Shown: piece after piece, positions 1 to 64,000 of the stretch
Layout of the letters: each line of letters begins with the position of its first letter
Position numbering within the stretch: position 1 is the stretch's first letter
Assembly (NCBI RefSeq): GCF_001457795.1
Contig: NZ_LN898210.1
Coordinates: 186,001-250,000, forward strand
Direction: 5' to 3'
DNA: 64,000 nt
Source of the DNA: Olsenella massiliensis
GTDB taxonomy: Bacteria; Actinomycetota; Coriobacteriia; Coriobacteriales; Atopobiaceae
The notes under the pieces: generated by a model
Databases searched by the model: none
What the model was told of the DNA's origin: nothing
The model's input: only the letters and a program-made list of their open reading frames with translations
Made by a program: the position numbers and the translations under genes

Positions 1-2
1 TC

Positions 3-1655
3 TCGGCGCTCAAGGTTGCCATGCAGATGGTTGACGAGGGCCGCATCACCAAGGAGCAGGCGATCCTGCGCGTGGCGCCCGACCAGCTCGACCAGCTGCT
101 GCACCCCCAGCTTGACCCCAGCGCGGACTTTGAGGTGGCCGCCAAGGGCATGAACGCCAGCCCCGGCGCCGCCGTCGGCGCGGTCGTCTTCTCCTCCGAC
201 GCCGCCGTCCACTACGCCAACGTCGAGAAGCCCTGCATCCTCGTCCGCTGGGAGACCACGCCCGACGACCTCAAGGGCATGGTGGCCGCCGAGGGCATCC
301 TGACCTCGCACGGCGGCAAGACCTCGCACGCGGCCGTCATCGCCCGCGGCATGGGCACCCCCTGCGTCTGCGGTGCCGAGGCGCTCAGGATCGACGCCAA
401 GAACAAGGAGGTCTCCATCGCCGGCACCGACATCACGCTGCACGAGGGGGACATCATCTCCATCAACGGCACGACGGGCGACATCATCGTGGGCGCCGTG
501 CCCCTGAAGCGCCCCGAGCTCACCGGTGACCTCGAGCACATGCTCCAGTGGGCCGACGAGGTTCGTCGGGACGCCTCGCGCGGTCGCATCTTCGGCGTGC
601 GCACCAACGCCGACAACCCCGAGGACGCGCAGCTCTCCGTTGACTTCGGCGCCGAGGGCATCGGCCTCGACCGCACGGAGCACATGTTCCTCGGCGAGCG
701 CAAGCAGATCATCCAGTCCTTCATCCTCGCCGAGACCGACGGCCAGAAGCAGCAGGCCCTCGGCCAGCTCCTCAAGGCCCAGACCGGCGACTTCGAGGGC
801 ATGTTCAGGGCCATGGACGGCAAGGCCGTCATCGTGCGCCTGCTCGACCCGCCCCTGCACGAGTTCCTCGACGACCCCCGCGAGCTTGCCGTCGAGATCG
901 CCCATGCCGAGGGCCGCGGCGAGAACGAGACCCAGATCGAGGCCATGCGCGAGCGCCTCGCCCGCCTGGACTCCTTCCAGGAGGCCAATCCCATGCTCGG
1001 CCTGCGCGGCTGCCGTCTGGGTATCGTCTATCCCGAGCTCAATGACATGCAGGTTCGCGCCATCGCCGGCGCCGCCGCCGCACTCAAGAAGCAGGGCCTT
1101 GACCCCAAGCCCGAGATCATGGTCCCGCTCATCTCCACGGTCGAAGAGCTCAGGCTCGTCCGCGAGCAGGTCGAGGCCGGCATCAAAGCCGTCGAGGAGT
1201 CCGAGGGCGTGGAGCTCTCCATCCCCATCGGCTGCATGATCGAGCTGCCGCGCGCGGCCGTGACCGCCGACGAGATCGGCATGTACGCCGACTTCTTCTC
1301 CTTCGGCACCAACGACCTCACGCAGACCGCCTTCGGCTTCTCGCGCGATGACGTCGAGAGCGCCTTCATCCCGCAGTACCTCGCCAAGAAGGTCCTCAAG
1401 ACCAACCCGTTCGAGACGCTTGACGCCGGCGTCGCCAAGCTCGTCGAGATGGGCGTCAAGGGCGGTCGTTCCGCCAACGAGACCATCGTCTGCGGCGTCT
1501 GCGGCGAGACGGGCGGAGACCCCGACTCCATCAAGATGTACTATGACCTCGGCCTTGACTACGTCTCCTGCTCGCCCTATCGCGTGCCCATCGCACGCCT
1601 CGCCGGCGCGCAGGCCAAGATCCTCTCCAACGGCGGGCCCGCGACGGTCGCCTAG
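3..1655 (+). CDS. ppdK: Pyruvate, phosphate dikinase, C-terminal part (cut by window start)
   Basis: Interconverts pyruvate, ATP and Pi with PEP, AMP and PPi in the cytosol. The frame is open from base 3, so the N-terminal nucleotide-binding domain lies outside the window; about 550 of the usual 870-910 residues are visible. The phosphohistidine swivel domain shows the motif GGKTSHAAVIARGMG, with the catalytic His codon at 327-329. The C-terminal PEP/pyruvate TIM barrel ends in CGVCGETGGDP, which holds the catalytic Cys, then SCSPYRVPIARLAGAQA. It closes before a strong hairpin terminator, so it ends its transcript. The family match is unambiguous; PEP synthase lacks this arrangement of ending. 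Confidence 0.96.
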   Translation, partial: SALKVAMQMVDEGRITKEQAILRVAPDQLDQLLHPQLDPSADFEVAAKGMNASPGAAVGAVVFSSDAAVHYANVEKPCILVRWETTPDDLKGMVAAEGILTSHGGKTSHAAVIARGMGTPCVCGAEALRIDAKNKEVSIAGTDITLHEGDIISINGTTGDIIVGAVPLKRPELTGDLEHMLQWADEVRRDASRGRIFGVRTNADNPEDAQLSVDFGAEGIGLDRTEHMFLGERKQIIQSFILAETDGQKQQALGQLLKAQTGDFEGMFRAMDGKAVIVRLLDPPLHEFLDDPRELAVEIAHAEGRGENETQIEAMRERLARLDSFQEANPMLGLRGCRLGIVYPELNDMQVRAIAGAAAALKKQGLDPKPEIMVPLISTVEELRLVREQVEAGIKAVEESEGVELSIPIGCMIELPRAAVTADEIGMYADFFSFGTNDLTQTAFGFSRDDVESAFIPQYLAKKVLKTNPFETLDAGVAKLVEMGVKGGRSANETIVCGVCGETGGDPDSIKMYYDLGLDYVSCSPYRVPIARLAGAQAKILSNGGPATVA

Positions 1656-1676
1656 GTGAGGCCAGAGCGGTAGAAC

Positions 1677-1715
1677 GAGAGGGGGAAGGGGTCTGGCCCC
1701 TTCCCCCTCTCTTTT
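1677..1715 (+). terminator. Rho-independent terminator after ppdK
   Basis: A perfect 15-bp inverted repeat (arms 1677-1691 and 1697-1711, loop TCTGG) is followed by TTTT. It separates ppdK from dgt. Confidence 0.85.
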
Positions 1716-1730
1716 GGAAGGGAGTCTCCC

Positions 1731-2795
1731 ATGGGCAAGGGCCTCGCCCTCATCAGTCGCGAGGATCTCGAGGGCAGGGAGCGACGGCTCCTTTGTTGTG
1801 CCGCCTGTCGAGCCGACCAGAGCAAGGGGAGGCTCCGCGCCGAGCAGGACGATCCCTACCGCACCTGCTTTCAGCAGGACCGCGACCGCATCCTTCACAG
1901 CAAGAGCTTCAGGAGGCTGGCCAACAAGACGCAGGTGTTCCTCGCGCCCGAGGGCGACCACTACCGCACGCGGCTCACGCACACGCTCGAGGTGGCGCAG
2001 ATAGCCGGCTCGATAGCCCGGCCCCTCGGCCTCAACGAGGACCTCACCGAGGCCGTCGCGCTCGGGCATGACCTGGGCCACACGCCGTTCGGCCATGCCG
2101 GCGAGCGGGCCCTCAGGGCGGCGCAGGCCAAGGTCCTGAGCGTGGACCCTGCGGCGGAGGGCCTCTTCTCGCACAGTGAGCAGAGCGTCCGCATCGTCGA
2201 GACGCTCGAGCGGGACGGACGCGGCCTCAATCTCACGGCCGAGGTCGTAGACGGCATCCTCTGCCACAACTGCGGGCCTGTCGCCTCCACCCTGGAGGGG
2301 CGCATCGTCGCGCTTGCCGACAGGATCGCCTACGTGACCCATGACATGGACGATGCCAAGCGGGCGGGCTTGCTCAAGGAGGAGTCTCTGCCTGCCGCCT
2401 ATCGCGACGTTCTGGGCACGAGCTCGTCGGAGCGCATAGAGACCATGGTCCATGACGCGGTCGAGACGAGCGCGCAGGCGGGGGACATCCTCATGTCAGA
2501 CACGGTGGGCAGCGCCATGCTGGGCATGCGCCGCTTTCTCTTTGAGAACCTCTACCTGCACGGCGAGGCGAAGCGCGAGGAGCCCAAGGCGTCCCATCTC
2601 GTCTTTGAGCTCTTCCTGCACTTTTATGCCCACCCCGACGAGCTTCCGCCGGCATGCGAGGGCTGCGAGGACGACCCCCTCCATGTACGGGCGGCCGACC
2701 ACGTGAGCAGCATGACGGACCGCTTTGCCATCCGCTGCTACGAGAGGATCAACGTCCCCAAGGCCTGGAGCCTGTCGGGGATGGCCGTGGTGTGA
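1731..2795 (+). CDS. dgt: Deoxyguanosinetriphosphate triphosphohydrolase (dGTPase-like, HD domain)
   Basis: Predicted to hydrolyse dNTPs to the deoxynucleoside and triphosphate. The 354-residue protein has the family N-terminus DPYRTCFQQDRDRILHSKSF and RLANKTQVF. The metal-binding HD-domain signatures follow: RTRLTHTLEVAQIA, then LGHDLGHTPFGHAGE, then SEQSVRIV. The ATG at 1731 is preceded by GGAAGGGA. A Cys-rich stretch (residues 22-27, LCCAAC) precedes the core. The next gene starts 91 bp downstream behind its own putative operator, so dgt is probably monocistronic. Substrate preference among dNTPs cannot be read from sequence. Confidence 0.93.
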   Translation: MGKGLALISREDLEGRERRLLCCAACRADQSKGRLRAEQDDPYRTCFQQDRDRILHSKSFRRLANKTQVFLAPEGDHYRTRLTHTLEVAQIAGSIARPLGLNEDLTEAVALGHDLGHTPFGHAGERALRAAQAKVLSVDPAAEGLFSHSEQSVRIVETLERDGRGLNLTAEVVDGILCHNCGPVASTLEGRIVALADRIAYVTHDMDDAKRAGLLKEESLPAAYRDVLGTSSSERIETMVHDAVETSAQAGDILMSDTVGSAMLGMRRFLFENLYLHGEAKREEPKASHLVFELFLHFYAHPDELPPACEGCEDDPLHVRAADHVSSMTDRFAIRCYERINVPKAWSLSGMAVV

Positions 2796-2842
2796 GCCAT
2801 GCCCATGGTTCTGGGGTTGCCGGGCGTGGGAGGTCTTGCTAT

Positions 2843-2876
2843 CCTTAAAAAGGTAACTGAGGTTAACTTTTTAAGG
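2843..2876 (+). promoter_or_regulatory. 34-bp inverted repeat overlapping the Shine-Dalgarno of the ABC pair
   Basis: Arms CCTTAAAAAGGTAAC (2843-2857) and GTTAACTTTTTAAGG (2862-2876) pair with one mismatch around a 4-nt centre. The right arm runs into AAGGAGG (2873-2879), the ribosome binding site of the GTG at 2887. There is no following T-run, so an operator or translation-control hairpin is more likely than a terminator. Confidence 0.55.
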
Positions 2877-2886
2877 AGGCTCGACA

Positions 2887-4659
2887 GTGGAGACGCCATC
2901 AAGGGGAGGGGACTCACCCCTTGCCCGACTGTATGAGTGGTCCCGGCCCTATCACGGACTCTACCTGCTCTCGGTCCTGTTGGCGGTCGTCGGCGTCGCC
3001 GGCAGCGTCCTGCCGTACGTCGCCGCAGGCAACATGGTCGTGGCTGTCCTGCAGGGCAGGCGGGAGCTCGGCCTCTACGTCGGCTGGTGCGCCTTTGCGG
3101 CGGCAAGCTATGGCTGCTACGTCCTGTTCCACTATGCCTCGACGTCTGTCTCGCACCTTGCGACGTTCAGGACCATCTCCGCCGTGCGCAGGCTCGTCGC
3201 GACCAAGCTCGCCCGCGTGCCGATGGGCTATGTACTCGACACGCCCTCGGGCACCCTCAAGAACATCCTCGTCGAGAAGGCCGACGGCATCGAGACGGTC
3301 CTCGCCCACGTGGTGCCCGAGATGACCAGCAACCTCCTGGTGCCGGTGGTCGTCGTCGCCTATCTGTTCTCGCTCGACTGGAGGTTGGCGCTCGTCTCCC
3401 TTGCGACGCTGCCCGTCGGCGCGCTCGCGCTCGGCCAGATGATGCGCGACTATGAGAGCTGGTATGGCAGAACGGTCAGGACGGGCAACGAGATGTCGTC
3501 CGCGGCGGTCGAGTACGTGAACGGCATACAGGTGATCAAGGCCTTCGGTCGCTCGGCGAGCTCGTACGAGAAGTTCTCGACGGCCGCGCGGAGTTACGCT
3601 CGCTCCTACATCGACTGGATGGCCCACTGCCAGGTCTGGTCCGACCTGGCCCTTGCCATCATGCCCGCGACGCTGGTGGGAGTCCTGCCCGTGGGCTGCA
3701 TGCTCGTCTCGGCGGGCCAGCTGGCCCCCGAGACCCTTATCCTGGCGGCCACGCTCTCCTTGGGCATCTTCCCACCGCTGTATGCCGCACTCAGCTTCTT
3801 CGACTCCCTCGCCCAGGTCGGGACCATCGTCGGGCAGATCTCGGGCGTGCTTGACGAGAGGGAGCAGCGCCGGGCTGACGATGGCGCCGTCCTGCCTGCG
3901 CTTGAGGACGTGCCCGGCATCGAGCTTTCGGGCGTGCGCTTCTCCTATGGTGATGTCGAGGTCCTCCATGGGGTGGACCTCTCCGTCAGGCCGGGCTCCG
4001 TCTGTGCCCTCGTGGGCCCCAGCGGCTCGGGCAAATCGACCCTGGCGCGGCTCATGGCCGGGTATTGGGACCCGGACGCGGGGACCGTGAGCCTTGGGGG
4101 CCGCAATCTCACGAGCCTCTCGGCACGCCAGCTCGCCAACGAGGTCGCCTATGTGTCCCAGGAGTGCTACCTCTTCAATGACTCGATCATGGAGAACATC
4201 CGGATGGGGCGGCCCGACGCGACGGACGCCGAGGTGATGGAAGCAGCCCGCCTCTGCGGATGCCACGAGTTCATCATGGCGCTCGACCACGGGTACCAGA
4301 CCGTGGTGGGTGACGCCGGCGGTCACCTCTCGGGCGGGGAGCGTCAGCGCGTCGCCATCGTCCGCGCCATGCTGCACGACAGTCCCATCATCATTCTGGA
4401 CGAGGCGACCGCCTACACGGACCCCGAGAGCGAGGCACAGGTGGAGGCCGCCGTCTCTCGCCTCATCCGCGGCCGCACGCTCGTCGTCATAGCGCATCGC
4501 CTCTCCACCATAACCACCGCAGACAGGATCGTCGTCGTGGACGGCGGGCTCGTGCGCGCCAGCGGGACGCATGAGGAGCTCATGGAAGAGTGTGCGCTGT
4601 ACCGCAGGATGTACCTCACGCACAGGGGCGCCCGCGACGAGGCGCAGGAAGGGGAGTAG
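2887..4659 (+). CDS. ABC half-transporter (TMD-NBD), first subunit of a pair
   Basis: A 590-residue exporter-fold half transporter: about six membrane segments in residues 15-310, then a C-terminal ATPase. Visible motifs are Walker A GPSGSGKST, the signature LSGGERQR, Walker B IIILDEAT and the H-loop IAHRLST. The D-loop reads AYTDPE. The text around LDTPSGTLKNILVEKADGIE and HVVPEMTSNLLVP resembles the IrtAB/YbtPQ-like subgroup, some members of which import siderophores; that substrate is an inference. GTG at 2887 lies 7 nt after AAGGAGG. It is transcribed with the second subunit, 2 bp downstream, and probably acts as a heterodimer. Confidence 0.88.
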   Translation: METPSRGGDSPLARLYEWSRPYHGLYLLSVLLAVVGVAGSVLPYVAAGNMVVAVLQGRRELGLYVGWCAFAAASYGCYVLFHYASTSVSHLATFRTISAVRRLVATKLARVPMGYVLDTPSGTLKNILVEKADGIETVLAHVVPEMTSNLLVPVVVVAYLFSLDWRLALVSLATLPVGALALGQMMRDYESWYGRTVRTGNEMSSAAVEYVNGIQVIKAFGRSASSYEKFSTAARSYARSYIDWMAHCQVWSDLALAIMPATLVGVLPVGCMLVSAGQLAPETLILAATLSLGIFPPLYAALSFFDSLAQVGTIVGQISGVLDEREQRRADDGAVLPALEDVPGIELSGVRFSYGDVEVLHGVDLSVRPGSVCALVGPSGSGKSTLARLMAGYWDPDAGTVSLGGRNLTSLSARQLANEVAYVSQECYLFNDSIMENIRMGRPDATDAEVMEAARLCGCHEFIMALDHGYQTVVGDAGGHLSGGERQRVAIVRAMLHDSPIIILDEATAYTDPESEAQVEAAVSRLIRGRTLVVIAHRLSTITTADRIVVVDGGLVRASGTHEELMEECALYRRMYLTHRGARDEAQEGE

Positions 4660-4661
4660 CC

Positions 4662-6401
4662 ATGCTTTCTACCATCCGCGCGTACTTCGCCTTTGGGGGT
4701 GCAAACGCGGCCAAGCTGCGTCGAGGCATGGCATGGGCGGTGGCGAACTCCCTCTTCGAGGCGCTGCAGATTCTCGCCCTCTCCATCGTCCTCAGCGCCG
4801 TCGCGCGCCGCGAGCTCAGCTCGTCGACTGCCGTCTCGTCACTTCTCGTCATGCTTGTCTCCATCGCCGGCAGCTTCGTCACGGCTCACTTCAAGAGCCA
4901 GAACTTCTGCGACGGCAACTACTCCATGTGCGGCGAGAAGCGCGCCGCCATAGGGGACCACCTCCGCCTTTTGCCCATGGGCTACTTCAACGAGACCAGC
5001 CTCGGCGAGATGGCGAGCACCATGACGAGCACCCTCGATGACGTGCAAAACGCCGGCGGCATCGTCTACACCAACGTCATCTCGGGCCTCGTGCTCACCC
5101 TGATCATGTCCCTCGCGCTGGGCGTGATGGACCCGCGCTGCGGCTTGCTCGCGCTCGCCACCCTCGCCGGCGTGCTGGGGGTCATGGCCGTCATGCAGCG
5201 CGTCTCACGCGCCACCTCGCGCCGTCGAGTCGAGGCACAGCAGGGCCTCGTGGGCGCCGTCCTTGAATACGTGCAGGGCATGTCGGTCGTGAGGGCCTTC
5301 TCGGTCGCAAAGCGCGCCGAGAGTCGCCTTGGTGCGGCAATACGGTCCTGCGAGGCCGTCAACCTCGGCCTCGAGCTTCGCTTCATCGGCTTCATGGTGC
5401 TGGAGGCGGCAATCTGCAAGGCCGCCAGCGTTGGCCTGTGCCTCCTCTCTGTCCATCTTTGGGTCTCGGGCTCGCTTGAGACGGGCACCTGCCTCACCAT
5501 GCTCGTCGCGTCGTTCCTGGTCTTCGCCAAGCTCGAGCTCGTCGGCAGCTATGCCAGCCTGCTGCGCATGATTGACCTCAGCATGGACAAGGTGAACGCG
5601 CTCATCGCCACGCCCCCCATGGACGAGGGGGCGGGCGTCGAGTCAAGCGAGGGCTTTGACATACGGCTGGAGGACGTCTCGTTCAGCTATGGGGGGCGTC
5701 GAGTGGTCGATCGCGTTTCGCTCGACATCCCTCAGGGCAGCTCCTGCGCCCTCGTCGGTCCCTCCGGCGCGGGCAAGACTACGCTCGCACACCTCATGGT
5801 GCGCTTCTGGGACGTGAGCGCGGGCCGCGTCCTCGTGGGGGGCCATGACGTGCGCGACTGGAAGGTAGACGCGCTCCTCTCCAACTTCTCCATGGTGTTC
5901 CAGGGCGTCTACCTCTTTGACGACACGGTCGAGAACAACATCAAGTTCGGCAGGCCTGAGGCCAGTCATGAGGAGGTGGTGGAGGCGGCCCGTCGCGCCT
6001 GCTGCGACACCTTCATCGAGAGCCTTCCCCAGGGCTACGAGACGAGGGTGGGCGAGGGCGGGGCTGCGCTCTCGGGTGGTGAGCGCCAGCGGCTCTCCAT
6101 CGCCCGCGCCATCCTGAAGGATGCCCCCGTCGTCATTCTGGACGAGGCAACGGCAAACGTGGACCCCGAGAACGAGCTCGAGCTCCAACGTGCCGTCGAG
6201 GAGCTGAGACGCGGAAAGACGGTCATCATGATAGCCCACCGGCTGAAGACCGTGAGGACGGTTGACCAGATCGCGGTGATTGACGCCGGGAGGATCGTCC
6301 AGCGCGGAACCCATGACGAGCTCATGCGCTCGGGCGGCATCTACCGAGATTTCGTGGGCATGCGTGAGAGGGCAATCGGATGGAGGCTCGCCCGTTCCTA
6401 G
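4662..6401 (+). CDS. ABC half-transporter (TMD-NBD), second subunit of the pair
   Basis: A 579-residue partner of the preceding gene. The ATG at 4662 has GGAAGGGGA upstream and begins [13 protein letters not shown]; an in-frame ATG farther up would overlap the first gene by 70 bp and lacks support. An exporter-type membrane domain fills residues 15-300. The ATPase has [35 protein letters not shown] and IAHRL, so all catalytic elements look canonical. The putative operator upstream of the first gene should control both. As with its partner, export of toxic compounds or siderophore-type import are both possible. Confidence 0.88.
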
Positions 6402-6451
6402 GACAGACGCGCGTCTCGCGGCATGGAAGGGTGGAAATGATGAAATGCGGC

Positions 6452-6480
6452 TTGCCCTCGCGGGCCTTGAGTCCTACAAT
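6452..6480 (+). promoter_or_regulatory. Sigma-70-type promoter for rplS
   Basis: TTGCCC (6452-6457), a 17-bp spacer and TACAAT (6475-6480). The predicted leader to the rplS ATG is about 58 nt. Confidence 0.6.
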
Positions 6481-6544
6481 ACTCTTTCGTGTGCAAAGCT
6501 ATGTGTCACGCCAAGACGGTGGCACCTCTAGAGACGAGGAAACT

Positions 6545-6886
6545 ATGGACTACATTCGCGCCATCGAGCGCCAGCAGATCCGCGAGGACATCCCGCAGGT
6601 CCGCGTCGGCGACAACGTCAAGGTTCACTACCGCATCAAGGAGGGCGACCGCGAGCGCGAGCAGGTCTTCCAGGGCGACGTCATCCGCATGAGCGGCGGC
6701 AGCTCCCGCGAGACCTTCACCGTCCGCAAGATCAGCTTCGGCGTGGGCGTCGAGCGCACCTTCCCCCTCCACAGCCTCAAGATCGCCAAGCTCGAGGTCG
6801 TCCGTCATGGCGCCGTCCGTCGCGCCAAGCTCTATTATCTGCGCGACCGCGTGGGCAAGGCGGCCCGCATCCGCGAGAAGCGCTAA
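6545..6886 (+). CDS. rplS: 50S ribosomal protein L19
   Basis: A 113-residue large-subunit protein located at the 30S-50S interface. The sequence carries the family landmarks [47 protein letters not shown]-like (here [10 protein letters not shown]) and [19 protein letters not shown] longer in-frame reading starting at 6380 would run across the promoter and is rejected. The usual start [11 protein letters not shown] at 6545 gives the normal length. It heads the rplS-rnhB block seen in many Gram-positive genomes. Confidence 0.98.
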
Positions 6887-6897
6887 GACGTCAGCGA

Positions 6898-6919
6898 AGG
6901 CCCCGGGAGACCGGGGCCT
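6898..6919 (+). terminator. GC-rich hairpin after rplS (weak terminator or attenuator)
   Basis: Arms AGGCCCCGG and CCGGGGCCT form a 9-bp stem with loop GAGA. No T-run follows, so it may only partly uncouple rplS from rnhB. Confidence 0.45.
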
Positions 6920-6936
6920 GTTCGTAAGGAGGTCCC

Positions 6937-7065
6937 ATGGCGCGGCCGCAGGCCGCTTCGGCTCGCGAGGTCGCCGCCCTTCTGGGTGAGGCGGACGCGG
7001 ACGAGCTGGGCGAGCTGATCGCACGGTATGCCGACGACCCGCGCCGGCAGGTGGCGCGCGCTTAA
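6937..7065 (+). CDS. rnhB: Ribonuclease HII, N-terminal fragment (broken by adapter sequence)
   Basis: ATG 6937 follows a consensus TAAGGAGG. The 42 visible residues (MARPQAASAREVAALL to DDPRRQVARA) match the N-terminal extension common in actinobacterial RNase HII. The frame then hits TAA at 7063-7065, just before Illumina/Nextera adapter sequence. The catalytic DEVGRG-type motif that should follow is missing. The C-terminal half resumes at 7184. The gene is probably intact in the organism: the break coincides with non-genomic sequence. Confidence 0.7.
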   Translation: MARPQAASAREVAALLGEADADELGELIARYADDPRRQVARA

Positions 7066-7094
7066 TGGAACGGGACCCGCGTGCTCCTCCCCCC

Positions 7095-7181
7095 TTTCCC
7101 TACCCGGCGCTCTTCCGATCTGACCTCGAGGGCGCGCCTGCCCCTGTCTCTTATACACATCTAGATGTGTATAAGAGACAG
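7095..7181. other. Sequencing-library contamination: TruSeq-like adapter plus two Tn5 mosaic ends
   Basis: TTTCCCTAC followed by CGCTCTTCCGATCT (ending 7121) is the 3' part of the Illumina read-1 adapter with a few changes. At 7144-7162 lies an exact Nextera mosaic end, CTGTCTCTTATACACATCT, followed at 7163-7181 by its exact reverse complement. The 19-bp mosaic end is an engineered hybrid, so natural Tn5 does not explain it. This is an assembly artefact that replaces part of rnhB. Confidence 0.97.
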
Positions 7182-7183
7182 GG

Positions 7184-7615
7184 GAGGTCCTGGCCGCCCG
7201 AATCCTGGCCGTGGCCGCAGCCGTGGGCGTCTGTCACGTCGAGCCCGCCGACATCGACGAGCTGGGCATGGGCCAGGCCCTGCGTCGGGCCATGGCGGGG
7301 GCCATACGCGACGCCGGCGTGACGCCCGCATGCGTCCTCATCGACGGCAACCCCGTCCATGTGCACCCGCTTGAGCGCACGGTGGTGCACGGCGACGCCC
7401 GCATAGCCTCCATCGCCGCCGCGTCCATCGTGGCCAAGGTCACGCGCGACGCCCTGATGCGCACCTACGACGAGGAGTATCCCGGCTATCACCTTGCGGC
7501 CTGCAAGGGCTATGCCTCCGCCGAGCACATAGCGGCCATCCGCGAGCGCGGGCTCACGCCGCTTCACCGGGCGAGCTTCTGTGGAAACTTCCTGGAGCCG
7601 CCCCGCCTCTTCTGA
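7184..7615 (+). CDS. rnhB: Ribonuclease HII, C-terminal fragment
   Basis: RNase HII removes RNA from RNA-DNA hybrids and misincorporated ribonucleotides. Frame from EVLAARILAVAAAVGVCHVEP to the stop at 7613-7615 gives the C-terminal two thirds of the family: the substrate-contacting LIDGNPVHVHP, GDARIASIAAASIVAKVTRD with a catalytic Asp, then YPGYHLAACKGYAS and HRASFC. The upstream catalytic motif is absent because the junction at 7182 is adapter-derived. About 60 or more central residues are lost from the assembly. No start codon is assigned. Confidence 0.85.
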   Translation, partial: EVLAARILAVAAAVGVCHVEPADIDELGMGQALRRAMAGAIRDAGVTPACVLIDGNPVHVHPLERTVVHGDARIASIAAASIVAKVTRDALMRTYDEEYPGYHLAACKGYASAEHIAAIRERGLTPLHRASFCGNFLEPPRLF

Positions 7616-7788
7616 GGGCCTCGCGCCCGCCCTCGCAGCGGTCGCGTCTCATCCGGCCCCCTGAGCTTTTGAAACGGTCTGCCTGCGTCGCCTGCGCGAC
7701 GCCGGCGCAGGCCGCCGCAGACGGGTGCGAGCCCCCCGCAAGTTCGGCCTGGCATCCTTGGCGTACGCACACGACCAAGGGGGGACCG

Positions 7789-8376
7789 ATGGACGACGCC
7801 AGCTTTGTCTCGAGAATGACCTTCGGCAGGGGGGCTGAGGACCCCATGCCCGCCGACGCAGGGCCTGGTAAGGGCCTCGAGGCGCAGGAGGGGGCCGACG
7901 CCGTCCACGGTGACGTGGGCCCTGAGCATCTTCGCGCGCGCCAGGACGCCTGGTGGTCATCCGTGGACGACTGCTGGGAGCCCAAAGGCACCTCGCCCTA
8001 TGACATGAGCCCGCGCGAGGTGGGCCGCCTCGGCGAGCGCCTTGCCGCCGGCTACCTCGCGCGCCGGGGCTTCGAGCTGCTGGAGCGCAATCTCGTCAAT
8101 GCCGGCGGCGAGGCGGACATCGTCGCCAGGGATGACGATTGCGTCGTCCTCGTGGAGGTCAAGACGCGCGTCGCGCGCCCCGACGACGTTGACGTGGTCC
8201 CCGAGCTGGCCGTCACCAAGGACAAGCGCCGCCGCTATCGCAACATCGCCCTGGCCTACCTCCTCGAGCACGAGAGGACGGAGTGTCTGCGCTTTGACGT
8301 CATCGCCATCAAGGTGGAAGGCGAGCGGCAGGCTCATCTGCGGCACCTCGTCGGCGCTTTCGCCTGGGACCTCTGA
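7789..8376 (+). CDS. YraN family (UPF0102) endonuclease-like protein with N-terminal extension
   Basis: A 195-residue protein. Its C-terminal 120 residues are a standard YraN fold: REVGRLGERLAAGYLARRGF, then the nuclease-like core GGEADIVARDDDCVVLVEVKTR with the D..E.K arrangement of restriction-endonuclease-like folds. The precise cellular role of YraN is not established. ATG 7789 follows AAGGGGGGACCG. This start adds about 70 residues before the usual family start; an internal ATG at MSPREVGRLGE is an alternative but has no clear ribosome site. Its stop overlaps the comM start by one base, indicating translational coupling. Confidence 0.85.
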   Translation: MDDASFVSRMTFGRGAEDPMPADAGPGKGLEAQEGADAVHGDVGPEHLRARQDAWWSSVDDCWEPKGTSPYDMSPREVGRLGERLAAGYLARRGFELLERNLVNAGGEADIVARDDDCVVLVEVKTRVARPDDVDVVPELAVTKDKRRRYRNIALAYLLEHERTECLRFDVIAIKVEGERQAHLRHLVGAFAWDL

Positions 8377-9650
8377 TGGCGGCGTCAAACGTGTCGGTGG
8401 CGTCGGCCTGCCTCTGGGGCGTCGAGGCGCTGCCCATACAGGTCGAAGTGGCCACGTCGGCGGGGCTGCCCGGCATCTCCATCGTGGGGCTCCCGGGGGC
8501 GGGGGTCATGGACGCCCGCTCGCGGGTGCGCTGCGCCCTCAAGTCCTGCGGGTTCAAGATGCCGCCCCTGCACTATACCGTCAACCTCGCGCCTGCTGGC
8601 ATCAGAAAGAACGGCACGGGCTTTGACCTTCCCATCGCCGTGGCCGTCCTCGCCTTGAGCGGGCAGATGTCCACCGAGGGGCTCGACCGCTGCCTCTTCG
8701 TGGGCGAGCTGGGTCTGGCGGGCGAGGTGTGCGAGACGCGCGGCGCGGTGGCCTATCAGATGCTCGCTCGCAGGCTGGGGGCTCAACTCGTGGGCGCCGG
8801 CGGCGCGACGTTGGGTGCTGACGGCTGCGACCTGCGGTCCCTGCGGAGCCTGGCGGACCTTCGCCGGGGCGTGAAGGAGCTGCCTCGCGCGTCCCGCCCC
8901 GCCCCGGGCCTCGCGCCCAGTGGGGACGGTCGTGTCAAGGACCTCGACTTTGTCGACGTGTACGGCCAGGAGGAGGCAAAGAGGGCGCTGGTCATCGCCG
9001 CCGCAGGCAAACACGGCCTGCTCATGGTGGGGTCTCCCGGGGCCGGCAAGACCATGCTGGCCCGGCGCCTCCCCTCCATCCTGCCCCCTCTCACCGACGC
9101 CGAGCTCGAGGAGGTGCTGCTGATGTCGTCGGTGTCAGGCCAGCCCGTCGACGACCTGGCCGTCTCTCGGCGGCGACCCTTCAGGGCGCCGCATCATTCC
9201 GTCTCCCTGGGCGGCCTGGTGGGCGGCGGACGTCCCGTCATACCTGGAGAGATCTCCCTTGCCCATCATGGCGTGCTGTTTCTGGACGAGCTTCCGGAGT
9301 TTGCGACGAACGTCCTGCAGGCCCTGCGCCAGCCCATGGAGGACCGCTGCGTGCGCCTGGTGCGAGTGGACGGCCTCTACAGCTTCCCCTGCGACTTTCA
9401 GCTCGTGGCCGCGGCAAACCCCTGTCCCTGCGGGCATCTGGGAGACCCGGCGCGCAGCTGCAGCTGCGCGCCCGGGCGCGTCCAGGCGTACCAGGGACGC
9501 ATCGGCGGGCCCCCCCTGGACAGGATCGACCTGCACCTTGACGTGAGGCGTCCGCCCTCGCAGCTCGTGGTGAAGGGGGTGCGGGGGGTGGGGTCCGCCC
9601 CTGTCCCCTATACCCCTCCAGATGGGGATAAGCGACAGCCGTGGGCCTGA
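8376..9650 (+). CDS. comM: YifB/ComM family Mg-chelatase-like AAA+ ATPase, truncated by artefact
   Basis: ComM-type helicases promote branch migration of incoming DNA during natural transformation. The N-terminal LonC-like domain (GIVGLPGAGV-type, SRVRCALKSCGF, NLAPAGIRKNGTGFDLP) is followed by the AAA+ core with Walker A GSPGAGKTMLARRLPSILP, PFRAPHHSVS, Walker B GVLFLDELPEF and ANPCPCGHLGDP. After DRIDLHLDVRRPPSQLVV the reading meets a degraded Nextera mosaic-end palindrome at 9601, and the last 17 or so residues plus the stop are artefactual. About 80 C-terminal residues of a normal 500-residue protein are missing. ATG 8376 overlaps the yraN stop. Confidence 0.88.
   Translation: MAASNVSVASACLWGVEALPIQVEVATSAGLPGISIVGLPGAGVMDARSRVRCALKSCGFKMPPLHYTVNLAPAGIRKNGTGFDLPIAVAVLALSGQMSTEGLDRCLFVGELGLAGEVCETRGAVAYQMLARRLGAQLVGAGGATLGADGCDLRSLRSLADLRRGVKELPRASRPAPGLAPSGDGRVKDLDFVDVYGQEEAKRALVIAAAGKHGLLMVGSPGAGKTMLARRLPSILPPLTDAELEEVLLMSSVSGQPVDDLAVSRRRPFRAPHHSVSLGGLVGGGRPVIPGEISLAHHGVLFLDELPEFATNVLQALRQPMEDRCVRLVRVDGLYSFPCDFQLVAAANPCPCGHLGDPARSCSCAPGRVQAYQGRIGGPPLDRIDLHLDVRRPPSQLVVKGVRGVGSAPVPYTPPDGDKRQPWA
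9601..9638. other. Degraded Nextera mosaic-end palindrome (library contamination)
   Basis: These 38 bases align without gaps to two back-to-back 19-bp mosaic ends with 30 matches of 38. All eight differences substitute C or G. It sits exactly where comM ends abnormally and dprA begins mid-gene, so it marks a false join that has lost the comM 3' end and the dprA 5' half. Confidence 0.88.
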
Positions 9651-9747
9651 CTGTCTCGTTACGCCCGACCACCACCATCAGGACGGGGCGCGCATTGCCG
9701 CTCCACACCCCCCGCGCCTGCAGCTCGGTGCAGCCGCGCCCCAGGGT

Positions 9748-10416
9748 GTCGCGGGCGGCAGGACGATCATCGTGGCGGGCACCGGGGCCGACGTCACCTA
9801 TCCGCAGAGCTCGCGCGACATCTTCCTGGAGGCTCCCGACCAGGGCGCCGTCGTCTCCCTGGAGCCCTGGGGCCAGGCACCGCGCCGTTACGCGTTTCCC
9901 AAGAGGAACCGCGTCATCGCCGCCCTGTCGCAGAGCCTGATCATCTGCGAGGCCGGGCTGCGGTCGGGAACCTTCTCGACCGCCGTCGCGGCCGATGACC
10001 TGGGACGCGACCTCTACGTGGTTCCCGGCAGCATCTTCTCGCCGGAGTCCATGGGCGCCAACCGGCTCATCGCCGACGGCGCCTGCGTCATCGCCTCCGA
10101 GATGGACCTCGAGCAGCGCATCGCGCTCGACTACGGCGTCCTCAGAATGGTGCGCGAGGGCGCCCGACGCTCCGAGGGAAGGCTGCTCGCGGCGCTCGTC
10201 AGCGAGCCGACGCGCCCCGACGACCTCGCCCGATACCTCCAGCAGGGCATCGTCCAGGTGCTGGGCGCGCTTGCCGACTATGAGTCGCGCGGCGTGGTGA
10301 GGAGGCTTCCCGACGGCCGCTTCAGCCTGACGGAGACGGCGTACCTCGCGCACGGTACAATGGGGGCGTCACATGACGCAGAGCCGGCAAACGCCGGGGG
10401 CGAGGGGGGCCGCTAG
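9748..10416 (+). CDS. dprA: DNA processing protein DprA, C-terminal part (5' half missing)
   Basis: DprA loads RecA on single-stranded DNA during transformation. Homology begins near AGGRTIIVAGTGADVTYP and continues with AFPKRNRVIAALSQSLIICEAGLRSGTFSTA (the conserved RSG.. loop), VVPGSIFSPESMGANRLIADGA, then a C-terminal winged-helix domain (residues SEGRLLAALVSEPTRPDDLA onward). The Rossmann-fold N-terminal half is absent. Bases 9639-9747 show no clean homology and possible frame errors next to the artefact at 9601. The stop abuts the trmFO GTG. It probably encodes a full DprA in the organism. Confidence 0.85.
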   Translation, partial: VAGGRTIIVAGTGADVTYPQSSRDIFLEAPDQGAVVSLEPWGQAPRRYAFPKRNRVIAALSQSLIICEAGLRSGTFSTAVAADDLGRDLYVVPGSIFSPESMGANRLIADGACVIASEMDLEQRIALDYGVLRMVREGARRSEGRLLAALVSEPTRPDDLARYLQQGIVQVLGALADYESRGVVRRLPDGRFSLTETAYLAHGTMGASHDAEPANAGGEGGR

Positions 10417-11748
10417 GTGCAGGACGCTCGGGTTATCGTCGTCGGCGGGGGGCTCGCGGGCTGCGAGTGCGCGCTGCAGCTGGCGCGACGCGGCGTCGCC
10501 GTGACGATCTTTGAGCAGCGCCCCGCCGTGACGTCGCCGGCGCATCATACGGGCGACTTCGCCGAGCTCGTATGCTCCAACTCGTTCAAGTCAACCCGTC
10601 ATGACTCCGCGGCGGGCCTCCTCAAGGAGGAGCTGCGCGCGATGGGTTCCGTCCTGCTTTCCTGCGCCTTTGAGGCCCGCATCCCCGCGGGCGGGGCTCT
10701 CGCGGTGGACCGCGCGCGCTTCTCGAGGCTCGTCGGCGCCGCCCTTGAGGAGAGCCCCCTCATCGAGCTGCGTCGCCAGGAGCTGACGTCCGTGCCGGAG
10801 GGGCCCTGCGTCATCGCCGCGGGCCCCCTGTGCTCCCCGGCCCTGTTCGAGGACCTGCGCGCCCGTCTCGGCTCGTCCTCCCTGTCCTTCTATGACGCCG
10901 CCGCGCCCATCGTCGACGCCGAGACGCTCGATTGCTCGGTGGTCTTCGAGCAGTCCCGCTACGGGGGGGAGGGCGGCGACTATCTCAACTGCCCGCTGAC
11001 CCGAGAGGAGTACGACGCCTTCCTTGACGAGCTCGTCTCGGCGCGGCGGACCATTCTCAGGGACTTTGAGCGCTCCGAGCTCTTCTGCGCCTGTCAGCCG
11101 GTGGAGGAGGTGGCTCGCACGGGACGCGACGCCCTGCGCTTTGGCGCCTTGAAGCCGGTCGGGCTCACCGACCCGCGGACGGGGCGCCGTCCCTGGGCCG
11201 TGGTGCAGCTGAGGGCCGAGAACGCCGCGCGCAGCGCCTACAACATCGTGGGCTTCCAGACCAACCTCACCTGGGGCGAGCAGGCGCGCGTGTTCCGGAT
11301 GATTCCGGGGCTCGCGGGCGCGGAGTTCTTCCGCTTCGGCGTCATGCACCGCAACTCCTTCGTCGACGCCCCCCGCGCCTTGGACGAGAGCTTTGCCATA
11401 CCGGGCACCAGCTGTCGGCTGGCGGGCCAGATCTGCGGCACCGAGGGGTATACCGAGGCGCTTGCCTCAGGTCTGCTCGCGGCCCTCAACACGGTTGCCG
11501 ACCTGCACGGGATCGCCCGCGTCAGCCTTCCGGTCACGGGGGCGCTCGGCTCCTTGGTGGCCTGGGCGACCAACCCCGCCACGACGGACTATCAGCCCAT
11601 GCACGTGAACTTCGGGCTGGTGCCCCCGCTCGCGGGCCCGCGCAAAAAAAAGCGCGAGCGCTATCAAGCCTACGCCGACCGCGCGACGGAGGACCTTGCC
11701 CGCTACCTGGCGAGCCGCCCGGAGCTCTTCGAGGTGTCCCATGCCTAG
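10417..11748 (+). CDS. trmFO: tRNA (uracil-54-C5)-methyltransferase, folate/FAD-dependent
   Basis: Makes ribothymidine at position 54 of tRNA using methylenetetrahydrofolate and FADH2. The 443-residue protein opens with the FAD-binding IVVGGGLAGCECALQLARRG. It continues with the family signatures ELVCSNSFKS, GLLKEELRAMGS, YLNCPLTREEYDAF, EVARTGRDALRFGALKPVGL and MHRNSFVDAP. GTG 10417 starts directly after the dprA stop. The stop overlaps the following recombinase start by 8 bp. The dprA-trmFO-xer order matches the conserved Gram-positive arrangement, except that topA is not between them. Confidence 0.96.
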   Translation: MQDARVIVVGGGLAGCECALQLARRGVAVTIFEQRPAVTSPAHHTGDFAELVCSNSFKSTRHDSAAGLLKEELRAMGSVLLSCAFEARIPAGGALAVDRARFSRLVGAALEESPLIELRRQELTSVPEGPCVIAAGPLCSPALFEDLRARLGSSSLSFYDAAAPIVDAETLDCSVVFEQSRYGGEGGDYLNCPLTREEYDAFLDELVSARRTILRDFERSELFCACQPVEEVARTGRDALRFGALKPVGLTDPRTGRRPWAVVQLRAENAARSAYNIVGFQTNLTWGEQARVFRMIPGLAGAEFFRFGVMHRNSFVDAPRALDESFAIPGTSCRLAGQICGTEGYTEALASGLLAALNTVADLHGIARVSLPVTGALGSLVAWATNPATTDYQPMHVNFGLVPPLAGPRKKKRERYQAYADRATEDLARYLASRPELFEVSHA

Positions 11749-12706
11749 CGCCCGCCGCCACGCGGCCGCCGGCGACCTTTCCGAGCCTGTCGCCGGCCCC
11801 CAGGACGCCCGCCTCAGAGAGGACGAGGAGCGCTTCCTTGAGCACCTTCGCGTGGCGCGCGGCCTCTCGCCTCACACGATACGGGCCTACCGGTCCGACC
11901 TTGACGCCTATCGCTCATGGGTGGCGCGCCACGGCAGGGACGCGCGCGAGGTCTCCCATCGCGACCTGCGCGGCTTCTTGGGGGAGCTTTCGCGGGCGCA
12001 CTACGCCACGACGACCATCGACCGTCGGCTCTCCGCCGTGCGCAGCTTCTATCGATGGCTCGCTCGCGAGGGGATCTGCGACAAGGTCGCCGCCGACGCG
12101 ATCGCAAGCCCCAAGGCCGCCCGCTCGCTGCCTCGCACGATCGACGACGCGGACGTGAGCCGCCTTTTGGACGCCTGCGAGCAGGACGTCGCGGGACGCC
12201 GTGACGCCCTGCTCATCGAGCTGCTCTACGCCACGGGCGCGCGCATCTCCGAGGTCGCCCGGCTCACGGTGGGAAGCGTTGACGTCGCGCGCGGGCAGGT
12301 GCGACTGTTTGGCAAGGGCTCCAAGGAGCGCATCGTGCCGCTCTACCGCGGAATCGTCGAGCGGCTCTGCTCGTACGTGCGCGGCCCTCGCGCGGAGCTC
12401 GCGTCCCGGGCGCGCGGGGACAGGACCGAGGCCCTGTTCGTCTCGACCAGGGGTAACGCCATGAGCGCCGACGCGCTGAGGGCGGCCTTCGAGCGTCGGG
12501 TCAGCCTCGCGGGGCTCTCGGACGAGGTGACGCCGCACACGCTTCGTCACAGCTATGCGACCGAACTGCTCGCCGGCGGTGCCGACCTGCGCAGCGTCCA
12601 GGAGCTGCTGGGTCACGCAAGCCTCTCGACGACGCAGATCTACACGCACCTGTCGGCCGAGCGCCTGAAGGAGGCCGCGCGTCAGGCGCACCCGCGCGCC
12701 GAGTGA
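11741..12706 (+). CDS. XerC/XerD-type tyrosine recombinase
   Basis: A 321-residue site-specific recombinase, expected to resolve chromosome dimers at dif. The N-terminal SAM-like core-binding domain contains LSPHTIRAYRSDLDAYRSW and DRRLSAVRSFYRWL. The catalytic domain has the full set: Arg in LYATGARISEVARL, Lys in GKGSKERIVPL, HTLRHSYAT (His and Arg), GHASLSTTQIYTH (His) and the nucleophilic Tyr. Location after trmFO matches xerC (codV) in Bacillus, but Coriobacteria may use a single Xer protein, so C versus D is not assigned. Confidence 0.93.
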   Translation: MPSARRHAAAGDLSEPVAGPQDARLREDEERFLEHLRVARGLSPHTIRAYRSDLDAYRSWVARHGRDAREVSHRDLRGFLGELSRAHYATTTIDRRLSAVRSFYRWLAREGICDKVAADAIASPKAARSLPRTIDDADVSRLLDACEQDVAGRRDALLIELLYATGARISEVARLTVGSVDVARGQVRLFGKGSKERIVPLYRGIVERLCSYVRGPRAELASRARGDRTEALFVSTRGNAMSADALRAAFERRVSLAGLSDEVTPHTLRHSYATELLAGGADLRSVQELLGHASLSTTQIYTHLSAERLKEAARQAHPRAE

Positions 12707-12794
12707 CGACGCGCCGCCGCCCTTCCTCGTTCACTAACTGTGGATGAACGAGCATACGGCGTCGTTCTTGGTGGCGCGGACGTGGCGCGCCTGC

Positions 12795-12940
12795 TACAAT
12801 CAAGAGCTGCCGTGCGACCGCACGGCGTCAATTCGCACGCGTGGCTACTCGAACCCCCTGGTGCCCAGGCCTCTTGCCAAGGCGTGGGTGGGGCTTTGGG
12901 ACTGACACCACGCGGAGGCCCAACCAACGGAGGTTAGAAC
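12795..12940 (+). promoter_or_regulatory. rpsB promoter -10 element and 5' leader
   Basis: TACAAT at 12795-12800 is a good -10; no convincing -35 is visible at normal spacing. The leader is about 135 nt, long enough for autoregulation by S2, but I could not fold a defined element by eye. GGAGG lies before the ATG at 12941. Confidence 0.4.
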
Positions 12941-13744
12941 ATGGCTGTCAAAATCAACATCCGCACCCTGCTCGAGGCCGGCTGCCACTACGGTCACCAG
13001 ACCCGTCGCTGGAACCCCAAGATGAGGGAGTACATCTTCGGCGAGCGCAACGGCATCTACATCCTCGACCTCAAGAAGACCGTCCTCGGTGCCGACAGGG
13101 CCTACAGCTTCCTCAAGGAGACCGCCGCCAAGGGCGGGCGCGTGCTGTTCGTGGGCACCAAGAAGCAGGCCCAGGAGCCCGTCGCCGCCCAGGCCGAGCG
13201 CGCGGGCATGCCCTACATCAACCAGCGCTGGCTCGGCGGCATGCTCACCAACTTCGTGACCATGCGCTCCCGCATCGACCGCATGGAGGAGCTCGAGGCC
13301 ATGGTGGAGGACGGCCGCATGGCGCTTCGCGGCAAGAAGGAGCAGGCCGTGCTCACCAAGGAGCTTGAGAAGCTCCAGCGCAACCTCGGCGGCGTCCGCG
13401 ACATGAAGAGCCTGCCCCAGGCCCTCTTCGTCATCGACTCCAAGCGCGAGGAGATCGCGATTCGCGAGGCCAACCGCCTGCACATCCCCGTCGTCGCCCT
13501 GCTGGACACCAACTCCGACCCCGACGTCGTCGACTACGGCATCCCCGCGAACGATGACGCCATCCGCTCGGTGAACCTCATGTGCGAGCTCGTCGCCGAC
13601 GCCGTCCTCGCGGGCTCCGGCAAGGAGCAGATCAGCGTCGAGGAGATGGAGGCCGGCCAGACCACGCCTGCCGTCGAGACGACCCCCGCTCCCGAGCCCG
13701 CCGCCGCGCCCGAGGGCGCGCCCGACGCCGGCAAGGCCGAGTAG
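12941..13744 (+). CDS. rpsB: 30S ribosomal protein S2
   Basis: A 267-residue small-subunit protein. Landmarks: [59 protein letters not shown], and [20 protein letters not shown] followed by [23 protein letters not shown]. After residue 230 there is a low-complexity Ala/Pro/Glu tail ending in DAGKAE, common in actinobacterial S2. It is followed 48 bp later by tsf, the usual rpsB-tsf operon. Confidence 0.98.
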
Positions 13745-13792
13745 CTCGAGCCCAGACACATCAGCTCTCAGGACCCAAGAAGGAGACACACC

Positions 13793-14662
13793 ATGGCCAA
13801 CGTTACCGCCGCAATGGTCAAGCAGCTGCGCGAGATGACCGACTCGCCCATGATGGAGTGCAAGAAGGCCCTCGTCGAGGCCGACGGGGACATCGAGAAG
13901 GCCGTTGACGTGCTGCGCAAGATGGGCGTCGCCAAGGCCGTCAAGCGCGCCGGCCGCGACACCAACGAGGGCACCATCGCCACGCACATCTCCGAGGACG
14001 GTAAGGTGGGCGCGATTCTCGAGCTCACCTGCGAGACCGACTTCGTGGGCACGAACCCCAAGTTCACCGACTTTGCCGCCGAGCTCGCCAAGGTCGTCGC
14101 GCAGAACGACCCTGCGGACGTCGAGGCGCTCAAGGCCTGCGCCATGGGAGACGCGACCGTGGCCGACGAGCTCACCGAGATGATTCACGTCATCGGCGAG
14201 AACATGAAGATCGCCCGCTTCCGCCGCGTGAGCGTCGAGGACGGCGCCCTCTCCTCCTACGTGCACCTGGGCGGCAAGCTTGCCGACCTCGCCTGGTTCT
14301 CGCTCACCAAGGCCGAGACGGCGCAGAGCGACGCGTTCAAGGTCTTCGCGCATGACGTCGCCATGCAGGTCGCCGCCGCCGCGCCCGTGGCTGCCAGGCG
14401 CGAGGACGTGCCCGCCGAGACCGTGGAGCACGAGAAGTCCATCTACATGGCCCAGGCCGCCGAGTCCGGCAAGCCCGCGTTCATCCAGGAGAAGATGGCC
14501 GTCGGCAAGCTCGAGAAGTTCTACAAGGAGATCGTCCTCACCGAGCAGGAGTTCATCAAGGACTCCTCGATGACCATCGCCGATTACGCCGCCAAGGTCG
14601 GCAAGGAGCTCGGCGACACCGTCAAGGTGGAGGGCTTCGTCCGCTTCGCCTTCGGGGAGTAG
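13793..14662 (+). CDS. tsf: Elongation factor Ts
   Basis: Guanine-nucleotide exchange factor for EF-Tu. The 289-residue protein has the N-terminal UBA-like motif AAMVKQLREMTDSPMMECKK and KALVEADGDIEKAVDVLRK, then the core domain EGTIATHISEDGKVGAILEL and CETDFVGTNPKF. The C-terminal coiled-coil/dimerisation region includes KPAFIQEKMAVGKLEKFYKE. A ribosome site AAGGAGA precedes the ATG. A strong terminator follows at 14694, so rpsB-tsf forms its own unit apart from pyrH. Confidence 0.98.
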   Translation: MANVTAAMVKQLREMTDSPMMECKKALVEADGDIEKAVDVLRKMGVAKAVKRAGRDTNEGTIATHISEDGKVGAILELTCETDFVGTNPKFTDFAAELAKVVAQNDPADVEALKACAMGDATVADELTEMIHVIGENMKIARFRRVSVEDGALSSYVHLGGKLADLAWFSLTKAETAQSDAFKVFAHDVAMQVAAAAPVAARREDVPAETVEHEKSIYMAQAAESGKPAFIQEKMAVGKLEKFYKEIVLTEQEFIKDSSMTIADYAAKVGKELGDTVKVEGFVRFAFGE

Positions 14663-14693
14663 GTCTCGGGGCCTGCGGATGCTGCGCCTGCCA

Positions 14694-14723
14694 GGCCCGC
14701 ACCACACGGTGCGGGCCTTTTTT
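14694..14723 (+). terminator. Rho-independent terminator after tsf
   Basis: Perfect 10-bp stem GGCCCGCACC/GGTGCGGGCC with loop ACAC, followed by six Ts. Confidence 0.93.
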
Positions 14724-14871
14724 GGGCCGCGCGGTCGTCGCGCACGAGGCGGACGGCATGCCTTTGCGGGCGCGTCCGCGTCGCGGGGGAGGGGGGAGTC
14801 TGCGGGCTCTGGTAGAATTGACGGGGCCAGGCTGCTGCCGGGCCACGTGACGGGCTCGCGTCTGGAGGTCA

Positions 14872-15594
14872 ATGGTGACTACGTACAAGTACAAGCGCGT
14901 CTTGCTCAAGCTGTCCGGCGAGGCGCTCATGGGCGACAAGGACTTCGGGATCGACCCCTGCGTCCCCCAGAAGATCGCCGACGACATCAAGCCCGCCTAT
15001 GACAACGGCGTGCAGATAGCCGTCGTCGTGGGCGGCGGCAACATCTTTCGAGGCCTCTCCGGCGCCGCCGCCGGCATGGATCGCGCCCAGGGCGACAACA
15101 TGGGCATGCTTGCGACGGTCATCAACTCCCTCGCGCTGCAGGACTGCTTCGAGCGCAATGGCATGCAGTGCCGCGTCATGAGCGCCATCGAGATGCACCA
15201 GGTGTCCGAGACCTACATTCGGCGCCGTGCGATTCGCCACCTCGAGAAGGGTCGCATCACCATCTTCGCGGCGGGCACCGGCAATCCCTACTTCACCACC
15301 GACACGGCGGCGGCCCTCAGGGCCTGCGAGATCGGTGCGGAGGTGCTCATGAAGGCGACGCAGGTGGACGGCATCTACGACGCCGACCCCCGCACGAACG
15401 AGGATGCCACCAAGTACGATACCATCAGCTACACGGAGGTCCTCCTCAAGGGTCTGCAGGTCATGGACTCCACGGCCACGGCGCTCTGCCATGACAACCA
15501 CATGCCCATCATGGTGTTCAACCTTGATGGCACCGACATATTCGAGCGCGCCCTCAAGGGCGAATCCGTGGGAACGACCGTCGTTGACGAATAG
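14872..15594 (+). CDS. pyrH: UMP kinase
   Basis: Phosphorylates UMP to UDP. The 240-residue protein belongs to the amino-acid-kinase fold: [64 protein letters not shown] and [15 protein letters not shown] are all canonical. ATG 14872 follows CTGGAGGTCA. A possible -10, TAGAAT, lies at 14813-14818. It begins a pyrH-frr-uppS-cdsA-dxr-rseP-ispG run with gaps of 9 bp or overlaps. Confidence 0.98.
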
Positions 15595-15603
15595 GAGACA
15601 GCT

Positions 15604-16155
15604 ATGAGCGAGTACACCGACTCGGCCAAGAGGCACATGGAGAAGTGCGTTGACGCCCTGGGCCACAACTTCTCGAAGGTACGCACGGGGCGCGCCAACC
15701 CCCATGTCCTCGATGACATCCGGGTTGACTACTACGGTCAGTCAACCCCGGTCAACCAGCTCGCGGGCATCAAGTCCGAGGCGTCCCTGCTCATCGTCGA
15801 GCCCTGGGACAAGAGCTCCCTCAAGGCCGTCGAGAAGGCCATCGCCTCCTCGGACCTTGGCATCACGCCCAGCAACGACGGCGTGAGCATTCGTCTGCCC
15901 TTCCCCAAGCCCACCGAGGAGCGCCGCCGCGAGCTTGCCAAGGAGTGCAGCAAGTACGCCGAGGAGGCGAAGATTTCCGTGCGCAACGCCCGTCGCGACG
16001 CCAACAGCCTTGCCGAGCGCGCCGAGAAGGCGGGCGACCTCTCCGAGGACGACGTCAGTCGCGAGAAGAAGTCCATCCAGAAGCTCACGGATGGCTTCAT
16101 CGAGCGGATCGACGCCATGCTCAAGGCGAAGACCGCCGAGGTCATGGAGATATAG
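15604..16155 (+). CDS. frr: Ribosome recycling factor
   Basis: Splits post-termination ribosomes together with EF-G. The 183 residues match the family length. Diagnostic stretches are KVRTGRANPHVLDDIRVDYYG, VNQLAGIKSEASLLIVEPWD, DLGITPSNDGVSIRLPFPK, and TEERRRELAKECSKYAEEAK followed by VRNARRDAN. An AGGAGACAGCT ribosome site precedes the ATG. The uppS GTG follows the stop with no gap. Confidence 0.98.
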   Translation: MSEYTDSAKRHMEKCVDALGHNFSKVRTGRANPHVLDDIRVDYYGQSTPVNQLAGIKSEASLLIVEPWDKSSLKAVEKAIASSDLGITPSNDGVSIRLPFPKPTEERRRELAKECSKYAEEAKISVRNARRDANSLAERAEKAGDLSEDDVSREKKSIQKLTDGFIERIDAMLKAKTAEVMEI

Positions 16156-16941
16156 GTGGAGTTTGACCTCGACAAGCTGCGCGCGCACTATGCCGACGCC
16201 CGGAAGGACGTCTCCCTGGCCGACGTCGACCTCTCGCGCCTGCCCTCCCACGTCTCGATCATCATGGACGGCAACGGCCGCTGGGCCCAGGCCCGGGGCC
16301 TCGACCGCTCCCGAGGCCACGTCGCCGGCGTGGACGCGCTGCGCGAGACGGTCACGACGAGCGTGCGTCTGGGGCTGGACGTGCTGTCGGCCTACGCCTT
16401 CTCCACTGAGAACTGGCGTCGTCCCCAGCGCGAGGTTGACCTGCTCATGCACCTGTTCGCCACCACGCTCGTCAAGGAGCTCCCCCTCTTTCGCCAGGAG
16501 AACGTGAGGCTGCGCTTCCTGGGCGACCTCGATGCCCTGCCCCGCAAGACCCACGACGTCTTCATGCGCGGCCTGGACGAGACGGCCGGCAACACCGGCA
16601 TGACCTTCGCGCTGGCGGTCAACTACGGCTCGCGCGCCGAGATCGCCCGTGCCGCCCGCCTTGTCGCCCTCGACGTCGTCGAGGGGCGCTCGCGCGTCGA
16701 GGACGTCGACGAGGAGACGCTGGGACGGCACCTCTACACGGCGGGGCTTGCTGACCCTGACCTGCTCATTCGCACCTCCGGCGAGCTGAGGCTCTCCAAC
16801 TACCTGCTGTGGCAGCTGGCATACACGGAGCTGTACGTGTCACGCGTGTTGTGGCCCGACTTCGATCGCTGGGAGCTGCTTCGCGCCATCCGGGACTTTC
16901 AGTCCCGCGACCGCCGCTTTGGGGGTGTCCACTCGTCGTGA
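16156..16941 (+). CDS. uppS: Isoprenyl transferase (undecaprenyl diphosphate synthase type)
   Basis: cis-Prenyltransferase that makes the lipid carrier for cell-wall synthesis. The 261-residue protein has the five family regions: VSIIMDGNGRWAQARGLDRSRGH with the catalytic Asp, DVLSAYAFSTENWRRP, VRLRFLGDLDALP, NYGSRAEIARAAR, and the C-terminal LIRTSGELRLSNYLLWQLAY then WPDF. GTG 16156 abuts the frr stop. The stop overlaps the cdsA GTG. Chain length of the product cannot be fixed from sequence. Confidence 0.96.
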   Translation: MEFDLDKLRAHYADARKDVSLADVDLSRLPSHVSIIMDGNGRWAQARGLDRSRGHVAGVDALRETVTTSVRLGLDVLSAYAFSTENWRRPQREVDLLMHLFATTLVKELPLFRQENVRLRFLGDLDALPRKTHDVFMRGLDETAGNTGMTFALAVNYGSRAEIARAARLVALDVVEGRSRVEDVDEETLGRHLYTAGLADPDLLIRTSGELRLSNYLLWQLAYTELYVSRVLWPDFDRWELLRAIRDFQSRDRRFGGVHSS

Positions 16942-17897
16942 GCGACGCATCTGGCACAGAGGGCCGCAGGACGGAGGCGCGGCGCACGCGCGGCCTTGAC
17001 GCGGGCATAGACCTGCTCGAGCGCATCCGCCTGAGGCGGGAGCCCCGGCGCGACCGCGGCGACCTGCGTTCCCAGAAGGTCCGTGCGCGCACCGAGAGGG
17101 TCCTCACTCGCGTGCTCACCGGCGCCATCTACGCCCTCACGACCCTGGTGGCCATCCTCTTGGGGAGCCTTCCCACGGCAGTCGTCGTCTGCTCCATGTC
17201 CTGGCTCTGCTGCTCCGAGTTCTACAAGCTCACGCGCCTCTCGGGCCGCATGCCCAACGAGGTGGTCGGCCTGGCCGCCGCCGTCGTCTTTCCCCTGATG
17301 CCCCTCACGGGACGTCTCGTGGGGTCGCTCGTGGCGCTGTTCGTGTTCATAGCCCTTGTGGCGGGCTGGTACGTGGTGACGCCGCGGGCCAACGTCTCGG
17401 ACGTCGCGATCACGTTCTTCGGCCCCGTCTACACCTCGCTGACCCTCTCGTGCATCGTGATCATCCGCATGTGCGACGGCGGCGTCAACGGGCAGCTGCT
17501 CACCTTTGGCGTCATGGGGTCGGTGTGGCTCAACGACTCGCTCGCGTACTTTGCGGGCTCGCGCTTCGGCAAGCATAAGCTCGCCCCGCGCATCTCGCCC
17601 AACAAGAGCGTCGAGGGGCTCGTCGCGGGCCTGCTCGGCAGCGTCCTCGTCTGGATCCTCATGTGGCTGCTGGGCGTGCGCGGCCTCACCCTGGGCCTCG
17701 CCGTGGCGGGCGGTCTACTCGTGGGCGTCTTCGCCGTCGTGGGCGACCTCTTTGAGTCGCGCATCAAGCGCGGCGTCGGCGTCAAGGACTCCGGCACCAT
17801 CATGCCGGGCCACGGCGGCCTTCTCGACCGCTCGGACTCCATGCTCTTTGGTGCCACCGTGGCGTTTTTGCTTCTCTATCTAGGAGGTATGCTGTGA
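16938..17897 (+). CDS. cdsA: Phosphatidate cytidylyltransferase
   Basis: Makes CDP-diacylglycerol in the membrane. The 319-residue protein has a hydrophilic, Arg-rich N-terminal 50 residues, then about eight membrane segments. The C-terminal family signature is complete: SRIKRGVGVKDSGTIMPGHGG followed by LLDRSDSM. GTG 16938 overlaps the uppS stop as GTGA; a reading from farther upstream would lie wholly inside uppS and is rejected. The order uppS-cdsA-dxr is widely conserved. Confidence 0.95.
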   Translation: MSDASGTEGRRTEARRTRGLDAGIDLLERIRLRREPRRDRGDLRSQKVRARTERVLTRVLTGAIYALTTLVAILLGSLPTAVVVCSMSWLCCSEFYKLTRLSGRMPNEVVGLAAAVVFPLMPLTGRLVGSLVALFVFIALVAGWYVVTPRANVSDVAITFFGPVYTSLTLSCIVIIRMCDGGVNGQLLTFGVMGSVWLNDSLAYFAGSRFGKHKLAPRISPNKSVEGLVAGLLGSVLVWILMWLLGVRGLTLGLAVAGGLLVGVFAVVGDLFESRIKRGVGVKDSGTIMPGHGGLLDRSDSMLFGATVAFLLLYLGGML

Positions 17898-19093
17898 GCA
17901 TCCTCGACGAGCCGCCCGTCCCTTGCGGCGGGCGTCCGCGCCCTCTTCGTCTTGCCATCCTGGGCGCCTCGGGCTCCATCGGCACGCAGGCTCTGGACGT
18001 CTGCCGCCGTCATCGTGACCGCCTTGAGGTCTACGGCCTGTCCGTCAACGGCTCCGTCGCCGCGGCGGTGCGCGCCGCGCGGGAGTTTGGCGCTCGCCGC
18101 GTCGTCATCACCGACGAGGCGCATCGCGATGACGCCGCCCTTTCTGACCTGCCTGCGGGCTGCCGCGTCGACGTGGGTGCCGCCGCGCTCGAGGACCTCG
18201 CGCGCGACGCCGAGGTGGACTGCGTGCTCAACGCCGTGACGGGCTTTGCCGGCATCGGCGCCGGCTTCGAGGCGCTCAAGGCGGGCAAGATCCTGACCTA
18301 CGCCAACAAGGAGTCCCTCGTCGTGGGGGGCGACCTCCTCATGCCGCTTGCGCGTCCGGGACGCTTTCGTCCCATCGACTCCGAGCACAGCGCCATCTTC
18401 CAGTGCCTCGTGGGGGAGCGCCACGAGCGGATTCACGCCCTGTGGCTCACCTGCTCGGGCGGTCCCTTCTTCGGTCGCAGTCGCGAGGAGCTCGCGCGCG
18501 TCACGGCTGCCGAGGCGCTCAGGCACCCCACCTGGTCCATGGGTCCCAAGATCACGATCGACTCGGCGACGCTCATGAACAAGGGGCTCGAGGTGCTCGA
18601 GGCGCACCAGCTCTTTGACGTGTCGGTCGACCAGGTGCGGGTCCTCGTCCACCGCGAGAGTCGCGTCCACTCGATGGTCGAGTTCTCCGACGGGGTCGTG
18701 AAGGTGCAGCTCGGCCCCTCGGACATGCGCACGCCCATCCAATACGCCCTGAGCTACCCGGAGCGCTGGGACTGTCCCCAGGAGCGCGTGGACTACTGCG
18801 CCATCGGGAGCCTGAGCTTTGACGCCCCCGACGAGGAGGCGTTCGGCTGCCTGGCGCTCGCCCGCGAGGCGGGGCGCGTCGGCGGCACGCTTCCCTGCGC
18901 CATGAACGCGGCCAACGAGGTCGCCAACGCGCGCTTCCGGAACGGGGTCTGCGGCTTCTTGGACATCGAGGCCTGCGTGAGCGCCGTCATGAACGCCACG
19001 GACGTCGAGCGGGTCGAGTCCCTCGGCCAGCTTCGTGACGTGGATGGTCGGGCCCGTCGGCAGGCCGAGGCCTTCCTGGGGTCGCTGTGCTGA
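17894..19093 (+). CDS. dxr: 1-deoxy-D-xylulose 5-phosphate reductoisomerase
   Basis: Second step of the MEP isoprenoid pathway, NADPH-dependent. The 399-residue protein has the nucleotide-binding LAILGASGSIGTQALDV, then LTYANKESLVVGGDLLMPL, and PIDSEHSAIFQCL with metal ligands. It also has CSGGPFFGRSREEL, HPTWSMGPKITIDSATLMNK and GLEVLEAHQLF, all typical. The GTG at 17894 overlaps the cdsA stop as GTGA. Together with ispG (20463) and ispH (39736) it shows that this organism uses the MEP route. Confidence 0.97.
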   Translation: MSILDEPPVPCGGRPRPLRLAILGASGSIGTQALDVCRRHRDRLEVYGLSVNGSVAAAVRAAREFGARRVVITDEAHRDDAALSDLPAGCRVDVGAAALEDLARDAEVDCVLNAVTGFAGIGAGFEALKAGKILTYANKESLVVGGDLLMPLARPGRFRPIDSEHSAIFQCLVGERHERIHALWLTCSGGPFFGRSREELARVTAAEALRHPTWSMGPKITIDSATLMNKGLEVLEAHQLFDVSVDQVRVLVHRESRVHSMVEFSDGVVKVQLGPSDMRTPIQYALSYPERWDCPQERVDYCAIGSLSFDAPDEEAFGCLALAREAGRVGGTLPCAMNAANEVANARFRNGVCGFLDIEACVSAVMNATDVERVESLGQLRDVDGRARRQAEAFLGSLC

Positions 19094-20454
19094 CGGCCGC
19101 CTGCGCAGGCGCGCTTTCGGCGGCGTTCTGGGGCGTGCTCGTCCTCTCCCTGCTCGTCTTCGTGCACGAGGGGGGTCACTACCTCATGGCGCGCGCCTGC
19201 GGCATGCGCGTGACGGAGTTCTTCCTGGGCATGCCCTGCAGGCTCAAGCTGTCGTGGAAGTCGCGGCGACGGGGCACGGAGTTTGGCGTGACGCCCCTGC
19301 TTCTGGGGGGCTACACGCGCATCTGCGGCATGGGGGGCGTCCAGGACGAGCTGCTGGGCGCCTGCTTCGAGCTGGTCCAGCGCCAGGGGCGCGTGAGCCT
19401 GCCCCAGGTGGCCCAGACCCTGGGCGTCGACGAGGGACGTGCCTACGACCTGCTCGTCACCCTGTGCGACTGGGCGGCCATCAGGCAGCGGCCCGCCGCG
19501 ACGGGCGACGACGCGCGCTTCGAGACCCTCGCGCGCGACGGGCGCTTTTTGACCGAGTACGATCGCGGCTGCGACTTCGCCCTGCCCGGATGCACCGACG
19601 CGGGCGCGCCGCGCCCCCTGGACGGGGACGTCGCCTCCGCCCTCGACAGGGAGCGCTCGTTCACCTACCTGGGAAAGGGCTTCGTCCGCCGCACGCTCAC
19701 CCTTCTGGCCGGCCCCCTCGTCAACCTGCTTTTCGCATTCGTGGTCATGACGGCGGGACTCTGCCTCGTGGGGACCGACGTTGCCTCCGGCAGCAACGTC
19801 GTCGGGTCCGTGGGCGACGGCAGCCTCGCCCAGGCGGCGGGGCTTCAGGCGGGCGACGCCGTCGTCTCCGTCGATGGCCGACCGGTGAGCGACTGGGCCG
19901 GCGTCGCGCAAGCCCTGTCGGGGGTGCTGGGGGAGGGGCGCGACTTCTCCCTTGACGTCATGCGCGCGGGCGAGACCATCACGCTTTCCGTCGACGTCCC
20001 CGACGGCCAGGACGTCCAGGCCATCGGCATCAGGCCCACCACCCGCAAGGTCAGGATGGGCCTCGTCGAGGCCTCCCGTGTCACCCTGTCCTACGGCGCC
20101 TCGGTGGCGGGCTTTGCCGTTCGGCTCATCATGCCGCAGCACACGCTTGAGACGATCCAGGGCACCTCGTCGGTGGTGGGCATCTCGGCCATGGCGAGCG
20201 AGGCGGCCTCTGCGGGCGCCTACCCGCTGATCCTCTTCATGGCGCTCGTCTCCATGTCGCTGGGCGTCATGAACCTGCTGCCCATCCCGCCGCTGGACGG
20301 GGGCAAGGTCATCATCGAGCTGATTCAGCTCGTCCTGCGCCGCCCCCTTTCGCTCAGGGTCCAGACGGCCGTGAGCTACGTGGGGCTCGCCCTCTTCGTC
20401 CTCATCTTCGTCATCGCCTTGAGGAACGACGTCTTGCATCTCATGCTCGGATAG
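19087..20454 (+). CDS. rseP: RseP-like M50 site-2 metalloprotease with an inserted domain
   Basis: Membrane protease expected to cut anti-sigma factors or signal peptides within the bilayer. The HEGGH zinc motif is at residues 27-31 in the first membrane segment. The third catalytic motif, NLLPIPPLDGGK, is near residue 396. A PDZ domain (SVGDGSLAQAAGLQAGDAVVSVDG) lies between. Unusually, about 110 residues separate GGYTRICGMGG from LLAGPLVNLL. Part of this insert, QRQGRVSLPQVAQTLGVDEG onward, looks like a winged helix. GTG 19087 overlaps the dxr stop. Total length 455 residues exceeds the common 350-430. Confidence 0.92.
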   Translation: MLTAACAGALSAAFWGVLVLSLLVFVHEGGHYLMARACGMRVTEFFLGMPCRLKLSWKSRRRGTEFGVTPLLLGGYTRICGMGGVQDELLGACFELVQRQGRVSLPQVAQTLGVDEGRAYDLLVTLCDWAAIRQRPAATGDDARFETLARDGRFLTEYDRGCDFALPGCTDAGAPRPLDGDVASALDRERSFTYLGKGFVRRTLTLLAGPLVNLLFAFVVMTAGLCLVGTDVASGSNVVGSVGDGSLAQAAGLQAGDAVVSVDGRPVSDWAGVAQALSGVLGEGRDFSLDVMRAGETITLSVDVPDGQDVQAIGIRPTTRKVRMGLVEASRVTLSYGASVAGFAVRLIMPQHTLETIQGTSSVVGISAMASEAASAGAYPLILFMALVSMSLGVMNLLPIPPLDGGKVIIELIQLVLRRPLSLRVQTAVSYVGLALFVLIFVIALRNDVLHLMLG

Positions 20455-20462
20455 GAGGACCC

Positions 20463-21575
20463 ATGAACCTTCCGAAGGGGCGACGGTTTCCCCATCCGCC
20501 GACGGAAGACGCCCGCCGTGCCACGCACCAGGTTCGCGTGGGATCCGTCGCCGTGGGCGCAGGAGCGCCCATCTCGGTGCAGTCCATGTGCACCACCAAG
20601 ACGGACGACGTTTCCGCGACGCTGTCGCAGATCGCCCTGCTCGCGCGGGAGGGCTGCGAGATCGTCCGCGTGGCCGTCCCGAACGCCCGCTCCCTCGACG
20701 GGTTTGCGGCCGTCTGCGAGGCGAGTCCGCTGCCCGTGGTGGCCGACATCCACTTTGATTACCGTCTGGCGGTCGAGGCCGCACGGCGCGGCGCCGCGGC
20801 GCTGCGCATCAACCCCGGCAACATCGGCTCCCTCGATCGAGTGGACGCGGTCATCGACGCGGCGGGGGAGGCGCACATCCCCATTCGCATCGGGGTCAAC
20901 GCGGGCTCGCTCGACCCTGCGGTGGACGGGCGGGATGACCTCACCCTGTCCGAGAAGCTCGTTTACTCCGCGGCATCCTTCGTGAGGCACGTGGAGGGGC
21001 GGGGCTTTCATGACGTCGTGCTCAGCGCCAAGGCGCACTCCGTCCCGGTGACGCTCGCCACCTACCGCGCCCTCTCGCGCGAGCTGCCCCACGTGCCCCT
21101 GCACGTGGGCGTGACCGAGGCGGGCGGCCTGCGCCAGGGCACCGTCAAGAACTGCGTTGCCGTGGGCGTCCTGCTCGAGGAGGGCATCGGCGACACGATG
21201 CGCCTCTCGCTGACGGCCGATCCCGTCGAGGAGGTCCGCGTCGCCTGGGACCTCCTGGGCGCCCTGGGCCTCAGGCGCCTGCATCCCGAGCTTGTCAGCT
21301 GCCCCACCTGCGGACGCTGCCAGGTGGACCTCATCGGGATCGCCGACGAGGTCCAGCGGCGCCTCCAGGAGGTTGACGCGCCGCTCTCCGTCGCCGTGAT
21401 GGGCTGCGTCGTCAACGGGCCCGGCGAGGCGCGCGACGCCGACCTGGGCATTGCCTGCGGCCTGGGGCAGGGCGTGCTCTTCGAGAACGGTCGGCGCGTC
21501 AGGAACGTTCCCGAGGAGCGCATCGTGGACGAGCTCATGAACGAGGTGGCCAAGAGGGTCGCCGGCACGTCCTAG
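20463..21575 (+). CDS. ispG: 4-hydroxy-3-methylbut-2-en-1-yl diphosphate synthase (flavodoxin/ferredoxin)
   Basis: Fe-S enzyme of the MEP pathway. The 370-residue protein shows ISVQSMCTTKTDDV, IVRVAVPN, PVVADIHFDYRLAV, ALRINPGNIG, and the cluster ligands in SCPTCGRCQVDL plus MGCVVNGPGEARDADLGIA. The ATG follows AGGAGGACCC, 8 bp after rseP. Insertion of ispG between rseP and proS is a known variation of the conserved block. Confidence 0.97.
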   Translation: MNLPKGRRFPHPPTEDARRATHQVRVGSVAVGAGAPISVQSMCTTKTDDVSATLSQIALLAREGCEIVRVAVPNARSLDGFAAVCEASPLPVVADIHFDYRLAVEAARRGAAALRINPGNIGSLDRVDAVIDAAGEAHIPIRIGVNAGSLDPAVDGRDDLTLSEKLVYSAASFVRHVEGRGFHDVVLSAKAHSVPVTLATYRALSRELPHVPLHVGVTEAGGLRQGTVKNCVAVGVLLEEGIGDTMRLSLTADPVEEVRVAWDLLGALGLRRLHPELVSCPTCGRCQVDLIGIADEVQRRLQEVDAPLSVAVMGCVVNGPGEARDADLGIACGLGQGVLFENGRRVRNVPEERIVDELMNEVAKRVAGTS

Positions 21576-21667
21576 CGCGAAGCCGGACCCGGTGATGTAC
21601 CATGGCAGCCGGTCGCAGGGGCCTGACCTTGCATGCCGGCGAGGAAGATGACGTGAAAGGACGAGCG

Positions 21668-23389
21668 TTGAGAAGCTACATGAGGATGTCAAGGCTGTAC
21701 GGCCCCACCCTGAAGGAGGACCCCGCAGAGGCGGAGCTCGCGAGCCATCGGCTCCTGCTGAGGGCCGGCTTCATCCGCAAGGGCGCGTCGGGCCTCTACA
21801 GCTACCTGCCCCTCGCGTGGCGCTCGATCATGAAGATCGAGGCCATCATCCGCGACGAGATGGACGGCATCGGCGCGCAGGAGATGCAGGTGCCCATCCT
21901 CACGGATGCCGAGCTCTGGCACCAGAGCGGCCGCTGGGACGCCTACGGGCCCGAGCTCATGCGCATCACCGACCGCCACGACCGCCAGTTCGCCCTGGGG
22001 CCCACCCACGAGGAGTCGTTCACCGACCTCGTCCGCAACGAGCTCAAGAGCTACAAGCAGCTGCCCGTCACGCTCTATCAGATTCAGGACAAGTTCCGCG
22101 ACGAGCTGCGGCCCCGCTTTGGCCTCATGCGCGGCCGCGAGTTCATCATGAAGGACGCCTACTCCTTCAGCGCGACGCAGGAGTCGCTCCAGGAGTGCTA
22201 CGACCAGGAGAAGGAGGCCTACGCCCGCATCTGCGAGCGCTGCGGCCTCAGGGCACTTCCCGTCGTGGCCGACTCCGGCCAGATCGGCGGCGACACCTCC
22301 GTCGAGTTCATGGCGCTGGCCGAGGCCGGCGAGGCCGAGCTCGTCTACTGCGACGCCTGCGGCTTCGCGGCCGACACCGAGGCCGCGACGGCGCCGGTCA
22401 GGCTCGTGGAGGGCGAGGAGGGCTCGCTCGAGGTCGTCTCGACGCCCGGCTGCTCCACCATCGCCCAGCTCGCGGACTTCCTCGGCGTGGACGAGGCCGC
22501 GACGCGCAAGGCGCTCGCGCTCGTGGACGGCGAGGGAGCGCCCGTCGTCGTGTTCGTTCCCGGCGACCATGACATGAACGACGTCAAGGCGCGGCACGCC
22601 TTCGGCGACTATCACCTGATGAGCGACGAGGAGCTCGCCCAGGCCGGGCTCTGCAAGGGCTTCATCGGCCCCATCGGGCTTCCCGAGGGCGTGCGCGCCT
22701 GCTTCGACGTCTCGCTCAAGGGCTCCCAGTGGTGGTGCGCGGGAGCCAACGAGGAGGGTCGCCACATGGTCCACGCCCTCGTGGGCCGTGACATTGACAT
22801 TCCCGACGACGCCTGGGTTGACGTCCTTGCGGTGAGGGAGGGCGACCTCTGCCCGCACTGCGGCTCGCCGCTTGCGAGCGCCCGCGGCATCGAGGTCAGC
22901 CAGGTGTTCCAGCTGGGCACCAAGTACTCCGAGGCCATGGGGGCGACCTTCGCCGACGAGGACGGCAGGGAGCGGCCCTTCCTCATGGGCTGCTACGGCA
23001 TCGGCGTCTCGCGCATGCTCGCCGCCGTGGTCGAGCAGCATCACGACGAGGATGGCATCGCCTGGCCCGTTCCCGTGGCACCCTTTGAGGTCGAGGTCAT
23101 CGCCCTTGACGTCAAGGACGACCTCGTCTGGCCGGCGGCGCAGGCCCTCGCCGCCGCGCTCGCGGAACGTGGCCTCGACGTGCTGCTCGACGACCGCAGG
23201 GAGCGCCCGGGCGTCAAGTTCAACGACGCCGACCTGATGGGCGTTCCCTTCCAGCTCGTCTGCGGCAAGCGAGGGATCAAGGCCGGCATGGCCGAGCTCA
23301 AGGTGCGCGCCACGGGCGAGCGCAGCGACGTGGCGCTCGACGAGGCTGCAAAGCTCGTGGCGTCAAGGGTCGCGGCGCTGAGAGGCTAG
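21668..23389 (+). CDS. proS: Prolyl-tRNA synthetase
   Basis: Class II synthetase charging tRNA-Pro. The bacterial-type architecture is complete in about 570 residues: YAPTLKEDP-like start, motif 2 FRDELRPRFGLMRGREFIMKDAYSF, an editing (INS) domain around residues 225-390, motif 3 GCYGIGVSRMLAAVVEQHHD, and the anticodon-binding domain with DDRRERPGVKFNDADLMGVP. I prefer the TTG at 21668 because AAAGGA lies at the right spacing. GTG 21653, ATG 21602 or the ATG at 21680 are alternatives. Three copies of a 25-bp repeat begin at its stop codon. Confidence 0.95.
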   Translation: MRSYMRMSRLYGPTLKEDPAEAELASHRLLLRAGFIRKGASGLYSYLPLAWRSIMKIEAIIRDEMDGIGAQEMQVPILTDAELWHQSGRWDAYGPELMRITDRHDRQFALGPTHEESFTDLVRNELKSYKQLPVTLYQIQDKFRDELRPRFGLMRGREFIMKDAYSFSATQESLQECYDQEKEAYARICERCGLRALPVVADSGQIGGDTSVEFMALAEAGEAELVYCDACGFAADTEAATAPVRLVEGEEGSLEVVSTPGCSTIAQLADFLGVDEAATRKALALVDGEGAPVVVFVPGDHDMNDVKARHAFGDYHLMSDEELAQAGLCKGFIGPIGLPEGVRACFDVSLKGSQWWCAGANEEGRHMVHALVGRDIDIPDDAWVDVLAVREGDLCPHCGSPLASARGIEVSQVFQLGTKYSEAMGATFADEDGRERPFLMGCYGIGVSRMLAAVVEQHHDEDGIAWPVPVAPFEVEVIALDVKDDLVWPAAQALAAALAERGLDVLLDDRRERPGVKFNDADLMGVPFQLVCGKRGIKAGMAELKVRATGERSDVALDEAAKLVASRVAALRG

Positions 23390-23473
23390 GGGAGAGCCAG
23401 GGAGCCTTCGGGGGGCCAGAGGCTAGGGGAGAGCCAGGGAGCCTCCAGAGACTAGGGGAGAGCCAGGGAGCCT
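23383..23473. repeat. Three direct copies of a 25-bp repeat downstream of proS
   Basis: Copies at 23383-23407, 23420-23444 and 23449-23473 share CTAGGGGAGAGCCAGGGAGC; the third differs by one base. The first copy contains the proS stop codon. Spacers differ (12 and 4 bp), so this is not a simple microsatellite. The array sits between convergent genes. Confidence 0.85.
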
Positions 23474-23524
23474 TCGGGGAGCCGTCGGGGGCTCGTTTCA
23501 GGCCCGTCCCACCAGGGCCCTTCC

Positions 23525-23905
23525 TCACGCTCGCTCGAGGCGTCTCTTGACGACGAGGGCGGACAGGCAGACGGCCAGGCAGAGCACGGCCCCCATGGCG
23601 ATGGCGCCCAGCGCCAGGACGTCGGCGGCGCCCACGGTCGCGACGGCGGTCGAGAGGTTCGCCAGCTCGACGGCGCACCCCACGCCCGAAGCACGGCTGA
23701 TGAGGCGGGCGTTGGAGGGGACGTTGGCCAGCCTCGCCAGGCGCAGGTTGATGACGAGCAGCACGACGCCCCCCATGAGGACCAGACCTCCCTTGACGGG
23801 ATGCTGTCCCTGGGCGAGCAGCACCGCGCCGAAGACGGCGGCTGCGGCGCCGGCCGCGAGGGCGACGAGGGTCAGGATCTTCACACGCTTGGCGTCTGAG
23901 GGCAT
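23525..23905 (-). CDS. Small integral membrane protein, function unknown
   Basis: A 126-residue protein with about four predicted membrane segments: residues 9-31, 40-55, 82-100 and 103-118. The N-terminus MPSDAKRVK and C-terminus VVKRRLERA are basic, suggesting both ends are cytoplasmic. The ATG is preceded on the minus strand by AAAGGGAGTAG. It is convergent with proS and stands alone. I do not recognise the family. Confidence 0.65.
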   Translation of the reverse strand: MPSDAKRVKILTLVALAAGAAAAVFGAVLLAQGQHPVKGGLVLMGGVVLLVINLRLARLANVPSNARLISRASGVGCAVELANLSTAVATVGAADVLALGAIAMGAVLCLAVCLSALVVKRRLERA

Positions 23906-24046
23906 GGCTACTCCCTTTCATGTCGGCTCACGTGGGTAGTCTACCTCACGGGCGTATGACGCGCGTGGCGAGGCGTTTGCGACGACGGCCGTCAGGAGCC
24001 TCGTGTCGCGGGCATCCCGCGATTGCGGGCTCGCCCGACACGCGGG

Positions 24047-24095
24047 TCCTCTCGACAGGAGGAGTCCTCTCGACAGAAGGGGTCCTCTCGACATG
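24047..24095. repeat. 18-bp tandem repeat, 2.7 copies
   Basis: Units at 24047-24064, 24065-24082 and partial 24083-24095 share TCCTCTCGACA. The array lies in the 250-bp gap upstream of both tRNA-Val and the leftward membrane-protein gene. Its role is unknown. Confidence 0.8.
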
Positions 24096-24116
24096 TGCAG
24101 AACTGATAATTTCTCC

Positions 24117-24145
24117 TTGGGTCCCGACGCCGCTTCTGGTACCAT
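24117..24145 (+). promoter_or_regulatory. Promoter of tRNA-Val
   Basis: TTGGGT (24117-24122), 17-bp spacer and TACCAT (24140-24145), 13 bp upstream of the mature tRNA 5' end. Confidence 0.65.
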
Positions 24146-24158
24146 AGCTAGCGCGCTA

Positions 24159-24233
24159 GGGCGATTGGCTCAGGGGTAGAGCACTTCCTTCACACGGAAG
24201 GGGTCGCTGGTTCAAATCCAGCATCGCCCACCA
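24159..24233 (+). tRNA. tRNA-Val (anticodon CAC)
   Basis: Cloverleaf: acceptor stem GGGCGAT/ATCGCCC, D arm GGCTCAGGGGTAGAGC, anticodon arm CTTCC-TTCACAC-GGAAG, T arm with GGTTCAAATCC, discriminator A, encoded CCA. It is followed by a terminator. Confidence 0.96.
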
Positions 24234-24244
24234 TGACATGACGA

Positions 24245-24274
24245 GGGCCAGGTTGGGTGACCTGGCCCTTTTTT
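24245..24274 (+). terminator. Terminator after tRNA-Val
   Basis: Stem GGGCCAGGT/ACCTGGCCC with a 6-nt loop, then six Ts. Confidence 0.92.
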
Positions 24275-24296
24275 CATGAGCACGCACCGTCCGGCC

Positions 24297-25310
24297 TTAT
24301 CGCTCAAGAGTTGACTCTCGCTCGATCACTTTATGCGGAATGACAATTTCATGACAAGGGAGCTCAATGCCTTCCAGCATGTCGGACATTGCCTCCACAC
24401 AGCTCATGGCAAGTTGATTCGTGTTCCTGCTGATGGTGGAGATGGCGGGATGGCTGATCTGAGAGTAGAGCGAATCATCGATTCCCATGACTTTGACGTC
24501 GTGACCCACCTTCAGTCCATGATCGCGAACGGCCTCCAGAGCGCCCAAGGCAAGGCGATCACCAATGGCTGCAATGCCGTCAATGGCCAGTCCCGACGAA
24601 AGCGCCTTCGAGACGCGCTCATAGGAATCCCTGCGACTGGATTTGAGGTGAGGACCGGAAAGAAGGAGCTGCGGGTTAAAATGCAGACCGTTTTTTTGGA
24701 GAGCGTCCCTGAATACATTGTATAGGGAGCCTCCCTGAGAGAAGCTGTCGTCCGTGTTGATGACGGAAAGGGCAATTCGCGTGCATCCTCGGTCTGCGAG
24801 TACGCGCACTTGGTCGCGAATCATCGCGCCTATGTCATTCACGGCCAGGAAGTACTGGTCCGGCCTGGACGGCCCCGTATAGTCCAACAGGGCGCAGGGT
24901 TTGTCAGCGATGATTGAGAAGTCCTCCTCACCGGTATAGCCAACGAGAAAATAGCCATCAATGCCACGCTGGTAGAGGTTTTGCAGGTATTCGTTGACGA
25001 CCGAGGAGCGATAGGACGAGTTTGCGATATACGAGGCATATCCTTTGAGATACATGCCTCTCTCGATGTGAAGGACGATGTTTGAGAAAAAATCATTGCA
25101 CACGTCGGGCGTGATGATCGCAACCGTCTTCGTGCTTGCGACACGCAGACTGCGTGCCGTCAGGTTGGGGGCGTATCCAAGGTCATTCGCTGCCTTGAGG
25201 ACACTTCTCTTAGTACGTTGCGAAAACCTGCCTCGGTCGTTGAGGACGTTCGAGACGGTCGCTGCGCTTACGCCACAGACCTTCGCAATGTCATAAATAG
25301 AGACGGACAC
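24297..25310 (-). CDS. LacI-family transcriptional regulator of the adjacent PTS locus
   Basis: A 337-residue repressor. The N-terminal LacI helix-turn-helix reads IYDIAKVCGVSAATVSNVLN, followed by the hinge region YAPNLTARSLR. The periplasmic-binding-like effector domain ends with VMGIDDSLYSQISHPAISTI. It is divergent from the PTS operon, and four CG-centred palindromes lie in the gap, so it most likely controls that operon and itself. Base composition is less GC-rich than the flanking housekeeping genes. The effector is probably a sugar or sugar phosphate made by the operon enzymes. Confidence 0.92.
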   Translation of the reverse strand: MSVSIYDIAKVCGVSAATVSNVLNDRGRFSQRTKRSVLKAANDLGYAPNLTARSLRVASTKTVAIITPDVCNDFFSNIVLHIERGMYLKGYASYIANSSYRSSVVNEYLQNLYQRGIDGYFLVGYTGEEDFSIIADKPCALLDYTGPSRPDQYFLAVNDIGAMIRDQVRVLADRGCTRIALSVINTDDSFSQGGSLYNVFRDALQKNGLHFNPQLLLSGPHLKSSRRDSYERVSKALSSGLAIDGIAAIGDRLALGALEAVRDHGLKVGHDVKVMGIDDSLYSQISHPAISTISRNTNQLAMSCVEAMSDMLEGIELPCHEIVIPHKVIERESTLER

Positions 25311-25358
25311 GGACGTTCCTCTCGATAGGAAGAGAATAATAGCTTAATGATACAATGA

Positions 25359-25516
25359 TACATCGATTAACCACTCGCGGACATTTTTATGCCGTTCATG
25401 GTCGAAATCTTAATTGGGTAAGTTCGTAACTGGTTAGTCGATTAATCTGTAGATAAACCGATTAAGCATCATGGTTTTACGGGACTCCCTCGTATTACTG
25501 GTGATTAATCGAAATA
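25359..25516. promoter_or_regulatory. LacI-type operator array between the regulator and the PTS operon
   Basis: Four 12-bp sites resemble the palindrome TTAATCGATTAA: TACATCGATTAA (25359-25370), TTAGTCGATTAA (25434-25445), TAAACCGATTAA (25454-25465) and TTAATCGAAATA (25505-25516). The central two are 20 bp apart, about two helical turns. The last lies 26 bp before the IIB start. CG-centred palindromes are typical of LacI proteins. No clear -35/-10 pair was fixed. Confidence 0.6.
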
Positions 25517-25541
25517 TCAATTACGTGTGAGGAGGTTACCC

Positions 25542-25841
25542 ATGAAGAAGATCGTTCTACTTTGCTCCGCCGGCATGTCAACAAGTCTTCTGGTCACCCG
25601 TATCAGGGAGGCCGCGCGCAGCCAGGCCTACGATGCTCAGGTTGACGCTTATCCGCTTTCCCAAGCCGAGAAGGCCGCCGCCCATGCCGACGTCGTCCTC
25701 ATCGGCCCCCAGGTTCGCTTCCAGCTGGACGACCTCAAGAAGCGCCTCTCATGTCCCGTGGACGTCATTGACATGATGGCGTACGGCACGATGGATGGTG
25801 CAAAAACGCTGGCCCAAGCCCAGAAAGTCATGGGGGAGTAG
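25542..25841 (+). CDS. PTS lactose/cellobiose-type IIB component
   Basis: A 99-residue phosphocarrier. The phosphorylatable Cys8 sits in KKIVLLCSAGMSTSLLV, the standard P-loop of this family. VVLIGPQVRFQLDDLKKRL follows. ATG 25542 has GAGGAGGTTACCC upstream; an in-frame upstream start is rejected. It opens the operon IIB-IIA-IIC-GH1. It passes phosphate from IIA to the sugar bound by IIC. Confidence 0.95.
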   Translation: MKKIVLLCSAGMSTSLLVTRIREAARSQAYDAQVDAYPLSQAEKAAAHADVVLIGPQVRFQLDDLKKRLSCPVDVIDMMAYGTMDGAKTLAQAQKVMGE

Positions 25842-25843
25842 TC

Positions 25844-26188
25844 ATGGCGGGAGAGGCCCAGGCGCAGATGCAAGACGAGGAAATGCTCTCTTTTAAAATA
25901 ATCGCGGCGGTCGGATCTGCGCGCAGCTGCTACATCGAGGCCATCCATGCCGCTCGCGACGGTGACTTCGTGCGCGCCGCAGAAAGCATCGAGCAGGGTA
26001 GGAAGGAGTTCCTTGCGGGACATGCTGTTCACAGTACCCTGCTTCAGCGCATGGCCTCCGGCGTCGACGTGAACATGAACATGCTTCTCACTCACGCGGA
26101 GGACCAGCTCATGAGCGCCGAGGGGTTTGGGATTCTTGCCGAGGAGTTCGTGAGCGTGTACCAAAGGATATATGAAAAGCAGGCCTAG
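25844..26188 (+). CDS. PTS lactose/cellobiose-type IIA component
   Basis: A 114-residue helical phosphocarrier, 2 bp downstream of IIB. FKIIAAVGSARSCYIEAIHAA and the C-terminal MLLTHAEDQLMSAEGFGIL match the family; His84 aligns with the phosphorylated His of the usual VHAQDHLM motif, here with Glu and Gln changes around it. A short Gln/Glu-rich N-terminus (AGEAQAQMQDEE) is extra. Confidence 0.92.
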   Translation: MAGEAQAQMQDEEMLSFKIIAAVGSARSCYIEAIHAARDGDFVRAAESIEQGRKEFLAGHAVHSTLLQRMASGVDVNMNMLLTHAEDQLMSAEGFGILAEEFVSVYQRIYEKQA

Positions 26189-26250
26189 CCACCAGAAGCT
26201 AAACCCCTACAACGACTTCTCGCCTCTATCTCTATAGAAGGAAGGCACAC

Positions 26251-27555
26251 ATGCATACAGAGGAAAAGCGCACGCTCGTTGATGCGGTCATGGACAAGAT
26301 CACGCTTCTCGCCGGCCCCCTGACCACGTTCTCGAACCTGCCCGCCATTGCCGCCATCCAAGACGGCCTCATCGGCGTCATGCCGCTGATTCTGATCGGT
26401 TCTATCTTCCTGGTGATTTCGCTCCTTGGCACAGACGCCATTGGAGGGGTCATCCTGATTCCCTTCCTTGCTCCCTTCGTCGAGAAAATCCAGGTCATCA
26501 ATGCGCTGACCATGGGATTCCTAGGCATCTACGCCGCCGTCACCATTCCCGCCTCCTATGCAGAGAGGCAGGGACTCGATGTCAAGACTTGCTCAGTCCT
26601 GGGGCTTGCTACCTTTTTCATGTTCACTCTCGACGGCGTGAGCAAGGACGGCACGATAGCGACAACGGCGTTCTCGGCAACGGGCCTCTTTGCCGTCATC
26701 GTTTCCTCTGTCATTGCCGTTTGGATCTTTCAGATCTTTACCAAGAGGAACATCACGATAACAATGCCCGATGGCGTCCCTGCGGCCGTGGGCACCGCCT
26801 TCACGTCCCTCATTCCCTTTACGGCCGTGTTTGTGATTTGCTGGGTCATCCGCACGCTTTTGGACTTTGACTTCGTCCAGTTCCTCACGACGTTCCTCAC
26901 GCCGCTCGTGGGAGCTGCGGACAACATAGGAATGTACGTCCTCGACCGTGGTGTAAGCGCGCTCCTATGGTCCTGTGGCCTCCACGGAGACAACATGTGG
27001 ACCGTTCCCATCTTCGCACCCTTTGAGCTCATCTGGACCCAGGAGAACTCTGCAGCAATGGCGGCTGGAAGCTCCCTTCCACACATCTGGACCTACAGCG
27101 GCATCGACCGCATCTCCACCTGGCCTGCCCTCGTGTGGCCTCTCGTTCTTCTCATGATTCGTTCCAAGGTCAAGTACCTCAAGGCTCTGGGATGGGCCTG
27201 CCTGCCTGCCGCGCTCTGCACCATCGTCGAGCCCGTCATTTTTGGTTTGCCCGTCGCCCTCAACCCCTTCTTGCTCATTCCCTTCGTGGTCATTGCCGTC
27301 ATCGTCGCCATCCTTACCTACGGCTTCTTCGCCCTGGGATTCTGCGCCAAATTCTTCGTCACCCTTCCTTGGGCGACCCCTCCCTTCCTGCTGGGGCCTC
27401 TCGGCACCGGCGACCTAAGGTCCCTCATCGTGGTCGTCGCCTCGTTTTTGATAGGGCTTGCCATCTATTTGCCCTTCTGGCGCATGTTCGAGAAAAGCTT
27501 GCTCAAGAAGCAGGAGGCTGACGAGGCGGACGCAAGCCCAGGGGCCGAGTCGTAG
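26251..27555 (+). CDS. PTS cellobiose-type IIC permease
   Basis: A 434-residue membrane permease with about ten membrane segments. Recognisable features are an N-terminal LAGPLTTFSNLPAIAAIQDG, GLIGVMPLILIGSIFLV, the substrate loop HGDNMWTVPIFAP, and IVEPVIFGLPVALNPFLLIP. It imports a disaccharide or beta-glucoside as its 6-phosphate. AGAAGGAAGG precedes the ATG. The GH1 gene downstream fits a phospho-glycoside substrate. Confidence 0.95.
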   Translation: MHTEEKRTLVDAVMDKITLLAGPLTTFSNLPAIAAIQDGLIGVMPLILIGSIFLVISLLGTDAIGGVILIPFLAPFVEKIQVINALTMGFLGIYAAVTIPASYAERQGLDVKTCSVLGLATFFMFTLDGVSKDGTIATTAFSATGLFAVIVSSVIAVWIFQIFTKRNITITMPDGVPAAVGTAFTSLIPFTAVFVICWVIRTLLDFDFVQFLTTFLTPLVGAADNIGMYVLDRGVSALLWSCGLHGDNMWTVPIFAPFELIWTQENSAAMAAGSSLPHIWTYSGIDRISTWPALVWPLVLLMIRSKVKYLKALGWACLPAALCTIVEPVIFGLPVALNPFLLIPFVVIAVIVAILTYGFFALGFCAKFFVTLPWATPPFLLGPLGTGDLRSLIVVVASFLIGLAIYLPFWRMFEKSLLKKQEADEADASPGAES

Positions 27556-27661
27556 GAACTTCCGAGGCATGGGCTCTCGCTCGCCTGCCGATAAGCTCAC
27601 AAGACAACCGTTCTATGCGCACACCGCATTAACTACTCGACATATCGAGAAAGGACTATCC

Positions 27662-29164
27662 ATGGCAACGTTTTCGAATGATTTTCTGTGGGGCGGGGAC
27701 ATCTCTGCAACCCAGATCGAGGGTGGTTGGGACGAGGGCGGCAAGTCGCCCGTCGAGACGGATTACATGGTCGGCGTCACTCATGAGACTCCCTTCCGCT
27801 ACGGCTTCTATCGCAATCCTGACGGGAGCGAGGGTACCATGCAGCTCTATTCGGGGAAGCTTCCCAAGGGCGCTCAGATGATCATCAAGGAGGGATACGA
27901 CTACCCCAACCACAAGGCCTCCGACTTCTATCACCATTACAAGGAGGACCTTGCGCTTCTTGCCGAGATGGGGTTCACGGCGCTCAACCTCACGATGAGC
28001 TGGGCGCGAATCTTCCCTGGAGGCATCTCACAGGGCATCAACTCGGAGGGCGTGGAGTATTACCGCAGCGTGCTCAGCGAGTGCAAAAGGTTGGGCATGG
28101 AGCCAATCGTCACGCTCTACAAGTATGACATGCCCTTCTTTTATGTGAGTGAATGGGGGGGATGGTCAAATCGCAGGCTTATCGAGGAGTACGTCGAGTT
28201 TGCGCGCGTCTGCCTGACGGAGTTCAAGGGACTTTCCCACCATTGGATCACCTTCAACGAGCTTAACATCCTTAAGCTTACGATGGACACCCTTCCGGAT
28301 GTCACCGCGGAGGATCGCCAGCGCTTCTTCGAGGAGGCCCACAACCAGCTCGTTGCCTCCGCTCGAGTCGTCAGGCTCGCCCACGCGATTGACCCTGACA
28401 ACCTTGTGGGCTGCATGTGCGCGGGACTCTTTGGCTACGGCTACACCTGCGACCCCAACGATCAACTTAAGATGCAGAAGTACATGCAGGACGCCATGTT
28501 CTACTACGGAGACGTCATGGTTCGTGGTGCGTATCCCCGCTTTGCCCGTCGCGTTTGGGAGGAGAACGGCGTCAGCCTCAACGTCAGCGCCGAGGATGCG
28601 GCCGACCTCATGGCGGGTCGTGTGGACTTTCTGCCCTTCTCGTATTACAGCTCCACCTGTCTGACGACCCATGAGATTGACGCTTCCTTGGTAAGCGGCA
28701 ACGCCAGCTTCAGCGGCGTGAAGAACCCCTATCTCGCATCAACCCCCTGGGGTTGGGAGATCGACCCTGTGGGCTTCAAGATTGCCCTGCATGTCCTTTC
28801 TGACCGCTATTACGACACGCCGCTTCTCGTTGTCGAAAATGGCATGGGAACTCTTGACAGGCTTGAGGATGATGGAAGCGTCCATGACCCCTATCGTATC
28901 GAGTATCTGCGAGAGCATATCCGCAACATGCGCGAGGCGGTTAAGGAGGGCGTCAACCTCATCGGATACACGATGTGGAGCTGCATAGACCTCATCTCTG
29001 CCGGTACGGGCGAGATGCGCAAGCGCTACGGGTTCATCTATGTTGATGCTGCCGACGATGGGTCTCCGCAGGGTAGCTACAAGCGCTATCGCAAGGATTC
29101 CTTCCACTGGTACAAGGGCGTCTGCGAGTCAAATGGCGAAGCGCTCGCCCAGGCAGCTCCCTAG
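27662..29164 (+). CDS. GH1 family glycosidase (6-phospho-beta-glycosidase-like)
   Basis: A 500-residue enzyme expected to split the PTS-imported phosphorylated glycoside. The N-terminal FLWGGDISATQIEGGWDEGGK and MSWARIFP are typical GH1. The general acid/base is Glu200 in ITFNELN; the usual NEP reads NEL here. The nucleophile is Glu392 in LVVENGMG. The ATG at 27662 follows GAAAGGACTATCC; an upstream in-frame start overlapping the IIC gene is rejected. The length is slightly above the usual 440-480. Substrate identity is unknown. Confidence 0.93.
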   Translation: MATFSNDFLWGGDISATQIEGGWDEGGKSPVETDYMVGVTHETPFRYGFYRNPDGSEGTMQLYSGKLPKGAQMIIKEGYDYPNHKASDFYHHYKEDLALLAEMGFTALNLTMSWARIFPGGISQGINSEGVEYYRSVLSECKRLGMEPIVTLYKYDMPFFYVSEWGGWSNRRLIEEYVEFARVCLTEFKGLSHHWITFNELNILKLTMDTLPDVTAEDRQRFFEEAHNQLVASARVVRLAHAIDPDNLVGCMCAGLFGYGYTCDPNDQLKMQKYMQDAMFYYGDVMVRGAYPRFARRVWEENGVSLNVSAEDAADLMAGRVDFLPFSYYSSTCLTTHEIDASLVSGNASFSGVKNPYLASTPWGWEIDPVGFKIALHVLSDRYYDTPLLVVENGMGTLDRLEDDGSVHDPYRIEYLREHIRNMREAVKEGVNLIGYTMWSCIDLISAGTGEMRKRYGFIYVDAADDGSPQGSYKRYRKDSFHWYKGVCESNGEALAQAAP

Positions 29165-29214
29165 ACGGGAGTCGCGTCGTCGTATCGGACATTGGACCGA
29201 ATGGGAAAGAGACC

Positions 29215-30102
29215 ATGAACACCCCGCTTGCGCTTGTGCCCGCCCTCTCGTTCGGTGTCATCCCGGGCATCGTGACGAAATCGGGCGGACGCCCTTGCCA
29301 GCAGCTCATGGCGACGGCGGTCGGAATCGGGGGGCTTGCTGCCTCCGTTGCCCTCGTGCTACGGCCTGACATAGGTATCGTCGTCTTTGGCGCGGGCTTT
29401 GCCTCGGGACTCCTCTGGGCCGTCGGCACCGTGCTCCAGTATGAGACGTTCTCTCTGGTTGGTTCTGGAAGCGCATTCTCGCTGCAGGTAGGGGCCCAGC
29501 TCGTCCTCAGCGCGATTGCGGGGTTGACACTCTTCGGCGAATGGGCAACGTCCGTCTCGCGGGTCGTAGGCCTTGTCGCTCTCGCTCTGGTGATGGCCGG
29601 GGTCTCCCTTGCGGGCTGGCAGGGGAGAGGTGTCGCTGCTGCCGACCACGCCGACCACAGGCGTGCCGTTCTTCTCTCCCTCGCGGCGAGCGTCGCGTTT
29701 GTCTCCTACGCCATGATGCCCCGGCTGGTGGGCGCCACCGGCGCGGCGGCTCTCGTCCCGCAGGCCGTGGGGATTGCGCTCGGGGCCCTTTGTTTGAGTC
29801 TCGTTGACCGGGCGCTGCAGCGCAGGGCAGACGCGTCAGAGGCCCTCTTTGGCATCAATGTGATGCCCTGCGTGCTCGCGGGTGTCGTGTGGGCGGTTGG
29901 TGACATGGCCTTCGTCTATTCGAACCAGCTAAACGGCATCGCGGTTAGCTTCACGTTCTCCCAGCTTGCGGTTGCGGTGTCCACCGTTATCAGCATCGTG
30001 GTTCTACATGAGGCTGCTGATGTGGATAAACGAAGGAGGCTGATTGCTGGTGCCGTGCTCATCACCGTGGGCGCGTCCCTGGTTGGCGTGACAAAGCTCT
30101 AG
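29215..30102 (+). CDS. GRP-family sugar uptake protein (GlcU/RbsU-like)
   Basis: A 295-residue membrane protein with about ten segments arranged as two repeats. LVPALSFGVIPGIVTKSGGRP, GFASGLLWAVGTVLQYETFSLVG and VGDMAFVYSNQLNGIAVSFTFSQ resemble the glucose/ribose porter family of the drug/metabolite superfamily. It would take up a free sugar, unlike the PTS upstream. It is 50 bp after the GH1 gene. Specificity (glucose, ribose or another sugar) cannot be assigned; neighbours alsE-like and rpiB-like suggest a pentose or rare hexose. Confidence 0.82.
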   Translation: MNTPLALVPALSFGVIPGIVTKSGGRPCQQLMATAVGIGGLAASVALVLRPDIGIVVFGAGFASGLLWAVGTVLQYETFSLVGSGSAFSLQVGAQLVLSAIAGLTLFGEWATSVSRVVGLVALALVMAGVSLAGWQGRGVAAADHADHRRAVLLSLAASVAFVSYAMMPRLVGATGAAALVPQAVGIALGALCLSLVDRALQRRADASEALFGINVMPCVLAGVVWAVGDMAFVYSNQLNGIAVSFTFSQLAVAVSTVISIVVLHEAADVDKRRRLIAGAVLITVGASLVGVTKL

Positions 30103-30159
30103 GCGTACCCACGCGTTCGCATGATTTGACGCATTTCCATTTCTAGAAAGGAGGGGGAC

Positions 30160-30813
30160 ATGCTCCTCTGCCCCAGTATGATGTGCGCTGACTATGGTGC
30201 CCTCAAAGACGATGTGAGGGCACTTGATGAGGCGGGTGCGGACATCTTTCACTGTGACGTGATGGACGGCACCTTCGTGCCCAACATCACGATGGGCCTC
30301 ATGGACGTGAGGGAGGTTCGCAAGGCGACGAAGAAGCCCGTTGACGTCCACCTCATGGTGGAAAATCCCCTTGCCAAGGTGGACCTCTTCCTCGACGCTG
30401 GTGCTGACATTGTCTACATCCACCCTGAGAGCGAACGCTATGTGGTGAAGACGCTCGCTCGCGTCAGAGAGCGTGACGCCGCCGCAGGCCTCGCCATCAA
30501 CCCCGACACGTCGGTGGGATCGATTGAGGAACTACTCAACGTCGTTGATTATCTTATGGTCATGACGGTGAATCCCGGCTTTGCGGGCCAGAAGTTCATC
30601 GACTTCTCGAAGAGGAAGATTGAGCGTCTCGCGGACATGAAGGAAAAGTATGGCTACAAGCTCATGGTTGATGGCGCCTGCAGTCCCTCAGTCGTCCGGG
30701 AGCTCTCGTCTTGCGGTGCCGATGGCTTCGTGCTTGGTACGAGCGCGCTCTTTGGCAAGAGGATCGGCTATGCCGAGTGCCTCAGGAACCTTCGCGAGAG
30801 AAAGGACTATTGA
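30160..30813 (+). CDS. Ribulose-phosphate 3-epimerase family protein, AlsE-like
   Basis: A 217-residue TIM barrel. LLCPSMMCADYGALKDDV, HCDVMDGTFVPNITMG, VDVHLMVENP, MVMTVNPGFAGQKFI and LMVDGACSPS carry the metal and phosphate sites. The MMCAD and GACS text, where housekeeping Rpe has LSADF and GGI, is closer to D-allulose-6-phosphate 3-epimerase (AlsE). The window also has a typical rpe at 45161, so this copy probably serves the sugar locus. GAAAGGAGGGGGAC precedes the ATG. Confidence 0.85.
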   Translation: MLLCPSMMCADYGALKDDVRALDEAGADIFHCDVMDGTFVPNITMGLMDVREVRKATKKPVDVHLMVENPLAKVDLFLDAGADIVYIHPESERYVVKTLARVRERDAAAGLAINPDTSVGSIEELLNVVDYLMVMTVNPGFAGQKFIDFSKRKIERLADMKEKYGYKLMVDGACSPSVVRELSSCGADGFVLGTSALFGKRIGYAECLRNLRERKDY

Positions 30814-30814
30814 C

Positions 30815-31285
30815 ATGCAGGTTGCCATTGGAAACGACCACGTGGCCGTGGAACTTAAGCGTATCATTAAAGAATATCTTGAAGAGAAGGGCATCAAGGT
30901 CGCCGACTTTGGGACAAACAGCCCAGAACGCTTTGACTACCCCCTCAGTGGATATAGAGTCGGTAAGGCGGTTGCCTTGGGGGAGGCAGACCTGGGCATT
31001 CTCATATGCGGGACGGGTGTGGGCATCAGCCTCGCGGCAAACAAGGTGAGGGGAATCAGGGCCGTCGTCTGTTCGGAACCTTACACGGCTCGTCTCTCGC
31101 GCCAGCACAACAACACGAACATTCTCGCCTTTGGTGCTCGGGTCGTGGGAAGCGAGCTTGCGAAGATGATTGTGGACGCGTGGCTTGACGCGGAGTTTGA
31201 GGGAGGGCGCCACCAGAAGCGCATTGACATGATCGCTGAAATTGCGGACACGCAGCGGCTTGCGGTGGCGGAGGACGACGAGTAG
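30815..31285 (+). CDS. RpiB/LacAB family sugar-phosphate isomerase
   Basis: A 156-residue isomerase: MQVAIGNDHVAVELK, YPLSGYRVGKAV, and the catalytic loop ILICGTGVGISLAANKVRGIRA, then HNNTNILAFGARV. The Cys in ICGTG is the catalytic base in RpiB. E. coli RpiB also acts on D-allose 6-phosphate. Starting one base after the epimerase stop, it suggests a coupled isomerase-epimerase pair. Ribose, allose or galactose 6-phosphate are possible substrates. Confidence 0.9.
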   Translation: MQVAIGNDHVAVELKRIIKEYLEEKGIKVADFGTNSPERFDYPLSGYRVGKAVALGEADLGILICGTGVGISLAANKVRGIRAVVCSEPYTARLSRQHNNTNILAFGARVVGSELAKMIVDAWLDAEFEGGRHQKRIDMIAEIADTQRLAVAEDDE

Positions 31286-31363
31286 GCCCTTCATGGCGGG
31301 AGCGGCATCTTGCGTTATGGCGCGGTCCGTGCCCTTTTCGTCCGCCTGTCCCGGGTAATGCGG

Positions 31364-31369
31364 TACAAT
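31364..31369 (+). promoter_or_regulatory. -10 element for tRNA(CAT)
   Basis: TACAAT, 46 bp upstream of the mature tRNA. No recognisable -35 at 16-18 bp. Confidence 0.4.
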
Positions 31370-31415
31370 GCCCCTCGCACGGATGGTCAGGCCAGCGTGT
31401 TCGTCTGACTCCAGT

Positions 31416-31491
31416 GGGCCTATGGCGCAACGGTTAGCGCAGGGGACTCATAATCCCTGGGTTGCAGGTTCGAATCCTGCTGGGCCCACCA
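31416..31491 (+). tRNA. tRNA with CAT anticodon (Met elongator or Ile2)
   Basis: Acceptor stem GGGCCTA/TGGGCCC with one G-U pair, D arm GGCGCAACGGTTAGCGC, anticodon arm GGGGA-CTCATAA-TCCCT, T arm with GGTTCGAATCC, discriminator A, encoded CCA. CAT can be elongator Met or lysidine-modified Ile2; sequence alone does not settle it here. Confidence 0.93.
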
Positions 31492-31500
31492 CGACGTCTC

Positions 31501-31531
31501 ACCCCGTCTCACGCTCGTGGGGCGGGGTTTT
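31501..31531 (+). terminator. Terminator after tRNA(CAT)
   Basis: Stem ACCCCGTC/GGCGGGGT (one G-U pair) with a 12-nt loop, then four Ts. Confidence 0.6.
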
Positions 31532-31679
31532 ACATGCGCCGCTGACGTTACGACGGCACGTAAGAGCACGCGGCGGCGCAATACAGGGCGACGCGACGCA
31601 ATATGACACGCTCATCTTGCCATTTGACGCACTTTTCGCTCATAATCGGCCACAAACTGTGTAAAAAGACAAGATGAGG

Positions 31680-31769
31680 GCGCTGCGGGGCGCCGTGGCG
31701 TGTCGCATCGTGCTGCGAGGTGCCATGGAGTGCTGCGTCGCGCTGCAGGATGCAACGGAGTGCGGCGTG
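31680..31769. repeat. 30-bp tandem repeat, three degenerate copies
   Basis: Units 31680-31709, 31710-31739 and 31740-31769 each begin G(C/T)GCTGC and end in a TGCG-type pattern. Copies are about 60-70% alike. They fill most of the 360-bp gap between two tRNA genes, which otherwise holds no gene I can support. Confidence 0.7.
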
Positions 31770-31844
31770 GCGACGCACGGTGGGCTCCGCCGACATTTCC
31801 GCCTTGGCACGACGATTCCGAGAAAAAACTTCTCAAATTTTCCC

Positions 31845-31873
31845 TAGGCAGTCGCCAAAGTCTTTGCTATAGT
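31845..31873 (+). promoter_or_regulatory. Promoter of tRNA-Ala
   Basis: TAGGCA (31845-31850), 17-bp spacer and TATAGT (31868-31873) in a local AT-rich patch, 20 bp before the tRNA. Confidence 0.55.
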
Positions 31874-31893
31874 AGCTAGCGCACCAACGCAAC

Positions 31894-31969
31894 GGGGAAT
31901 TAGCTCAGTTGGGAGAGCGCATGACTGGCAGTCATGAGGTCAGGGGTTCGAATCCCCTATTCTCCACCA
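31894..31969 (+). tRNA. tRNA-Ala (anticodon GGC)
   Basis: Acceptor stem GGGGAAT/ATTCTCC, D arm TAGCTCAGTTGGGAGAGC, anticodon arm CATGA-CTGGCAG-TCATG giving GGC, T arm with GGTTCGAATCC, discriminator A, CCA encoded. Confidence 0.96.
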
Positions 31970-31980
31970 TGTAATTGCTG

Positions 31981-32006
31981 ACCAGGGCTTTTGCCCTGGT
32001 TTTTTT
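31981..32006 (+). terminator. Terminator after tRNA-Ala
   Basis: Perfect stem ACCAGGGC/GCCCTGGT, loop TTTT, then six Ts. Confidence 0.92.
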
Positions 32007-32145
32007 ATGCCGACCTGATTCGTACGCGAAAACGTCCCGTGTCGAGGCCGCGCCGCCAGCGACGAGGGCGTCCCTTGGCAAGGGCGCCCGTGCGCTCTGT
32101 GTGTGACGGCGCCTCGAGGCGACCGCCTCGCCCGCGGGCATACCG

Positions 32146-32151
32146 TATAAT
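32146..32151 (+). promoter_or_regulatory. Consensus -10 (TATAAT) upstream of the ABC-F gene
   Basis: TATAAT predicts transcription start near 32158, which lies downstream of the ATG at 32154. This favours TTG 32211 as translation start of the ABC-F gene. The -35 region is weak. Confidence 0.6.
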
Positions 32152-32210
32152 TCATGCGGAAGGTTGGGGGGCGCCCGTCAAGGCGCCCGGCGACGCTCAG
32201 GGGGTCGTGC

Positions 32211-34226
32211 TTGATCGCGCTCGCGGACAAGGTGTCAAAGTCGTTTGGCGGCCGGGTTCTGTACTCGGCCGTCAGCTTGCAGCTCAACGCTGGCGAGCGC
32301 TGGGGCCTCGTGGGACCCAACGGCGCCGGCAAGACGACGCTGCTCAAGATTCTGATGGGCCAGGAGACGGCCGACGAGGGCAGCGTGAGCTTTGCCAAGG
32401 ACACCACCGTGGGCTATCTCGAGCAGGAGACGAGAATATCCGGGACCAAGAGCGCCCTTCAGGAGGTCATCGACTCCGCTCACGAGATTCGCGAGCTCGA
32501 GCGCCGCATCAAGGAGATGGAGCGCCAGATTGCCGCCACGGTCGGCGCGGACGAGCGCCTTCTCGAGCGCTACGGCGTCGCCCAGGACCGCTTCGAGCGC
32601 CTGGGAGGCTACGAGCTCGAGGCCAAGGCCCGCCAGATCCTGGGTGGGCTGGGCTTTCCGATCAAGGACTTCGACAAGCCGTCCGGGGACTTCTCCGGCG
32701 GCTGGCAGATGCGCATCGCCCTCTCGAAGCTGTTGCTCAAGCATCCCGACCTGCTGCTGCTTGACGAGCCCACCAACCATCTTGACCTTGAGTCCGTGGG
32801 CTGGCTCGAGCAGTTCCTCTCGGCGTATGACGGGGCGGTGCTCCTGGTGAGCCACGACCGCTCGTTCATGGACGCCTGCGTGAGCCACGTGGCGTCGCTC
32901 GAGAACAAGCGCCTTGTCACCTATGTGGGAAACTACTCCCTCTACCTGCGTCAGCGCGAAGACAACCTGGAGCAGCTTCGGGCAAAGCGCGCAGCCCAGG
33001 AGCGCGACCTCAACCACATGCAGGTGTTCGTGGACAAGTTTCGCTACAAGCCCACCAAGGCCCGGCAGGTCCAGGAGCGTCTGCGCCGCATCGAGAAGGT
33101 GCGCAGCGAGCTCGTGCAGCTGCCCGAGAAGTCCAAGAGCGTGCACTTTGCGTTTCCCGAGCCCCCGCGCACGGGCGACGAGGTAGTGGCCCTCGAGGGC
33201 GTGTCCAAGCGCTTTGGCGACAACGTGGTCTACGAAGGCGTTGACCTCAAGCTTTACCGCGGGGACCATGTGGCCCTCGTGGGGCCCAACGGCGCCGGCA
33301 AGTCCACGCTCATGAAGCTCATCGTGGGCCACGAGGCGCCCAGCGCGGGCACGGTGAGCCTGGGCCAGAACGTGACCCAGGCCTATTACGCCCAGCACCA
33401 GCTCGACACCCTCGACGAGTCCAAGACCGTTCTTCAGGAGATGGACGAGGCGGCCCCCGGTTGGACCAGCTCGGAGGAGCGTCGTCTGCTGGGCGCCTTC
33501 CTCTTCCACGGGGACGACGTGGACAAGCGCGTGGGGGTTCTCTCGGGTGGCGAGAAGGCCCGTCTGGCCCTCGCTCGCATGCTCGTGGCGCCCGACCCGC
33601 TCCTCTGCCTGGACGAGCCCACCAACCATCTTGACATTGACTCTGTGAGCGTCCTCGAGGACGCCCTGAGGTCGTTTCCGGGCACCATCGTGCTCATCAG
33701 CCATGACGAGCACCTGGTGAGGGCCGTTGCCAACAAGGTGGTGGACGTCCGAGACCACATGGTCACGCTCTATGACGGCGACTTCGAGTACTATCGCCTC
33801 AAGCGCGCCGAGCTCGAGGCGCGCGCATCGCAGGGCGTCGGCCCGGATGCCGCGCACGCCGTTGCGTCCGTCCCGAGCGCCCAGGCTCCCGGCGGGGGTG
33901 CCCAGCCGGCGGCGGACAAGATGGCGACGGGACGCAACGTCAAGACCCGCGAGCAGCGCCGGGCCGAGGCCGAGGCGCGCAACGCCGCCAACAAGGCCGT
34001 CAGGGAGGAGCGTCGGCGCCTTCGTCAGGTGGAGGCGGCGCTCAAGCCCGCTCAGCGTCGCTACCAGGAGCTCATGGGCCTCATGGCGAGCGAGGAGCTC
34101 TACAACGACGCCGCGCGCTTTGACGCCTGCATGAAGGAGTACAACGCTCTCTCCAGGAAGATCCCCGCGTTGGAGGAGGAGTGGCTGGCGCTGAGCGAGT
34201 CCATCGAGGAGGGGCTCAATGGCTGA
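32211..34226 (+). CDS. ABC-F family ATPase (ribosome-associated type)
   Basis: A 671-residue soluble protein with two ABC domains and no membrane segment. First ATPase: GPNGAGKTTLLKIL, FSGGWQMRIALSK, LLLLDEPTNHLDLESV. Second: GPNGAGKSTLMKL, LSGGEKARLALARM, LLCLDEPTNHLDIDSV. The interdomain linker (about residues 240-320) is helical and basic, as in P-tRNA-interacting motifs, and a charged coiled coil (QRRAEAEARNAANKAVREER onward) ends the protein. The type is YheS/YfmM-like; roles range from translation rescue to antibiotic protection. TTG 32211 has AGGGGG upstream; ATG 32154 precedes the likely transcription start. Confidence 0.9.
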   Translation: MIALADKVSKSFGGRVLYSAVSLQLNAGERWGLVGPNGAGKTTLLKILMGQETADEGSVSFAKDTTVGYLEQETRISGTKSALQEVIDSAHEIRELERRIKEMERQIAATVGADERLLERYGVAQDRFERLGGYELEAKARQILGGLGFPIKDFDKPSGDFSGGWQMRIALSKLLLKHPDLLLLDEPTNHLDLESVGWLEQFLSAYDGAVLLVSHDRSFMDACVSHVASLENKRLVTYVGNYSLYLRQREDNLEQLRAKRAAQERDLNHMQVFVDKFRYKPTKARQVQERLRRIEKVRSELVQLPEKSKSVHFAFPEPPRTGDEVVALEGVSKRFGDNVVYEGVDLKLYRGDHVALVGPNGAGKSTLMKLIVGHEAPSAGTVSLGQNVTQAYYAQHQLDTLDESKTVLQEMDEAAPGWTSSEERRLLGAFLFHGDDVDKRVGVLSGGEKARLALARMLVAPDPLLCLDEPTNHLDIDSVSVLEDALRSFPGTIVLISHDEHLVRAVANKVVDVRDHMVTLYDGDFEYYRLKRAELEARASQGVGPDAAHAVASVPSAQAPGGGAQPAADKMATGRNVKTREQRRAEAEARNAANKAVREERRRLRQVEAALKPAQRRYQELMGLMASEELYNDAARFDACMKEYNALSRKIPALEEEWLALSESIEEGLNG

Positions 34227-34581
34227 CGAGCGACACGTTTCGCACGCGACGCGCGTGCTGCGGCGGGGTCGTCCCGGCGCCTTCGAGGCGACGGCGGCCC
34301 TCGCGCACCTGCTGTCGCTGGCCTGCCGCCTCGCCGCACTGGCGCTCACCGCCCTGGTCGTCCTCTCCGCCGTCGTGACGGGGGCGGGCCGCCTGACGCT
34401 GGTCGGCTACAGTGGTACGGTGACGTCATGGCTTCCCGACGGCCTGGCCGGGCGTTTCGTGTTCGAGACCCCCCTGGGCGGCGTGCTGCGCGGGGACTTT
34501 GCCCTCGCCGCGCTCGCCCTGTTCGTGACCGATTGGCTGCTTGCCCGCCTTGCGCACGCGCTGCGGTCCCGGCGCGGCTAG
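34219..34581 (+). CDS. Small membrane protein, unknown function
   Basis: A 120-residue protein whose ATG overlaps the end of the ABC-F gene by 8 bp, so it is translationally coupled. Two hydrophobic stretches are seen, residues 24-55 (long enough for one or two passes) and 92-110, with a polar loop between that includes YSGTVTSWLPDG. I do not recognise a family. Confidence 0.65.
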   Translation: MADERHVSHATRVLRRGRPGAFEATAALAHLLSLACRLAALALTALVVLSAVVTGAGRLTLVGYSGTVTSWLPDGLAGRFVFETPLGGVLRGDFALAALALFVTDWLLARLAHALRSRRG

Positions 34582-34597
34582 AAAGGAACGTGCGACC

Positions 34598-35272
34598 ATG
34601 AACATCTCCACCGTCAGAATCGTCACGATGGTCTTCTCCATCGTGCTCGTGATGTTCTCGACCATCCTCCATGAGGTGGCGCATGGCTGGATGGCCCTTA
34701 GGTGCGGCGACACCACCGCCCGCGACGCCGGGCGCCTCTCTCTGGACCCGCGCAGGCACCTTGACCCCTTTGGCTCCTTCGTGCTGCCCCTCATCATGGC
34801 CTGGCTGGGCGGGCCCGTCTTCGCCTATGCGAAGCCGGTCCCCTATGACCCCCGCAACCTGCGTGACCGCCGCGTGCAGGAGTTCCTCGTGGCGCTTGCG
34901 GGACCCCTGTGCAACGTCGTCCAGGCGCTTGCGGGCACGCTCCTGTTCGTCATCGCCTTCCGCGTCTGGGACGGGGGCATGGGCGCGCTCTTCTGGGTCC
35001 TGCGTGTGCTTTCCACCTACGTGTACGTGAACCTCGTCCTCGCCTTCTTCAACCTCATACCGCTCCCTCCGCTTGACGGGTCCAAGGTGGTCTCGCTCTT
35101 CCTCAAGGGGTCCCGGCTCGACAGCTACTACGCCTGGCAGCGCTACTCCATGCCCATCCTGCTGGTGATTCTCTTCGTGCTGCCCATGGTGCTCCACGTC
35201 GACATACTGGGCGCCTATCTCAACGCCACGGCAGGTGCTCTCACCGACCTGCTGCTGGGGCTGGGGGCGTAG
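34598..35272 (+). CDS. Site-2 protease family (M50) membrane protein
   Basis: A 224-residue polytopic metalloprotease, smaller than RseP and lacking a PDZ domain. The zinc motif is STILHEVAHGWMAL in the first segment, and the second site is NLIPLPPLDGSKVV near residue 155. DAGRLSLDPRRHLDPFGSFVLP is typical of the YwhC/Rip2-type group. GAAAGGAACGTGCGACC precedes the ATG. It sits directly upstream of scpA-scpB, a linkage common in Gram-positive bacteria. The substrate is unknown. Confidence 0.93.
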   Translation: MNISTVRIVTMVFSIVLVMFSTILHEVAHGWMALRCGDTTARDAGRLSLDPRRHLDPFGSFVLPLIMAWLGGPVFAYAKPVPYDPRNLRDRRVQEFLVALAGPLCNVVQALAGTLLFVIAFRVWDGGMGALFWVLRVLSTYVYVNLVLAFFNLIPLPPLDGSKVVSLFLKGSRLDSYYAWQRYSMPILLVILFVLPMVLHVDILGAYLNATAGALTDLLLGLGA

Positions 35273-35277
35273 GTCGC

Positions 35278-36087
35278 GTGTCGTTTGCGGTCAGGACACA
35301 GGCCTACTCGGGCCCCTTCGACCTTCTGCTCCAGCTGGTGAGCCGCCAGAAGGTCACCATCGGCTCCATCTCCGTCGCCGAGGTGGCCAGCCAGTACCTT
35401 GCCGAGGTCGATGCCATGGGGTCGCTCGACCTGGACGTCGCCAGCGACTTCGTGCTCGTGGCCGCGACGCTGCTCGACATGAAGGCGGCGGCCCTCGTGC
35501 CGAGCCGACCCGTGCGTCCGCGCGGGGACGAGGACGAGGACGACGACCTCGCGGGTCTCTCGCCCGACGAGGCGCGGGAGGTCCTGGTGGCGCGCCTCGT
35601 CGCCTATAAGCAGTTTCGCGCCGCCGCCGCCGCGCTGGCGGGACGCATGGAGGCCGAGAGTCGCATGGAGCCGCGCTGCGCGGGCCCCGACCCCGAGTTC
35701 GTCGGCCTCATGCCCGACTTCCTGGCGGGCATCTCGCTGCGCTCGCTCGCGGTCATCTGCGCGGACCTCGACGGTCGCCGTCAGAGCCTCCTGCTCGAGG
35801 CGGAGCACGTCGCCCCCCGGCGTCTTCCCATCGCGCTGACCGTGGCGACGATCGACCGCGTGACGCGCTCGCGCTCCGCCGTGACCTTCTCGGAGCTTCT
35901 GGGGGCGGATCGGCGGGCCGAGACGGTCGTGGCGACCTTCCTGGCCATTCTCGAGCTTTCGAAGAGGGGGGCGGTGACCCTCTCGCAGTCCGAGACCTTT
36001 GGCGACATCGACGTCGTGCGCGTGGAGGGGGCCCCGGCCTTCGAGCTTGACGAGGCGACGCTCAGTTCCCTTGAGGAGGACATCTGA
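35278..36087 (+). CDS. scpA: Segregation and condensation protein A
   Basis: Kleisin subunit that bridges SMC heads in the condensin complex. The 269-residue protein begins FAVRTQAYSGPFDLLLQLVS, followed by the family pattern SVAEVASQYLAEVDAMG, DVASDFVLVAATLLDMKAAALVP, and a C-terminal winged helix around VVATFLAILELSKRGAVTLSQ. GTG 35278 is 5 bp after the M50 gene; the stop overlaps scpB. Confidence 0.94.
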   Translation: MSFAVRTQAYSGPFDLLLQLVSRQKVTIGSISVAEVASQYLAEVDAMGSLDLDVASDFVLVAATLLDMKAAALVPSRPVRPRGDEDEDDDLAGLSPDEAREVLVARLVAYKQFRAAAAALAGRMEAESRMEPRCAGPDPEFVGLMPDFLAGISLRSLAVICADLDGRRQSLLLEAEHVAPRRLPIALTVATIDRVTRSRSAVTFSELLGADRRAETVVATFLAILELSKRGAVTLSQSETFGDIDVVRVEGAPAFELDEATLSSLEEDI

Positions 36088-36755
36088 TGCAAGACCTGCA
36101 ACCCTTGGAGGCGGGGTCACTGAAGGCGGCGCTCGAGGCGCTGCTGCTGGTGTCGAGCGACGCCGTGAGCGCGCTCGACCTTGCCCGCGCCCTCGGCGTC
36201 GCGCCGACGGAGGCCTCGTCCGCCTTGGCCGACCTCGCCGCGGAGTATGCGGACGCCGGTCGCGGCTTTCAGCTGCGCGAGGTGGCGGGCGGCTGGCGCC
36301 TCTTCACCCATCCGGCCTTTCACGAGCAGGTCGAATCCTACGTCCTCAGCTGGGACACGCGCCGGCTGTCCCAGGCGGCCCTCGAGACGCTCGCCGTCAT
36401 CGCCTACCATCAGCCCGTGTCACGCGAGGGCGTCAAGGCGGTCCGCGGCGTCAACTCCGACGGCGTCATCGGCTCCCTGCGCGAGAAGGGCCTCGTGCGC
36501 GAGGCGGGGCGGGACCCCGGCCACGGCAATGCCGTGCTCTTTGGCACGACGCAGCGCTTCCTGGAGCAGTTCGGGCTGCGCTCGCTCAGGGAGCTCCCCC
36601 CGCTAGAGGACTTCGCCCCGGACGAGCAGGCGCGCCAGTTCATCCGTGAGCGGCTGTCGGGCACGGCCGCCTCGTCCACGCTCGAGGAGACCGTGGACGA
36701 CATGGACGACGAGCGCGAGCTGCTGGGCGAGGAGTACGACGATGCCGACGACTGA
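36087..36755 (+). CDS. scpB: Segregation and condensation protein B
   Basis: Partner of ScpA in the SMC complex. The 222-residue protein shows two winged helices; diagnostic text is LKAALEALLLVSSDAVSALD, REVAGGWRLFTHPAF, SQAALETLAVIAYHQPVSR and VRGVNSDGVIGSLREKGLV, plus FGTTQRFLEQFGL. The start overlaps the scpA stop as TGATG, and its acidic C-terminus overlaps the rluB start by 14 bp. Tight overlap indicates a coupled scpA-scpB-rluB unit. Confidence 0.95.
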   Translation: MQDLQPLEAGSLKAALEALLLVSSDAVSALDLARALGVAPTEASSALADLAAEYADAGRGFQLREVAGGWRLFTHPAFHEQVESYVLSWDTRRLSQAALETLAVIAYHQPVSREGVKAVRGVNSDGVIGSLREKGLVREAGRDPGHGNAVLFGTTQRFLEQFGLRSLRELPPLEDFAPDEQARQFIRERLSGTAASSTLEETVDDMDDERELLGEEYDDADD

Positions 36756-37572
36756 GCGCGAGGGCTATCCGCGGACCATGCGCCTGCAGCGCTTCCTCGC
36801 GCGCGCGGGCGTCGCCAGCAGGCGGGGCGCGGAGGGCCTCATGACGGCGGGGCGCGTGAGCGTCAACGGCGTCGTGACCAGCAAGCTGGGCAGCAAGGTG
36901 GACGCCGACCGCGACGAGGTGACCGTTGACGGCAGGGTCGTGCGCCTCGACGACGAGCACAGCTATCTCATGCTCTACAAGCCGGCCGGCTACGTGACCA
37001 CCATGAGCGACCCCCAGGGACGCCCCTGCGTCGCCCAGCTCGTCCCCACGGATCGCCTGCCGGGACTCTTTCCCGTGGGACGCCTGGACGCCGACACCAC
37101 GGGACTGCTCCTCTTCACGACCAACGGCGACCTTGGCAACCTCATGCTCCGCCCCGCCAGCCATGTGTGGAAGCATTACGTGGCCCTGGTGAGGGGGTCC
37201 TTGGGCAACGAGGCCGTCCGTCGCCTGAGGGAGGGCGTCGCGCTCCAGGACGACCGCGCCCAGCCCGCCCGCGTGGAGCTGCTGGGCGCGGACGACGCGC
37301 GGGCGCGGCCCGTCGTGGCGCAGGGGGTGCCGCGCGGCACGAGCGTGGTGGGCATCACCGTCCATGAGGGCAAGAAGCATCAGGTCAAGCGCATGCTCAA
37401 GGCCGTCGGGCATGAGGTCGTGCGGCTGCATCGCGACGCGTTCGGCCCCTTGCGCCTCACGGGGCTTCGCCCCGGGCAGCTGAGGGGGCTCGACCCTGGC
37501 GAGCGCGCCGCCGTCGAGGGGCTTATGAGGGACGTAGCCCACAAGGGAGGCGCTCATGATGCGACGTCATAG
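36742..37572 (+). CDS. rluB: RsuA/RluB-type pseudouridine synthase
   Basis: Isomerises uridine in rRNA, probably 23S U2605-equivalent. The 276-residue protein has an N-terminal S4 domain (RLQRFLARAGVASRRGAEGL through VSVNGVV) and the catalytic GRLDADTTGLLLFTTNGD with the active Asp. ITVHEGKKHQVKRMLKAVGH follows. ATG 36742 overlaps scpB; the upstream in-frame reading inside scpB is rejected. The scpB-rluB order is widely conserved. Confidence 0.93.
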   Translation: MPTTEREGYPRTMRLQRFLARAGVASRRGAEGLMTAGRVSVNGVVTSKLGSKVDADRDEVTVDGRVVRLDDEHSYLMLYKPAGYVTTMSDPQGRPCVAQLVPTDRLPGLFPVGRLDADTTGLLLFTTNGDLGNLMLRPASHVWKHYVALVRGSLGNEAVRRLREGVALQDDRAQPARVELLGADDARARPVVAQGVPRGTSVVGITVHEGKKHQVKRMLKAVGHEVVRLHRDAFGPLRLTGLRPGQLRGLDPGERAAVEGLMRDVAHKGGAHDATS

Positions 37573-38236
37573 GATCCTGGCCATGCGTCACCCCGAGACG
37601 CTGGCCAACGTTGCCCACACGCTCTCGGGGCGCAAGGACGTCGACCTCACGGAACGCGGCGAGGCGCAGATGGCCCGCGCCGTCCGGGCGCTCTGCGCCT
37701 GGGGTCCCGATCGCCTGTGGACCTCCCCGCTCTCGCGCTGCCGCGCCGTCGCCGAGGAGGCCTCCGCGCTCCTCGGCGTGCCGTGCACGGTGGTGGAGGA
37801 CCTCCAGGAGATCGAGTTCGGCAGCGCCCAGGACCTGACGCTGGAGGAGCTCGAACGACGGGGGCTGAGCTTTCCCTGGCGCTTCGGCGCGGACGGTCGC
37901 TCACGCCCGGCGCCCGGCGCCGAGAGCTTCGAGGAGCTGCTGGAGCGCGGCCATGCGGTGCTGGACCTCCTGCGACCCCTGGACGGCGCGACCGCCTGCG
38001 TCACGCACGGGGGCCTCTCGCGGGCCCTCGTCGGCGCCGCCCTCGGCGCCTCCGCGAGCAGCTTCTGGAACCTGCGCGTGGCCAACGTCAGCTCCCTGGA
38101 GCTGAGCTGCGACGGCGACGCCTTCACGCTGTGCTCCCTGGGCCTCTCGCCCGAGGAGCTCATGGAGCGCTGCCGGCATCCCGAGCGCGCGGGGACCGAC
38201 GTCGCCGACGCGTTCAGAAAGGACACGACGACATGA
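37556..38236 (+). CDS. Histidine phosphatase superfamily protein with RHP motif
   Basis: A 226-residue phosphoglycerate-mutase-like phosphatase. The catalytic His is in LAMRHPETLANVAHTLSG, where the usual RHG reads RHP. The other elements are present: LWTSPLSRCRAVAEEA (Arg), LQEIEFGSAQDLT (Glu) and ACVTHGGLSRALVG (second His). Possible roles include alpha-ribazole phosphatase or a general phosphomonoesterase; none can be assigned. It starts inside the rluB 3' end and runs into cmk. Confidence 0.82.
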   Translation: MMRRHRILAMRHPETLANVAHTLSGRKDVDLTERGEAQMARAVRALCAWGPDRLWTSPLSRCRAVAEEASALLGVPCTVVEDLQEIEFGSAQDLTLEELERRGLSFPWRFGADGRSRPAPGAESFEELLERGHAVLDLLRPLDGATACVTHGGLSRALVGAALGASASSFWNLRVANVSSLELSCDGDAFTLCSLGLSPEELMERCRHPERAGTDVADAFRKDTTT

Positions 38237-38958
38237 TCGTTGCCATCGACGGGCCCGCCGGGTCGGGCAAGAGCAGCGTCGCCAGGGCCGTCGCCCGGCG
38301 TCGCGGCCTCATGCTGCTCGACACCGGGGCCATGTATCGCGCCATCACCTGGCGCTGCCTCATGCGCGGCGTCAGCTGCGAGGACGAGGGGGCCGTCTCG
38401 CGCGAGGCGGCGCAGGCCCGGGTGAGCTTTGGCGTGGGCGACGACGGGTCGCAGACCGTCATGCTCGACGGCGACGACGTCACGCGCCAGATTCGCCTGC
38501 CCGAGGTCGATCGCAACGTCTCGGCCGTCTCCTCCTTCAAGGCGGTGCGCGAGGCCATGGTCGCCCAGCAGCGCCAGCTGGCCGCGGCACAGGACGTCAT
38601 CGCCGAGGGACGTGACGTCGGCACGGTGGTCTTCCCGCAGGCGGACGTGAAGGTCTTCCTGACGGCGGACGCCCGCGAGCGCGCCTTCCGCCTGCCTCTT
38701 ATACCCCTGGCGGGGGCATGGTGTCCGCGCCGTCGTGGGGTCCGCGGCGACCGGGTCGCCGGCTTTTGTAAGGGGCGATTCCCCGTGTCTGTTATACCCT
38801 TCTGTAGGTTAAAAAGAGCGAGGCGGGGACGAGCGGGACGCGCCCGGGCGCGGGCCCCGCTGGGGGCGGCCGCCGATGCCGTGCTCATCGACTCCTCCCG
38901 CCTCACGTTTGACGAGGTGGTCGACAGGATCGTACGGATGATGGACAGGGTGGGGTGA
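38233..38958 (+). CDS. cmk: Cytidylate kinase, corrupted in the middle by library artefact
   Basis: Phosphorylates CMP and dCMP. ATG 38233 overlaps the preceding stop. The N-terminal two thirds are normal: IVAIDGPAGSGKSSVARAVA, LLDTGAMYRAITW, VIAEGRDVGTVVFP and KVFLTADARERA. From about 38690 to 38840 the reading passes through two degraded mosaic ends and a piece of gpsA that happen to stay in frame, giving an alien stretch (LPLIPLAGAWCPRR onward). The genuine end APLGAAADAVLIDSS resumes. The LID region with the RD..DS.R motif is lost from the assembly but presumably present in the organism. Confidence 0.85.
   Translation: MIVAIDGPAGSGKSSVARAVARRRGLMLLDTGAMYRAITWRCLMRGVSCEDEGAVSREAAQARVSFGVGDDGSQTVMLDGDDVTRQIRLPEVDRNVSAVSSFKAVREAMVAQQRQLAAAQDVIAEGRDVGTVVFPQADVKVFLTADARERAFRLPLIPLAGAWCPRRRGVRGDRVAGFCKGRFPVSVIPFCRLKRARRGRAGRARARAPLGAAADAVLIDSSRLTFDEVVDRIVRMMDRVG
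38692..38822. other. Chimeric artefact: mosaic end + gpsA fragment + mosaic-end palindrome
   Basis: 38692-38710 matches the Nextera mosaic end at 14 of 19 bases. 38714-38763 copies gpsA 44567-44618 exactly apart from two single-base deletions, and weaker similarity continues to about 38782. 38785-38822 aligns ungapped with the 38-bp mosaic-end palindrome at 26 of 38. This order is what a chimeric tagmentation fragment would leave. Confidence 0.9.
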
Positions 38959-38963
38959 GGGCG

Positions 38964-39728
38964 ATGACGCAGCAGATCTCCCAGGGCGCCGGCGACGCGA
39001 CGACGCCGGCCGCCCGTCCCGGCAGCTCGCTCGAGCGTCTCTACGGCGGTCCCATGCGCGACTACCCGCTGTACAGCCGGGCCCTCCTTGCCGTCGTCAT
39101 CGTCATGCTGGGTCTCGTCACCAAGATCCTGTGGCCCTGGAGGATCGAGGACGGCCATAAGCTCTGGGACGACGAGCGCGGCCGCGTGCTGGTCATGAAC
39201 CATCAGTCCATGCTCGACCCGGTGGTGGTCGTCGTTTCGCTGTGGTTCCACCATCGCCGCGTGCGCTGCGTCTATAAGAGCGAGTTTGACGCGTCGCCGA
39301 TCGTGCGCTGGCTCTTTGCGCATGCGGGCGGCATTCCCGTGGCGCGCGGCACCGCCGACATGAGGGCCATCCGCCGCGCCCAGCACGCGGTGGAACGCGG
39401 CGAGTACGTGCTCATCTACCCTGAGGGGACGCGCGTCAAGTCTGACGACCAGAAGGTCGAGATACACAAGGGCTTCTCGCTCATCGCCCGGCTCGCCAAG
39501 GCGCCCGTGCAGCCCATCGCCATCGTGGGCGCCCGGGACATCACGCCCAAGGGGCGTCACCTGAAGCGCCTGGGCCGCGTCTACCTGCGCGCGGGAGATT
39601 GCATCGAGTTCGAGGACCTGGGCGTCACGTCCAGGAAGGGACAGGCCGAGGCCATGGAGCGCAGGGCCATGGGAGCAGTCTTTGACATGGTGGACGCGCT
39701 CAGGCGCGAGCACCCCGGAAAGATGTGA
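38964..39728 (+). CDS. plsC: 1-acyl-sn-glycerol-3-phosphate acyltransferase (PlsC-like)
   Basis: Transfers an acyl chain to lysophosphatidate at the membrane. The 254-residue protein has one hydrophobic segment (residues 38-57), then the acyltransferase motifs VMNHQSMLDP (HX4D), VARGTADMRAI, and LIYPEGTRVKSDD. ATG 38964 is chosen; the GTG at 38955, overlapping the cmk stop, is an alternative adding three residues. cmk-plsC-ispH is a common actinobacterial and clostridial order. Confidence 0.92.
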   Translation: MTQQISQGAGDATTPAARPGSSLERLYGGPMRDYPLYSRALLAVVIVMLGLVTKILWPWRIEDGHKLWDDERGRVLVMNHQSMLDPVVVVVSLWFHHRRVRCVYKSEFDASPIVRWLFAHAGGIPVARGTADMRAIRRAQHAVERGEYVLIYPEGTRVKSDDQKVEIHKGFSLIARLAKAPVQPIAIVGARDITPKGRHLKRLGRVYLRAGDCIEFEDLGVTSRKGQAEAMERRAMGAVFDMVDALRREHPGKM

Positions 39729-39735
39729 TGAGGCC

Positions 39736-40593
39736 ATGACGCCCACGATTCGCGTGGCCGACGAGGCTGGCGCCTGCTATGGCGTCAACAGGGCCCTGGA
39801 CATGGCGCGCGCCGCGACCCGCGAGGCGCCAGCGCCCATCCACACCCTTGGGCCCCTCATCCATAACCCCAGTGTCGTGGCCCAGCTCGCCGCCGAGGGC
39901 GTGGGCGTGGTCGAGGACCCGTCCGACCAGCCGGGGGGTACCCTGCTGCTGCGGTGCCATGGCGTGACGCCGAGCCAGGAGCGCGAGGCGCGCGCCACCC
40001 ACGAGCTGGTCCTTGACGCCACCTGCCCCTTCGTGGTCAGGGCCCATCAGGCCGCCGAGCGCCTCACGTCCGAGGGCTACCAGGTGATCGTCCTGGGTGA
40101 GAAGGGGCACCCCGAGGTCGAGGGCACGCTGGCCCATGCCCCCGACGCCGTCGTGCTCTCCGGCGCGGCCGGCCTCGACGGGATGTCACTCGGGCGCAAG
40201 GTGGGCGTGGTGGTGCAGACCACGCAGGCCCGCTCCTGCCTGCGCGACCTCGTGGCCGCCCTCGTGGGGCGCTGCGTTGAGCTGCGCGTCATCGACACCA
40301 TCTGCGAGGCGACCAGCCTCAGGCAGGAGGCCGCGGCGCGCCTTGCGGGCACGTCCGACGTGATGGTCGTCATAGGCGGGCGCAACTCGGCCAACACGAC
40401 GCGCCTGGCCCGCATCTGCGCCGAGCGCTGCCCTGCCACCCATCACATCGAGCTGCCGGGCGAGCTGAGGGCGTCCTGGTTCGAGGGGGCGGCGCGCATC
40501 GGCGTGACGGCGGGCGCCTCCACCCCCCAGACGCAGATCGACGAGGTCGTACACGCCATCGGCGCGCTGGTGGGTGACGGGCGTGGCGCGTGA
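39736..40593 (+). CDS. ispH: 4-hydroxy-3-methylbut-2-enyl diphosphate reductase
   Basis: Last MEP-pathway step, a [4Fe-4S] enzyme. The 285-residue protein has the three cluster Cys regions: GACYGVNRALDMA, LDATCPFVVRAHQAA and VIDTICEATSLRQEAA. HTLGPLIHNPSVV and GGRNSANTTRLARIC are also diagnostic, ending with TAGASTPQTQIDEVV. The true start MTPTIRVADEAG at 39736 follows the plsC stop by 7 bp. The stop lies 9 bp before a degraded mosaic-end palindrome, so the coding part looks complete. Confidence 0.95.
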   Translation: MTPTIRVADEAGACYGVNRALDMARAATREAPAPIHTLGPLIHNPSVVAQLAAEGVGVVEDPSDQPGGTLLLRCHGVTPSQEREARATHELVLDATCPFVVRAHQAAERLTSEGYQVIVLGEKGHPEVEGTLAHAPDAVVLSGAAGLDGMSLGRKVGVVVQTTQARSCLRDLVAALVGRCVELRVIDTICEATSLRQEAAARLAGTSDVMVVIGGRNSANTTRLARICAERCPATHHIELPGELRASWFEGAARIGVTAGASTPQTQIDEVVHAIGALVGDGRGA

Positions 40594-40602
40594 CGCGAGG
40601 CA

Positions 40603-40640
40603 CTGGCTCTTATACACAACTAGGTGGGGTTAAGAGGCAA
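40603..40640. other. Degraded Nextera mosaic-end palindrome between ispH and the DUF512 gene
   Basis: 38 bases align ungapped to the mosaic-end palindrome with 30 matches, including an exact CTCTTATACACA core. The following 50 bases are unusually G-rich. The true sequence between ispH and the next gene is therefore uncertain. Confidence 0.9.
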
Positions 40641-40648
40641 GGCAGAGC

Positions 40649-42082
40649 ATGGGAGAGGGGCGGGGCGGGGAAGAGGGAGGAACACGGGGGGAGCGGTGGT
40701 ATTTCGACTACGCCAGCTCACGCCCGCAGGCGGACGGCGCCTGGGTCGCCGCGGTGCAGGAGGGAAGCCCCGCCTGGGAGGCGGGGCTGGAGCCGGGCAT
40801 GCGCATCGACGGCGTGGGGGGGCGTCCCCTGCGCGACATCATCGACTGGCGCTGGGAGGCCGACGGCCAGGTTGCCGACCTCGTCGTCAGCGTGCCGGGC
40901 GAAAAGGGGACCTTCGCCTGCACGCTCGAGCGCGAGCCGGGCCAGGACTGGGGCCTGACGTTCACGGACGTCCTCTTTGACGGCATACGCACCTGCGTGA
41001 ACGCCTGCCAGTTCTGCTTCATGCGCATGCTGCCCGAGGACGCGCGATCCTCCCTCATGCTCCGCGACGACGACTACCGCCTCTCGTTTCTCCAGGGCAA
41101 CTTCGTGACCCTGACGAACGTGACGGACGAGGACCTGGAGCGCATCATCCGTTGCCGCCTCGAGCCCATGAACGTGTCCATACACGCCATCACGCCCGCG
41201 GTCAGGCGCTCGCTCATAGGCCCGCACGCCCAGCGAGGCATAGACGTTCTCGAGCGGCTCTGCGAGGCGGGTCTCGAGGTTCACGGCCAGATCGTGCTCT
41301 GTGCGGGAATCAACGACGGTGACGAGCTCGCGCGGACGCTCGACTGGGTGGAGGCGCGGCCCGCGATCAGCTCGCTGGCCATCGTCCCCATGGGCTACAC
41401 GCGCTACTCGACGCGCTTCTCGTCCTCGTTCTCCGAGGACGTGGAGGCCTCGCGCCGGGTCGTCGAGCTCCTCGGCCCCTATCAGCGACGCGCCCGCGAG
41501 ACGCGCGGCATCACGCGCTTTCAGCTCTCCGACGAGTTCTACCTGGACGCTCGCATGGACGTGCCTCCCGCCGAGACCTACGACGGCTACCCTCAGTACT
41601 ACGACGGCATAGGCATGCTTCGGAGCTTCCTGGACGAGAGCGAGGAGCTGTGCCGTCTGCGCGGCGACGACCTTGCGCTTGTCACGCGGCGCCTGCGGTC
41701 GCGGGGCCTCAGGGCGCTGATCGTGTGCGGCGAGGCGGCGCTGGGCGTCAACAGCCGGCTCGTCGAGCTCTGGGACGCCGTCTGCGGAGGTGACTGCCTG
41801 GTAGGCGTCCAGGCCATCCGCAACGACTACTACGGGGGCGACGTCAACGTGACGGGGCTCATCGTGTCCAAGGACCTCCTGTCACAGCTTGCCGAGGACC
41901 TGTCCGGCACCCTCGTCGTGATACCCCAGATCATGTTCAACTTTGACGACGTCACCTTGGACGGGGACGACAAGGGGCACATCATGGACGAGCTCGCTCG
42001 CAGGGGGGCCCATGCGCTCGCCTGCGACACCACCCCCGTCGCCCTCCTCGACGCGCTTGCGGGGACGCTCGGGCTGGCATGA
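40649..42082 (+). CDS. DUF512 radical-SAM-like protein with N-terminal PDZ domain
   Basis: A 477-residue protein. A PDZ-like segment (VQEGSPAWEAGLEPGMRIDGVGG) is followed by a radical-SAM-type cysteine cluster CVNACQFCFM (CX3CX2C) and FLQGNFVTLTNVTDEDLERI. The C-terminal DUF512 region includes ITRFQLSDEFYLDA and QAIRNDYYGGDVNVTGLI. The family is conserved in anaerobic Gram-positives, often beside der, as here; its reaction is not established. The first 15 residues (MGEGRGGEEGG) come from sequence next to a library artefact, so the start is unreliable. Confidence 0.85.
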   Translation: MGEGRGGEEGGTRGERWYFDYASSRPQADGAWVAAVQEGSPAWEAGLEPGMRIDGVGGRPLRDIIDWRWEADGQVADLVVSVPGEKGTFACTLEREPGQDWGLTFTDVLFDGIRTCVNACQFCFMRMLPEDARSSLMLRDDDYRLSFLQGNFVTLTNVTDEDLERIIRCRLEPMNVSIHAITPAVRRSLIGPHAQRGIDVLERLCEAGLEVHGQIVLCAGINDGDELARTLDWVEARPAISSLAIVPMGYTRYSTRFSSSFSEDVEASRRVVELLGPYQRRARETRGITRFQLSDEFYLDARMDVPPAETYDGYPQYYDGIGMLRSFLDESEELCRLRGDDLALVTRRLRSRGLRALIVCGEAALGVNSRLVELWDAVCGGDCLVGVQAIRNDYYGGDVNVTGLIVSKDLLSQLAEDLSGTLVVIPQIMFNFDDVTLDGDDKGHIMDELARRGAHALACDTTPVALLDALAGTLGLA

Positions 42083-42122
42083 TAGACTCTTAGGCACATG
42101 AGGACGAATCAGGGGGAGACGC

Positions 42123-43445
42123 ATGCCCAAGCCCAAGGTAGCCATCGTCGGCAGGCCCAACGTGGGAAAGTCGACGCTCGTCAACAGGCTCGCGGTGAGC
42201 CGCGAGGCCATCGTCCACGAGTCGCGCGGCGTGACGCGCGACCGCTCGTATCATGACTGCGACTGGAACGGCCGAGAGTTCACCCTCATCGACACCGGCG
42301 GCATCGAGTCCGTCAGGAGCAAGGACGCGTTCGCGCCGCGCATCCGCGAGCAGGCGCTGGTCGCCTGCGACGAGGCGGACGTCATCGTCTTCGTGGTCGA
42401 TGGCAGCGTGGGGGTCACCGACGAGGACGAGGAGGTCGCACGCGTCGTGCGCGGCGCCCGCAAGCCCGTCCTGCTCGTCGTCAACAAGGTCGACGATCCC
42501 GCGACGCTGCTCGACAGCTGGAACTACTACTCGCTGGGCGTGGGCGAGCCGCGCCCCATCTCGGCGGGCCACGGCCATGGCACGGGCGACCTGCTCGACG
42601 AGGTCGTGGCGATCCTGCCGGAGGGGGACGAGCCGGAGCGTGACGAATCGGTGCTCAACCTTGCCATCATCGGCAGGCCCAACGTGGGAAAGTCGTCGCT
42701 CGCCAACCGCCTCGCCAAGACGAATCGCTTCATCGTCGCCGACCTCTCGGGCACCACGCGCGACGCCACCGACGTCATGATCAGCTGGAAGGGGCGCACC
42801 ATCCGCCTGGTGGACACTGCGGGCATGCGCAAGAAGACCCAGGTCCACGAGGACGTCGAATACTACAGCCTCGTGCGGGCCCTGGCCGCCATGGACGAGG
42901 CCGACGTCTGCCTGCTGGTGATCGACTCCACGGTGGGCGTCACCGAACAGGACCAGAAGCTCCTGGGCATGGCCGTGGACCGGGGCTGCGCCGTGGTGAT
43001 CGTGCTCAACAAGTGGGACCTCGTCGACACGGACGAGCGTCGCGACCACGTCATGGACTCCCTCGCCGCGCGCATGGGCTTTGCCTCCTGGGCGCCTGCG
43101 ATCAACGCCTCGGCGCTCACGGGCAGGTCCATCGACCGCGTCCTCGCGGCCGCCCTCAAGGCCGACGCCGCCCACGCCATCGAGATCAAGACGAGCCAGC
43201 TTAACGCCCTCATCACCAAGATTCGCGAGAGCGGCCATACCGTCACGGACAAGGGCCGTCGCCTCAAGGTTCGCTACGGCACCCAGACCGGGCGCCGCCC
43301 GCCCGCCCTCACCTTCTGGTGCAACGCCCCCGACCTGGTGAACGACAATTACGAGCGCTTCCTGGAGAATCGCCTGCGCGAGGCCTTCGACTTGGAGGGT
43401 ACGCCCCTGCGCCTGCGCTTCAGGAGGAAGGACGAGGCAAAGTGA
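42123..43445 (+). CDS. der: Ribosome biogenesis GTPase Der (EngA)
   Basis: Essential 50S assembly factor with two tandem GTPase domains and a KH-like C-terminus. G1 motifs are VGRPNVGKSTL and IGRPNVGKSSL, with DTGGIE and DTAGMR as G3 motifs and NKVD and NKWD as G4 motifs. The C-terminal region shows GRRPPALTFWCNAPDLV. Length 440 residues is normal. AGGGGGAGACGC precedes the ATG. It overlaps plsY as GTGA, giving the unit der-plsY-gpsA. Confidence 0.97.
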   Translation: MPKPKVAIVGRPNVGKSTLVNRLAVSREAIVHESRGVTRDRSYHDCDWNGREFTLIDTGGIESVRSKDAFAPRIREQALVACDEADVIVFVVDGSVGVTDEDEEVARVVRGARKPVLLVVNKVDDPATLLDSWNYYSLGVGEPRPISAGHGHGTGDLLDEVVAILPEGDEPERDESVLNLAIIGRPNVGKSSLANRLAKTNRFIVADLSGTTRDATDVMISWKGRTIRLVDTAGMRKKTQVHEDVEYYSLVRALAAMDEADVCLLVIDSTVGVTEQDQKLLGMAVDRGCAVVIVLNKWDLVDTDERRDHVMDSLAARMGFASWAPAINASALTGRSIDRVLAAALKADAAHAIEIKTSQLNALITKIRESGHTVTDKGRRLKVRYGTQTGRRPPALTFWCNAPDLVNDNYERFLENRLREAFDLEGTPLRLRFRRKDEAK

Positions 43446-44131
43446 CGGGCTCACTCATCCTGACGACGCTGTCGTGCATGCTGGGCGCCTACCTTCTGTG
43501 CGGCATCCCCTTTGGCCTCATCGTGGCAAAGAGGTCCAAGGGGCATGTTGACGTCAGGACCGTCGGCTCGGGCAACATCGGCATGACCAACGTCGCGCGG
43601 GCGGCGGGCGCCAAGGCCGCGGCGGCCACCTTCCTCCTTGACATGGGAAAGGGCACCCTCTCGATGGCGGCAAGCCGTCTTGCCCTCGCCCATGCGGCGG
43701 GCGTCCCCGCCGGCGAGCTGGGCGCGACCGGTGCGCTCGCGCCACTTGCGGCCCTCGTCTTTCTCGCCTGCGTCTGCGGGCACGTCTTTTCGCCCTACCT
43801 GCGACTCAGGGGCGGCAAGGGCATCTCGGTGGGCTTCGGCGCGGGGCTGGTGCTCCTGTGGCCCATGTCGCTGGCCGCGCTCGTCATATTCCTCGCCTGC
43901 GTCGTTCCCACGCGCTACGTGTCCCTGGGGTCGGTGGCGGCGGCCGTCACCATGCCGTTCGTTGGCCTGCTGTTGGGCATGAGGCCGTCGGCGGCGCTCG
44001 TGGTGGCCCTCGCCTGCGGCGTCGTCGTCTGGCGGCACAAGGACAACATCCTGCGCCTGCGGCAGGGGAGCGAGCGTCGCCTTACGACGCGGGAGGGCGC
44101 CGGCGCGCGCGACGAGAGGGAGGGGAAGTGA
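43442..44131 (+). CDS. plsY: Acyl-phosphate glycerol-3-phosphate acyltransferase
   Basis: Membrane acyltransferase starting phosphatidate synthesis. The 229-residue protein has about five segments and the three PlsY loops: VRTVGSGNIGMTNVARAAGA, HVFSPYLRLRGGKGISVGFG, and the C-terminal RHKDNILRLRQGSERRL. The GTG at 43442 overlaps the der stop; a longer reading inside der is rejected. The product feeds PlsC at 38964. GpsA, which supplies glycerol 3-phosphate, follows. Confidence 0.95.
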   Translation: MTGSLILTTLSCMLGAYLLCGIPFGLIVAKRSKGHVDVRTVGSGNIGMTNVARAAGAKAAAATFLLDMGKGTLSMAASRLALAHAAGVPAGELGATGALAPLAALVFLACVCGHVFSPYLRLRGGKGISVGFGAGLVLLWPMSLAALVIFLACVVPTRYVSLGSVAAAVTMPFVGLLLGMRPSAALVVALACGVVVWRHKDNILRLRQGSERRLTTREGAGARDEREGK

Positions 44132-44132
44132 C

Positions 44133-45152
44133 GTGATCGGAAAGGTGCTGGTCATAGGCACGGGGTCCTGGGGCACCGCCGCGGCGGGGCTCGCCGCCGT
44201 CAACTGCGCCCAGGTCGTCCTCTGGGCACGCTCGCTCGAGGTCGCCCGGGGCATCAACGCCACTCGCAAGAATCCCCGTCATCTGCGCTCCTATCTGCTG
44301 CCATCCAACGTGACCGCCACGCACGACCGGGCGGAGGCGGCCTGCGGCGCCGAGGCGGTCGTGGTGGCCGTGCCCTCCAACCATCTGCGCTCGGTGCTGA
44401 AGGGGTTTACGGGCCTCATTGACGCCGAGGTGCCCGTCGTGGTCCTGACCAAGGGGATCGAGCCCACCTCGCACCTGCTCATGTGCGAGGTCGTCGCGGA
44501 CGTCCTGGGCGGCGAGGCGCGCGTCTGCGCCCTCTCGGGCCCCAACCATGCCGAGGAGATCAGCCAGGGCATGGTGTCCGCCGCCGTCGTGGGGTCCGCG
44601 AGCGACCGGGTCGCCGGCCTCTTTCAGGAGCTCTTCCTCAACCCGCACTTCCGCGTGTATCGCACGGACGACCTCAGGGGCGTCGAGGTCTGCGCGGCCG
44701 TCAAGAACGTCATCGCCATAGCCTGCGGCCTCTCCGTGGGCTACGGGATGGGAGACAACGCCACGGCGGTGCTCATGACGCGCGGTCTCGCCGAGATGAG
44801 CCGCGTCGTGCATGCCCTGGGCGGCAACGCCATGACCTGCATGGGGCTGGCGGGCATGGGAGACCTCGTCGTCACCTGCTCCTCGGGGCATTCGCGCAAC
44901 CGGACGTTCGGGGTGTCGCTTGCGCGGGGCGCGACGCTCGAGGGCTTTGAGCGGAGCACGGGGATGGTCGTCGAGGGCGCCCGCGCCGTCATCAGCGTCC
45001 GGGAGCTCTCGCGTGAACTTCACATCGAGACGCCCATCACGGCGGCCGTTCACGCTATCCTCTATGAGGGACAAGGCTTCGAGGACGCGGCGCGCACGCT
45101 GCTCGCCCGCATACCCGACGAGGAGTTCTACGGACTGCCCACAAACGAATAG
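44133..45152 (+). CDS. gpsA: Glycerol-3-phosphate dehydrogenase [NAD(P)+]
   Basis: Reduces dihydroxyacetone phosphate to glycerol 3-phosphate for phospholipids. The 339-residue protein has the Rossmann motif VLVIGTGSWGTAAAGLAA, VVVAVPSNHLR, LTKGIEP, LSGPNHAEEISQG, and the catalytic AVKNVIAIACGLSVGYGMGDN. MGLAGMGDLVVTCSSGHSRNR closes the core. GTG 44133 follows plsY by 1 bp. A short copy of 44567-44618 appears inside cmk as an assembly chimera. Confidence 0.96.
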   Translation: MIGKVLVIGTGSWGTAAAGLAAVNCAQVVLWARSLEVARGINATRKNPRHLRSYLLPSNVTATHDRAEAACGAEAVVVAVPSNHLRSVLKGFTGLIDAEVPVVVLTKGIEPTSHLLMCEVVADVLGGEARVCALSGPNHAEEISQGMVSAAVVGSASDRVAGLFQELFLNPHFRVYRTDDLRGVEVCAAVKNVIAIACGLSVGYGMGDNATAVLMTRGLAEMSRVVHALGGNAMTCMGLAGMGDLVVTCSSGHSRNRTFGVSLARGATLEGFERSTGMVVEGARAVISVRELSRELHIETPITAAVHAILYEGQGFEDAARTLLARIPDEEFYGLPTNE

Positions 45153-45160
45153 GGGAAGCT

Positions 45161-45838
45161 ATGACGAGCGATGACGTACTGGTCGCACCTTCGGTGCTCT
45201 CTGCCGACTTCACGCGCCTGCAAGAGGAGCTTGATGACGTCAGGGGGGCCGACCTTCTTCACTTTGACGTCATGGACGGGCACTTCGTGCCCAACCTGTC
45301 CTTTGGGGTCGCCATCGCCCAGCAGGTCCGGCGCTCAAGCTCCCTGCCCCTTGACGTCCATCTCATGGTCGAGAACCCCGAGGAGGTCGTTCCCTGGTTC
45401 CTTGAGGCCGGCGCCGACGTCGTGACCTTCCACTGGGAGGCTCAGACCCATGCCGAGCGCCTCGTTGACCTCATTCATCGCTCCGGCGTCAAGGCGGGCG
45501 TCGCCCTCAACCCCGCCACGCCCGTCTGCTGCCTCGAGAGCATCATCGACGAGCTTGACCTCGTCCTGGTCATGACCGTCAACCCCGGCTTCGGGGGGCA
45601 GGGGTTCGTGGAGGGCTGCCACCGCAAGCTGCGACAGCTGACGGGCATGTGCCGCGACCACGGCGTCGAGCCCCTCATCGAGGTTGACGGCGGCATCAAG
45701 GCCGCCAACGCCTCCCAGGTGGTGCGCGATGGCGCGCGCGTCCTCGTCGCGGGGTCGGCCGTGTTTTCGGGCGACCGCGCCCGCAACGTCGAGGACATCC
45801 GTCGCGAGGCCCGTCGGGGCCTGCAAAGGAGCGTCTAG
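45161..45838 (+). CDS. rpe: Ribulose-phosphate 3-epimerase
   Basis: Pentose-phosphate enzyme converting ribulose 5-phosphate and xylulose 5-phosphate. The 225-residue TIM barrel has the housekeeping forms APSVLSADFTRL, HFDVMDGHFVPNLSFG, DVHLMVENP, VMTVNPGFGGQGFV and EVDGGIKAANA. GGGGAAGCT precedes the ATG. The second epimerase-family gene at 30160 differs at these motifs and is locus-specific. Confidence 0.95.
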   Translation: MTSDDVLVAPSVLSADFTRLQEELDDVRGADLLHFDVMDGHFVPNLSFGVAIAQQVRRSSSLPLDVHLMVENPEEVVPWFLEAGADVVTFHWEAQTHAERLVDLIHRSGVKAGVALNPATPVCCLESIIDELDLVLVMTVNPGFGGQGFVEGCHRKLRQLTGMCRDHGVEPLIEVDGGIKAANASQVVRDGARVLVAGSAVFSGDRARNVEDIRREARRGLQRSV

Positions 45839-45839
45839 C

Positions 45840-46286
45840 GTGTCCGCGCCCGACCCCAAGACGTGCGACGACCCCAGGCGCCTCGTCTACCTTGACTACG
45901 CCGCCTCCGCACCGATCAGGCCCGAGGCCCTCGATGCCGAGCGCGCCTACGAGGCCTCCGAGATCGCCGGGGTCAACCCCAACTCCCTCCACACGCTGGG
46001 ACGTCGCGCGGCCCGCGCCCTCGACGGCGCCCGACGTGACCTCGTCAGGGCCCTGGGGGGCGGGTTCAGGCCCCAGGATTTCATCCTCACCTCGGGCGGC
46101 ACCGAGTCAAACAACCTCGCCCTGTACGGCCTGGCCCTTGGTGCGCGCGGTCGGGATCGCTCACGCCGGCGTGTGGTCATCTCGGCCATCGAACATGACT
46201 CCGAGCTGGACGTGGCGCCGTCCCTGCGCGACGCGGGCCTCGAGGTCACGCTCGTGCGGCCCGGCGCGGACGGGTCGGTCTCGTAA
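45840..46286 (+). CDS. Cysteine desulfurase (NifS/IscS type), N-terminal fragment
   Basis: PLP enzyme that supplies sulfur for Fe-S clusters and tRNA thiolation. GTG 45840 opens SAPDPKTCDD, then VYLDYAASAPIRPEAL, NPNSLHTLGRRAARAL, FILTSGGTESNNLALYGLAL and VVISAIEHDSELDV, all canonical. After PGADGSVS the frame enters AT-rich foreign sequence and Illumina P5 adapter. The 3' part resumes at 46426 in a different frame. About 30-40 residues are missing in the assembly; the gene is presumably whole in the organism. Confidence 0.85.
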   Translation: MSAPDPKTCDDPRRLVYLDYAASAPIRPEALDAERAYEASEIAGVNPNSLHTLGRRAARALDGARRDLVRALGGGFRPQDFILTSGGTESNNLALYGLALGARGRDRSRRRVVISAIEHDSELDVAPSLRDAGLEVTLVRPGADGSVS

Positions 46287-46424
46287 GGTAATAATATTAC
46301 ATAGACAACTTGAATTACATATTTTAATTTTCTTACGTGCTTGCCATGCTTAAACGTTTTTATGTCTTTAATTTTTGAATGCTTCGGCGACCACCCAGAT
46401 CTACACTCTTTCCCCCCACGACGC
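46287..46424. other. Low-GC insert followed by Illumina P5 adapter (library contamination)
   Basis: 46287-46377 is strongly AT-rich, unlike anything nearby. 46378-46424 matches the first 47 bases of the P5/read-1 adapter at 42 of 47, including the exact stretch GATCTACACTCTTTCCC. Genomic coding sequence restarts immediately after. The AT-rich piece may be from another organism or low-quality read ends. Confidence 0.95.
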
Positions 46425-46425
46425 G

Positions 46426-47058
46426 GGTGCCCTCATGCACGTCGACGCCTCACAGGCCTTCGGCCGCATACCCCTCGCGCTGGACGACGTGGACGCCGTG
46501 ACCCTCGCGGCGCACAAGATCGGCGGCCCCGTGGGCGTGGGCGCCCTGGTCGTGAGGAGCCGCTGCCCGCTGCGGCCCCTCACCTTCGGCGGGGGGCAGG
46601 AGGCGGGCAGGCGGCCGGGCACCCAGGACGTTCGGGGCGCCCTGGCCTTCGCCGCCGCGGCGCGGGCCGTCTGCGCGCGCCTCGACGACACGCGCGTCGT
46701 CGTCTCGTCTCGCGCGCAGAGGCTCTATGACCGCCTGTGCGCCGAAGGGACGGGCATCGTCCCCACGACGACGGCCCAGATGGGCCCCGACCGCCTTCCC
46801 GGCATCGTTTCGGTCATGACGGGCCGCCTCGACTCCGAGACGCTCGTGCTCAAGCTTGACGAGCGGGGCTTCGAGGTCTCGGCGGGCTCGGCCTGCTCCT
46901 CGGGCTCGCTCGACGCGAGTCACGTATTGTTGGCCATGGGCATACCGCGCGAGCTGGCCCTGGGTGCGCTGCGCATCTCGTTTGACGAGCGCGTGAGCCC
47001 CCAGGACCTCGACCGCCTCGCCGACTGCCTGCTTGGCATCGTCGCAGACGCACGCTAG
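46426..47058 (+). CDS. Cysteine desulfurase (NifS/IscS type), C-terminal fragment
   Basis: The frame carries the rest of the enzyme: GALMHVDASQAFGRIPL, the PLP-lysine in VTLAAHKIGGPVGVGALVV, RPLTFGGGQEAGRRPGTQDV, and the catalytic Cys in EVSAGSACSSGSLDASHVLL. RISFDERVSPQDLDRLAD ends it. With the upstream fragment it would form a normal protein of about 385 residues. No iscU or thiI is adjacent in the window. Confidence 0.85.
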   Translation, partial: GALMHVDASQAFGRIPLALDDVDAVTLAAHKIGGPVGVGALVVRSRCPLRPLTFGGGQEAGRRPGTQDVRGALAFAAAARAVCARLDDTRVVVSSRAQRLYDRLCAEGTGIVPTTTAQMGPDRLPGIVSVMTGRLDSETLVLKLDERGFEVSAGSACSSGSLDASHVLLAMGIPRELALGALRISFDERVSPQDLDRLADCLLGIVADAR

Positions 47059-47084
47059 GCGTGCGCCTCACCCAAGGGAGGGAC

Positions 47085-47810
47085 ATGAACGATTACGAGG
47101 CGCTCCTTTCGTTGCAGGACATCGACCTCAGGCTCATCCGCATCAGCCGCCAGCTCAAGGCCATGCCTCAGGAGCGGAAGATTCAGATGAACGGGCGTTC
47201 GCGCAAGCGTCTTGCCAGCGAGCTCTCGAAGATCGTGGGGCTGCGCAAGGACGCGCAGATGGAGCTCGACGAGGCCGACGAGGCCCGCGCCCATCTGGTG
47301 GACGTCCAGGCCGAGGTCCGCGAGCGCGCGCTCGCGGAGACTGACCATCGTCAGATCCTGAGCTTCGAGGAGCAGCTCTCCTCGCTTGCCAAGAAGATGG
47401 AGAAGAGCGACCACGGGCGCCCTGCCAGGCTTGAGGCCCTTCGCAAGCTCGAGCGGGCCGAGTCGAACACGCACGCGCTGCTCGAGCGTCTTGACGAGCA
47501 GAAGCGCGCCCTCGAGGCGTCGCTGAAAGACGAGTCGGCCGACCTGATGGGCGAGGCCAAGGAGCTCGCCGAGCGGCGCCGGGCGCTGTCGCGCGTCGTG
47601 GGCCCTGAGGTCATGGGTCGCTACGAGGCCGCGCTCAAGCGCTTCGGCGGCCTCGCCGTCGAGCGCCTTGACGGGGCGATGCCCAGCGTCTGCAGGGTGT
47701 CGCTCAGACCGAGCCAGGTCGCGGCCCTCGTCAGGGGCCCCGCCATCGCCGAGTGCCCCTACTGCCACCGCATGCTCGTGACGACGCCTGCGACGGGAGA
47801 GGGAAGATGA
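47085..47810 (+). CDS. Coiled-coil protein with C-terminal zinc-ribbon-like end (CT398/DUF164-like)
   Basis: A 241-residue, highly charged protein: heptad-rich helices from residue 8 to about 185 (DIDLRLIRISRQLKAMPQER through LADERRRAL-type text). The C-terminus shows PSVCRVSL and AECPYCHRMLV, part of a zinc ribbon. ATG 47085 has AAGGGAGGGAC upstream and fits better than the 24-bp longer form. The family is widespread but its role is not firmly known. Its stop overlaps coaBC. Confidence 0.8.
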   Translation: MNDYEALLSLQDIDLRLIRISRQLKAMPQERKIQMNGRSRKRLASELSKIVGLRKDAQMELDEADEARAHLVDVQAEVRERALAETDHRQILSFEEQLSSLAKKMEKSDHGRPARLEALRKLERAESNTHALLERLDEQKRALEASLKDESADLMGEAKELAERRRALSRVVGPEVMGRYEAALKRFGGLAVERLDGAMPSVCRVSLRPSQVAALVRGPAIAECPYCHRMLVTTPATGEGR

Positions 47811-49057
47811 TGAGCGAGACGAGCACGGCGGCGGAGCGTCCGGCCTCGCGCGCGCCCCACGTGCTGCTCGCCGTGAGCGGCGGCATCGCTGCCTACAAGG
47901 CCTGCGAGCTGCTTCGCATGCTCCAGAAGGCGGGCTGCGACGTGCGGGTGGTCATGAGCGAGGACGCCGTGCGCTTCGTCGGCGTCGCCACCTTCCAGGC
48001 CCTGAGCGGACACCCCGTCGTCACGAGCCTCTTTGGCGACGCGTCCGACCCCATCCCGCACATCTCCCTGTCCGACTACGCCGACCTGTGCGTGGTGGCG
48101 CCCGCCACGGCCAACGTGATGGCAAAGATGGCGGCCGGCGTCGCGGATGACGCGCTCACCACGACGCTGCTTGCCGTGCGCTGCCCGGTCCTGATGGCGC
48201 CCGCCATGAACGTCCACATGTGGCACCACCCCGCCACCCAGGCAAACCTCAAGACGCTCCTGGGCCGCGGCGTGCAGGTCGTCGATCCCGCCAGCGGCCT
48301 GTTGGCCTGCGGCGAGACGGGGCAGGGCAAGCTCGCGGCCGTCGAGGACATCGCCGCCGCCGCCCTGGCGCTCGTGAGCCGTTTTGCCGCGGGCGCCCTG
48401 GCGGGCCGTCGGGTCGTCGTCAACGCCGGGCCCACGCATGAGGCCATCGACGCGGTGCGCTTCATCGCAAACTCCTCCACGGGCAAGATGGGCTATGCGA
48501 TCGCCCGCGAGGCCGCCCTTCAGGGGGCCCAGGTCACGCTCGTCTCGGGCCCCTGCGCCCTGCCTGCGCCCGCCGGCGTGCGCAGGGTCAACGTGGTCTC
48601 GGCGGCTCAGATGCTGACGGCCACGTGCGAGGCCTTCGACGCCGCCGACGCCGCCGTCTGCGCCGCCGCGGTGGCCGACTACACCCCCGCCCGCCCGGCC
48701 GACCACAAGCTCAAAAAGGGTCGTGAGCCGCTGCGCGCGGTGGAGCTGAGGCAGACCGAGGACATCCTGGCGACGCTTGCCGAGCGCAAGGGCTCGCGCG
48801 TGGTCATCGGCTTTGCCGCCGAGACGGACGACCTCATCGCGAACGCCCGAGACAAGCTCGCTCGAAAGGGGGCCGACCTGATCGTGGCCAACGACGTCTC
48901 GCGCCCCGACTCGACGTTTGGCTCCGACACCAGTCGCGTCGCCCTCGTCGGGGCAGACGGTGTGGAGCAGCTGGACACGCTCCCGCTCGCGGACGTCGCC
49001 CGTGCCGTCGTCGGCAGGCTGGCGCGGCTCCTGGGGACGAGGGGGCGCCTGACGTGA
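47807..49057 (+). CDS. coaBC: Bifunctional phosphopantothenoylcysteine decarboxylase/phosphopantothenate-cysteine ligase
   Basis: Two consecutive coenzyme A steps. The flavin-dependent CoaC domain covers residues 15-190: LLAVSGGIAAYKACELLRML, PATANVMAKMAAGVADD, and the substrate clamp MAPAMNVHMWHHPATQ with the catalytic region. The CoaB domain follows, with VVVNAGPTHEAIDAVRFIAN and SSTGKMGYAIAREA, AAVADYTPARPADHKLKK, and GFAAETDDLI. Length 416 residues. ATG 47807 overlaps the previous stop. Confidence 0.95.
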   Translation: MMSETSTAAERPASRAPHVLLAVSGGIAAYKACELLRMLQKAGCDVRVVMSEDAVRFVGVATFQALSGHPVVTSLFGDASDPIPHISLSDYADLCVVAPATANVMAKMAAGVADDALTTTLLAVRCPVLMAPAMNVHMWHHPATQANLKTLLGRGVQVVDPASGLLACGETGQGKLAAVEDIAAAALALVSRFAAGALAGRRVVVNAGPTHEAIDAVRFIANSSTGKMGYAIAREAALQGAQVTLVSGPCALPAPAGVRRVNVVSAAQMLTATCEAFDAADAAVCAAAVADYTPARPADHKLKKGREPLRAVELRQTEDILATLAERKGSRVVIGFAAETDDLIANARDKLARKGADLIVANDVSRPDSTFGSDTSRVALVGADGVEQLDTLPLADVARAVVGRLARLLGTRGRLT

Positions 49058-49947
49058 CGCGGCTGAGCCTGGGCTGTCACGTGTCCTGCGCCCGAGGCTA
49101 CGAGGCCATGGGTACGGTCGCCCTCTCGCTGGGGGCGACGACCTTCGCCTTCTTCACGCGCAACCCTCGCGGCGGTGCCGCCAAGCCCCCCGCCCCTGAC
49201 GACGTCCGTGCCCTGCGCACGCTTCTGGACAAGGAGGGCTTCGGGCGTCTCGTCGCCCATGCGCCCTACACCTACAACCTCTGCTCCGCCAGGCCCGACG
49301 TCGTGGACTTTGCCCGGCGGGCCATGCGCGAGGACCTCGCGCGCCTCGAGGCCCTGCCCGGCGGCTACTACAACCTGCATCCGGGCAGTCACGTAAGACA
49401 GGGTTCCGACCGAGGCATCGAGCGCATCGTCGAGGGTCTCAACGAGGTCCTCGTGCCGGGACAGCGCTCGACGGTGCTGCTCGAGACCATGGCGGGTAAG
49501 GGCACCGAGGTGGGGCGTAGCTTCGAGGAGCTCGCGCGCATCCTGGACGGCGTGCGATACCCCGAGCTCGTGGGCGTGTGCCTTGACAGCTGCCACGTGC
49601 ACGACGCCGGCTACGACATCGCAGACGACCTTGACGGCGTGCTTGACGAGTTTGATCGCGTCATAGGCCTTGACCGTCTCAAGGCCCTGCACCTTAACGA
49701 CTCAAAGAACCCCCGCGGGGCGCGCAAGGACCGCCACGAGCGCATCGGCGCCGGGCATCTGGGCCTGGCGTGCTTTGGCCGCATCGTCACGAACGAGCGG
49801 CTCGCGCGCCTGCCCATGATCCTGGAGACCCCTAACGACCTCGAGGGGTACCGCCGCGAGATCGCCCTCCTGCGCTCCCTCGCCGCCGAGGGGACGTCCG
49901 AGGGCAGCGCGCCGGAGCGACGAGGGACGAAGGAGGGGAACGCGTAG
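49054..49947 (+). CDS. nfo: Endonuclease IV (AP endonuclease)
   Basis: Cuts at abasic sites in base-excision repair. The 297-residue TIM-barrel protein has zinc ligands in LSLGCHVSCARG, VAHAPYTYNLC, YYNLHPGSHV, LLETMAGKGTEVG, VGVCLDSCHVHDAGYDI, ALHLNDSKNPRGARKDRHE and LETPN. GTG 49054 overlaps the coaBC stop. A charged tail follows the catalytic domain (AEGTSEGSAPERR). The ABC-F GTG follows its stop directly. Confidence 0.95.
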   Translation: MTRLSLGCHVSCARGYEAMGTVALSLGATTFAFFTRNPRGGAAKPPAPDDVRALRTLLDKEGFGRLVAHAPYTYNLCSARPDVVDFARRAMREDLARLEALPGGYYNLHPGSHVRQGSDRGIERIVEGLNEVLVPGQRSTVLLETMAGKGTEVGRSFEELARILDGVRYPELVGVCLDSCHVHDAGYDIADDLDGVLDEFDRVIGLDRLKALHLNDSKNPRGARKDRHERIGAGHLGLACFGRIVTNERLARLPMILETPNDLEGYRREIALLRSLAAEGTSEGSAPERRGTKEGNA

Positions 49948-51744
49948 GTGGGCATCCTCATCGGACTGGAGAAGGTCTTCCACGAGTGGCCGGGCAAGAA
50001 GGTGCTCGAGGGCGTGACCATCGGCGTCAACGAGGGCGACCGCATCGGCATCGTGGGCAAAAACGGCGACGGCAAGTCCACCCTGCTTGACGTCATCGCG
50101 CGCGCCACGCGGCCCGACGCCGGCACGGTCACCTATCGCAACGGCATCAGGCTGGGCTTCCTGGGGCAGACGGACGCCCTGAACGACGATGACGAGGCCC
50201 TCTTTGCCATCGTGGGCGACGTGCCGGAGTATGAGTGGGCCTCCGACGCCCGGGTCAGGTCCATCATGGAGGCGCTCGTCGCGGACGTCGGGCGGCACCA
50301 GAGGGTGGGGGCGCTCTCGGGCGGTCAACGGCGTCGCGTGGACCTCGCCCGCGTCCTCATGGGCGACTGGGACGTCCTCGTCATGGACGAGCCCACCAAC
50401 CACCTGGATGTCCAGGCCATCACCTGGCTGGCGGGCCACCTGCGGACGCGCTGGGCAGACGGCGCGGGGGCGCTCATGGTGGTCACGCACGACCGCTGGT
50501 TCCTCGACGAGGTCTGCGAGCACATGTGGGAGGTCCATGACGGCGTCATCGACCCCTTCGAGGGCGGGTACTCGGCGTACGTCCAGCAGCGGGTGGAGCG
50601 TCAGAGACAGGCCGCCGTCATGGAGGAGCGTCGGCAGAACGTCCTGCGCAAGGAGCTCAACTGGCTCGCCCACGGCGCCAAGGCGCGCAGCTCCAAGCCG
50701 AAGTTCAGGGTGGACGCCGCGCGCGCCCTCGTCATGGGCGACCCGCCCCTGCGCAACCAGGTCGAGCTCAGGCGCCTTGCCGTTGGCCGTCTGGGAAAGC
50801 AGGTCATCGAGATGAGGGACGTCCGGGCCGGCTACGGCGACGAGGTGGTCCTCGAGGACGTCAGCTGGCTCATCGGCCCCGGCGAGCGCATCGGCATCCT
50901 GGGCGAGAACGGGGCGGGAAAGTCCACGCTGCTCAAGCTCATGACCGGCAGGCTCCTGCCTGATCGCGGCTACGTGAAGGTCGGCAAGTCGGTGCGCTTC
51001 GGCATCCTCTCTCAGGACCTCGACTTCATGCACGAGCGGGACGACTGGCGCCTGAGCGAGCTCGTGGCCAGCTACAAGCGCTTCGTGCGCATCGACGGCA
51101 AGGACACGAGCGCCGATCAGCTGCTGGAGCGCCTGGGCTTTGGGCGGCGCGAGTGGCCAACCCGCATTTGCGACCTCTCGGGCGGGCAGCTGAGACGCCT
51201 TGCCATCATGTGCGTGCTGCTCGAGGAGCCCAACGTGCTCGTGCTGGACGAGCCCGGCAATGACCTTGACACCGACATGCTGGCCGTCCTCGAGGACCTC
51301 CTTGACGGCTGGCCCGGCACCCTTCTGCTCGTGACGCACGACCGCTACCTCATGGAGCGCGTCACGGACGACCAGTATGCCCTCATGGGGGGAGGGGTGC
51401 GCCATGTCCCGGGCGGCGTTGACGAGTACCTTGCCCTGCTGGGGGAGCAGGGCGCCCAGGACCGCGAGTCCTTTCGGCCGTGCCCCGAGCGCGCGCAACG
51501 GCCCAAGGCGGGTCTTGGCAACGTCGAGCGCCGCGAGCTCAAGAAGCGCCAGGGCGCCGTCTCGCGACGCCTCGAGAGGCTCCGGGACGCGCTCGACGAG
51601 CTGCGCGGGCGCATGGCCGCCACTTCCGCGACCGACTACGAGGCCCTGATGGCGCTGCAGGCCGAGCTTGACGCCACGTCGGGCGAGATCGCGGGCCTGG
51701 AGGACGAGTGGCTCGAGCTCGCGGAGCGGCTGGACATCGACTAG
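49948..51744 (+). CDS. ABC-F family ATPase, Uup-like
   Basis: A 598-residue soluble twin-ATPase. First domain: GKNGDGKSTLLDVI, LSGGQRRRVDLAR, VLVMDEPTNHLDVQAI. Second domain: GENGAGKSTLLKLM, LSGGQLRRLAIM, VLVLDEPGNDLDTDML, where the usual TNHLD is GNDLD. The linker carries ELNWLAHGAKARSSKPKFR, a Uup hallmark, and the C-terminus is a coiled coil of the Uup DNA-binding type. Uup relatives affect transposon excision and ribosome function; the exact job is not known. It differs clearly from the ABC-F protein at 32211. Confidence 0.9.
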   Translation: MGILIGLEKVFHEWPGKKVLEGVTIGVNEGDRIGIVGKNGDGKSTLLDVIARATRPDAGTVTYRNGIRLGFLGQTDALNDDDEALFAIVGDVPEYEWASDARVRSIMEALVADVGRHQRVGALSGGQRRRVDLARVLMGDWDVLVMDEPTNHLDVQAITWLAGHLRTRWADGAGALMVVTHDRWFLDEVCEHMWEVHDGVIDPFEGGYSAYVQQRVERQRQAAVMEERRQNVLRKELNWLAHGAKARSSKPKFRVDAARALVMGDPPLRNQVELRRLAVGRLGKQVIEMRDVRAGYGDEVVLEDVSWLIGPGERIGILGENGAGKSTLLKLMTGRLLPDRGYVKVGKSVRFGILSQDLDFMHERDDWRLSELVASYKRFVRIDGKDTSADQLLERLGFGRREWPTRICDLSGGQLRRLAIMCVLLEEPNVLVLDEPGNDLDTDMLAVLEDLLDGWPGTLLLVTHDRYLMERVTDDQYALMGGGVRHVPGGVDEYLALLGEQGAQDRESFRPCPERAQRPKAGLGNVERRELKKRQGAVSRRLERLRDALDELRGRMAATSATDYEALMALQAELDATSGEIAGLEDEWLELAERLDID

Positions 51745-51758
51745 GGGCGGAGGATGGC

Positions 51759-53507
51759 GTGAGGGAGCTGCTGAGGCGTTTCGTGTTCTCGAGCTACCGC
51801 GGCCGCGTCGTGGTCGGGGTTCTCTGCAAGGTCGTCGAGGTCGTCTTTGACCTCATGACGCCGCTCGTCGTGGCGCGCATGATCGACGAGGGGGTCAGGG
51901 GGCGTGACGGAGGCCTCGTGCTGCGCCTGGGCGCCCTCCTCGTGCTCTTTGCCCTGATCGGCTACGGATTCACCCTGGTCTGCCAGAAGATGGCGGCCCT
52001 CGTGTCCCAGGGGACGGGCACCGACCTGCGCGCCGCCCTCTATCGCAAGGTCAACGAGCTGTCCTCGGCCGACGTCGACCGCCTTGGCATACCCTCGCTG
52101 GTGACGCGCGTCACCAGCGACGTCAATCAGGTGCAGGTGACGGTGGCGCTCGGGGTGCGGCAGCTCATCCGCTGGCCCCTTCTGGCCCTGGGCTCCATGG
52201 TGGCCGCCCTCGTGATCGACCTCAGGCTGGGGTTGGTGTTTCTCGTCTGCACCCCGGCCATAGGCGTGGTCTTCTGGTGGGTCACGAGCCGGTCGGTCCC
52301 CCTCTTTCGCGCCGTGCAGACCAAGCTGGACAGCATCGCCCGCATCACGCGCGAGTCGCTCGCCGGCGTGCGCGTCATCCGCGCGTTTGGCCAGGACGGG
52401 CGCGAGGAGGCCCGGATGGCCCGCGCCGCCGCCGCCCAGGCGTCCACGGCGATCGCCGTGGGGCGCCTCTCGTCGCTGCTCAACCCGGCCACCCTTCTCG
52501 TCATGAACCTTGGCGTCGTGGCCATTCTCTGGTCGGGCGCCTTGCGCGTGGACGCCGGACAGCTCACCCAGGGACAGGTCATGGCCTTCGTGAACTACAT
52601 GGCGCAGACGCTCGTCTCCGTGGCCTACGTGGCCAACCTGGTCGTGACCTTCACGCGCGGCGCGGCTTCGGCCGGCCGCGTCATGGAGGTCCTTGACTGC
52701 GAGGTGACCCTCGATGACGCCGGCAACGCCGAGGTCGTCGCAGTCACTGATGCGCCGGCGGCATGCGCCCTGGAGCTTGAGGGGGTCTCCTTCACCTACG
52801 AGGGCGCCCCCGCGCCCGCGCTGAGCGACGTCTCCCTGCGCCTGAGGGCGGGCGGCACGCTCGGCGTCATCGGTGGCACCGGCTCGGGCAAGACCACGCT
52901 CGTCTCGCTGCTCCCGCGCCTCTATGACGTCAGCGCCGGGGAGCTGCGCGTCTTTGGGACCGACGTGCGCGACTATCCCTTCGGCCAGCTGCGGTCCCTC
53001 GTCTCGATCGTCCCCCAGAAGGCCTCCCTCGTCTCGGGCACCATTCGCAGCAACCTCGTCTGGCGCGACCCGACCGCTGACGACGAGGAGCTCTGGGCGG
53101 CGCTCGAGCTGTCCCAGGCGGCCGACTTCGTGAGGGCGAAGCCCGACGGCCTTGACGCGCGGGTCGAGACGGGCGGCAGGAACTTCTCCGGCGGTCAGCG
53201 GCAGCGGCTCACGATCGCCCGCGCCCTCGTGGGCGCCCCTCGCGTGCTGGTGCTCGATGACGCGGCCTCGGCCCTGGACTTTGCCACCGACGCGCGCCTT
53301 CGCGCGGCCCTGGCCGGCCTGAAAGATCGTACGACCTGCGTCATCGTGTCACAGCGAGTGTCGGCGGTCATGGGAGCCGACCAGATCCTCGTCCTCGACC
53401 ACGGACGCCCGGCGGGTCTGGGCCCGCATCGCGAGCTTGTGGCGAGCTGCCCGCTCTATCGCGAGATCTGCCTCTCGCAGCTCAGACCCGAGGAGGTGGG
53501 CGCCTGA
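51759..53507 (+). CDS. ABC exporter half-transporter with degenerate ATPase site
   Basis: A 582-residue TMD-NBD protein with about six membrane segments. The ATPase has Walker A GGTGSGKTTLVSLL and signature FSGGQRQRLTIARA. Walker B is VLVLDDAASALD, with Asp in place of the catalytic Glu, and the switch reads IVSQRVS, with Gln in place of His. Such changes mark the degenerate partner of heterodimeric exporters such as TM287/288. GTG 51759 follows GGGCGGAGGATGGC. It overlaps the next gene and pairs with it. Confidence 0.9.
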   Translation: MRELLRRFVFSSYRGRVVVGVLCKVVEVVFDLMTPLVVARMIDEGVRGRDGGLVLRLGALLVLFALIGYGFTLVCQKMAALVSQGTGTDLRAALYRKVNELSSADVDRLGIPSLVTRVTSDVNQVQVTVALGVRQLIRWPLLALGSMVAALVIDLRLGLVFLVCTPAIGVVFWWVTSRSVPLFRAVQTKLDSIARITRESLAGVRVIRAFGQDGREEARMARAAAAQASTAIAVGRLSSLLNPATLLVMNLGVVAILWSGALRVDAGQLTQGQVMAFVNYMAQTLVSVAYVANLVVTFTRGAASAGRVMEVLDCEVTLDDAGNAEVVAVTDAPAACALELEGVSFTYEGAPAPALSDVSLRLRAGGTLGVIGGTGSGKTTLVSLLPRLYDVSAGELRVFGTDVRDYPFGQLRSLVSIVPQKASLVSGTIRSNLVWRDPTADDEELWAALELSQAADFVRAKPDGLDARVETGGRNFSGGQRQRLTIARALVGAPRVLVLDDAASALDFATDARLRAALAGLKDRTTCVIVSQRVSAVMGADQILVLDHGRPAGLGPHRELVASCPLYREICLSQLRPEEVGA

Positions 53508-55369
53508 TGGCCAACCCGTACGCCGCCGGCGGCTCCGGCGCCGCCATGCTCGCGAACGTCCGGGGCGACCTGGGCGGGGGACCTGACGCCACGCTGGACG
53601 GGGAGGGGGGCGGCGGCTACCCCGTGACGGTCGTGGCGCGCCGACTTTTTGCCTACGCGCGTCCCCACCTCGCCGCGCTCACGGGCGCCTTCGTCGCCTC
53701 GACGGCCTCGGTGCTCCTGCAGCTCTACGTCCCCATTCTCGTGGGCCGCTCCATCGACTGCCTCGTCGGCGCCGGCAGGTCCGACCTGGCTGGACTCGCG
53801 CCCGTCCTGCGCGAGCTCGCCCTCGTCGTCATTCTTGCCGCCGCCTTCCAGTGGCTTGCCGGCTACTGCACGAGCCGCCTGAGCTATCTGACGGTCCTCG
53901 ACCTCAGGGTGGACGCCTTCGCAAAGCTGCGTCGCCTGCCGCTCTCCTTCATGGACGCGCATGCCCATGGCGACCTGCTGCAGCGGGTGGCCACCGACGT
54001 TGACCTCGTGGGGGACGGCCTCCTCCAGGGGCTGACCCAGCTTTTTGGCGGCATCGTCACGATCGTGGGCACCCTCTGCTTCATGTTCTCGCTCTCCGTG
54101 CCGGTTGGGCTGGTCGTCATGGTGGTCACGCCCCTCTCGATCGTGGTGGCCGGCGCCATCGCGCGCCGCTCGGCGTCGAGCTTTGCCGCGCAGCAGCAGA
54201 CTCAGGGACAGCTCGGCGCCTACGTCGAGGAGATGGTCACAAACCAGAAGCTCGTCCTGGCCTTTGCCCGCGCCTCTGCCTGCGAGCGGGAGTTTGGCGC
54301 CATCAACGCTCGCCTGTACGAGGCGGGCCAGCGCGCCCAGTTCGTGAGCTCGCTCTCGAACCCCTCCACGAGGCTCGTGAACAACGTCACCTACGCCATC
54401 GTGGCCGTGGTGGGCGTGAGCTGCGTGATCGTGGGATGGCCCAGCGTGCTCACCGTGGGACAGGTTCAGAGCTTTCTCTCGTACGCCAACCAGTACATGC
54501 GCCCCTTCAACGAGGTCTCCGCCGTCGTGACCCAGGTCCAGTCCGCCTTTGCGAGCGCACGTCGCGTGTTTGCCCTGCTTGACGCCGCCGAGCTGTCCGC
54601 TGACCCCGTGCCGGGCGCGCGCGTCGCGCATCCTCGGGGCGCCATAGACGTCGACCACGTGGATTTTTCCTATGTGCCCTCCCGTCCCCTCCTGCGCGAC
54701 GTGTGCCTCCATGCCGAGCCCGGCAGCCGCATCGCGCTCGTTGGCCCCACCGGCTGCGGCAAGACGACCCTCATCAATCTCCTTTTGCGCTTCTACGAGG
54801 TCGACGCGGGCAGCATCAAGGTGGACGGCATCGACGTGAGGGACATGACGCGCGCGCACCTGCGCTCCCTCTTTGGGATGGTGCTCCAGGAGACCTGGCT
54901 CTTTGAGGGAAGCGTGCGCGACAACATCGCCTACGGCCGACCGGACGCCAGCCCCGCGGAGGTCGAGGATGCCGCCCGCAGGGCCCATGCGCACAAGTTC
55001 ATCATGCAGCTTCCCCAAGCGTACGACACCCTGCTGGGCGAGGACGGCGGCTCGCTGTCACAGGGGCAGCGGCAGCTGCTCTGCATTGCTCGCGTGATGC
55101 TCGCCGACCCCGTCATCCTCCTTCTTGACGAGGCCACGAGCTCCATCGACACCCGTACCGAGCTTCAGGTGCAGGACGCCTTCGACACGATGATGGAGGG
55201 GCGCACCTCGCTGGTCGTGGCCCATCGCCTCTCGACCGTCCGCGCCGCCGACGTGATCCTGGTCATGAGAGACGGGCGGATCGTGGAGCAAGGGACGCAC
55301 GAGGAGCTGCTCGGGGCGGAGGGCTTCTATGCCCACCTGTACGAGAGCCAGTTTGAGGGCGTTCGCTAG
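53507..55369 (+). CDS. ABC exporter half-transporter, canonical partner
   Basis: A 620-residue TMD-NBD protein with a Gly-rich N-terminal 45 residues before the first membrane segment. The ATPase is fully canonical: GPTGCGKTTLINLLLRFYEV, VLQETWLFEGSVRDNIAYG, signature LSQGQRQLLCIARV, Walker B LLLDEATSSID and H-loop VAHRLST. ATG 53507 overlaps the partner stop as TGATG. Together they probably export drugs or lipids. Substrate unknown. Confidence 0.92.
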   Translation: MANPYAAGGSGAAMLANVRGDLGGGPDATLDGEGGGGYPVTVVARRLFAYARPHLAALTGAFVASTASVLLQLYVPILVGRSIDCLVGAGRSDLAGLAPVLRELALVVILAAAFQWLAGYCTSRLSYLTVLDLRVDAFAKLRRLPLSFMDAHAHGDLLQRVATDVDLVGDGLLQGLTQLFGGIVTIVGTLCFMFSLSVPVGLVVMVVTPLSIVVAGAIARRSASSFAAQQQTQGQLGAYVEEMVTNQKLVLAFARASACEREFGAINARLYEAGQRAQFVSSLSNPSTRLVNNVTYAIVAVVGVSCVIVGWPSVLTVGQVQSFLSYANQYMRPFNEVSAVVTQVQSAFASARRVFALLDAAELSADPVPGARVAHPRGAIDVDHVDFSYVPSRPLLRDVCLHAEPGSRIALVGPTGCGKTTLINLLLRFYEVDAGSIKVDGIDVRDMTRAHLRSLFGMVLQETWLFEGSVRDNIAYGRPDASPAEVEDAARRAHAHKFIMQLPQAYDTLLGEDGGSLSQGQRQLLCIARVMLADPVILLLDEATSSIDTRTELQVQDAFDTMMEGRTSLVVAHRLSTVRAADVILVMRDGRIVEQGTHEELLGAEGFYAHLYESQFEGVR

Positions 55370-55451
55370 GCACGACGCGGGCGGGGGGTCGCGGACCCAA
55401 GTTCATGCCGACCGCCGCCCTGACAGTTGACATACGAAGAGGGGAGCAACC

Positions 55452-56018
55452 ATGCAGATCACGAGGACGAGGACGGCCCTGCTGGTCATCGACGCCATCG
55501 AGGCGTCGGACGCGGTCTATGAGCCCGACCGAGCGACGGCGGCGTATCGCGCGGGCGTCGCGCGAGTGGTGGACGCCTGTCACGAGGCCGGCGTGCCGGT
55601 GCTCTTCTGCAACGACGCGCATCTGCCGGGGCTGGACCAGGAGCTGAGGCTGTGGGGAGACCACGGCATCGCGGGCAGGACGCGCATCTTTCCCGAGATC
55701 GATCGCAGGGAGGGGGACCGCATCGTTCCCAAGCGGCGCTACTCGGCCTTCTTTGGCACTGACCTTGATCTGACCCTGCGGGAGCTGGGCGTGACCTGCG
55801 TCATCGCGGTGGGGGCTGACACCAACATCTGCGTGCTCCATACCCTCGCCGACGCCTACTTCCTCGCCTATGACTCCATCGTGGTCGAGGACGCCACGCT
55901 CACCTTTCTCTGCGGCACGCAGGAAGGGGCGATCGAGCACTGCGTGAAGTGCTACGGGAGCCAGGTCGTGACCGTCGCCGAGCTCGTCGGCGCACTCGGC
56001 GAGCACACGACTGCCTGA
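55452..56018 (+). CDS. Isochorismatase-family cysteine hydrolase (nicotinamidase-like)
   Basis: A 188-residue hydrolase with the Asp-Lys-Cys triad: Asp14 in LLVIDAIEA, Lys in VPKRRYSAFFGTDLD and Cys in AVGADTNICVLHTLADAYF with a preceding cis-peptide type AD. The zinc-site residues of classical nicotinamidases are only partly recognisable, so the substrate (nicotinamide or another amide) is open. GAAGAGGGGAGCAACC precedes the ATG. It converges with the GntR gene 24 bp away. Confidence 0.87.
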   Translation: MQITRTRTALLVIDAIEASDAVYEPDRATAAYRAGVARVVDACHEAGVPVLFCNDAHLPGLDQELRLWGDHGIAGRTRIFPEIDRREGDRIVPKRRYSAFFGTDLDLTLRELGVTCVIAVGADTNICVLHTLADAYFLAYDSIVVEDATLTFLCGTQEGAIEHCVKCYGSQVVTVAELVGALGEHTTA

Positions 56019-56042
56019 CGGCCGCGCCTGTCGGGCCGGAGC

Positions 56043-56825
56043 CTAGGTCGTGATCTTTGACATGGTCGTTCCGTGCGTGTCCAGCGTCAGCTGGAAGCGA
56101 TTGCGGTCGGCGCGCAGGATGATGACCGAGGCCTCGAAGGGTCGCCCGTGCGCGTCGAAGGTCGTGCGCAGCGTGCGCAGGGCGGCCATTCCGGGCGACA
56201 GCTCCAGGACGGAGGCCTCGCGGGCGTCAAGGTTGATGGCCTCGTAGACCTCGACCGCCCGCGCGGGCATGCGGCCCGACGCCTCGGCGATGAGGGTGTA
56301 GAGCGACGACTCCAGGGCCTTCTCGTCGATCTTGGGACAGACGGCGACGGGGACGTAGGCGACGACGTACTGCAGGGGCTTGCCGTCGGCGTAGCGAACG
56401 CGGCGAATCTCCCAGACCTCCGTCCCGTCAGGCACGTCCAGCCGTCTGGAGATGCCGGCCCTTGCCTTGACGCGCCCGAGGCGCAGCACCTTTGAGCTGG
56501 GAACCTTGCCGAGCGCGGATATCTCGGCCGTAAAGTTGAAGGACGTCTCGAGCGTGTGGGACTGGCGCTGGTAGACGACGAAGGTGCCCCGTCCCCGCTT
56601 GCGAATCACGTGCCCCTCCCTCACCAGGTCCGCGAAGCAGCGTCTGACGGTGCCGCGCGAGAGTCCGAGCGCGCGGGCGATGCTCTCCTCAGTGGGAAGC
56701 GGCGTCGTCTCGTTGAGCGCGCGCGTGGCGACGACCTGCAGGATGCGCTCCTTGAGCTGCTGATAGAGGGGTTTGGCGAGGCTTGGGTCAAGCGGCTCGG
56801 CAGCCAGAGCGGTAAGGGGGTCCAT
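56043..56825 (-). CDS. GntR-family (HutC/UTRA) transcriptional regulator
   Basis: A 260-residue regulator. The winged helix covers residues 20-85: PLYQQLKERILQVV, PLPTEESIARALGLSRGTVRR and GHVIRKRGRGTFVV. A UTRA effector domain follows, with DVPDGTEVWEIRRVRYADGKP and SPGMAALRTLRTTFDAHGRP. The ATG has TAAGGAGCTCC upstream. It is divergent from deoC across a 189-bp gap holding paired GTACTGTAC/GTACAGTAC sites, so it may control deoC and itself in response to a sugar phosphate. Confidence 0.92.
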   Translation of the reverse strand: MDPLTALAAEPLDPSLAKPLYQQLKERILQVVATRALNETTPLPTEESIARALGLSRGTVRRCFADLVREGHVIRKRGRGTFVVYQRQSHTLETSFNFTAEISALGKVPSSKVLRLGRVKARAGISRRLDVPDGTEVWEIRRVRYADGKPLQYVVAYVPVAVCPKIDEKALESSLYTLIAEASGRMPARAVEVYEAINLDAREASVLELSPGMAALRTLRTTFDAHGRPFEASVIILRADRNRFQLTLDTHGTTMSKITT

Positions 56826-56858
56826 GGGAGCTCCTTAGGATACCTATTAGTATATAAA

Positions 56859-56922
56859 GTACTGTACATAATAGCGTATTTCTCGTTCAGGCGCCGCGGC
56901 GGCGTCCGCCGTCGTACAGTAC
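56859..56922. promoter_or_regulatory. Paired operator candidates between GntR and deoC
   Basis: GTACTGTAC at 56859-56867 and its reverse complement GTACAGTAC at 56914-56922; each is itself a near-perfect palindrome. Centres are 55 bp apart. The left copy sits in the AT-rich patch that should hold the regulator promoter. Confidence 0.5.
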
Positions 56923-57014
56923 AGATGGCCGCCTGCTCGGCGGCAGACAGACGCCGTCAGGGCCTTAGGCCCGGACCATAGGATTGCCCTTGCGGGGGCA
57001 GAAAGGGGAGCACC

Positions 57015-57746
57015 ATGAAGCCGACGAAGAAGGCAGCCGAGATGACCGTCCGCGAGCTCGCCCGCTACATCGACCAGTCAGTCCTCAAGCCCGAGTTCAC
57101 CGTCGACGACATCAAGCGCTACTCCCAGGAGGGCATCGACTTCGGCTGCGCCACCATCTGCATCAACCCCTCGAGCCTGCCCATCGTCGCGCCCATGGTG
57201 GAGGGCACCGACACGGGCCTCTGCGTCGTCTGCGACTTCCCCTTCGGCCTCTCCACGACCGAGTCAAAGGTCAGGCAGGCCGAGACCTACTGCTCCCAGT
57301 ACACGATCGAGGACCTCGACATCGTCGCCAACTACGGGCGCCTGCGCTCCGGCGACCTGGACTACGTCACCGCCGACATCAGGGCCGTCGTCGAGGCCTG
57401 CCACAAGCACGGCACGAAGGTGAAGGTCATCATCGAGACCGACGCCCTCACCCTGGAGCAGGTCGCCGCCGGCACCCGCTGCGCCGTGGCCGCCGGCGCC
57501 GACTTCATCAAGTCGTCCACCGGCTTCTTCACCGGCGGCGAGCAGCGCGGGGCAACGACCGAGGTCATCCGGGCCATGATGGACGCCGGCGAGGGCAAGA
57601 TCGCCGTCAAGGGCTCCGGCTGCATCCGCACCCGCGAGCACTTCCTCGAGCTCATCGACATGGGCATCGACCGCATGGGCGTGGGCTTCCGCTCCACCCC
57701 CGTCGTGCTCGACTGCACCGTCGAGGACGCCAGGAAGCTCGGCTAG
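57015..57746 (+). CDS. deoC: Deoxyribose-phosphate aldolase
   Basis: Cleaves deoxyribose 5-phosphate to acetaldehyde and glyceraldehyde 3-phosphate. The 243-residue TIM barrel has IDQSVLKPEFTVDDI, GCATICINPS, VCDFPFGLSTTESKV, KVKVIIETDAL, and the Schiff-base Lys in GADFIKSSTGFFTGGEQRGA. AVKGSGCIRTREHFLELI follows. GAAAGGGGAGCACC precedes the ATG. Divergent from the GntR regulator. Confidence 0.95.
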   Translation: MKPTKKAAEMTVRELARYIDQSVLKPEFTVDDIKRYSQEGIDFGCATICINPSSLPIVAPMVEGTDTGLCVVCDFPFGLSTTESKVRQAETYCSQYTIEDLDIVANYGRLRSGDLDYVTADIRAVVEACHKHGTKVKVIIETDALTLEQVAAGTRCAVAAGADFIKSSTGFFTGGEQRGATTEVIRAMMDAGEGKIAVKGSGCIRTREHFLELIDMGIDRMGVGFRSTPVVLDCTVEDARKLG

Positions 57747-57814
57747 GTTCCATACCGCCAGGACGACGGGTCCCGCCCATCCTTGCTGGCCGTTTCGTTC
57801 GAGGGGAGTATTCC

Positions 57815-58243
57815 ATGGCTGAGGAGCTGAGGGAGAGATCAGGAGAGAGAGCACAGGATCCTGTGACGGTGCATGTGGTTTCCGACTCCCTGGGGACCAC
57901 CGCGACCGCCCTTGTTAAGGCGGCGGCTGTGCAATTTGCCGTGGGAACGGTGAGCGTGAGCTGCCTCTCCCATGTGAGCAATGTGGCACAGGTAGAGGAG
58001 TATCTCTCTCGCTTTGCACCAGAGGGACACGGCACCGCGCTCTTTCACACCATCCTCGACCCTCAACTGCGCGAGGAGATTCGCCACACGCTCGAGGACC
58101 GGAACATTTCCTCGGTGGACCTCCTGGGGCCGACAGTGGGCATGATCTCCCGTCTTACGGGGGTGGACCCGCTCAACATCCCCGGGCTCGTGGTCGATCG
58201 CGACGTGGACATCGTGTGCCACGTGGACGCCCGCGAGCTGTAG
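57815..58243 (+). CDS. Half-length PDRP/PSRP-like protein (N-terminal domain only)
   Basis: A 142-residue protein like the N-terminal domain of the bifunctional kinase/phosphorylases that regulate PPDK or PEP synthase: VHVVSDSLGTTATALVKAAA, GTALFHTILDPQLREEI, and ISSVDLLGPTVGMISRLTGVDP. The usual C-terminal half with the Walker-like GxSRTGKTP motif is absent. The next 80 bases in every forward frame show no continuation. ATG 57815 has GAGGGGAGTATTCC upstream. Either a regulator reduced to its N-domain or a truncated gene; ppdK lies at the other end of the window. Confidence 0.75.
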   Translation: MAEELRERSGERAQDPVTVHVVSDSLGTTATALVKAAAVQFAVGTVSVSCLSHVSNVAQVEEYLSRFAPEGHGTALFHTILDPQLREEIRHTLEDRNISSVDLLGPTVGMISRLTGVDPLNIPGLVVDRDVDIVCHVDAREL

Positions 58244-58286
58244 GGGAGGGCATCGTGGCACGTCAGGGGTGAGAGGAAATTTCTTC

Positions 58287-58315
58287 TTGCCACCGGCGGT
58301 GTTGAGTGTTAGATT
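58287..58315 (+). promoter_or_regulatory. Promoter of tRNA-Pro
   Basis: TTGCCA (58287-58292), 17-bp spacer and TAGATT (58310-58315), 32 bp upstream of the tRNA. Confidence 0.5.
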
Positions 58316-58347
58316 ATGTATTCGCGCACCAGCACGGTGGGCAACGG

Positions 58348-58424
<77 letters not shown>

Positions 58425-58435
58425 GAAAACAGCAG

Positions 58436-58466
58436 GTGGGACGGGGTAAAACCCGTCCCACTTTTT
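58436..58466 (+). terminator. Terminator after tRNA-Pro
   Basis: Stem GTGGGACGGG/CCCGTCCCAC, loop GTAAAA, then five Ts. Confidence 0.92.
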
Positions 58467-58578
58467 GTTTGAAGAGGGTTACAAACCACTAAGAGCCACT
58501 AAGCCCTAGCGCAAATTGACATAAATGCATAAAAATATGCATCCGTTCCGCTTTCCTACTAATTGCCACTGTCTACAG

Positions 58579-58645
58579 TTGCCAACTTAGTTTTCTCTTA
58601 TATGATTAACTCACTATGAAGTCAATCGTATGCTATGTGACATAG
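58579..58645 (+). promoter_or_regulatory. Promoter and palindrome before the first element gene
   Basis: TTGCCA (58579-58584), 16-bp spacer and TATGAT (58601-58606). A palindrome CTATG-TGA-CATAG (58633-58645) lies just downstream and could be an operator. The surrounding 250 bp are AT-rich; ATGCATA-AAA-TATGCAT forms another palindrome near 58525. Confidence 0.5.
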
Positions 58646-58679
58646 ATTTTCTACCGTAGAGAGAAGAGTAGGAGACGAC

Positions 58680-59126
58680 ATGCGCAAGATAATCAAGGGG
58701 AGGCTTTACGACACAGACACGGCGGTGCCGCTCACCGAGACCATCGCGTCGGGAGGCATCGACAACGTTTCGCGATGCGAGGAGAGGCTCTACCGCAAGC
58801 GGACCGGCGAATTCTTCCTGTGCGGATGGAGCGGGCCTTTGGGGCGCTACTCGAAGCCATGCGGCGAGAGCGGCTTTGGCAGCATGCAGGGAAGCGGGAT
58901 CATCCCCCTCTCGCAGGAGGCCGCGCGCGAGTGGGGCGAGTACAACCTCGACACGGAGGACTACAAAAAGATTTGGGGCACCCCGCCGGAGGACGAGACG
59001 CGTCAGATAGGTGTGCAGGTGAGCGAGGCCACCTACCGCGCCATAAAGCGCGAGGCCGCCGACCTCGGCATTACGATGGGCGCCGTCGTGGACCGTCTCG
59101 CGGAGGCACTCCCGTTCGCCGACTAG
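58680..59126 (+). CDS. Conserved mobile-element-type protein (RLYDTDTA domain)
   Basis: A 148-residue protein. The N-terminal 100 residues, MRKIIKGRLYDTDTAVPL, RLYRKRTGEFFLCGWSGPL and IIPLSQEAAREWGEYNL, match a conserved but uncharacterised domain I recall from integrative elements of Gram-positive bacteria. The C-terminal 40 residues (IGVQVSEATYRAIKREAADL) look like a ribbon-helix-helix-type or short helical DNA-binding tail. TAGGAGACGAC precedes the ATG. Function unknown. Confidence 0.75.
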   Translation: MRKIIKGRLYDTDTAVPLTETIASGGIDNVSRCEERLYRKRTGEFFLCGWSGPLGRYSKPCGESGFGSMQGSGIIPLSQEAAREWGEYNLDTEDYKKIWGTPPEDETRQIGVQVSEATYRAIKREAADLGITMGAVVDRLAEALPFAD

Positions 59127-59158
59127 GAGTGGCCGCCCGACGCGCTCGTAGGAGCAAA

Positions 59159-59182
59159 CCCCGCCTCGGCGGGGCATTTTTT
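59159..59182 (+). terminator. Terminator after the element gene
   Basis: Stem CCCCGC/GCGGGG, loop CTCG, then CA and six Ts. Confidence 0.85.
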
Positions 59183-59231
59183 GTCGCTTTTTACCCTTTG
59201 CCTCATGGCTTGCCGCTTACCGCCAGAAGAA

Positions 59232-59474
59232 CTAGTGTTCTCTAACTGTAATGCCATCCGAGAACCCCGTTAGAAAATTAGGATTGGAGTTGGTTACGTT
59301 GGCAATTGCTACGAGATTTTCGGCACTTGGAGTTCTAAGCCCGCGCTCCCAGTTAGACACGGTTTGCTTATCGACCCCGATACCTTCGCCTAGCTCAACC
59401 TGGCTGATGTGCGCCGTAGTGCGAGCAATGCGAATACGGTTACCTATCAATCTCTTGATTTCAGAAACTTCCAT
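59232..59474 (-). CDS. XRE-type helix-turn-helix regulator
   Basis: An 80-residue single-domain repressor-like protein: IKRLIGNRIRIARTTAHISQ, VELGEGIGVDKQTVSNWERG and LRTPSAENLVAIANVTN form the complete five-helix HTH, with FLTGFSDG after it. Lower GC than the host genes. Divergent from the small gene at 59629, with a perfect hairpin between them. Confidence 0.9.
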   Translation of the reverse strand: MEVSEIKRLIGNRIRIARTTAHISQVELGEGIGVDKQTVSNWERGLRTPSAENLVAIANVTNSNPNFLTGFSDGITVREH

Positions 59475-59562
59475 CTGGAACTCCTTGCTAGGGTGGTAGG
59501 CCGTTATTTATATTGTAGATAAAAAACAGTTGATATAGTAGAACGAAAGGCCTATATTGTTC

Positions 59563-59599
59563 TTGTCTCTTAGTAGGTCGTTTACCTACTAAGAGACAA
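59563..59599. repeat. Perfect 15-bp inverted repeat in the XRE upstream gap
   Basis: Arms TTGTCTCTTAGTAGG (59563-59577) and CCTACTAAGAGACAA (59585-59599) around loop TCGTTTA. AT-rich surroundings. It may be an operator for the XRE protein or a terminator-like hairpin. Its resemblance to the Nextera end is limited to the outer nine bases. Confidence 0.75.
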
Positions 59600-59628
59600 A
59601 AACCGCCTACCAGTGAGGGGAGCACACC

Positions 59629-59859
59629 ATGAGTGGCATCGAGACAAGGGCATATGCAGACGACGACAGCATCAGGATCTATTACCTTAAGGACGGGGAG
59701 ACGGTCTGGGCTAGCCGGTACACGAGCCTTGAGGACGCCACCTATGTAGCGCAAGACTTCATCGGCCTTGCCACTCAGTGCATGGACCCCATCGAGGAGG
59801 GCTGGCCCGGTGAGCAGCTTGACGAAGCCGCCGAGCTTGGCACCCCCATCACCACCTAA
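59629..59859 (+). CDS. Small acidic hypothetical protein
   Basis: A 76-residue acidic protein (MSGIETRAYADDDSIRI) with a clear ribosome site GTGAGGGGAGCACACC. No membrane segment or known motif is seen. It lies 155 bp from the divergent XRE gene and could be its target. Unknown function. Confidence 0.65.
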   Translation: MSGIETRAYADDDSIRIYYLKDGETVWASRYTSLEDATYVAQDFIGLATQCMDPIEEGWPGEQLDEAAELGTPITT

Positions 59860-60008
59860 CTGCACGACGCCAGGACTGTCGACACCGACTGCATCAGGCC
59901 CGAGAAGGCGACCACGGCATACGAGAAGGCCTTCGCGAGGGCGATTTACGAGACCGCAAAACGGAAACGGGGGCGGGGCTGCCTCGACCCCCACATGACT
60001 GGAGGCAT
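59860..60008 (+). pseudogene. Possible coding remnant with no start codon
   Basis: Directly after the previous stop, the same frame stays open for about 50 codons with host-like codon use and protein-like text (DTDCIRPEKATTAYEKAFAR, then AIYETAKRKRGRG). There is no ATG/GTG/TTG with a ribosome site before it. It may be a decayed gene, a read-through tail of the 76-residue protein, or a sequencing error at the TAA. Confidence 0.35.
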
Positions 60009-60497
60009 ATGGAGGGCGGCAGGGCGAGGCGCGGCGGGGAGAGCTTCGAGCGCCAGAAGAGGGAGCGCCCGAAGGCGGAGTTTCGCGCCTTGCGCGAGAC
60101 GATCGGCATGACGCAGGGGTTCCTCGCAAGCGCCCTCATGGTGGGCGACAGGAGCGTGCGCAGGTGGGAGGGGCCGGACGACAGGTACTACCCGCCAGAC
60201 GACGCCTGGGACCTCGTTGACGCCGCGCTCAGGCGGCAGAGGCGCGTCGTGGCACTCGCCCTCGCGAGGGTGGACGAGACGGCGAGGGAGCGGGGAGGCT
60301 ACCCCGACGTGGTCACGCTCACGTACTGGTCAAGCGACGAGCAGTACGTGGCGGGCAGCCGCGTTTCCGACGGCGGAGACTGGCGCATGGCGAACGCGAA
60401 CAGCCGCCTGATAGCCTTCGCGCTCAGTCGTCGCGGCGTCCGCGTCGCGTGGTCGGACGGCCCCACGGCGCCCGGTCAGGAGCGCATCGAGGCATAA
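60009..60497 (+). CDS. Helix-turn-helix protein of an accessory element
   Basis: A 162-residue protein. EFRALRETIGMTQGFLASAL and MVGDRSVRRWE, residues 23-55, form an HTH like those of phage and element anti-repressors (Aca2/YdiL type). The C-terminal part (YWSSDEQYVAGSRVSDGGDW) is not recognised. TGGAGGC stands before the ATG. GC-rich, unlike the flanking XRE gene, so the segment is mosaic. Confidence 0.75.
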   Translation: MEGGRARRGGESFERQKRERPKAEFRALRETIGMTQGFLASALMVGDRSVRRWEGPDDRYYPPDDAWDLVDAALRRQRRVVALALARVDETARERGGYPDVVTLTYWSSDEQYVAGSRVSDGGDWRMANANSRLIAFALSRRGVRVAWSDGPTAPGQERIEA

Positions 60498-60498
60498 G

Positions 60499-60528
60499 AA
60501 AAGCCCGCGCGCCAAAAGACGCGGGGGC
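60499..60528 (-). terminator. Terminator for the leftward gene at 60541
   Basis: Read on the minus strand, GCCCCCGCG and CGCGCGGGC form a stem followed by TTTTC. Confidence 0.6.
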
Positions 60529-60540
60529 ATCTCTCACGGT

Positions 60541-60798
60541 CTACTTTGTCGATACGCTCAGCTCGATGCTGGCGAGCTTGGCCGCGACGGCGTCAGAGAC
60601 CGCCTTGGCCACGGCTTCTGGGTCGGCGCCCCTCGTCGCCGCAAGGGTCTTCACGGCCTCGGTAAGCACGGCCACCTCGATCACGAGCCTGCCGCAGTAG
60701 GTGTCTATGTAGCGTATGCGCTCGGCCAAGCCCGCGCCGCTCGTCTCAACAAGGCGAAAGTCTGCCTGCATGAGGCGCCCACCGGCCTCAACCACCAT
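60541..60798 (-). CDS. Short phage-type C-terminal fragment or small protein
   Basis: The ATG at 60798 gives 85 residues: MVVEAGGRLMQADFRLVETS, YIDTYCGRLVIEVAVLTEAV, and DPEAVAKAVSDAVAAKLASI. This helical pattern resembles the C-terminal region of some actinobacterial phage tail or lysin proteins, so it may be the last piece of a longer gene. The frame stays open upstream to about 60834, exactly where base composition drops, which fits truncation at a recombination boundary. A longer reading using TTG 60834 is possible. Confidence 0.5.
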   Translation of the reverse strand: MVVEAGGRLMQADFRLVETSGAGLAERIRYIDTYCGRLVIEVAVLTEAVKTLAATRGADPEAVAKAVSDAVAAKLASIELSVSTK

Positions 60799-60834
60799 CT
60801 CGGCGCACCCGCTCAAGAAGACGAAAAACAACAA

Positions 60835-61192
60835 GAAACTTTGTCTTTAGATCTACGAAAGCCATATCATCATATTTACTTGATAATAGAAGATGTTCTG
60901 CCAATTCAGCGTTGAAGCATGGAAAAGTCCAGCCAAGGCTGTCTTTTTTGCTATCAAAACGCATGTGGAATCCTAAAGATCAATGGCGTTAAAAGCTAAA
61001 CACGGACCTTTAGTGTGTGTAGATAAGATCGAGGTCTGGAAACACTTTTTTCTTTGCAGAAAGCCTGGTAGCAAGAGGTCAGATAGGCACTGGAAGCATC
61101 ATAAGGTGCAGGATGAAGGGTGGTCCATCTGTGGGGCGTAGCCGCGGGTAGGTTGTTATTCTCTGTGTAGGAGATGCACGAGGTCTTGAGAC
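60835..61192. other. Gene-free AT-rich stretch at a composition boundary
   Basis: About 360 bp without a supportable gene in either strand. It joins the GC-rich island genes to the lower-GC sugar locus. I see no tRNA, hairpin terminator or recognisable att repeat in it. Confidence 0.6.
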
Positions 61193-61960
61193 TCAGACTT
61201 CGTCCGTATCGATCAGAAGGCAATCTGCCCTGTCCAGGCTTTCATGCCACCCTTTGCTCAGAGGCTCATCGGTGATTATCCCCGTCGCTTCCGTGAAGTC
61301 GCAGAGATGGACAAAGGACGTGTTATCGAACTTGGAATGGTCTGCGACAAAGTAGGTATGCTGCGAATGTTCGAGAACAATCCTTCTGACATCATTCCAA
61401 CGGTCGGTGGAATCTGTGATGCCGCTGTTCAGGGATAGGGATCGGCAAGAGAGAAATGAAGTGTCGACGTAATAGCGCGCTATGGTCAGTTTTGCTATAG
61501 GTCCGTAAAAGGCCTTCTCCGTTGGGGAATAGTTGCCACCGATGCCAATGAGCTTGATGTTCGAACACTTTGCAAGCATGTTCAGAATCATCAGGTTGTT
61601 GGTCAGGACCGTAATTCGCATGTCCTGCAGAACCTTCGCTATATAGAAGCAGGTCGTCGAGTTATCCAGGAAAATGGTGTCCCCGTTACTGACAAAACGT
61701 AGACAGCGCGCAGCGATGATTTTTTTGCTGTGGCGGTAGGCGGTCGTTCGGATATTGACATCTACAAGATTGTCAACACCTGTCTGGACATATGCTCCTC
61801 CATAGGAACGCCTGAGAGTCCCTTTGGATTCGAGGTCCTTGAGATCTCTCCGGATGGTTTCGTCCGTCACCGAAAAGATCTGGGCAAGTTCCGTTACAGA
61901 AGCGCTCTTCTTTTCGCGAACGATCTCTGCAATTTTCTGACGTCTGACCGCACCAATCAT
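61193..61960 (-). CDS. DeoR-family transcriptional regulator
   Basis: A 255-residue repressor. The N-terminal HTH is RRQKIAEIVREKKSASVTEL followed by IFSVTDETIRRDLKDLESKG and LRRSYGGA, typical DeoR. The C-terminal sugar-phosphate sensing domain shows FLDNSTTCFYIAKVL, VLTNNLMIL, GIGGNYSPTEKAFYGPIA and FVADHSKFDNTSFVHL. Start MIGAVRRQK at 61960 fits the family; MPSDWWT at 61981 adds seven residues. It is divergent from the galactitol-type PTS genes and probably represses them. Confidence 0.9.
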   Translation of the reverse strand: MIGAVRRQKIAEIVREKKSASVTELAQIFSVTDETIRRDLKDLESKGTLRRSYGGAYVQTGVDNLVDVNIRTTAYRHSKKIIAARCLRFVSNGDTIFLDNSTTCFYIAKVLQDMRITVLTNNLMILNMLAKCSNIKLIGIGGNYSPTEKAFYGPIAKLTIARYYVDTSFLSCRSLSLNSGITDSTDRWNDVRRIVLEHSQHTYFVADHSKFDNTSFVHLCDFTEATGIITDEPLSKGWHESLDRADCLLIDTDEV

Positions 61961-62184
61961 TGTCCACCAGTCCGAGGGCATAGAGAATCACGTTAAGACA
62001 CTAATTATTACTCTTTTTGCTTGTTCTTGTACGTCTTTTTATGAAAACCCGTTCACCGAAAAATCAACAATATATGACACAAATCAAAAAGAATCTCACA
62101 TAAACAAAAAAGAAACGTGTAATATCAGGCAATGTACTATGTGTTCTTGTTGATAGATGTTGATTTTGAGAGGTGGTGAATTCA
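61961..62184. promoter_or_regulatory. Divergent AT-rich control region
   Basis: Repeated motifs lie here: TTGTTCTTGTACG (about 62030), GTTCTTGTTGATAG (about 62142), and inverted ACAAAAAAGAAACG (about 62105). These could be DeoR operators. No consensus promoter was fixed. Confidence 0.4.
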
Positions 62185-62901
62185 ATGAAACAGATATTCA
62201 TGTCTGAAAAGGAGGCTCGTCAGGCAATTGTCGAAGTAGGAAGGCGCATGTATGGTCATGGCTATGTCGTCACTAACGACGGTAACATTTCCGTCCGGAC
62301 TTCTCGATCGGAGATAGTTGTTACGCCGACTGGTGTTTCCAAGGGATTCATGACGCCAGAGATGATGGTGAAGATGAATCTAGATGGCGAAGTGCTTGAT
62401 GCAAAGGACACAAAGCCTTCCAGCGAAGTGAAAATGCATCTGCGTGTCTACGCAGAAGACGACAATGTGACGGCGGTTGTCCATGCGCACCCCATCTACG
62501 CGACGTCCTATGCAATTGCGGGCATTCCGCTGGATGAACCGATTTTGTCTGAAGCGATGCTCCAAATAGGAGCTGTGCCTATTGCAAAATATGCGAAGCC
62601 CGGAACATATGATGTTCCGGATGGCATCGCGGCGTTCGTGAAGGGCTATGGGGCAGTACTTCTCTCGAACCATGGCGCCCTGACATGGGGGACGACGCTC
62701 GGTGAAGCATTTTCCCGCATGGAGGTGCTCGAGAACTATGCACATATCAGCTTTGTTGTAGGCCTGCTCGGTGGTGGACGAGGTCTTGATGCGGAACAGG
62801 TAGCCGGGCTGGCCGGAATCCGGAAAGAGATGGGTCTTGCGGCGATTTCCATGCCCGTGGGTCGGCAAGAAAAGGAAAACGGAGAAGACCTGATTCCGTA
62901 A
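62185..62901 (+). CDS. Class II aldolase/adducin family (L-fuculose-phosphate aldolase-like)
   Basis: A 238-residue zinc aldolase-type protein. Diagnostic text: NDGNISVRTSRSEIVVTPTG, PSSEVKMHLRVYAEDDNVTA, the zinc-binding VVHAHPIYATSYAI and LLSNHGALTWGTTLGEAF. Glu in SSEVKMH is the catalytic acid/base candidate. ATG 62185 lies 7 nt after GAGGTGG; GTG at 62173 overlaps that ribosome site and is rejected. It would cleave a sugar 1-phosphate to DHAP and an aldehyde. Codon use is less GC-rich than the chromosome average. Confidence 0.9.
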   Translation: MKQIFMSEKEARQAIVEVGRRMYGHGYVVTNDGNISVRTSRSEIVVTPTGVSKGFMTPEMMVKMNLDGEVLDAKDTKPSSEVKMHLRVYAEDDNVTAVVHAHPIYATSYAIAGIPLDEPILSEAMLQIGAVPIAKYAKPGTYDVPDGIAAFVKGYGAVLLSNHGALTWGTTLGEAFSRMEVLENYAHISFVVGLLGGGRGLDAEQVAGLAGIRKEMGLAAISMPVGRQEKENGEDLIP

Positions 62902-62954
62902 ACGTCACGGATTCTGCAGGTGCGCGCAACGAATGTGGTGAGGGGTATTTCGAA

Positions 62955-63407
62955 ATGCTGTTGAGGAAAGAACTTGTCTATGTCAATCTCAAAGCTTTGT
63001 CAAGAGAGGACTTACTTCGAAAGCTTGCAGGTGAATTTCTGAAAGAGGGGTTGGTCAAGCCGTCTTTTCCCCAGGCGATCCTTGACAGGGAGGCAGTTTA
63101 TCCCACAGGACTTCCTGCTGTTGCGTTTGATATAGCCATTCCTCATTGTGCAGCTTCGAATGTCAACGAAACGTCTATGGCGGTTGCTACCCTGGAACAT
63201 CCTGTGGAATTCCAGCAGATGGGGTCAGCAGATATAACGCTGCATCCTGAAGTCGTTTTCATGCTTGCCATCCAGGATCCCGGCAAGCAGTTGGAGATGC
63301 TCCAAAAGATCATGGGAATCATACAGGATCGCGGGCTGCTCGAAAAGATTCGCAGCTCGAAGAATGCCGATGAGCTGTATGGTTTGCTGTCGCCAAAGGT
63401 CAATTAA
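62955..63407 (+). CDS. PTS IIA component, fructose/galactitol type
   Basis: A 150-residue phosphocarrier. The phosphorylated His64 is in FDIAIPHCAAS, and REAVYPTGLPAVAF and EVVFMLAIQDPGKQLEML match the family. TGAGGGGTATTTCGAA precedes the ATG. It accepts phosphate from HPr and passes it to the IIB at 63454. Confidence 0.93.
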   Translation: MLLRKELVYVNLKALSREDLLRKLAGEFLKEGLVKPSFPQAILDREAVYPTGLPAVAFDIAIPHCAASNVNETSMAVATLEHPVEFQQMGSADITLHPEVVFMLAIQDPGKQLEMLQKIMGIIQDRGLLEKIRSSKNADELYGLLSPKVN

Positions 63408-63453
63408 GGTCAGGCTGTCGGAAGGACCGGCAAAAGCGAGAAAGGAAGCAATC

Positions 63454-63756
63454 ATGCTCAAGAAAGTAAAGTTCCTGTCAGTGTGCGGTTCAGGTGTGGT
63501 GACCTCCCACATGATGGCCAATAAAATCGTCGACATGCTCTCTGATGAGGGCTATGACGCAGAAGCTGACGAATGCAACCCCTCCGAGCTCGATGGATAT
63601 CTGATGCGCGGAAACTATGATTTCATTGCCAATTCGAGCCCCATTGGCGACGCGCATGGAGTGCCTGCATTCTCCGCAATGGGCCTCATCACGGGACTGG
63701 GAGACGAGGAGTTTTTGAAGCAGGTGCTTAATCTTCTTCAGAAAAAAGACAAGTAA
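63454..63756 (+). CDS. PTS IIB component, galactitol type
   Basis: A 100-residue phosphocarrier. Cys11 in VKFLSVCGSGVVTSHMMANK is the phosphorylation site of the Gat IIB family. GAAAGGAAGCAATC precedes ATG 63454; an in-frame start inside the IIA gene is rejected. It lies 46 bp after IIA and 47 bp before IIC. Confidence 0.94.
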   Translation: MLKKVKFLSVCGSGVVTSHMMANKIVDMLSDEGYDAEADECNPSELDGYLMRGNYDFIANSSPIGDAHGVPAFSAMGLITGLGDEEFLKQVLNLLQKKDK

Positions 63757-63803
63757 GTGCTTTTGCTCGGGCAGCAAGCTTGGATATAACAGAAAGGGAA
63801 AGA

Positions 63804-64000
63804 ATGGACGCATTCCTCAATGCCTTGAATCTGTTCTTCACGACATTCAAGGCTGCCGTTTTTGTTCCTGTATTCATTTTCATCATTGCCCTTGCCATGG
63901 GCGTAAAACCCAAGAAGGCCTTCTTCTCTGCGCTGTCAGCTGGTGTAGGCCTTGAGGGCTTTTCGCTCGTTATCGGCACGTATAGCCCGATTCTCCAGCC
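63804..64000 (+). CDS. PTS IIC component, galactitol type (cut by window end)
   Basis: Only 65 residues are visible. ATG 63804 follows AGAAAGGGAAAGA. MDAFLNALNLFFTTFKAAVF is followed by a hydrophobic run and MGVKPKKAFFSALSAGVGLE, as in GatC/SgcC permeases. It completes a IIA-IIB-IIC set. The remaining membrane domain is outside the window. Confidence 0.9.
   Translation, partial: MDAFLNALNLFFTTFKAAVFVPVFIFIIALAMGVKPKKAFFSALSAGVGLEGFSLVIGTYSPILQ

Follow-up and report, generated by a model that had tools for sequence, protein, structure and literature searches.

In the genome assembly of Olsenella massiliensis, the rnhB gene encoding RNase HII is broken by what is almost certainly an untrimmed Illumina Nextera mate-pair read that was built into the sequence; the break is a library artefact of a known, well-described kind, not biology. 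It lies in the window, the 64-kb stretch of DNA that was analyzed (positions 186001-250000 of contig C12 in a 1.82-Mb genome of 13 contigs). In the Nextera mate-pair kit, the outer adapters are of the TruSeq type. Libraries of this kind start with tagmentation; circularization then joins two 19-bp adaptors, and the circles are sheared and taken through standard library preparation (PMC3928519; PMC4074385), and the 38-bp junction occurs inside the reads, with ordinary sequencing adapters outside and fragments of up to ~12 kb (NextClip, PMC3928519; Skewer, PMC4074385). Three marks of such an artefact were found here, namely the 38-bp junction, outer adapters that are TruSeq rather than Nextera, and absence from related genomes.

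The core of the site is a 38-bp dyad at 7144-7181 of the window, CTGTCTCTTATACACATCT followed by AGATGTGTATAAGAGACAG, which agrees with the junction at 38/38 positions. As the preliminary description had reported, it consists of the 19-bp mosaic end and its reverse complement placed back to back, each copy being exact (7144-7162 on the minus strand and 7163-7181 on the plus strand). The number of such dyads expected by chance is 0, and no shuffled sequence matched it within 3 mismatches. A read-1 adapter end had also been described 22 bp away, and GCTCTTCCGATCT is indeed exact at 7109-7121, with 22 bp separating its end from the dyad. On its own, this 13-mer has chance matches at 2 mismatches; the exact copy at 7109-7121 forms the terminal part of a longer match, as an ungapped alignment of 7064-7121 (plus strand) with the full 58-nt TruSeq universal/P5 adapter gives 41/58 identical positions, compared with a best score of 33/58 in 60 simulated 64-kb Markov sequences. 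The preliminary description thus had the terminal part of the adapter right and missed the remainder, and because the P5 match spans 7064-7121, the artefact starts at ~7063 and not at 7095. Mismatches within the P5 copy are ordered: the insert end has 0/14, the middle 3/15 and the outer end 14/29, which points to a read leaving the insert and entering the adapter with falling quality. A strict P5 pattern search (≤3 mismatches) returned no match because the P5 copies are degraded.

Between the adapter and the dyad, the 22 bp at 7122-7143 (plus strand) probably derive from the opposite end of the jumping fragment. They make up the whole left flank of the junction at 7144, and the assembly lacks their other copy: allowing ≤2 mismatches, no further match was found in the window or the whole assembly, and none was found in the rnhB/comM loci of relatives. 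Matches with 3 mismatches on other contigs were taken as chance. We infer that this scrap is a mate end whose true copy falls in another assembly gap; one candidate is the gap 2.4 kb downstream at 9601, between comM and dprA.

The adapter debris separates two pieces of rnhB, both on the plus strand. Alignment with the intact rnhB of 18 relatives defines a 5' piece of 42 codons at 6937-7062 (MARPQ...DDPRRQVARA), while the same alignment and the Pfam RNase_HII profile define a 3' piece of 143 codons plus a stop at 7182-7615, which starts with EVLAARI. The reading frame resumes right of the dyad and continues to the stop, and the 3' piece covers positions 70-197 of the 199 in the profile. A complete RNase HII domain (PF01351) with its DEVGRG active-site region was not found, the motif being lost in the gap. 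In the 18 intact relatives, ~76 residues that include GVDEVGRG lie between ...RRQVARA and EVLAARI..., which bears out the earlier claim that the enzyme is split with loss of its DEVGRG region. With ~76 codons missing, 119 bp of adapter debris therefore stand in place of ~230 bp of a core gene.

Four further sites in the 64-kb window carry similar debris (at comM/dprA, cmk, ispH/DUF512 and a NifS-like gene). Between comM and dprA there is a degraded second junction (30/38) at 9601-9638, where comM lacks ~110 C-terminal residues and dprA lacks its N-terminal part; given the loss of the comM end and the dprA start, several hundred bp are missing at this position. Degraded mosaic-end debris occupies 38694-38822 inside the cytidylate kinase gene cmk, where a junction-like sequence at 38785-38822 scores 26/38. 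At 40603-40703 (minus strand), between ispH and a DUF512/radical-SAM gene, a degraded junction (30/38, 40603-40640) is followed by a reverse-strand P5 adapter (36/58, 40646-40703). Finally, the plus-strand debris at 46290-46435 splits a class-V aminotransferase (NifS-like) gene and comprises ~88 bp of AT-rich base calls and then, at 46378-46435, a P5 adapter (46/58). The AT-rich junk probably represents a read running beyond the end of its molecule, since in read order it comes after the adapter end.

The same debris recurs across the genome. Searches allowing ≤3 mismatches located 17 mosaic ends per strand, and the assembly holds ~17-20 mosaic-end sites, ten of which are junctions with ≤3 mismatches; in the stretches surrounding the mosaic ends, each up to 20 kb long, junction scores range from 25 to 38 out of 38. 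The junction (≤3 mismatches) was found in 0 of the 139 other family genomes searched. No TruSeq index adapter was found within the 64-kb window; the genome has it at three places, the third of which is degraded beyond the constant part. The two complete copies lie inside contigs (L210, C13:880523-880555; L211, C13:345129-345161) and read ATCGGAAGAGCACACGTCTGAACTCCAGTCAC-GCCAAT-ATCTCGTATGCCGTCTTCTGCTTG followed by poly-A, which identifies GCCAAT as the index. Near the start of contig C2, poly-T precedes an error-free P5 stretch (AATGATACGG...ACGACGCTCT). At another locus (L190:9966-10125; C13:277065-277224), two junctions stand 84 bp apart and are probably two chained mate-pair reads. Our literature search for a paper describing the library of this strain found none.

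If the junctions are of mate-pair origin, their flanks should be fragment ends from the same strand that are kilobases apart and stand in the order end-junction-start; our criterion was that both flanks derive from one fragment of ~2-12 kb on the same strand. Flanks were searched with a stricter cut-off, since short GC-rich matches swamp an unfiltered search. Each of eight sister junctions has one flank duplicated within its own stretch, 2.4-9.6 kb away on the same strand, and the side is as predicted in 8/8. The left flank has its copy downstream at L186 (3.5 kb), L188 (9.6 kb), L191 (4.1 kb) and L193 (2.4 kb), and the right flank has its copy upstream at L187 (3.9 kb), L189 (4.3 kb), L192 (4.5 kb) and L194 (2.8 kb). 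If the four combinations of side and strand are equally likely, the chance of obtaining the predicted configuration eight times out of eight is ~1.5e-5. One weak site, L196, departs from the predicted geometry; there, ~200 bp to the left of a degraded mosaic end (L196:9767-9985) duplicate sequence 2.6 kb upstream, and an N is present nearby.

The observed adapters, their order, the error gradient and the missing codons at rnhB, as well as the mate-pair geometry at the sister sites, are best explained as follows. In the mate-pair protocol, Tn5 attaches 19-bp mosaic ends to genomic fragments several kb long; when a fragment is circularized, its mosaic ends meet and form the 38-bp dyad, after which the circle is sheared and TruSeq adapters are ligated. 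Here a read entered rnhB from the right (7182 rightwards, read leftwards), crossed the junction and continued for 22 bp into what is probably the opposite end of the fragment; with the insert exhausted, it ran on through the TruSeq/P5 adapter as its quality fell. An assembler or gap closer most likely used this mate-pair read to bridge ~230 bp of uncovered rnhB, and we infer that the cause was a coverage gap combined with gap closing by raw mate-pair reads.

Other origins for the mosaic ends were weighed. Engineered Tn5 transposons use the same mosaic end, and mutagenesis with one of them might have left mosaic ends in rnhB as a real chromosomal insertion. However, the mosaic ends stand back to back with no transposon body or marker between them, gene sequence has been deleted, many sites are affected in one genome, and an insertion would leave the TruSeq/P5 adapters, the index, the poly-A and the degraded copies unexplained; we regard this explanation as the most improbable of those considered, with a likelihood close to nil. 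Nextera paired-end (tagmentation) libraries also share the mosaic-end sequence, which would allow the debris to be ordinary adapter dimers or untrimmed short-insert reads instead of mate pairs. Yet such libraries have Nextera index tails and not TruSeq adapters, and paired-end tagmentation does not produce back-to-back mosaic ends that join same-strand genomic pieces kilobases apart, so this origin is highly unlikely. A mixture of two libraries was rejected as well, because the mosaic-end pair together with TruSeq adapters is the signature of a single library type, Nextera mate pair.

It could also be asked whether rnhB has truly decayed in the species, with a natural deletion that the adapter merely borders, as the 76 missing codons are not visible in the assembly. 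This is very improbable: the right piece has an uninterrupted frame over its 143 residues and good conservation, with identities to relatives of up to 78%; the gene is otherwise single copy, with no second RNase HII elsewhere in the genome; searches of 39 other genomes gave a match in 38; and further adapter sites in the genome likewise remove parts of core genes such as cmk and dprA. There is a similarly slight chance that the adapter is an artefact and part of the missing rnhB is nevertheless really absent, leaving the strain without a working RNase HII. The untrimmed mate-pair read therefore stands as the explanation; the preliminary description had rightly called the break an assembly fault, and the sequencing adapters of which it is made narrow that fault to one library type, Nextera mate pair.

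The result matters for data quality only. In the collection searched, this genome is the representative of its species, and gene losses at its adapter sites are not to be believed; the apparent truncations of rnhB, comM, dprA, cmk and the NifS-like gene are most likely false. Errors are present in many of the adapter copies, up to 12 in 38 positions, and exact-match screens miss these copies.

Elsewhere among published species genomes, the exact 38-mer turns up in at least 119 stretches, and within contigs it was found in Collinsella ihumii GD8, Bittarella massiliensis GD6, Enterococcus sp. 10A9_DIV0425 and Ideonella sp. MAG2. It is also present, among the matches listed, in records titled as chromosomes (CP017948, CP051244). 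Among the matches listed, 49 of 67 second flank copies in those assemblies show the predicted mate-pair configuration, a count limited to unique second copies because repetitive flanks inflate it. As the junction is present in many other published assemblies, adjoining gene absences and short duplicated flanks should be masked before evolutionary inference is made. The Collinsella, Bittarella, Enterococcus and Ideonella assemblies share the exact 38-mer with the rnhB site and come from other organisms and projects, whereas most junction copies in the O. massiliensis genome carry read errors, so that exact adapter screens would miss these. Compared with the Nextera mate-pair junction adaptor of NextClip and Skewer, the rnhB site has the same 38-bp structure and shows no difference in kind; it differs in that the unclipped read was here carried into the assembly.

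Follow-up and report, generated by a model that had tools for sequence, protein, structure and literature searches.

A mate-pair junction adapter between truncated comM and dprA in the Olsenella massiliensis assembly

The analysed window, a 64,000-nucleotide stretch, belongs to a 1.82-Mb, 13-contig assembly related to Olsenella and Parafannyhessea. In it, comM ends abruptly at a 38-bp palindrome, and dprA starts in mid-protein shortly downstream. The question is whether these competence genes have decayed in the organism, or whether the sequence between them is false.

The comM–dprA boundary

The reading of the sequence alone had placed the end of ComM at the palindrome and the restart of DprA about 110 bp further on. 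Both are borne out by tblastn: with the ComM proteins of close relatives the homology stops at 9596–9599, and with their DprA proteins it resumes at 9751 (112 bp after the palindrome), at residue 95–116 of the stop-to-stop frames. The ComM alignments of three more distant relatives extend past 9600, only via adapter and yitT sequence. The locus has the following features.

8376–9600, plus strand: 5' part of comM, with the ChlI and Mg_chelatase domains kept and the C-terminal part missing (tblastn; Pfam PF13541, PF01078).
9601–9638, no strand: degraded 38-bp mosaic-end palindrome, assigned to the Nextera mate-pair junction adapter (30/38, ungapped; about 20 copies in the genome).
9639–9750, minus strand: displaced fragment, in antisense, of a yitT/DUF2179 gene with the genomic copy at C13:13048–13158, sharp-edged on both sides.
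9601–9750, minus strand: 150-base filler resembling one gap-closing mate-pair read, read from 9750 down to 9601 (by its error profile against donor and adapter).
9751–10416, plus strand: 3' part of dprA, with the Rossmann domain from profile position 97 and the winged helix kept and the first ~94 residues missing (tblastn; PF02481, PF17782).

The palindrome at 9601–9638

The segment CTGTCCCCTATACCCCTCCAGATGGGGATAAGCGACAG was compared with the mosaic-end palindrome, CTGTCTCTTATACACATCT followed directly by AGATGTGTATAAGAGACAG. When all positions of the window were scored against these 38 bp, position by position, the previously noted match was recovered: 30 of 38 bases are identical without gaps, and the eight mismatches (T>C three times, A>C three times, T>G twice) all change A or T to G or C. 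Given the base composition of the window, chance would give about 9e-9 matches of 30 or more in 64 kb, and the top background score, taken over the whole window once the four palindromes and the registers overlapping them are set aside, is 21/38. One translation of the palindrome yields the peptide YTHLDVYKRQ, for which a literature search gave no match.

A mobile element of the Tn5 type would hold a transposase or cargo between its inward-facing ends. At 9601 there is neither: the two ends abut directly, and the adjoining 112 bp are host yitT.

The filler between the palindrome and dprA

These 112 bp had been left unexplained by the sequence-only reading. The segment 9639–9750 matches C13:13048–13158 in antisense orientation, with 109 of 111 bases identical (98%); the donor lies within an intact yitT/DUF2179 gene (DUF2179 E = 4.9e-7). 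The similarity has sharp edges at 9639 and 9750, and the continuation of the donor beyond them shows no resemblance to dprA. Two other candidates for this segment were rejected: as noisy native dprA it gave no alignment above shuffles, and as a Nextera or TruSeq adapter tail it gave nothing above the best shuffle; the yitT match then disposed of both.

Together, the palindrome and the yitT piece make 150 bases, that is, one read length. Read from 9750 to 9601, the filler differs from donor plus adapter at 11 positions: the first base, and ten more within the final 44. All are changes from A/T to G/C. This crowding of differences toward the adapter end looks like the profile of a single read deteriorating toward its end. 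We looked for a universal 150-base fill, and this sum holds only at 9601; most other sites give 82–144, so filling by single reads may not be general.

Other copies in the window and the genome

Three further palindromes are present in the window, one of them exact.

7065–7181, no strand: break in rnhB, formed by a degraded TruSeq adapter ending at 7121, then 22 unplaced bp, then the palindrome without mismatch (38/38) at 7144–7181.
38785–38822, no strand: degraded palindrome (26/38) breaking cmk, with a left flank that is a displaced copy of C12:230567–230637.
40603–40640, no strand: degraded palindrome (30/38) between the end of ispH and a PDZ/radical-SAM protein gene; no donor was found for its flanks.

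Translated open reading frames at 7065–7181 hold the adapter peptides VSYTHLDVYKRQ and MCIRDR. In the segment 38715–38822, another degraded stretch resembling the mosaic end lies upstream of the cmk palindrome, and there is a displaced DNA copy from 5.8 kb downstream.

Counted around half-site matches, the assembly contains about 20 copies of the palindrome with 23–38 matches, from exact to degraded, each with different flanks. The three sites listed above share their nature with 9601, as do over a dozen more outside the window. Seventeen degraded copies carry 79 substitutions between them; 65 of these hit A/T positions, and 54 of those 65 lead to G or C. This bias, being general to the degraded copies, looks like read error. 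Moreover, 60 of the 79 substitutions equal the adjacent base, against 37.7 expected; such a phasing-like excess suggests, though it does not prove, base-calling errors over mutation.

The assembly also contains the TruSeq adapter. Its exact 20-mer CACGTCTGAACTCCAGTCAC occurs at three places, one of which continues through the index into the P7 tail ATCTCGTATGCCGTCTTCTGCTTG and then into poly-A, and a degraded copy stops 22 bp short of the exact palindrome at 7144. The chemistry of the Nextera mate-pair kit has been described (PMC6298255), and the 38-bp palindrome sequence has been given as the mate-pair ring adapter (PMC7357533). Nextera mate-pair fragments are built in this way, with a head-to-head mosaic-end junction inside and TruSeq adapters outside.

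Arrangement of the flanks

For 18 palindrome sites, the flanks were used as queries against this genome, and displaced copies were extended. Nine sites have a same-strand donor on the same contig at a distance of 2.4–9.6 kb. If the junction connects the tail of a fragment to its own head, the left flank should come from downstream and the right flank from upstream. All nine sites whose same-strand donor lies within 10 kb show this arrangement, one 23/38 site being left out of the count (chance about 4e-6). The exception is C13:764966 (23/38, containing an N), where the left side, C13:764669–764965, is a 297-bp near-exact duplicate of the upstream segment C13:762081–762377, and the circle rule is broken. 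Four flanks, that of 9601 among them, have donors far off or on other contigs, which is what chimeric circles would give. As the donor at 9601 lies on another contig, the junction there needs a chimeric circle.

These arrangements bear on one alternative, ordinary Nextera paired-end read-through, in which two contig ends, each tailed with a mosaic end, were placed head to head and no mate-pair library was made. All Nextera kits share the mosaic end, and tailed contig ends could abut into the same palindrome. However, read-through would not bring TruSeq adapters into the same assembly, and it accounts neither for the yitT piece nor for nine sites whose donors, 2.4–9.6 kb off, follow the circle geometry. 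We consider it very unlikely. The palindrome is adapter, though not simply the untrimmed paired-end kind; it almost certainly marks where a Nextera mate-pair circle was closed.

The state of comM and dprA

Relatives carry unbroken comM and dprA genes side by side, in the order rnhB-yraN-comM-dprA-trmFO. Comparison with a close relative had been suggested as a check, and RUG161 provides it: its comM and dprA are whole neighbours, and 607 bp separate the positions matching the two break points. Thus about 600 native bases, the comM 3' end and the dprA 5' end, have been replaced by 150. A query for the missing residues matches the counterpart in all six relatives, and these residues were not found anywhere in this assembly.

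The latter observation is compatible with an artefact atop a genuine deletion, with comM or dprA also truncated in the organism. Yet the retained parts have open frames and strong domain scores, the relatives are intact, and a scaffold gap alone accounts for the absence of the missing parts. Such a double event seems extremely unlikely.

The palindrome had been thought to join comM and dprA falsely. This is correct as far as the artefact is concerned, but the two genes are true neighbours in relatives; the gene order is therefore right, and only the filler between them is false. The accompanying claim, that one bad join lies behind both losses and that the genes should not be called degraded, is supported by the adapter and yitT filler and by the intact relatives. 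Since an adapter read hides about 600 real bases, comM and dprA only look broken, and, by analogy with the relatives, the organism's own copies are probably intact.

Distribution beyond this genome

With at most two mismatches, the palindrome occurs in three of 396 genomes of the class, namely this one and two from other families; at that tolerance, all four genus mates lack it. Exact copies are present in a few IMG/VR contigs and five plasmid records. This scattered occurrence is the distribution of a library artefact. The two other class genomes (G127 and G075) have 24 and 8 palindrome places within two mismatches, respectively, and probably share the same artefact. The plasmid records are NZ_CP032357, NZ_MT039157, NZ_KY978628, NZ_MF589339 and NZ_MF918372, with one palindrome at the extreme end of a 78.7-kb record; these are likely adapter remnants, although a real Tn5-based construct may be behind them.

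Another alternative is true competence decay, with comM and dprA really truncated around a small mobile element or a degraded Tn5-like end that belongs to the bacterium. The mosaic end is indeed Tn5-derived, and in a genome of 66% GC, changes from A/T to G/C might be taken for amelioration. Nevertheless, copies in one genome span the range from exact to degraded with no transposase, adjoin synthetic TruSeq sequence, and also interrupt the core genes rnhB and cmk, and the four genus mates lack the palindrome. This explanation is hardly credible, and a natural Tn5-like inverted end truly situated between decayed comM and dprA in the strain has a practically negligible probability.

Proposed origin of the junction

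The palindrome at 9601–9638 is an assembly artefact, not a biological feature. It is almost certainly a Nextera mate-pair junction adapter, carried by an untrimmed junction read that filled the comM–dprA scaffold gap in place of some 600 native bases. The library kit would accordingly be Nextera mate-pair, and a gap-closing step presumably put the read between the two genes. Under this model, Tn5 tagmentation would have added the mosaic end to both ends of each kilobase-size fragment, and upon circularisation the two mosaic ends would have met as the 38-bp palindrome. Shearing and TruSeq ligation would then yield the fragment that is sequenced, and untrimmed junction reads would have got into the assembly. 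At this locus, a read of about 150 bases from a chimeric circle, 112 bases of yitT followed by the palindrome, would have been set in the scaffold gap, taking the place of the comM 3' end and the dprA 5' end.

Implications for the assembly

The evidence supports not inferring competence-gene loss from the comM and dprA truncations, and the artefact reading averts a false call that natural transformation has been lost in this organism. It also calls for caution with the assembly as a whole: this one kind of artefact interrupts rnhB, comM, dprA and cmk, and many joins carry displaced duplicates. Despite this, the assembly looks clean by completeness (97%) and contamination (0.26%). Exact adapter screens can miss copies that are degraded by several changes. 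Given the copies in two other genomes of the class, in IMG/VR contigs and in five plasmid records, a mismatch-tolerant screen for the 38-bp sequence is worthwhile.

Comparison with known systems

Each half of the palindrome is the 19-bp engineered Tn5 mosaic end. Unlike a transposon, the palindrome has its ends head to head with no transposase or cargo, and it is synthetic. The closest counterpart is the Nextera mate-pair junction adapter CTGTCTCTTATACACATCTAGATGTGTATAAGAGACAG: the same sequence is found at 7144–7181 and near-identical ones elsewhere in the assembly, with flanks in circle geometry and TruSeq outer adapters. Compared with it, the copy at 9601 differs by eight apparent read errors and in linking DNA of two contigs, as a chimeric circle would.

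Follow-up and report, generated by a model that had tools for sequence, protein, structure and literature searches.

Within the window, the whole 64,000-nucleotide stretch of DNA that was analysed, a NifS/IscS-type cysteine desulfurase gene is interrupted by an AT-rich block that runs directly into a copy of the Illumina P5/TruSeq universal oligo (Table 1). Both halves of the gene are genuine chromosomal sequence and match the NifS family in the correct order by profile search, with 41 profile positions lying between the two matched stretches (124 to 166); neither half reaches the whole-protein cut-offs of the family, because each was scored alone.

Table 1. Coordinates of the desulfurase locus and of the adapter and mate-pair junction relics. 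Entries beginning with C are contig positions in the same assembly; all others are window positions.
Feature	Position	Strand	Evidence
Cysteine desulfurase, N-terminal 148 codons, genuine chromosome	45840–46283	+	NCBIfam NifS profile 1–124 of 379, E = 1.8e-19
AT-rich junk, 94 bases, presumed run-off base calls	46284–46377	-	24.5% GC; A-rich by the adapter; no significant match in phages, plasmids, E. coli genomes or at this locus in relatives
Illumina P5/TruSeq universal oligo, first 47 bases	46378–46424	+	42/47 identical, ungapped alignment
Same desulfurase, C-terminal 211 codons and stop, genuine chromosome	46423–47058	+	NifS profile 166–374 of 379, E = 1.1e-47
Worn P5 copy	7064–7121		full 58-base alignment; 22 other bases before the junction at 7144
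Nextera mate-pair junction, exact	7144–7181		38 bases
Mate-pair junction, partial	9601–9638		30/38
Mate-pair junction, partial	38785–38822		26/38
Mate-pair junction, partial	40603–40640		30/38
P5 copy	C2:188–243		100% over query 1–56 of 64
TruSeq P7 read-through	C12:388589–388651		89%
TruSeq P7 read-through	C13:345130–345196		100%; index GCCAAT (index-6 oligo), A-run of 11, then junk
Worn partial P7 copy	C13:345289–345330		
TruSeq P7 read-through	C13:880488–880555		100%; index GCCAAT (index-6 oligo), A-run of 13, then junk

The original prediction placed the cut between PGADGSVS and GALMHVD, and the two parts of the enzyme lie as it described; as an account of the damage, a simple split is nevertheless incomplete. 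Between DGSVS and AGALMH, the window desulfurase is missing a stretch of 39 residues shared by all ten of the aligned full-length relatives (of 19 relative loci, ten passed a motif filter for full length and the other nine were dropped for having no frame with both motifs, not for want of the segment). With the N-terminal half as query, 39 of 40 genomes gave a match, the source genome included, and the best matches among those listed are free of internal stops. A relative's 63-residue stretch, used as query to look for the missing segment in other parts of the assembly, matched only distant paralogues (the best one 48% identical across 42 residues) and the desulfurase's own downstream flank. 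In the place of about 117 native bases stand 139 artificial ones (46284–46422). Because the 39 residues are absent, the adapter and AT-rich block together are a replacement rather than a clean insertion; in the organism itself, the gene is most likely intact.

The adapter copy and the AT-rich block

The P5/TruSeq universal oligo is 58 bases long and the window copy aligns without gaps to its bases 1–47, bearing out the predicted Illumina contamination. Elsewhere in the window, ungapped matches reach at most 30/47 on the plus strand, at 7064, which is itself a second adapter relic, and 29/47 on the minus strand; the oligo read backwards, used as a control, scores 26/47 at best. The window copy carries five errors as against none in that of contig C2 and, since the match ends at base 47 of 58, it is a truncated relic and not a full copy. 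Its missing final 11 insert-side bases, TCTTCCGATCT, are kept in 119 of the 125 listed public P5 matches described below, indicating that adapter and gene do not meet at a simple ligation end. The last eight matched bases (CACGACGC) may also be native: one relative (L007) has CAC GAC GCG at the corresponding codons, and a stretch common to adapter and gene would explain where the join fell.

The AT-rich stretch was correctly recognized in the original prediction as low in GC, but it measures 94 rather than 91 bases and begins at 46284, directly after codon TCG (46281–46283), rather than at 46287; the earlier start fell three bases late because an in-frame TAA (46284–46286) already belongs to the block. 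Its GC content is tied for the lowest among all 94-mers of the window; outside the block the minimum is 27.7%, at about 62058, and GC per 1 kb around the block is 67–69%. On the minus strand, 17 of the 30 bases adjacent to the adapter are A; the A-run by the oligo end is only five long, with AAAAA TTAAA instead of a clean poly-A or poly-T of at least seven. Related genomes, in which matching AT-rich sequence at this locus had been named as the finding that would speak against contamination, gave no significant match at this locus in any of 59 relatives: among the 60 genomes searched the block occurs at full length in the source genome only, and the best match outside it covers 28 bases (E = 0.009).

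A scan of named public genomes for P5, with any base allowed at three places, covered at least 120 stretches, giving at least 125 matches, and revealed that a T-run together with junk is the general pattern 5' of the oligo. Among listed matches having at least 12 bases on that side, 93 of 98 contain a T-run of at least seven, a fraction that does not count independent assemblies, since a small number of sequencing runs (DRR093003–DRR093005) account for many of the listed loci. The junk is lower in GC than its locus in 67 of the 75 listed matches with at least 40 such bases (mean 35% versus 51%), and it is at or below the 24.5% of the window block in 14 of 70 with at least 60. An A-run of at least five within the first 15 bases, taken in the read direction, occurs in all 70 of these listed matches, and likewise in the window block.

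Further relics in the same assembly

The assembly comprises 13 contigs and 1,818,711 bases (1.82 Mb), and the window locus is one of a number of sites at which library sequence survives in it (Table 1). About 180 bases of junk open contig C2, followed by a T-run and by P5; this copy, otherwise perfect, ends its match at about oligo base 50. The three TruSeq P7 read-throughs are internal to their contigs. Searches for the Nextera mosaic end gave 17 + 17 matches (both strands, at most three mismatches) against 0 and 0 for a reversed control; the reversed control for the mate-pair junction reached at most 20/38 in the window. Given how such libraries are designed, the combination of TruSeq ends and Nextera junctions points to a Nextera mate-pair library.

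Coding sequence is affected at other relics too. The relic at 7064–7181 precedes a ribonuclease HII gene that lacks its start region, what remains beginning at about profile position 50–70 in the closest models and at 117 in the longest. The relic at C13:880488 sits in an rlmKL-like gene, part of whose middle is missing: against the rlmKL model (704 positions), the upstream part matches up to 122 and the downstream part, well past the relic, from 417. At C13:345130, the P7 relic comes immediately after a gene start and is followed by what reads as a different gene, so that a false join is possible at this site.

Origin of the block

In Illumina adapter read-through, which arises in short-insert or mate-pair libraries, a read passes from insert into adapter, then into poly-A and finally into noise. 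Viewed on the minus strand, the window block follows this same order, of which the copies at C13:880488 and C13:345130, with their poly-A, are textbook examples; it departs from the typical case in its imperfect poly-A and in the loss of the oligo's insert-side 11 bases. We consider it almost certain that the block in the desulfurase gene is an assembly artefact, a gap closed with untrimmed adapter read-through. At least some of the sequencing would have drawn on a Nextera mate-pair library whose end adapters were of the TruSeq type, and the assembler or a gap filler would have used an untrimmed read at a gap in the gene. This read, on the minus strand, would leave genuine gene sequence at about 46423, traverse the P5 oligo in reverse complement as far as the oligo end at 46378 and continue into meaningless A/T-rich calls (46377–46284). 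Linking these calls to the left flank, which ends at 46283, would have cost about 117 bases of real gene and substituted 139 artificial ones.

The simplest account of the AT-rich piece is that bases went on being called once the read had passed the end of the adapter; such calls, rather than the DNA of another organism, are most likely what it consists of. The missing perfect poly-A run counts against simple run-off, and the five adapter errors and the absence of the oligo's final 11 bases count against the artefact reading as a whole. The same imperfect poly-A, together with a composition far from that of the genome (24% versus 67–69% GC), speaks for carry-over of the 94 bases from another low-GC organism or vector through index hopping or as an adapter chimera, in which case they would have become attached to P5 and been taken up into the contig. 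Yet blastn of 46287–46377 against phages, plasmids and E. coli genomes returned chance-level matches (best E 0.2, 0.7 and none, respectively), other assemblies show junk of a similar kind on the 5' side of P5, and a library molecule is not normally known to carry sequence there, all of which makes carry-over very unlikely. A foreign organism as the source, as the original prediction had it, was rejected on the blastn result, and that claim is left unsupported, the block having no significant matches in those three sets and resembling the junk 5' of public P5 copies. A chimeric molecule in which real DNA of some undescribed low-GC organism had become attached to P5 strikes us as an exceedingly improbable source of the piece.

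A real chromosomal insertion or insertion–deletion disrupting the desulfurase would agree with the genuine, correctly ordered flanks, but the block includes an Illumina oligo, is absent from relatives and is accompanied by further read-through relics across the same assembly; we give such an event practically no chance. An insertion element, for which the original prediction rightly cautioned that the low-GC segment might be mistaken, was rejected as well: 39 residues of native sequence are missing, the flanks are not both complete and an adapter is present.

Known artefacts and the sequence record

Cases described in PMC11536531 (BMC Genomics 2024) are of Illumina adapter sequence carried into published microbial assemblies, with contamination reported as concentrated at contig ends. 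These cases and the window have in common an Illumina adapter in a published assembly and adjacent forward- or reverse-specific adapter parts; whereas those cases are concentrated at contig ends, the window relic is located mid-contig (421,722 bases) and replaces coding sequence. The window block is an ordinary adapter artefact and not a real biological feature, and the phenomenon is already in print.

Its consequence is for data quality only: automatic annotation would call the desulfurase a pseudogene or two genes, and the same mis-annotation would follow wherever relics fall in genes, such as those for ribonuclease HII and the rlmKL-like protein. The listed completeness of 97% and contamination of 0.26% for this assembly thus do not reveal adapter relics; what is called for is correction of the record, not study of the block. 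Elsewhere in the window, GC falls from about 69% to 48–64% at 24001–32000 and 58001–64000, regions that were possibly acquired.
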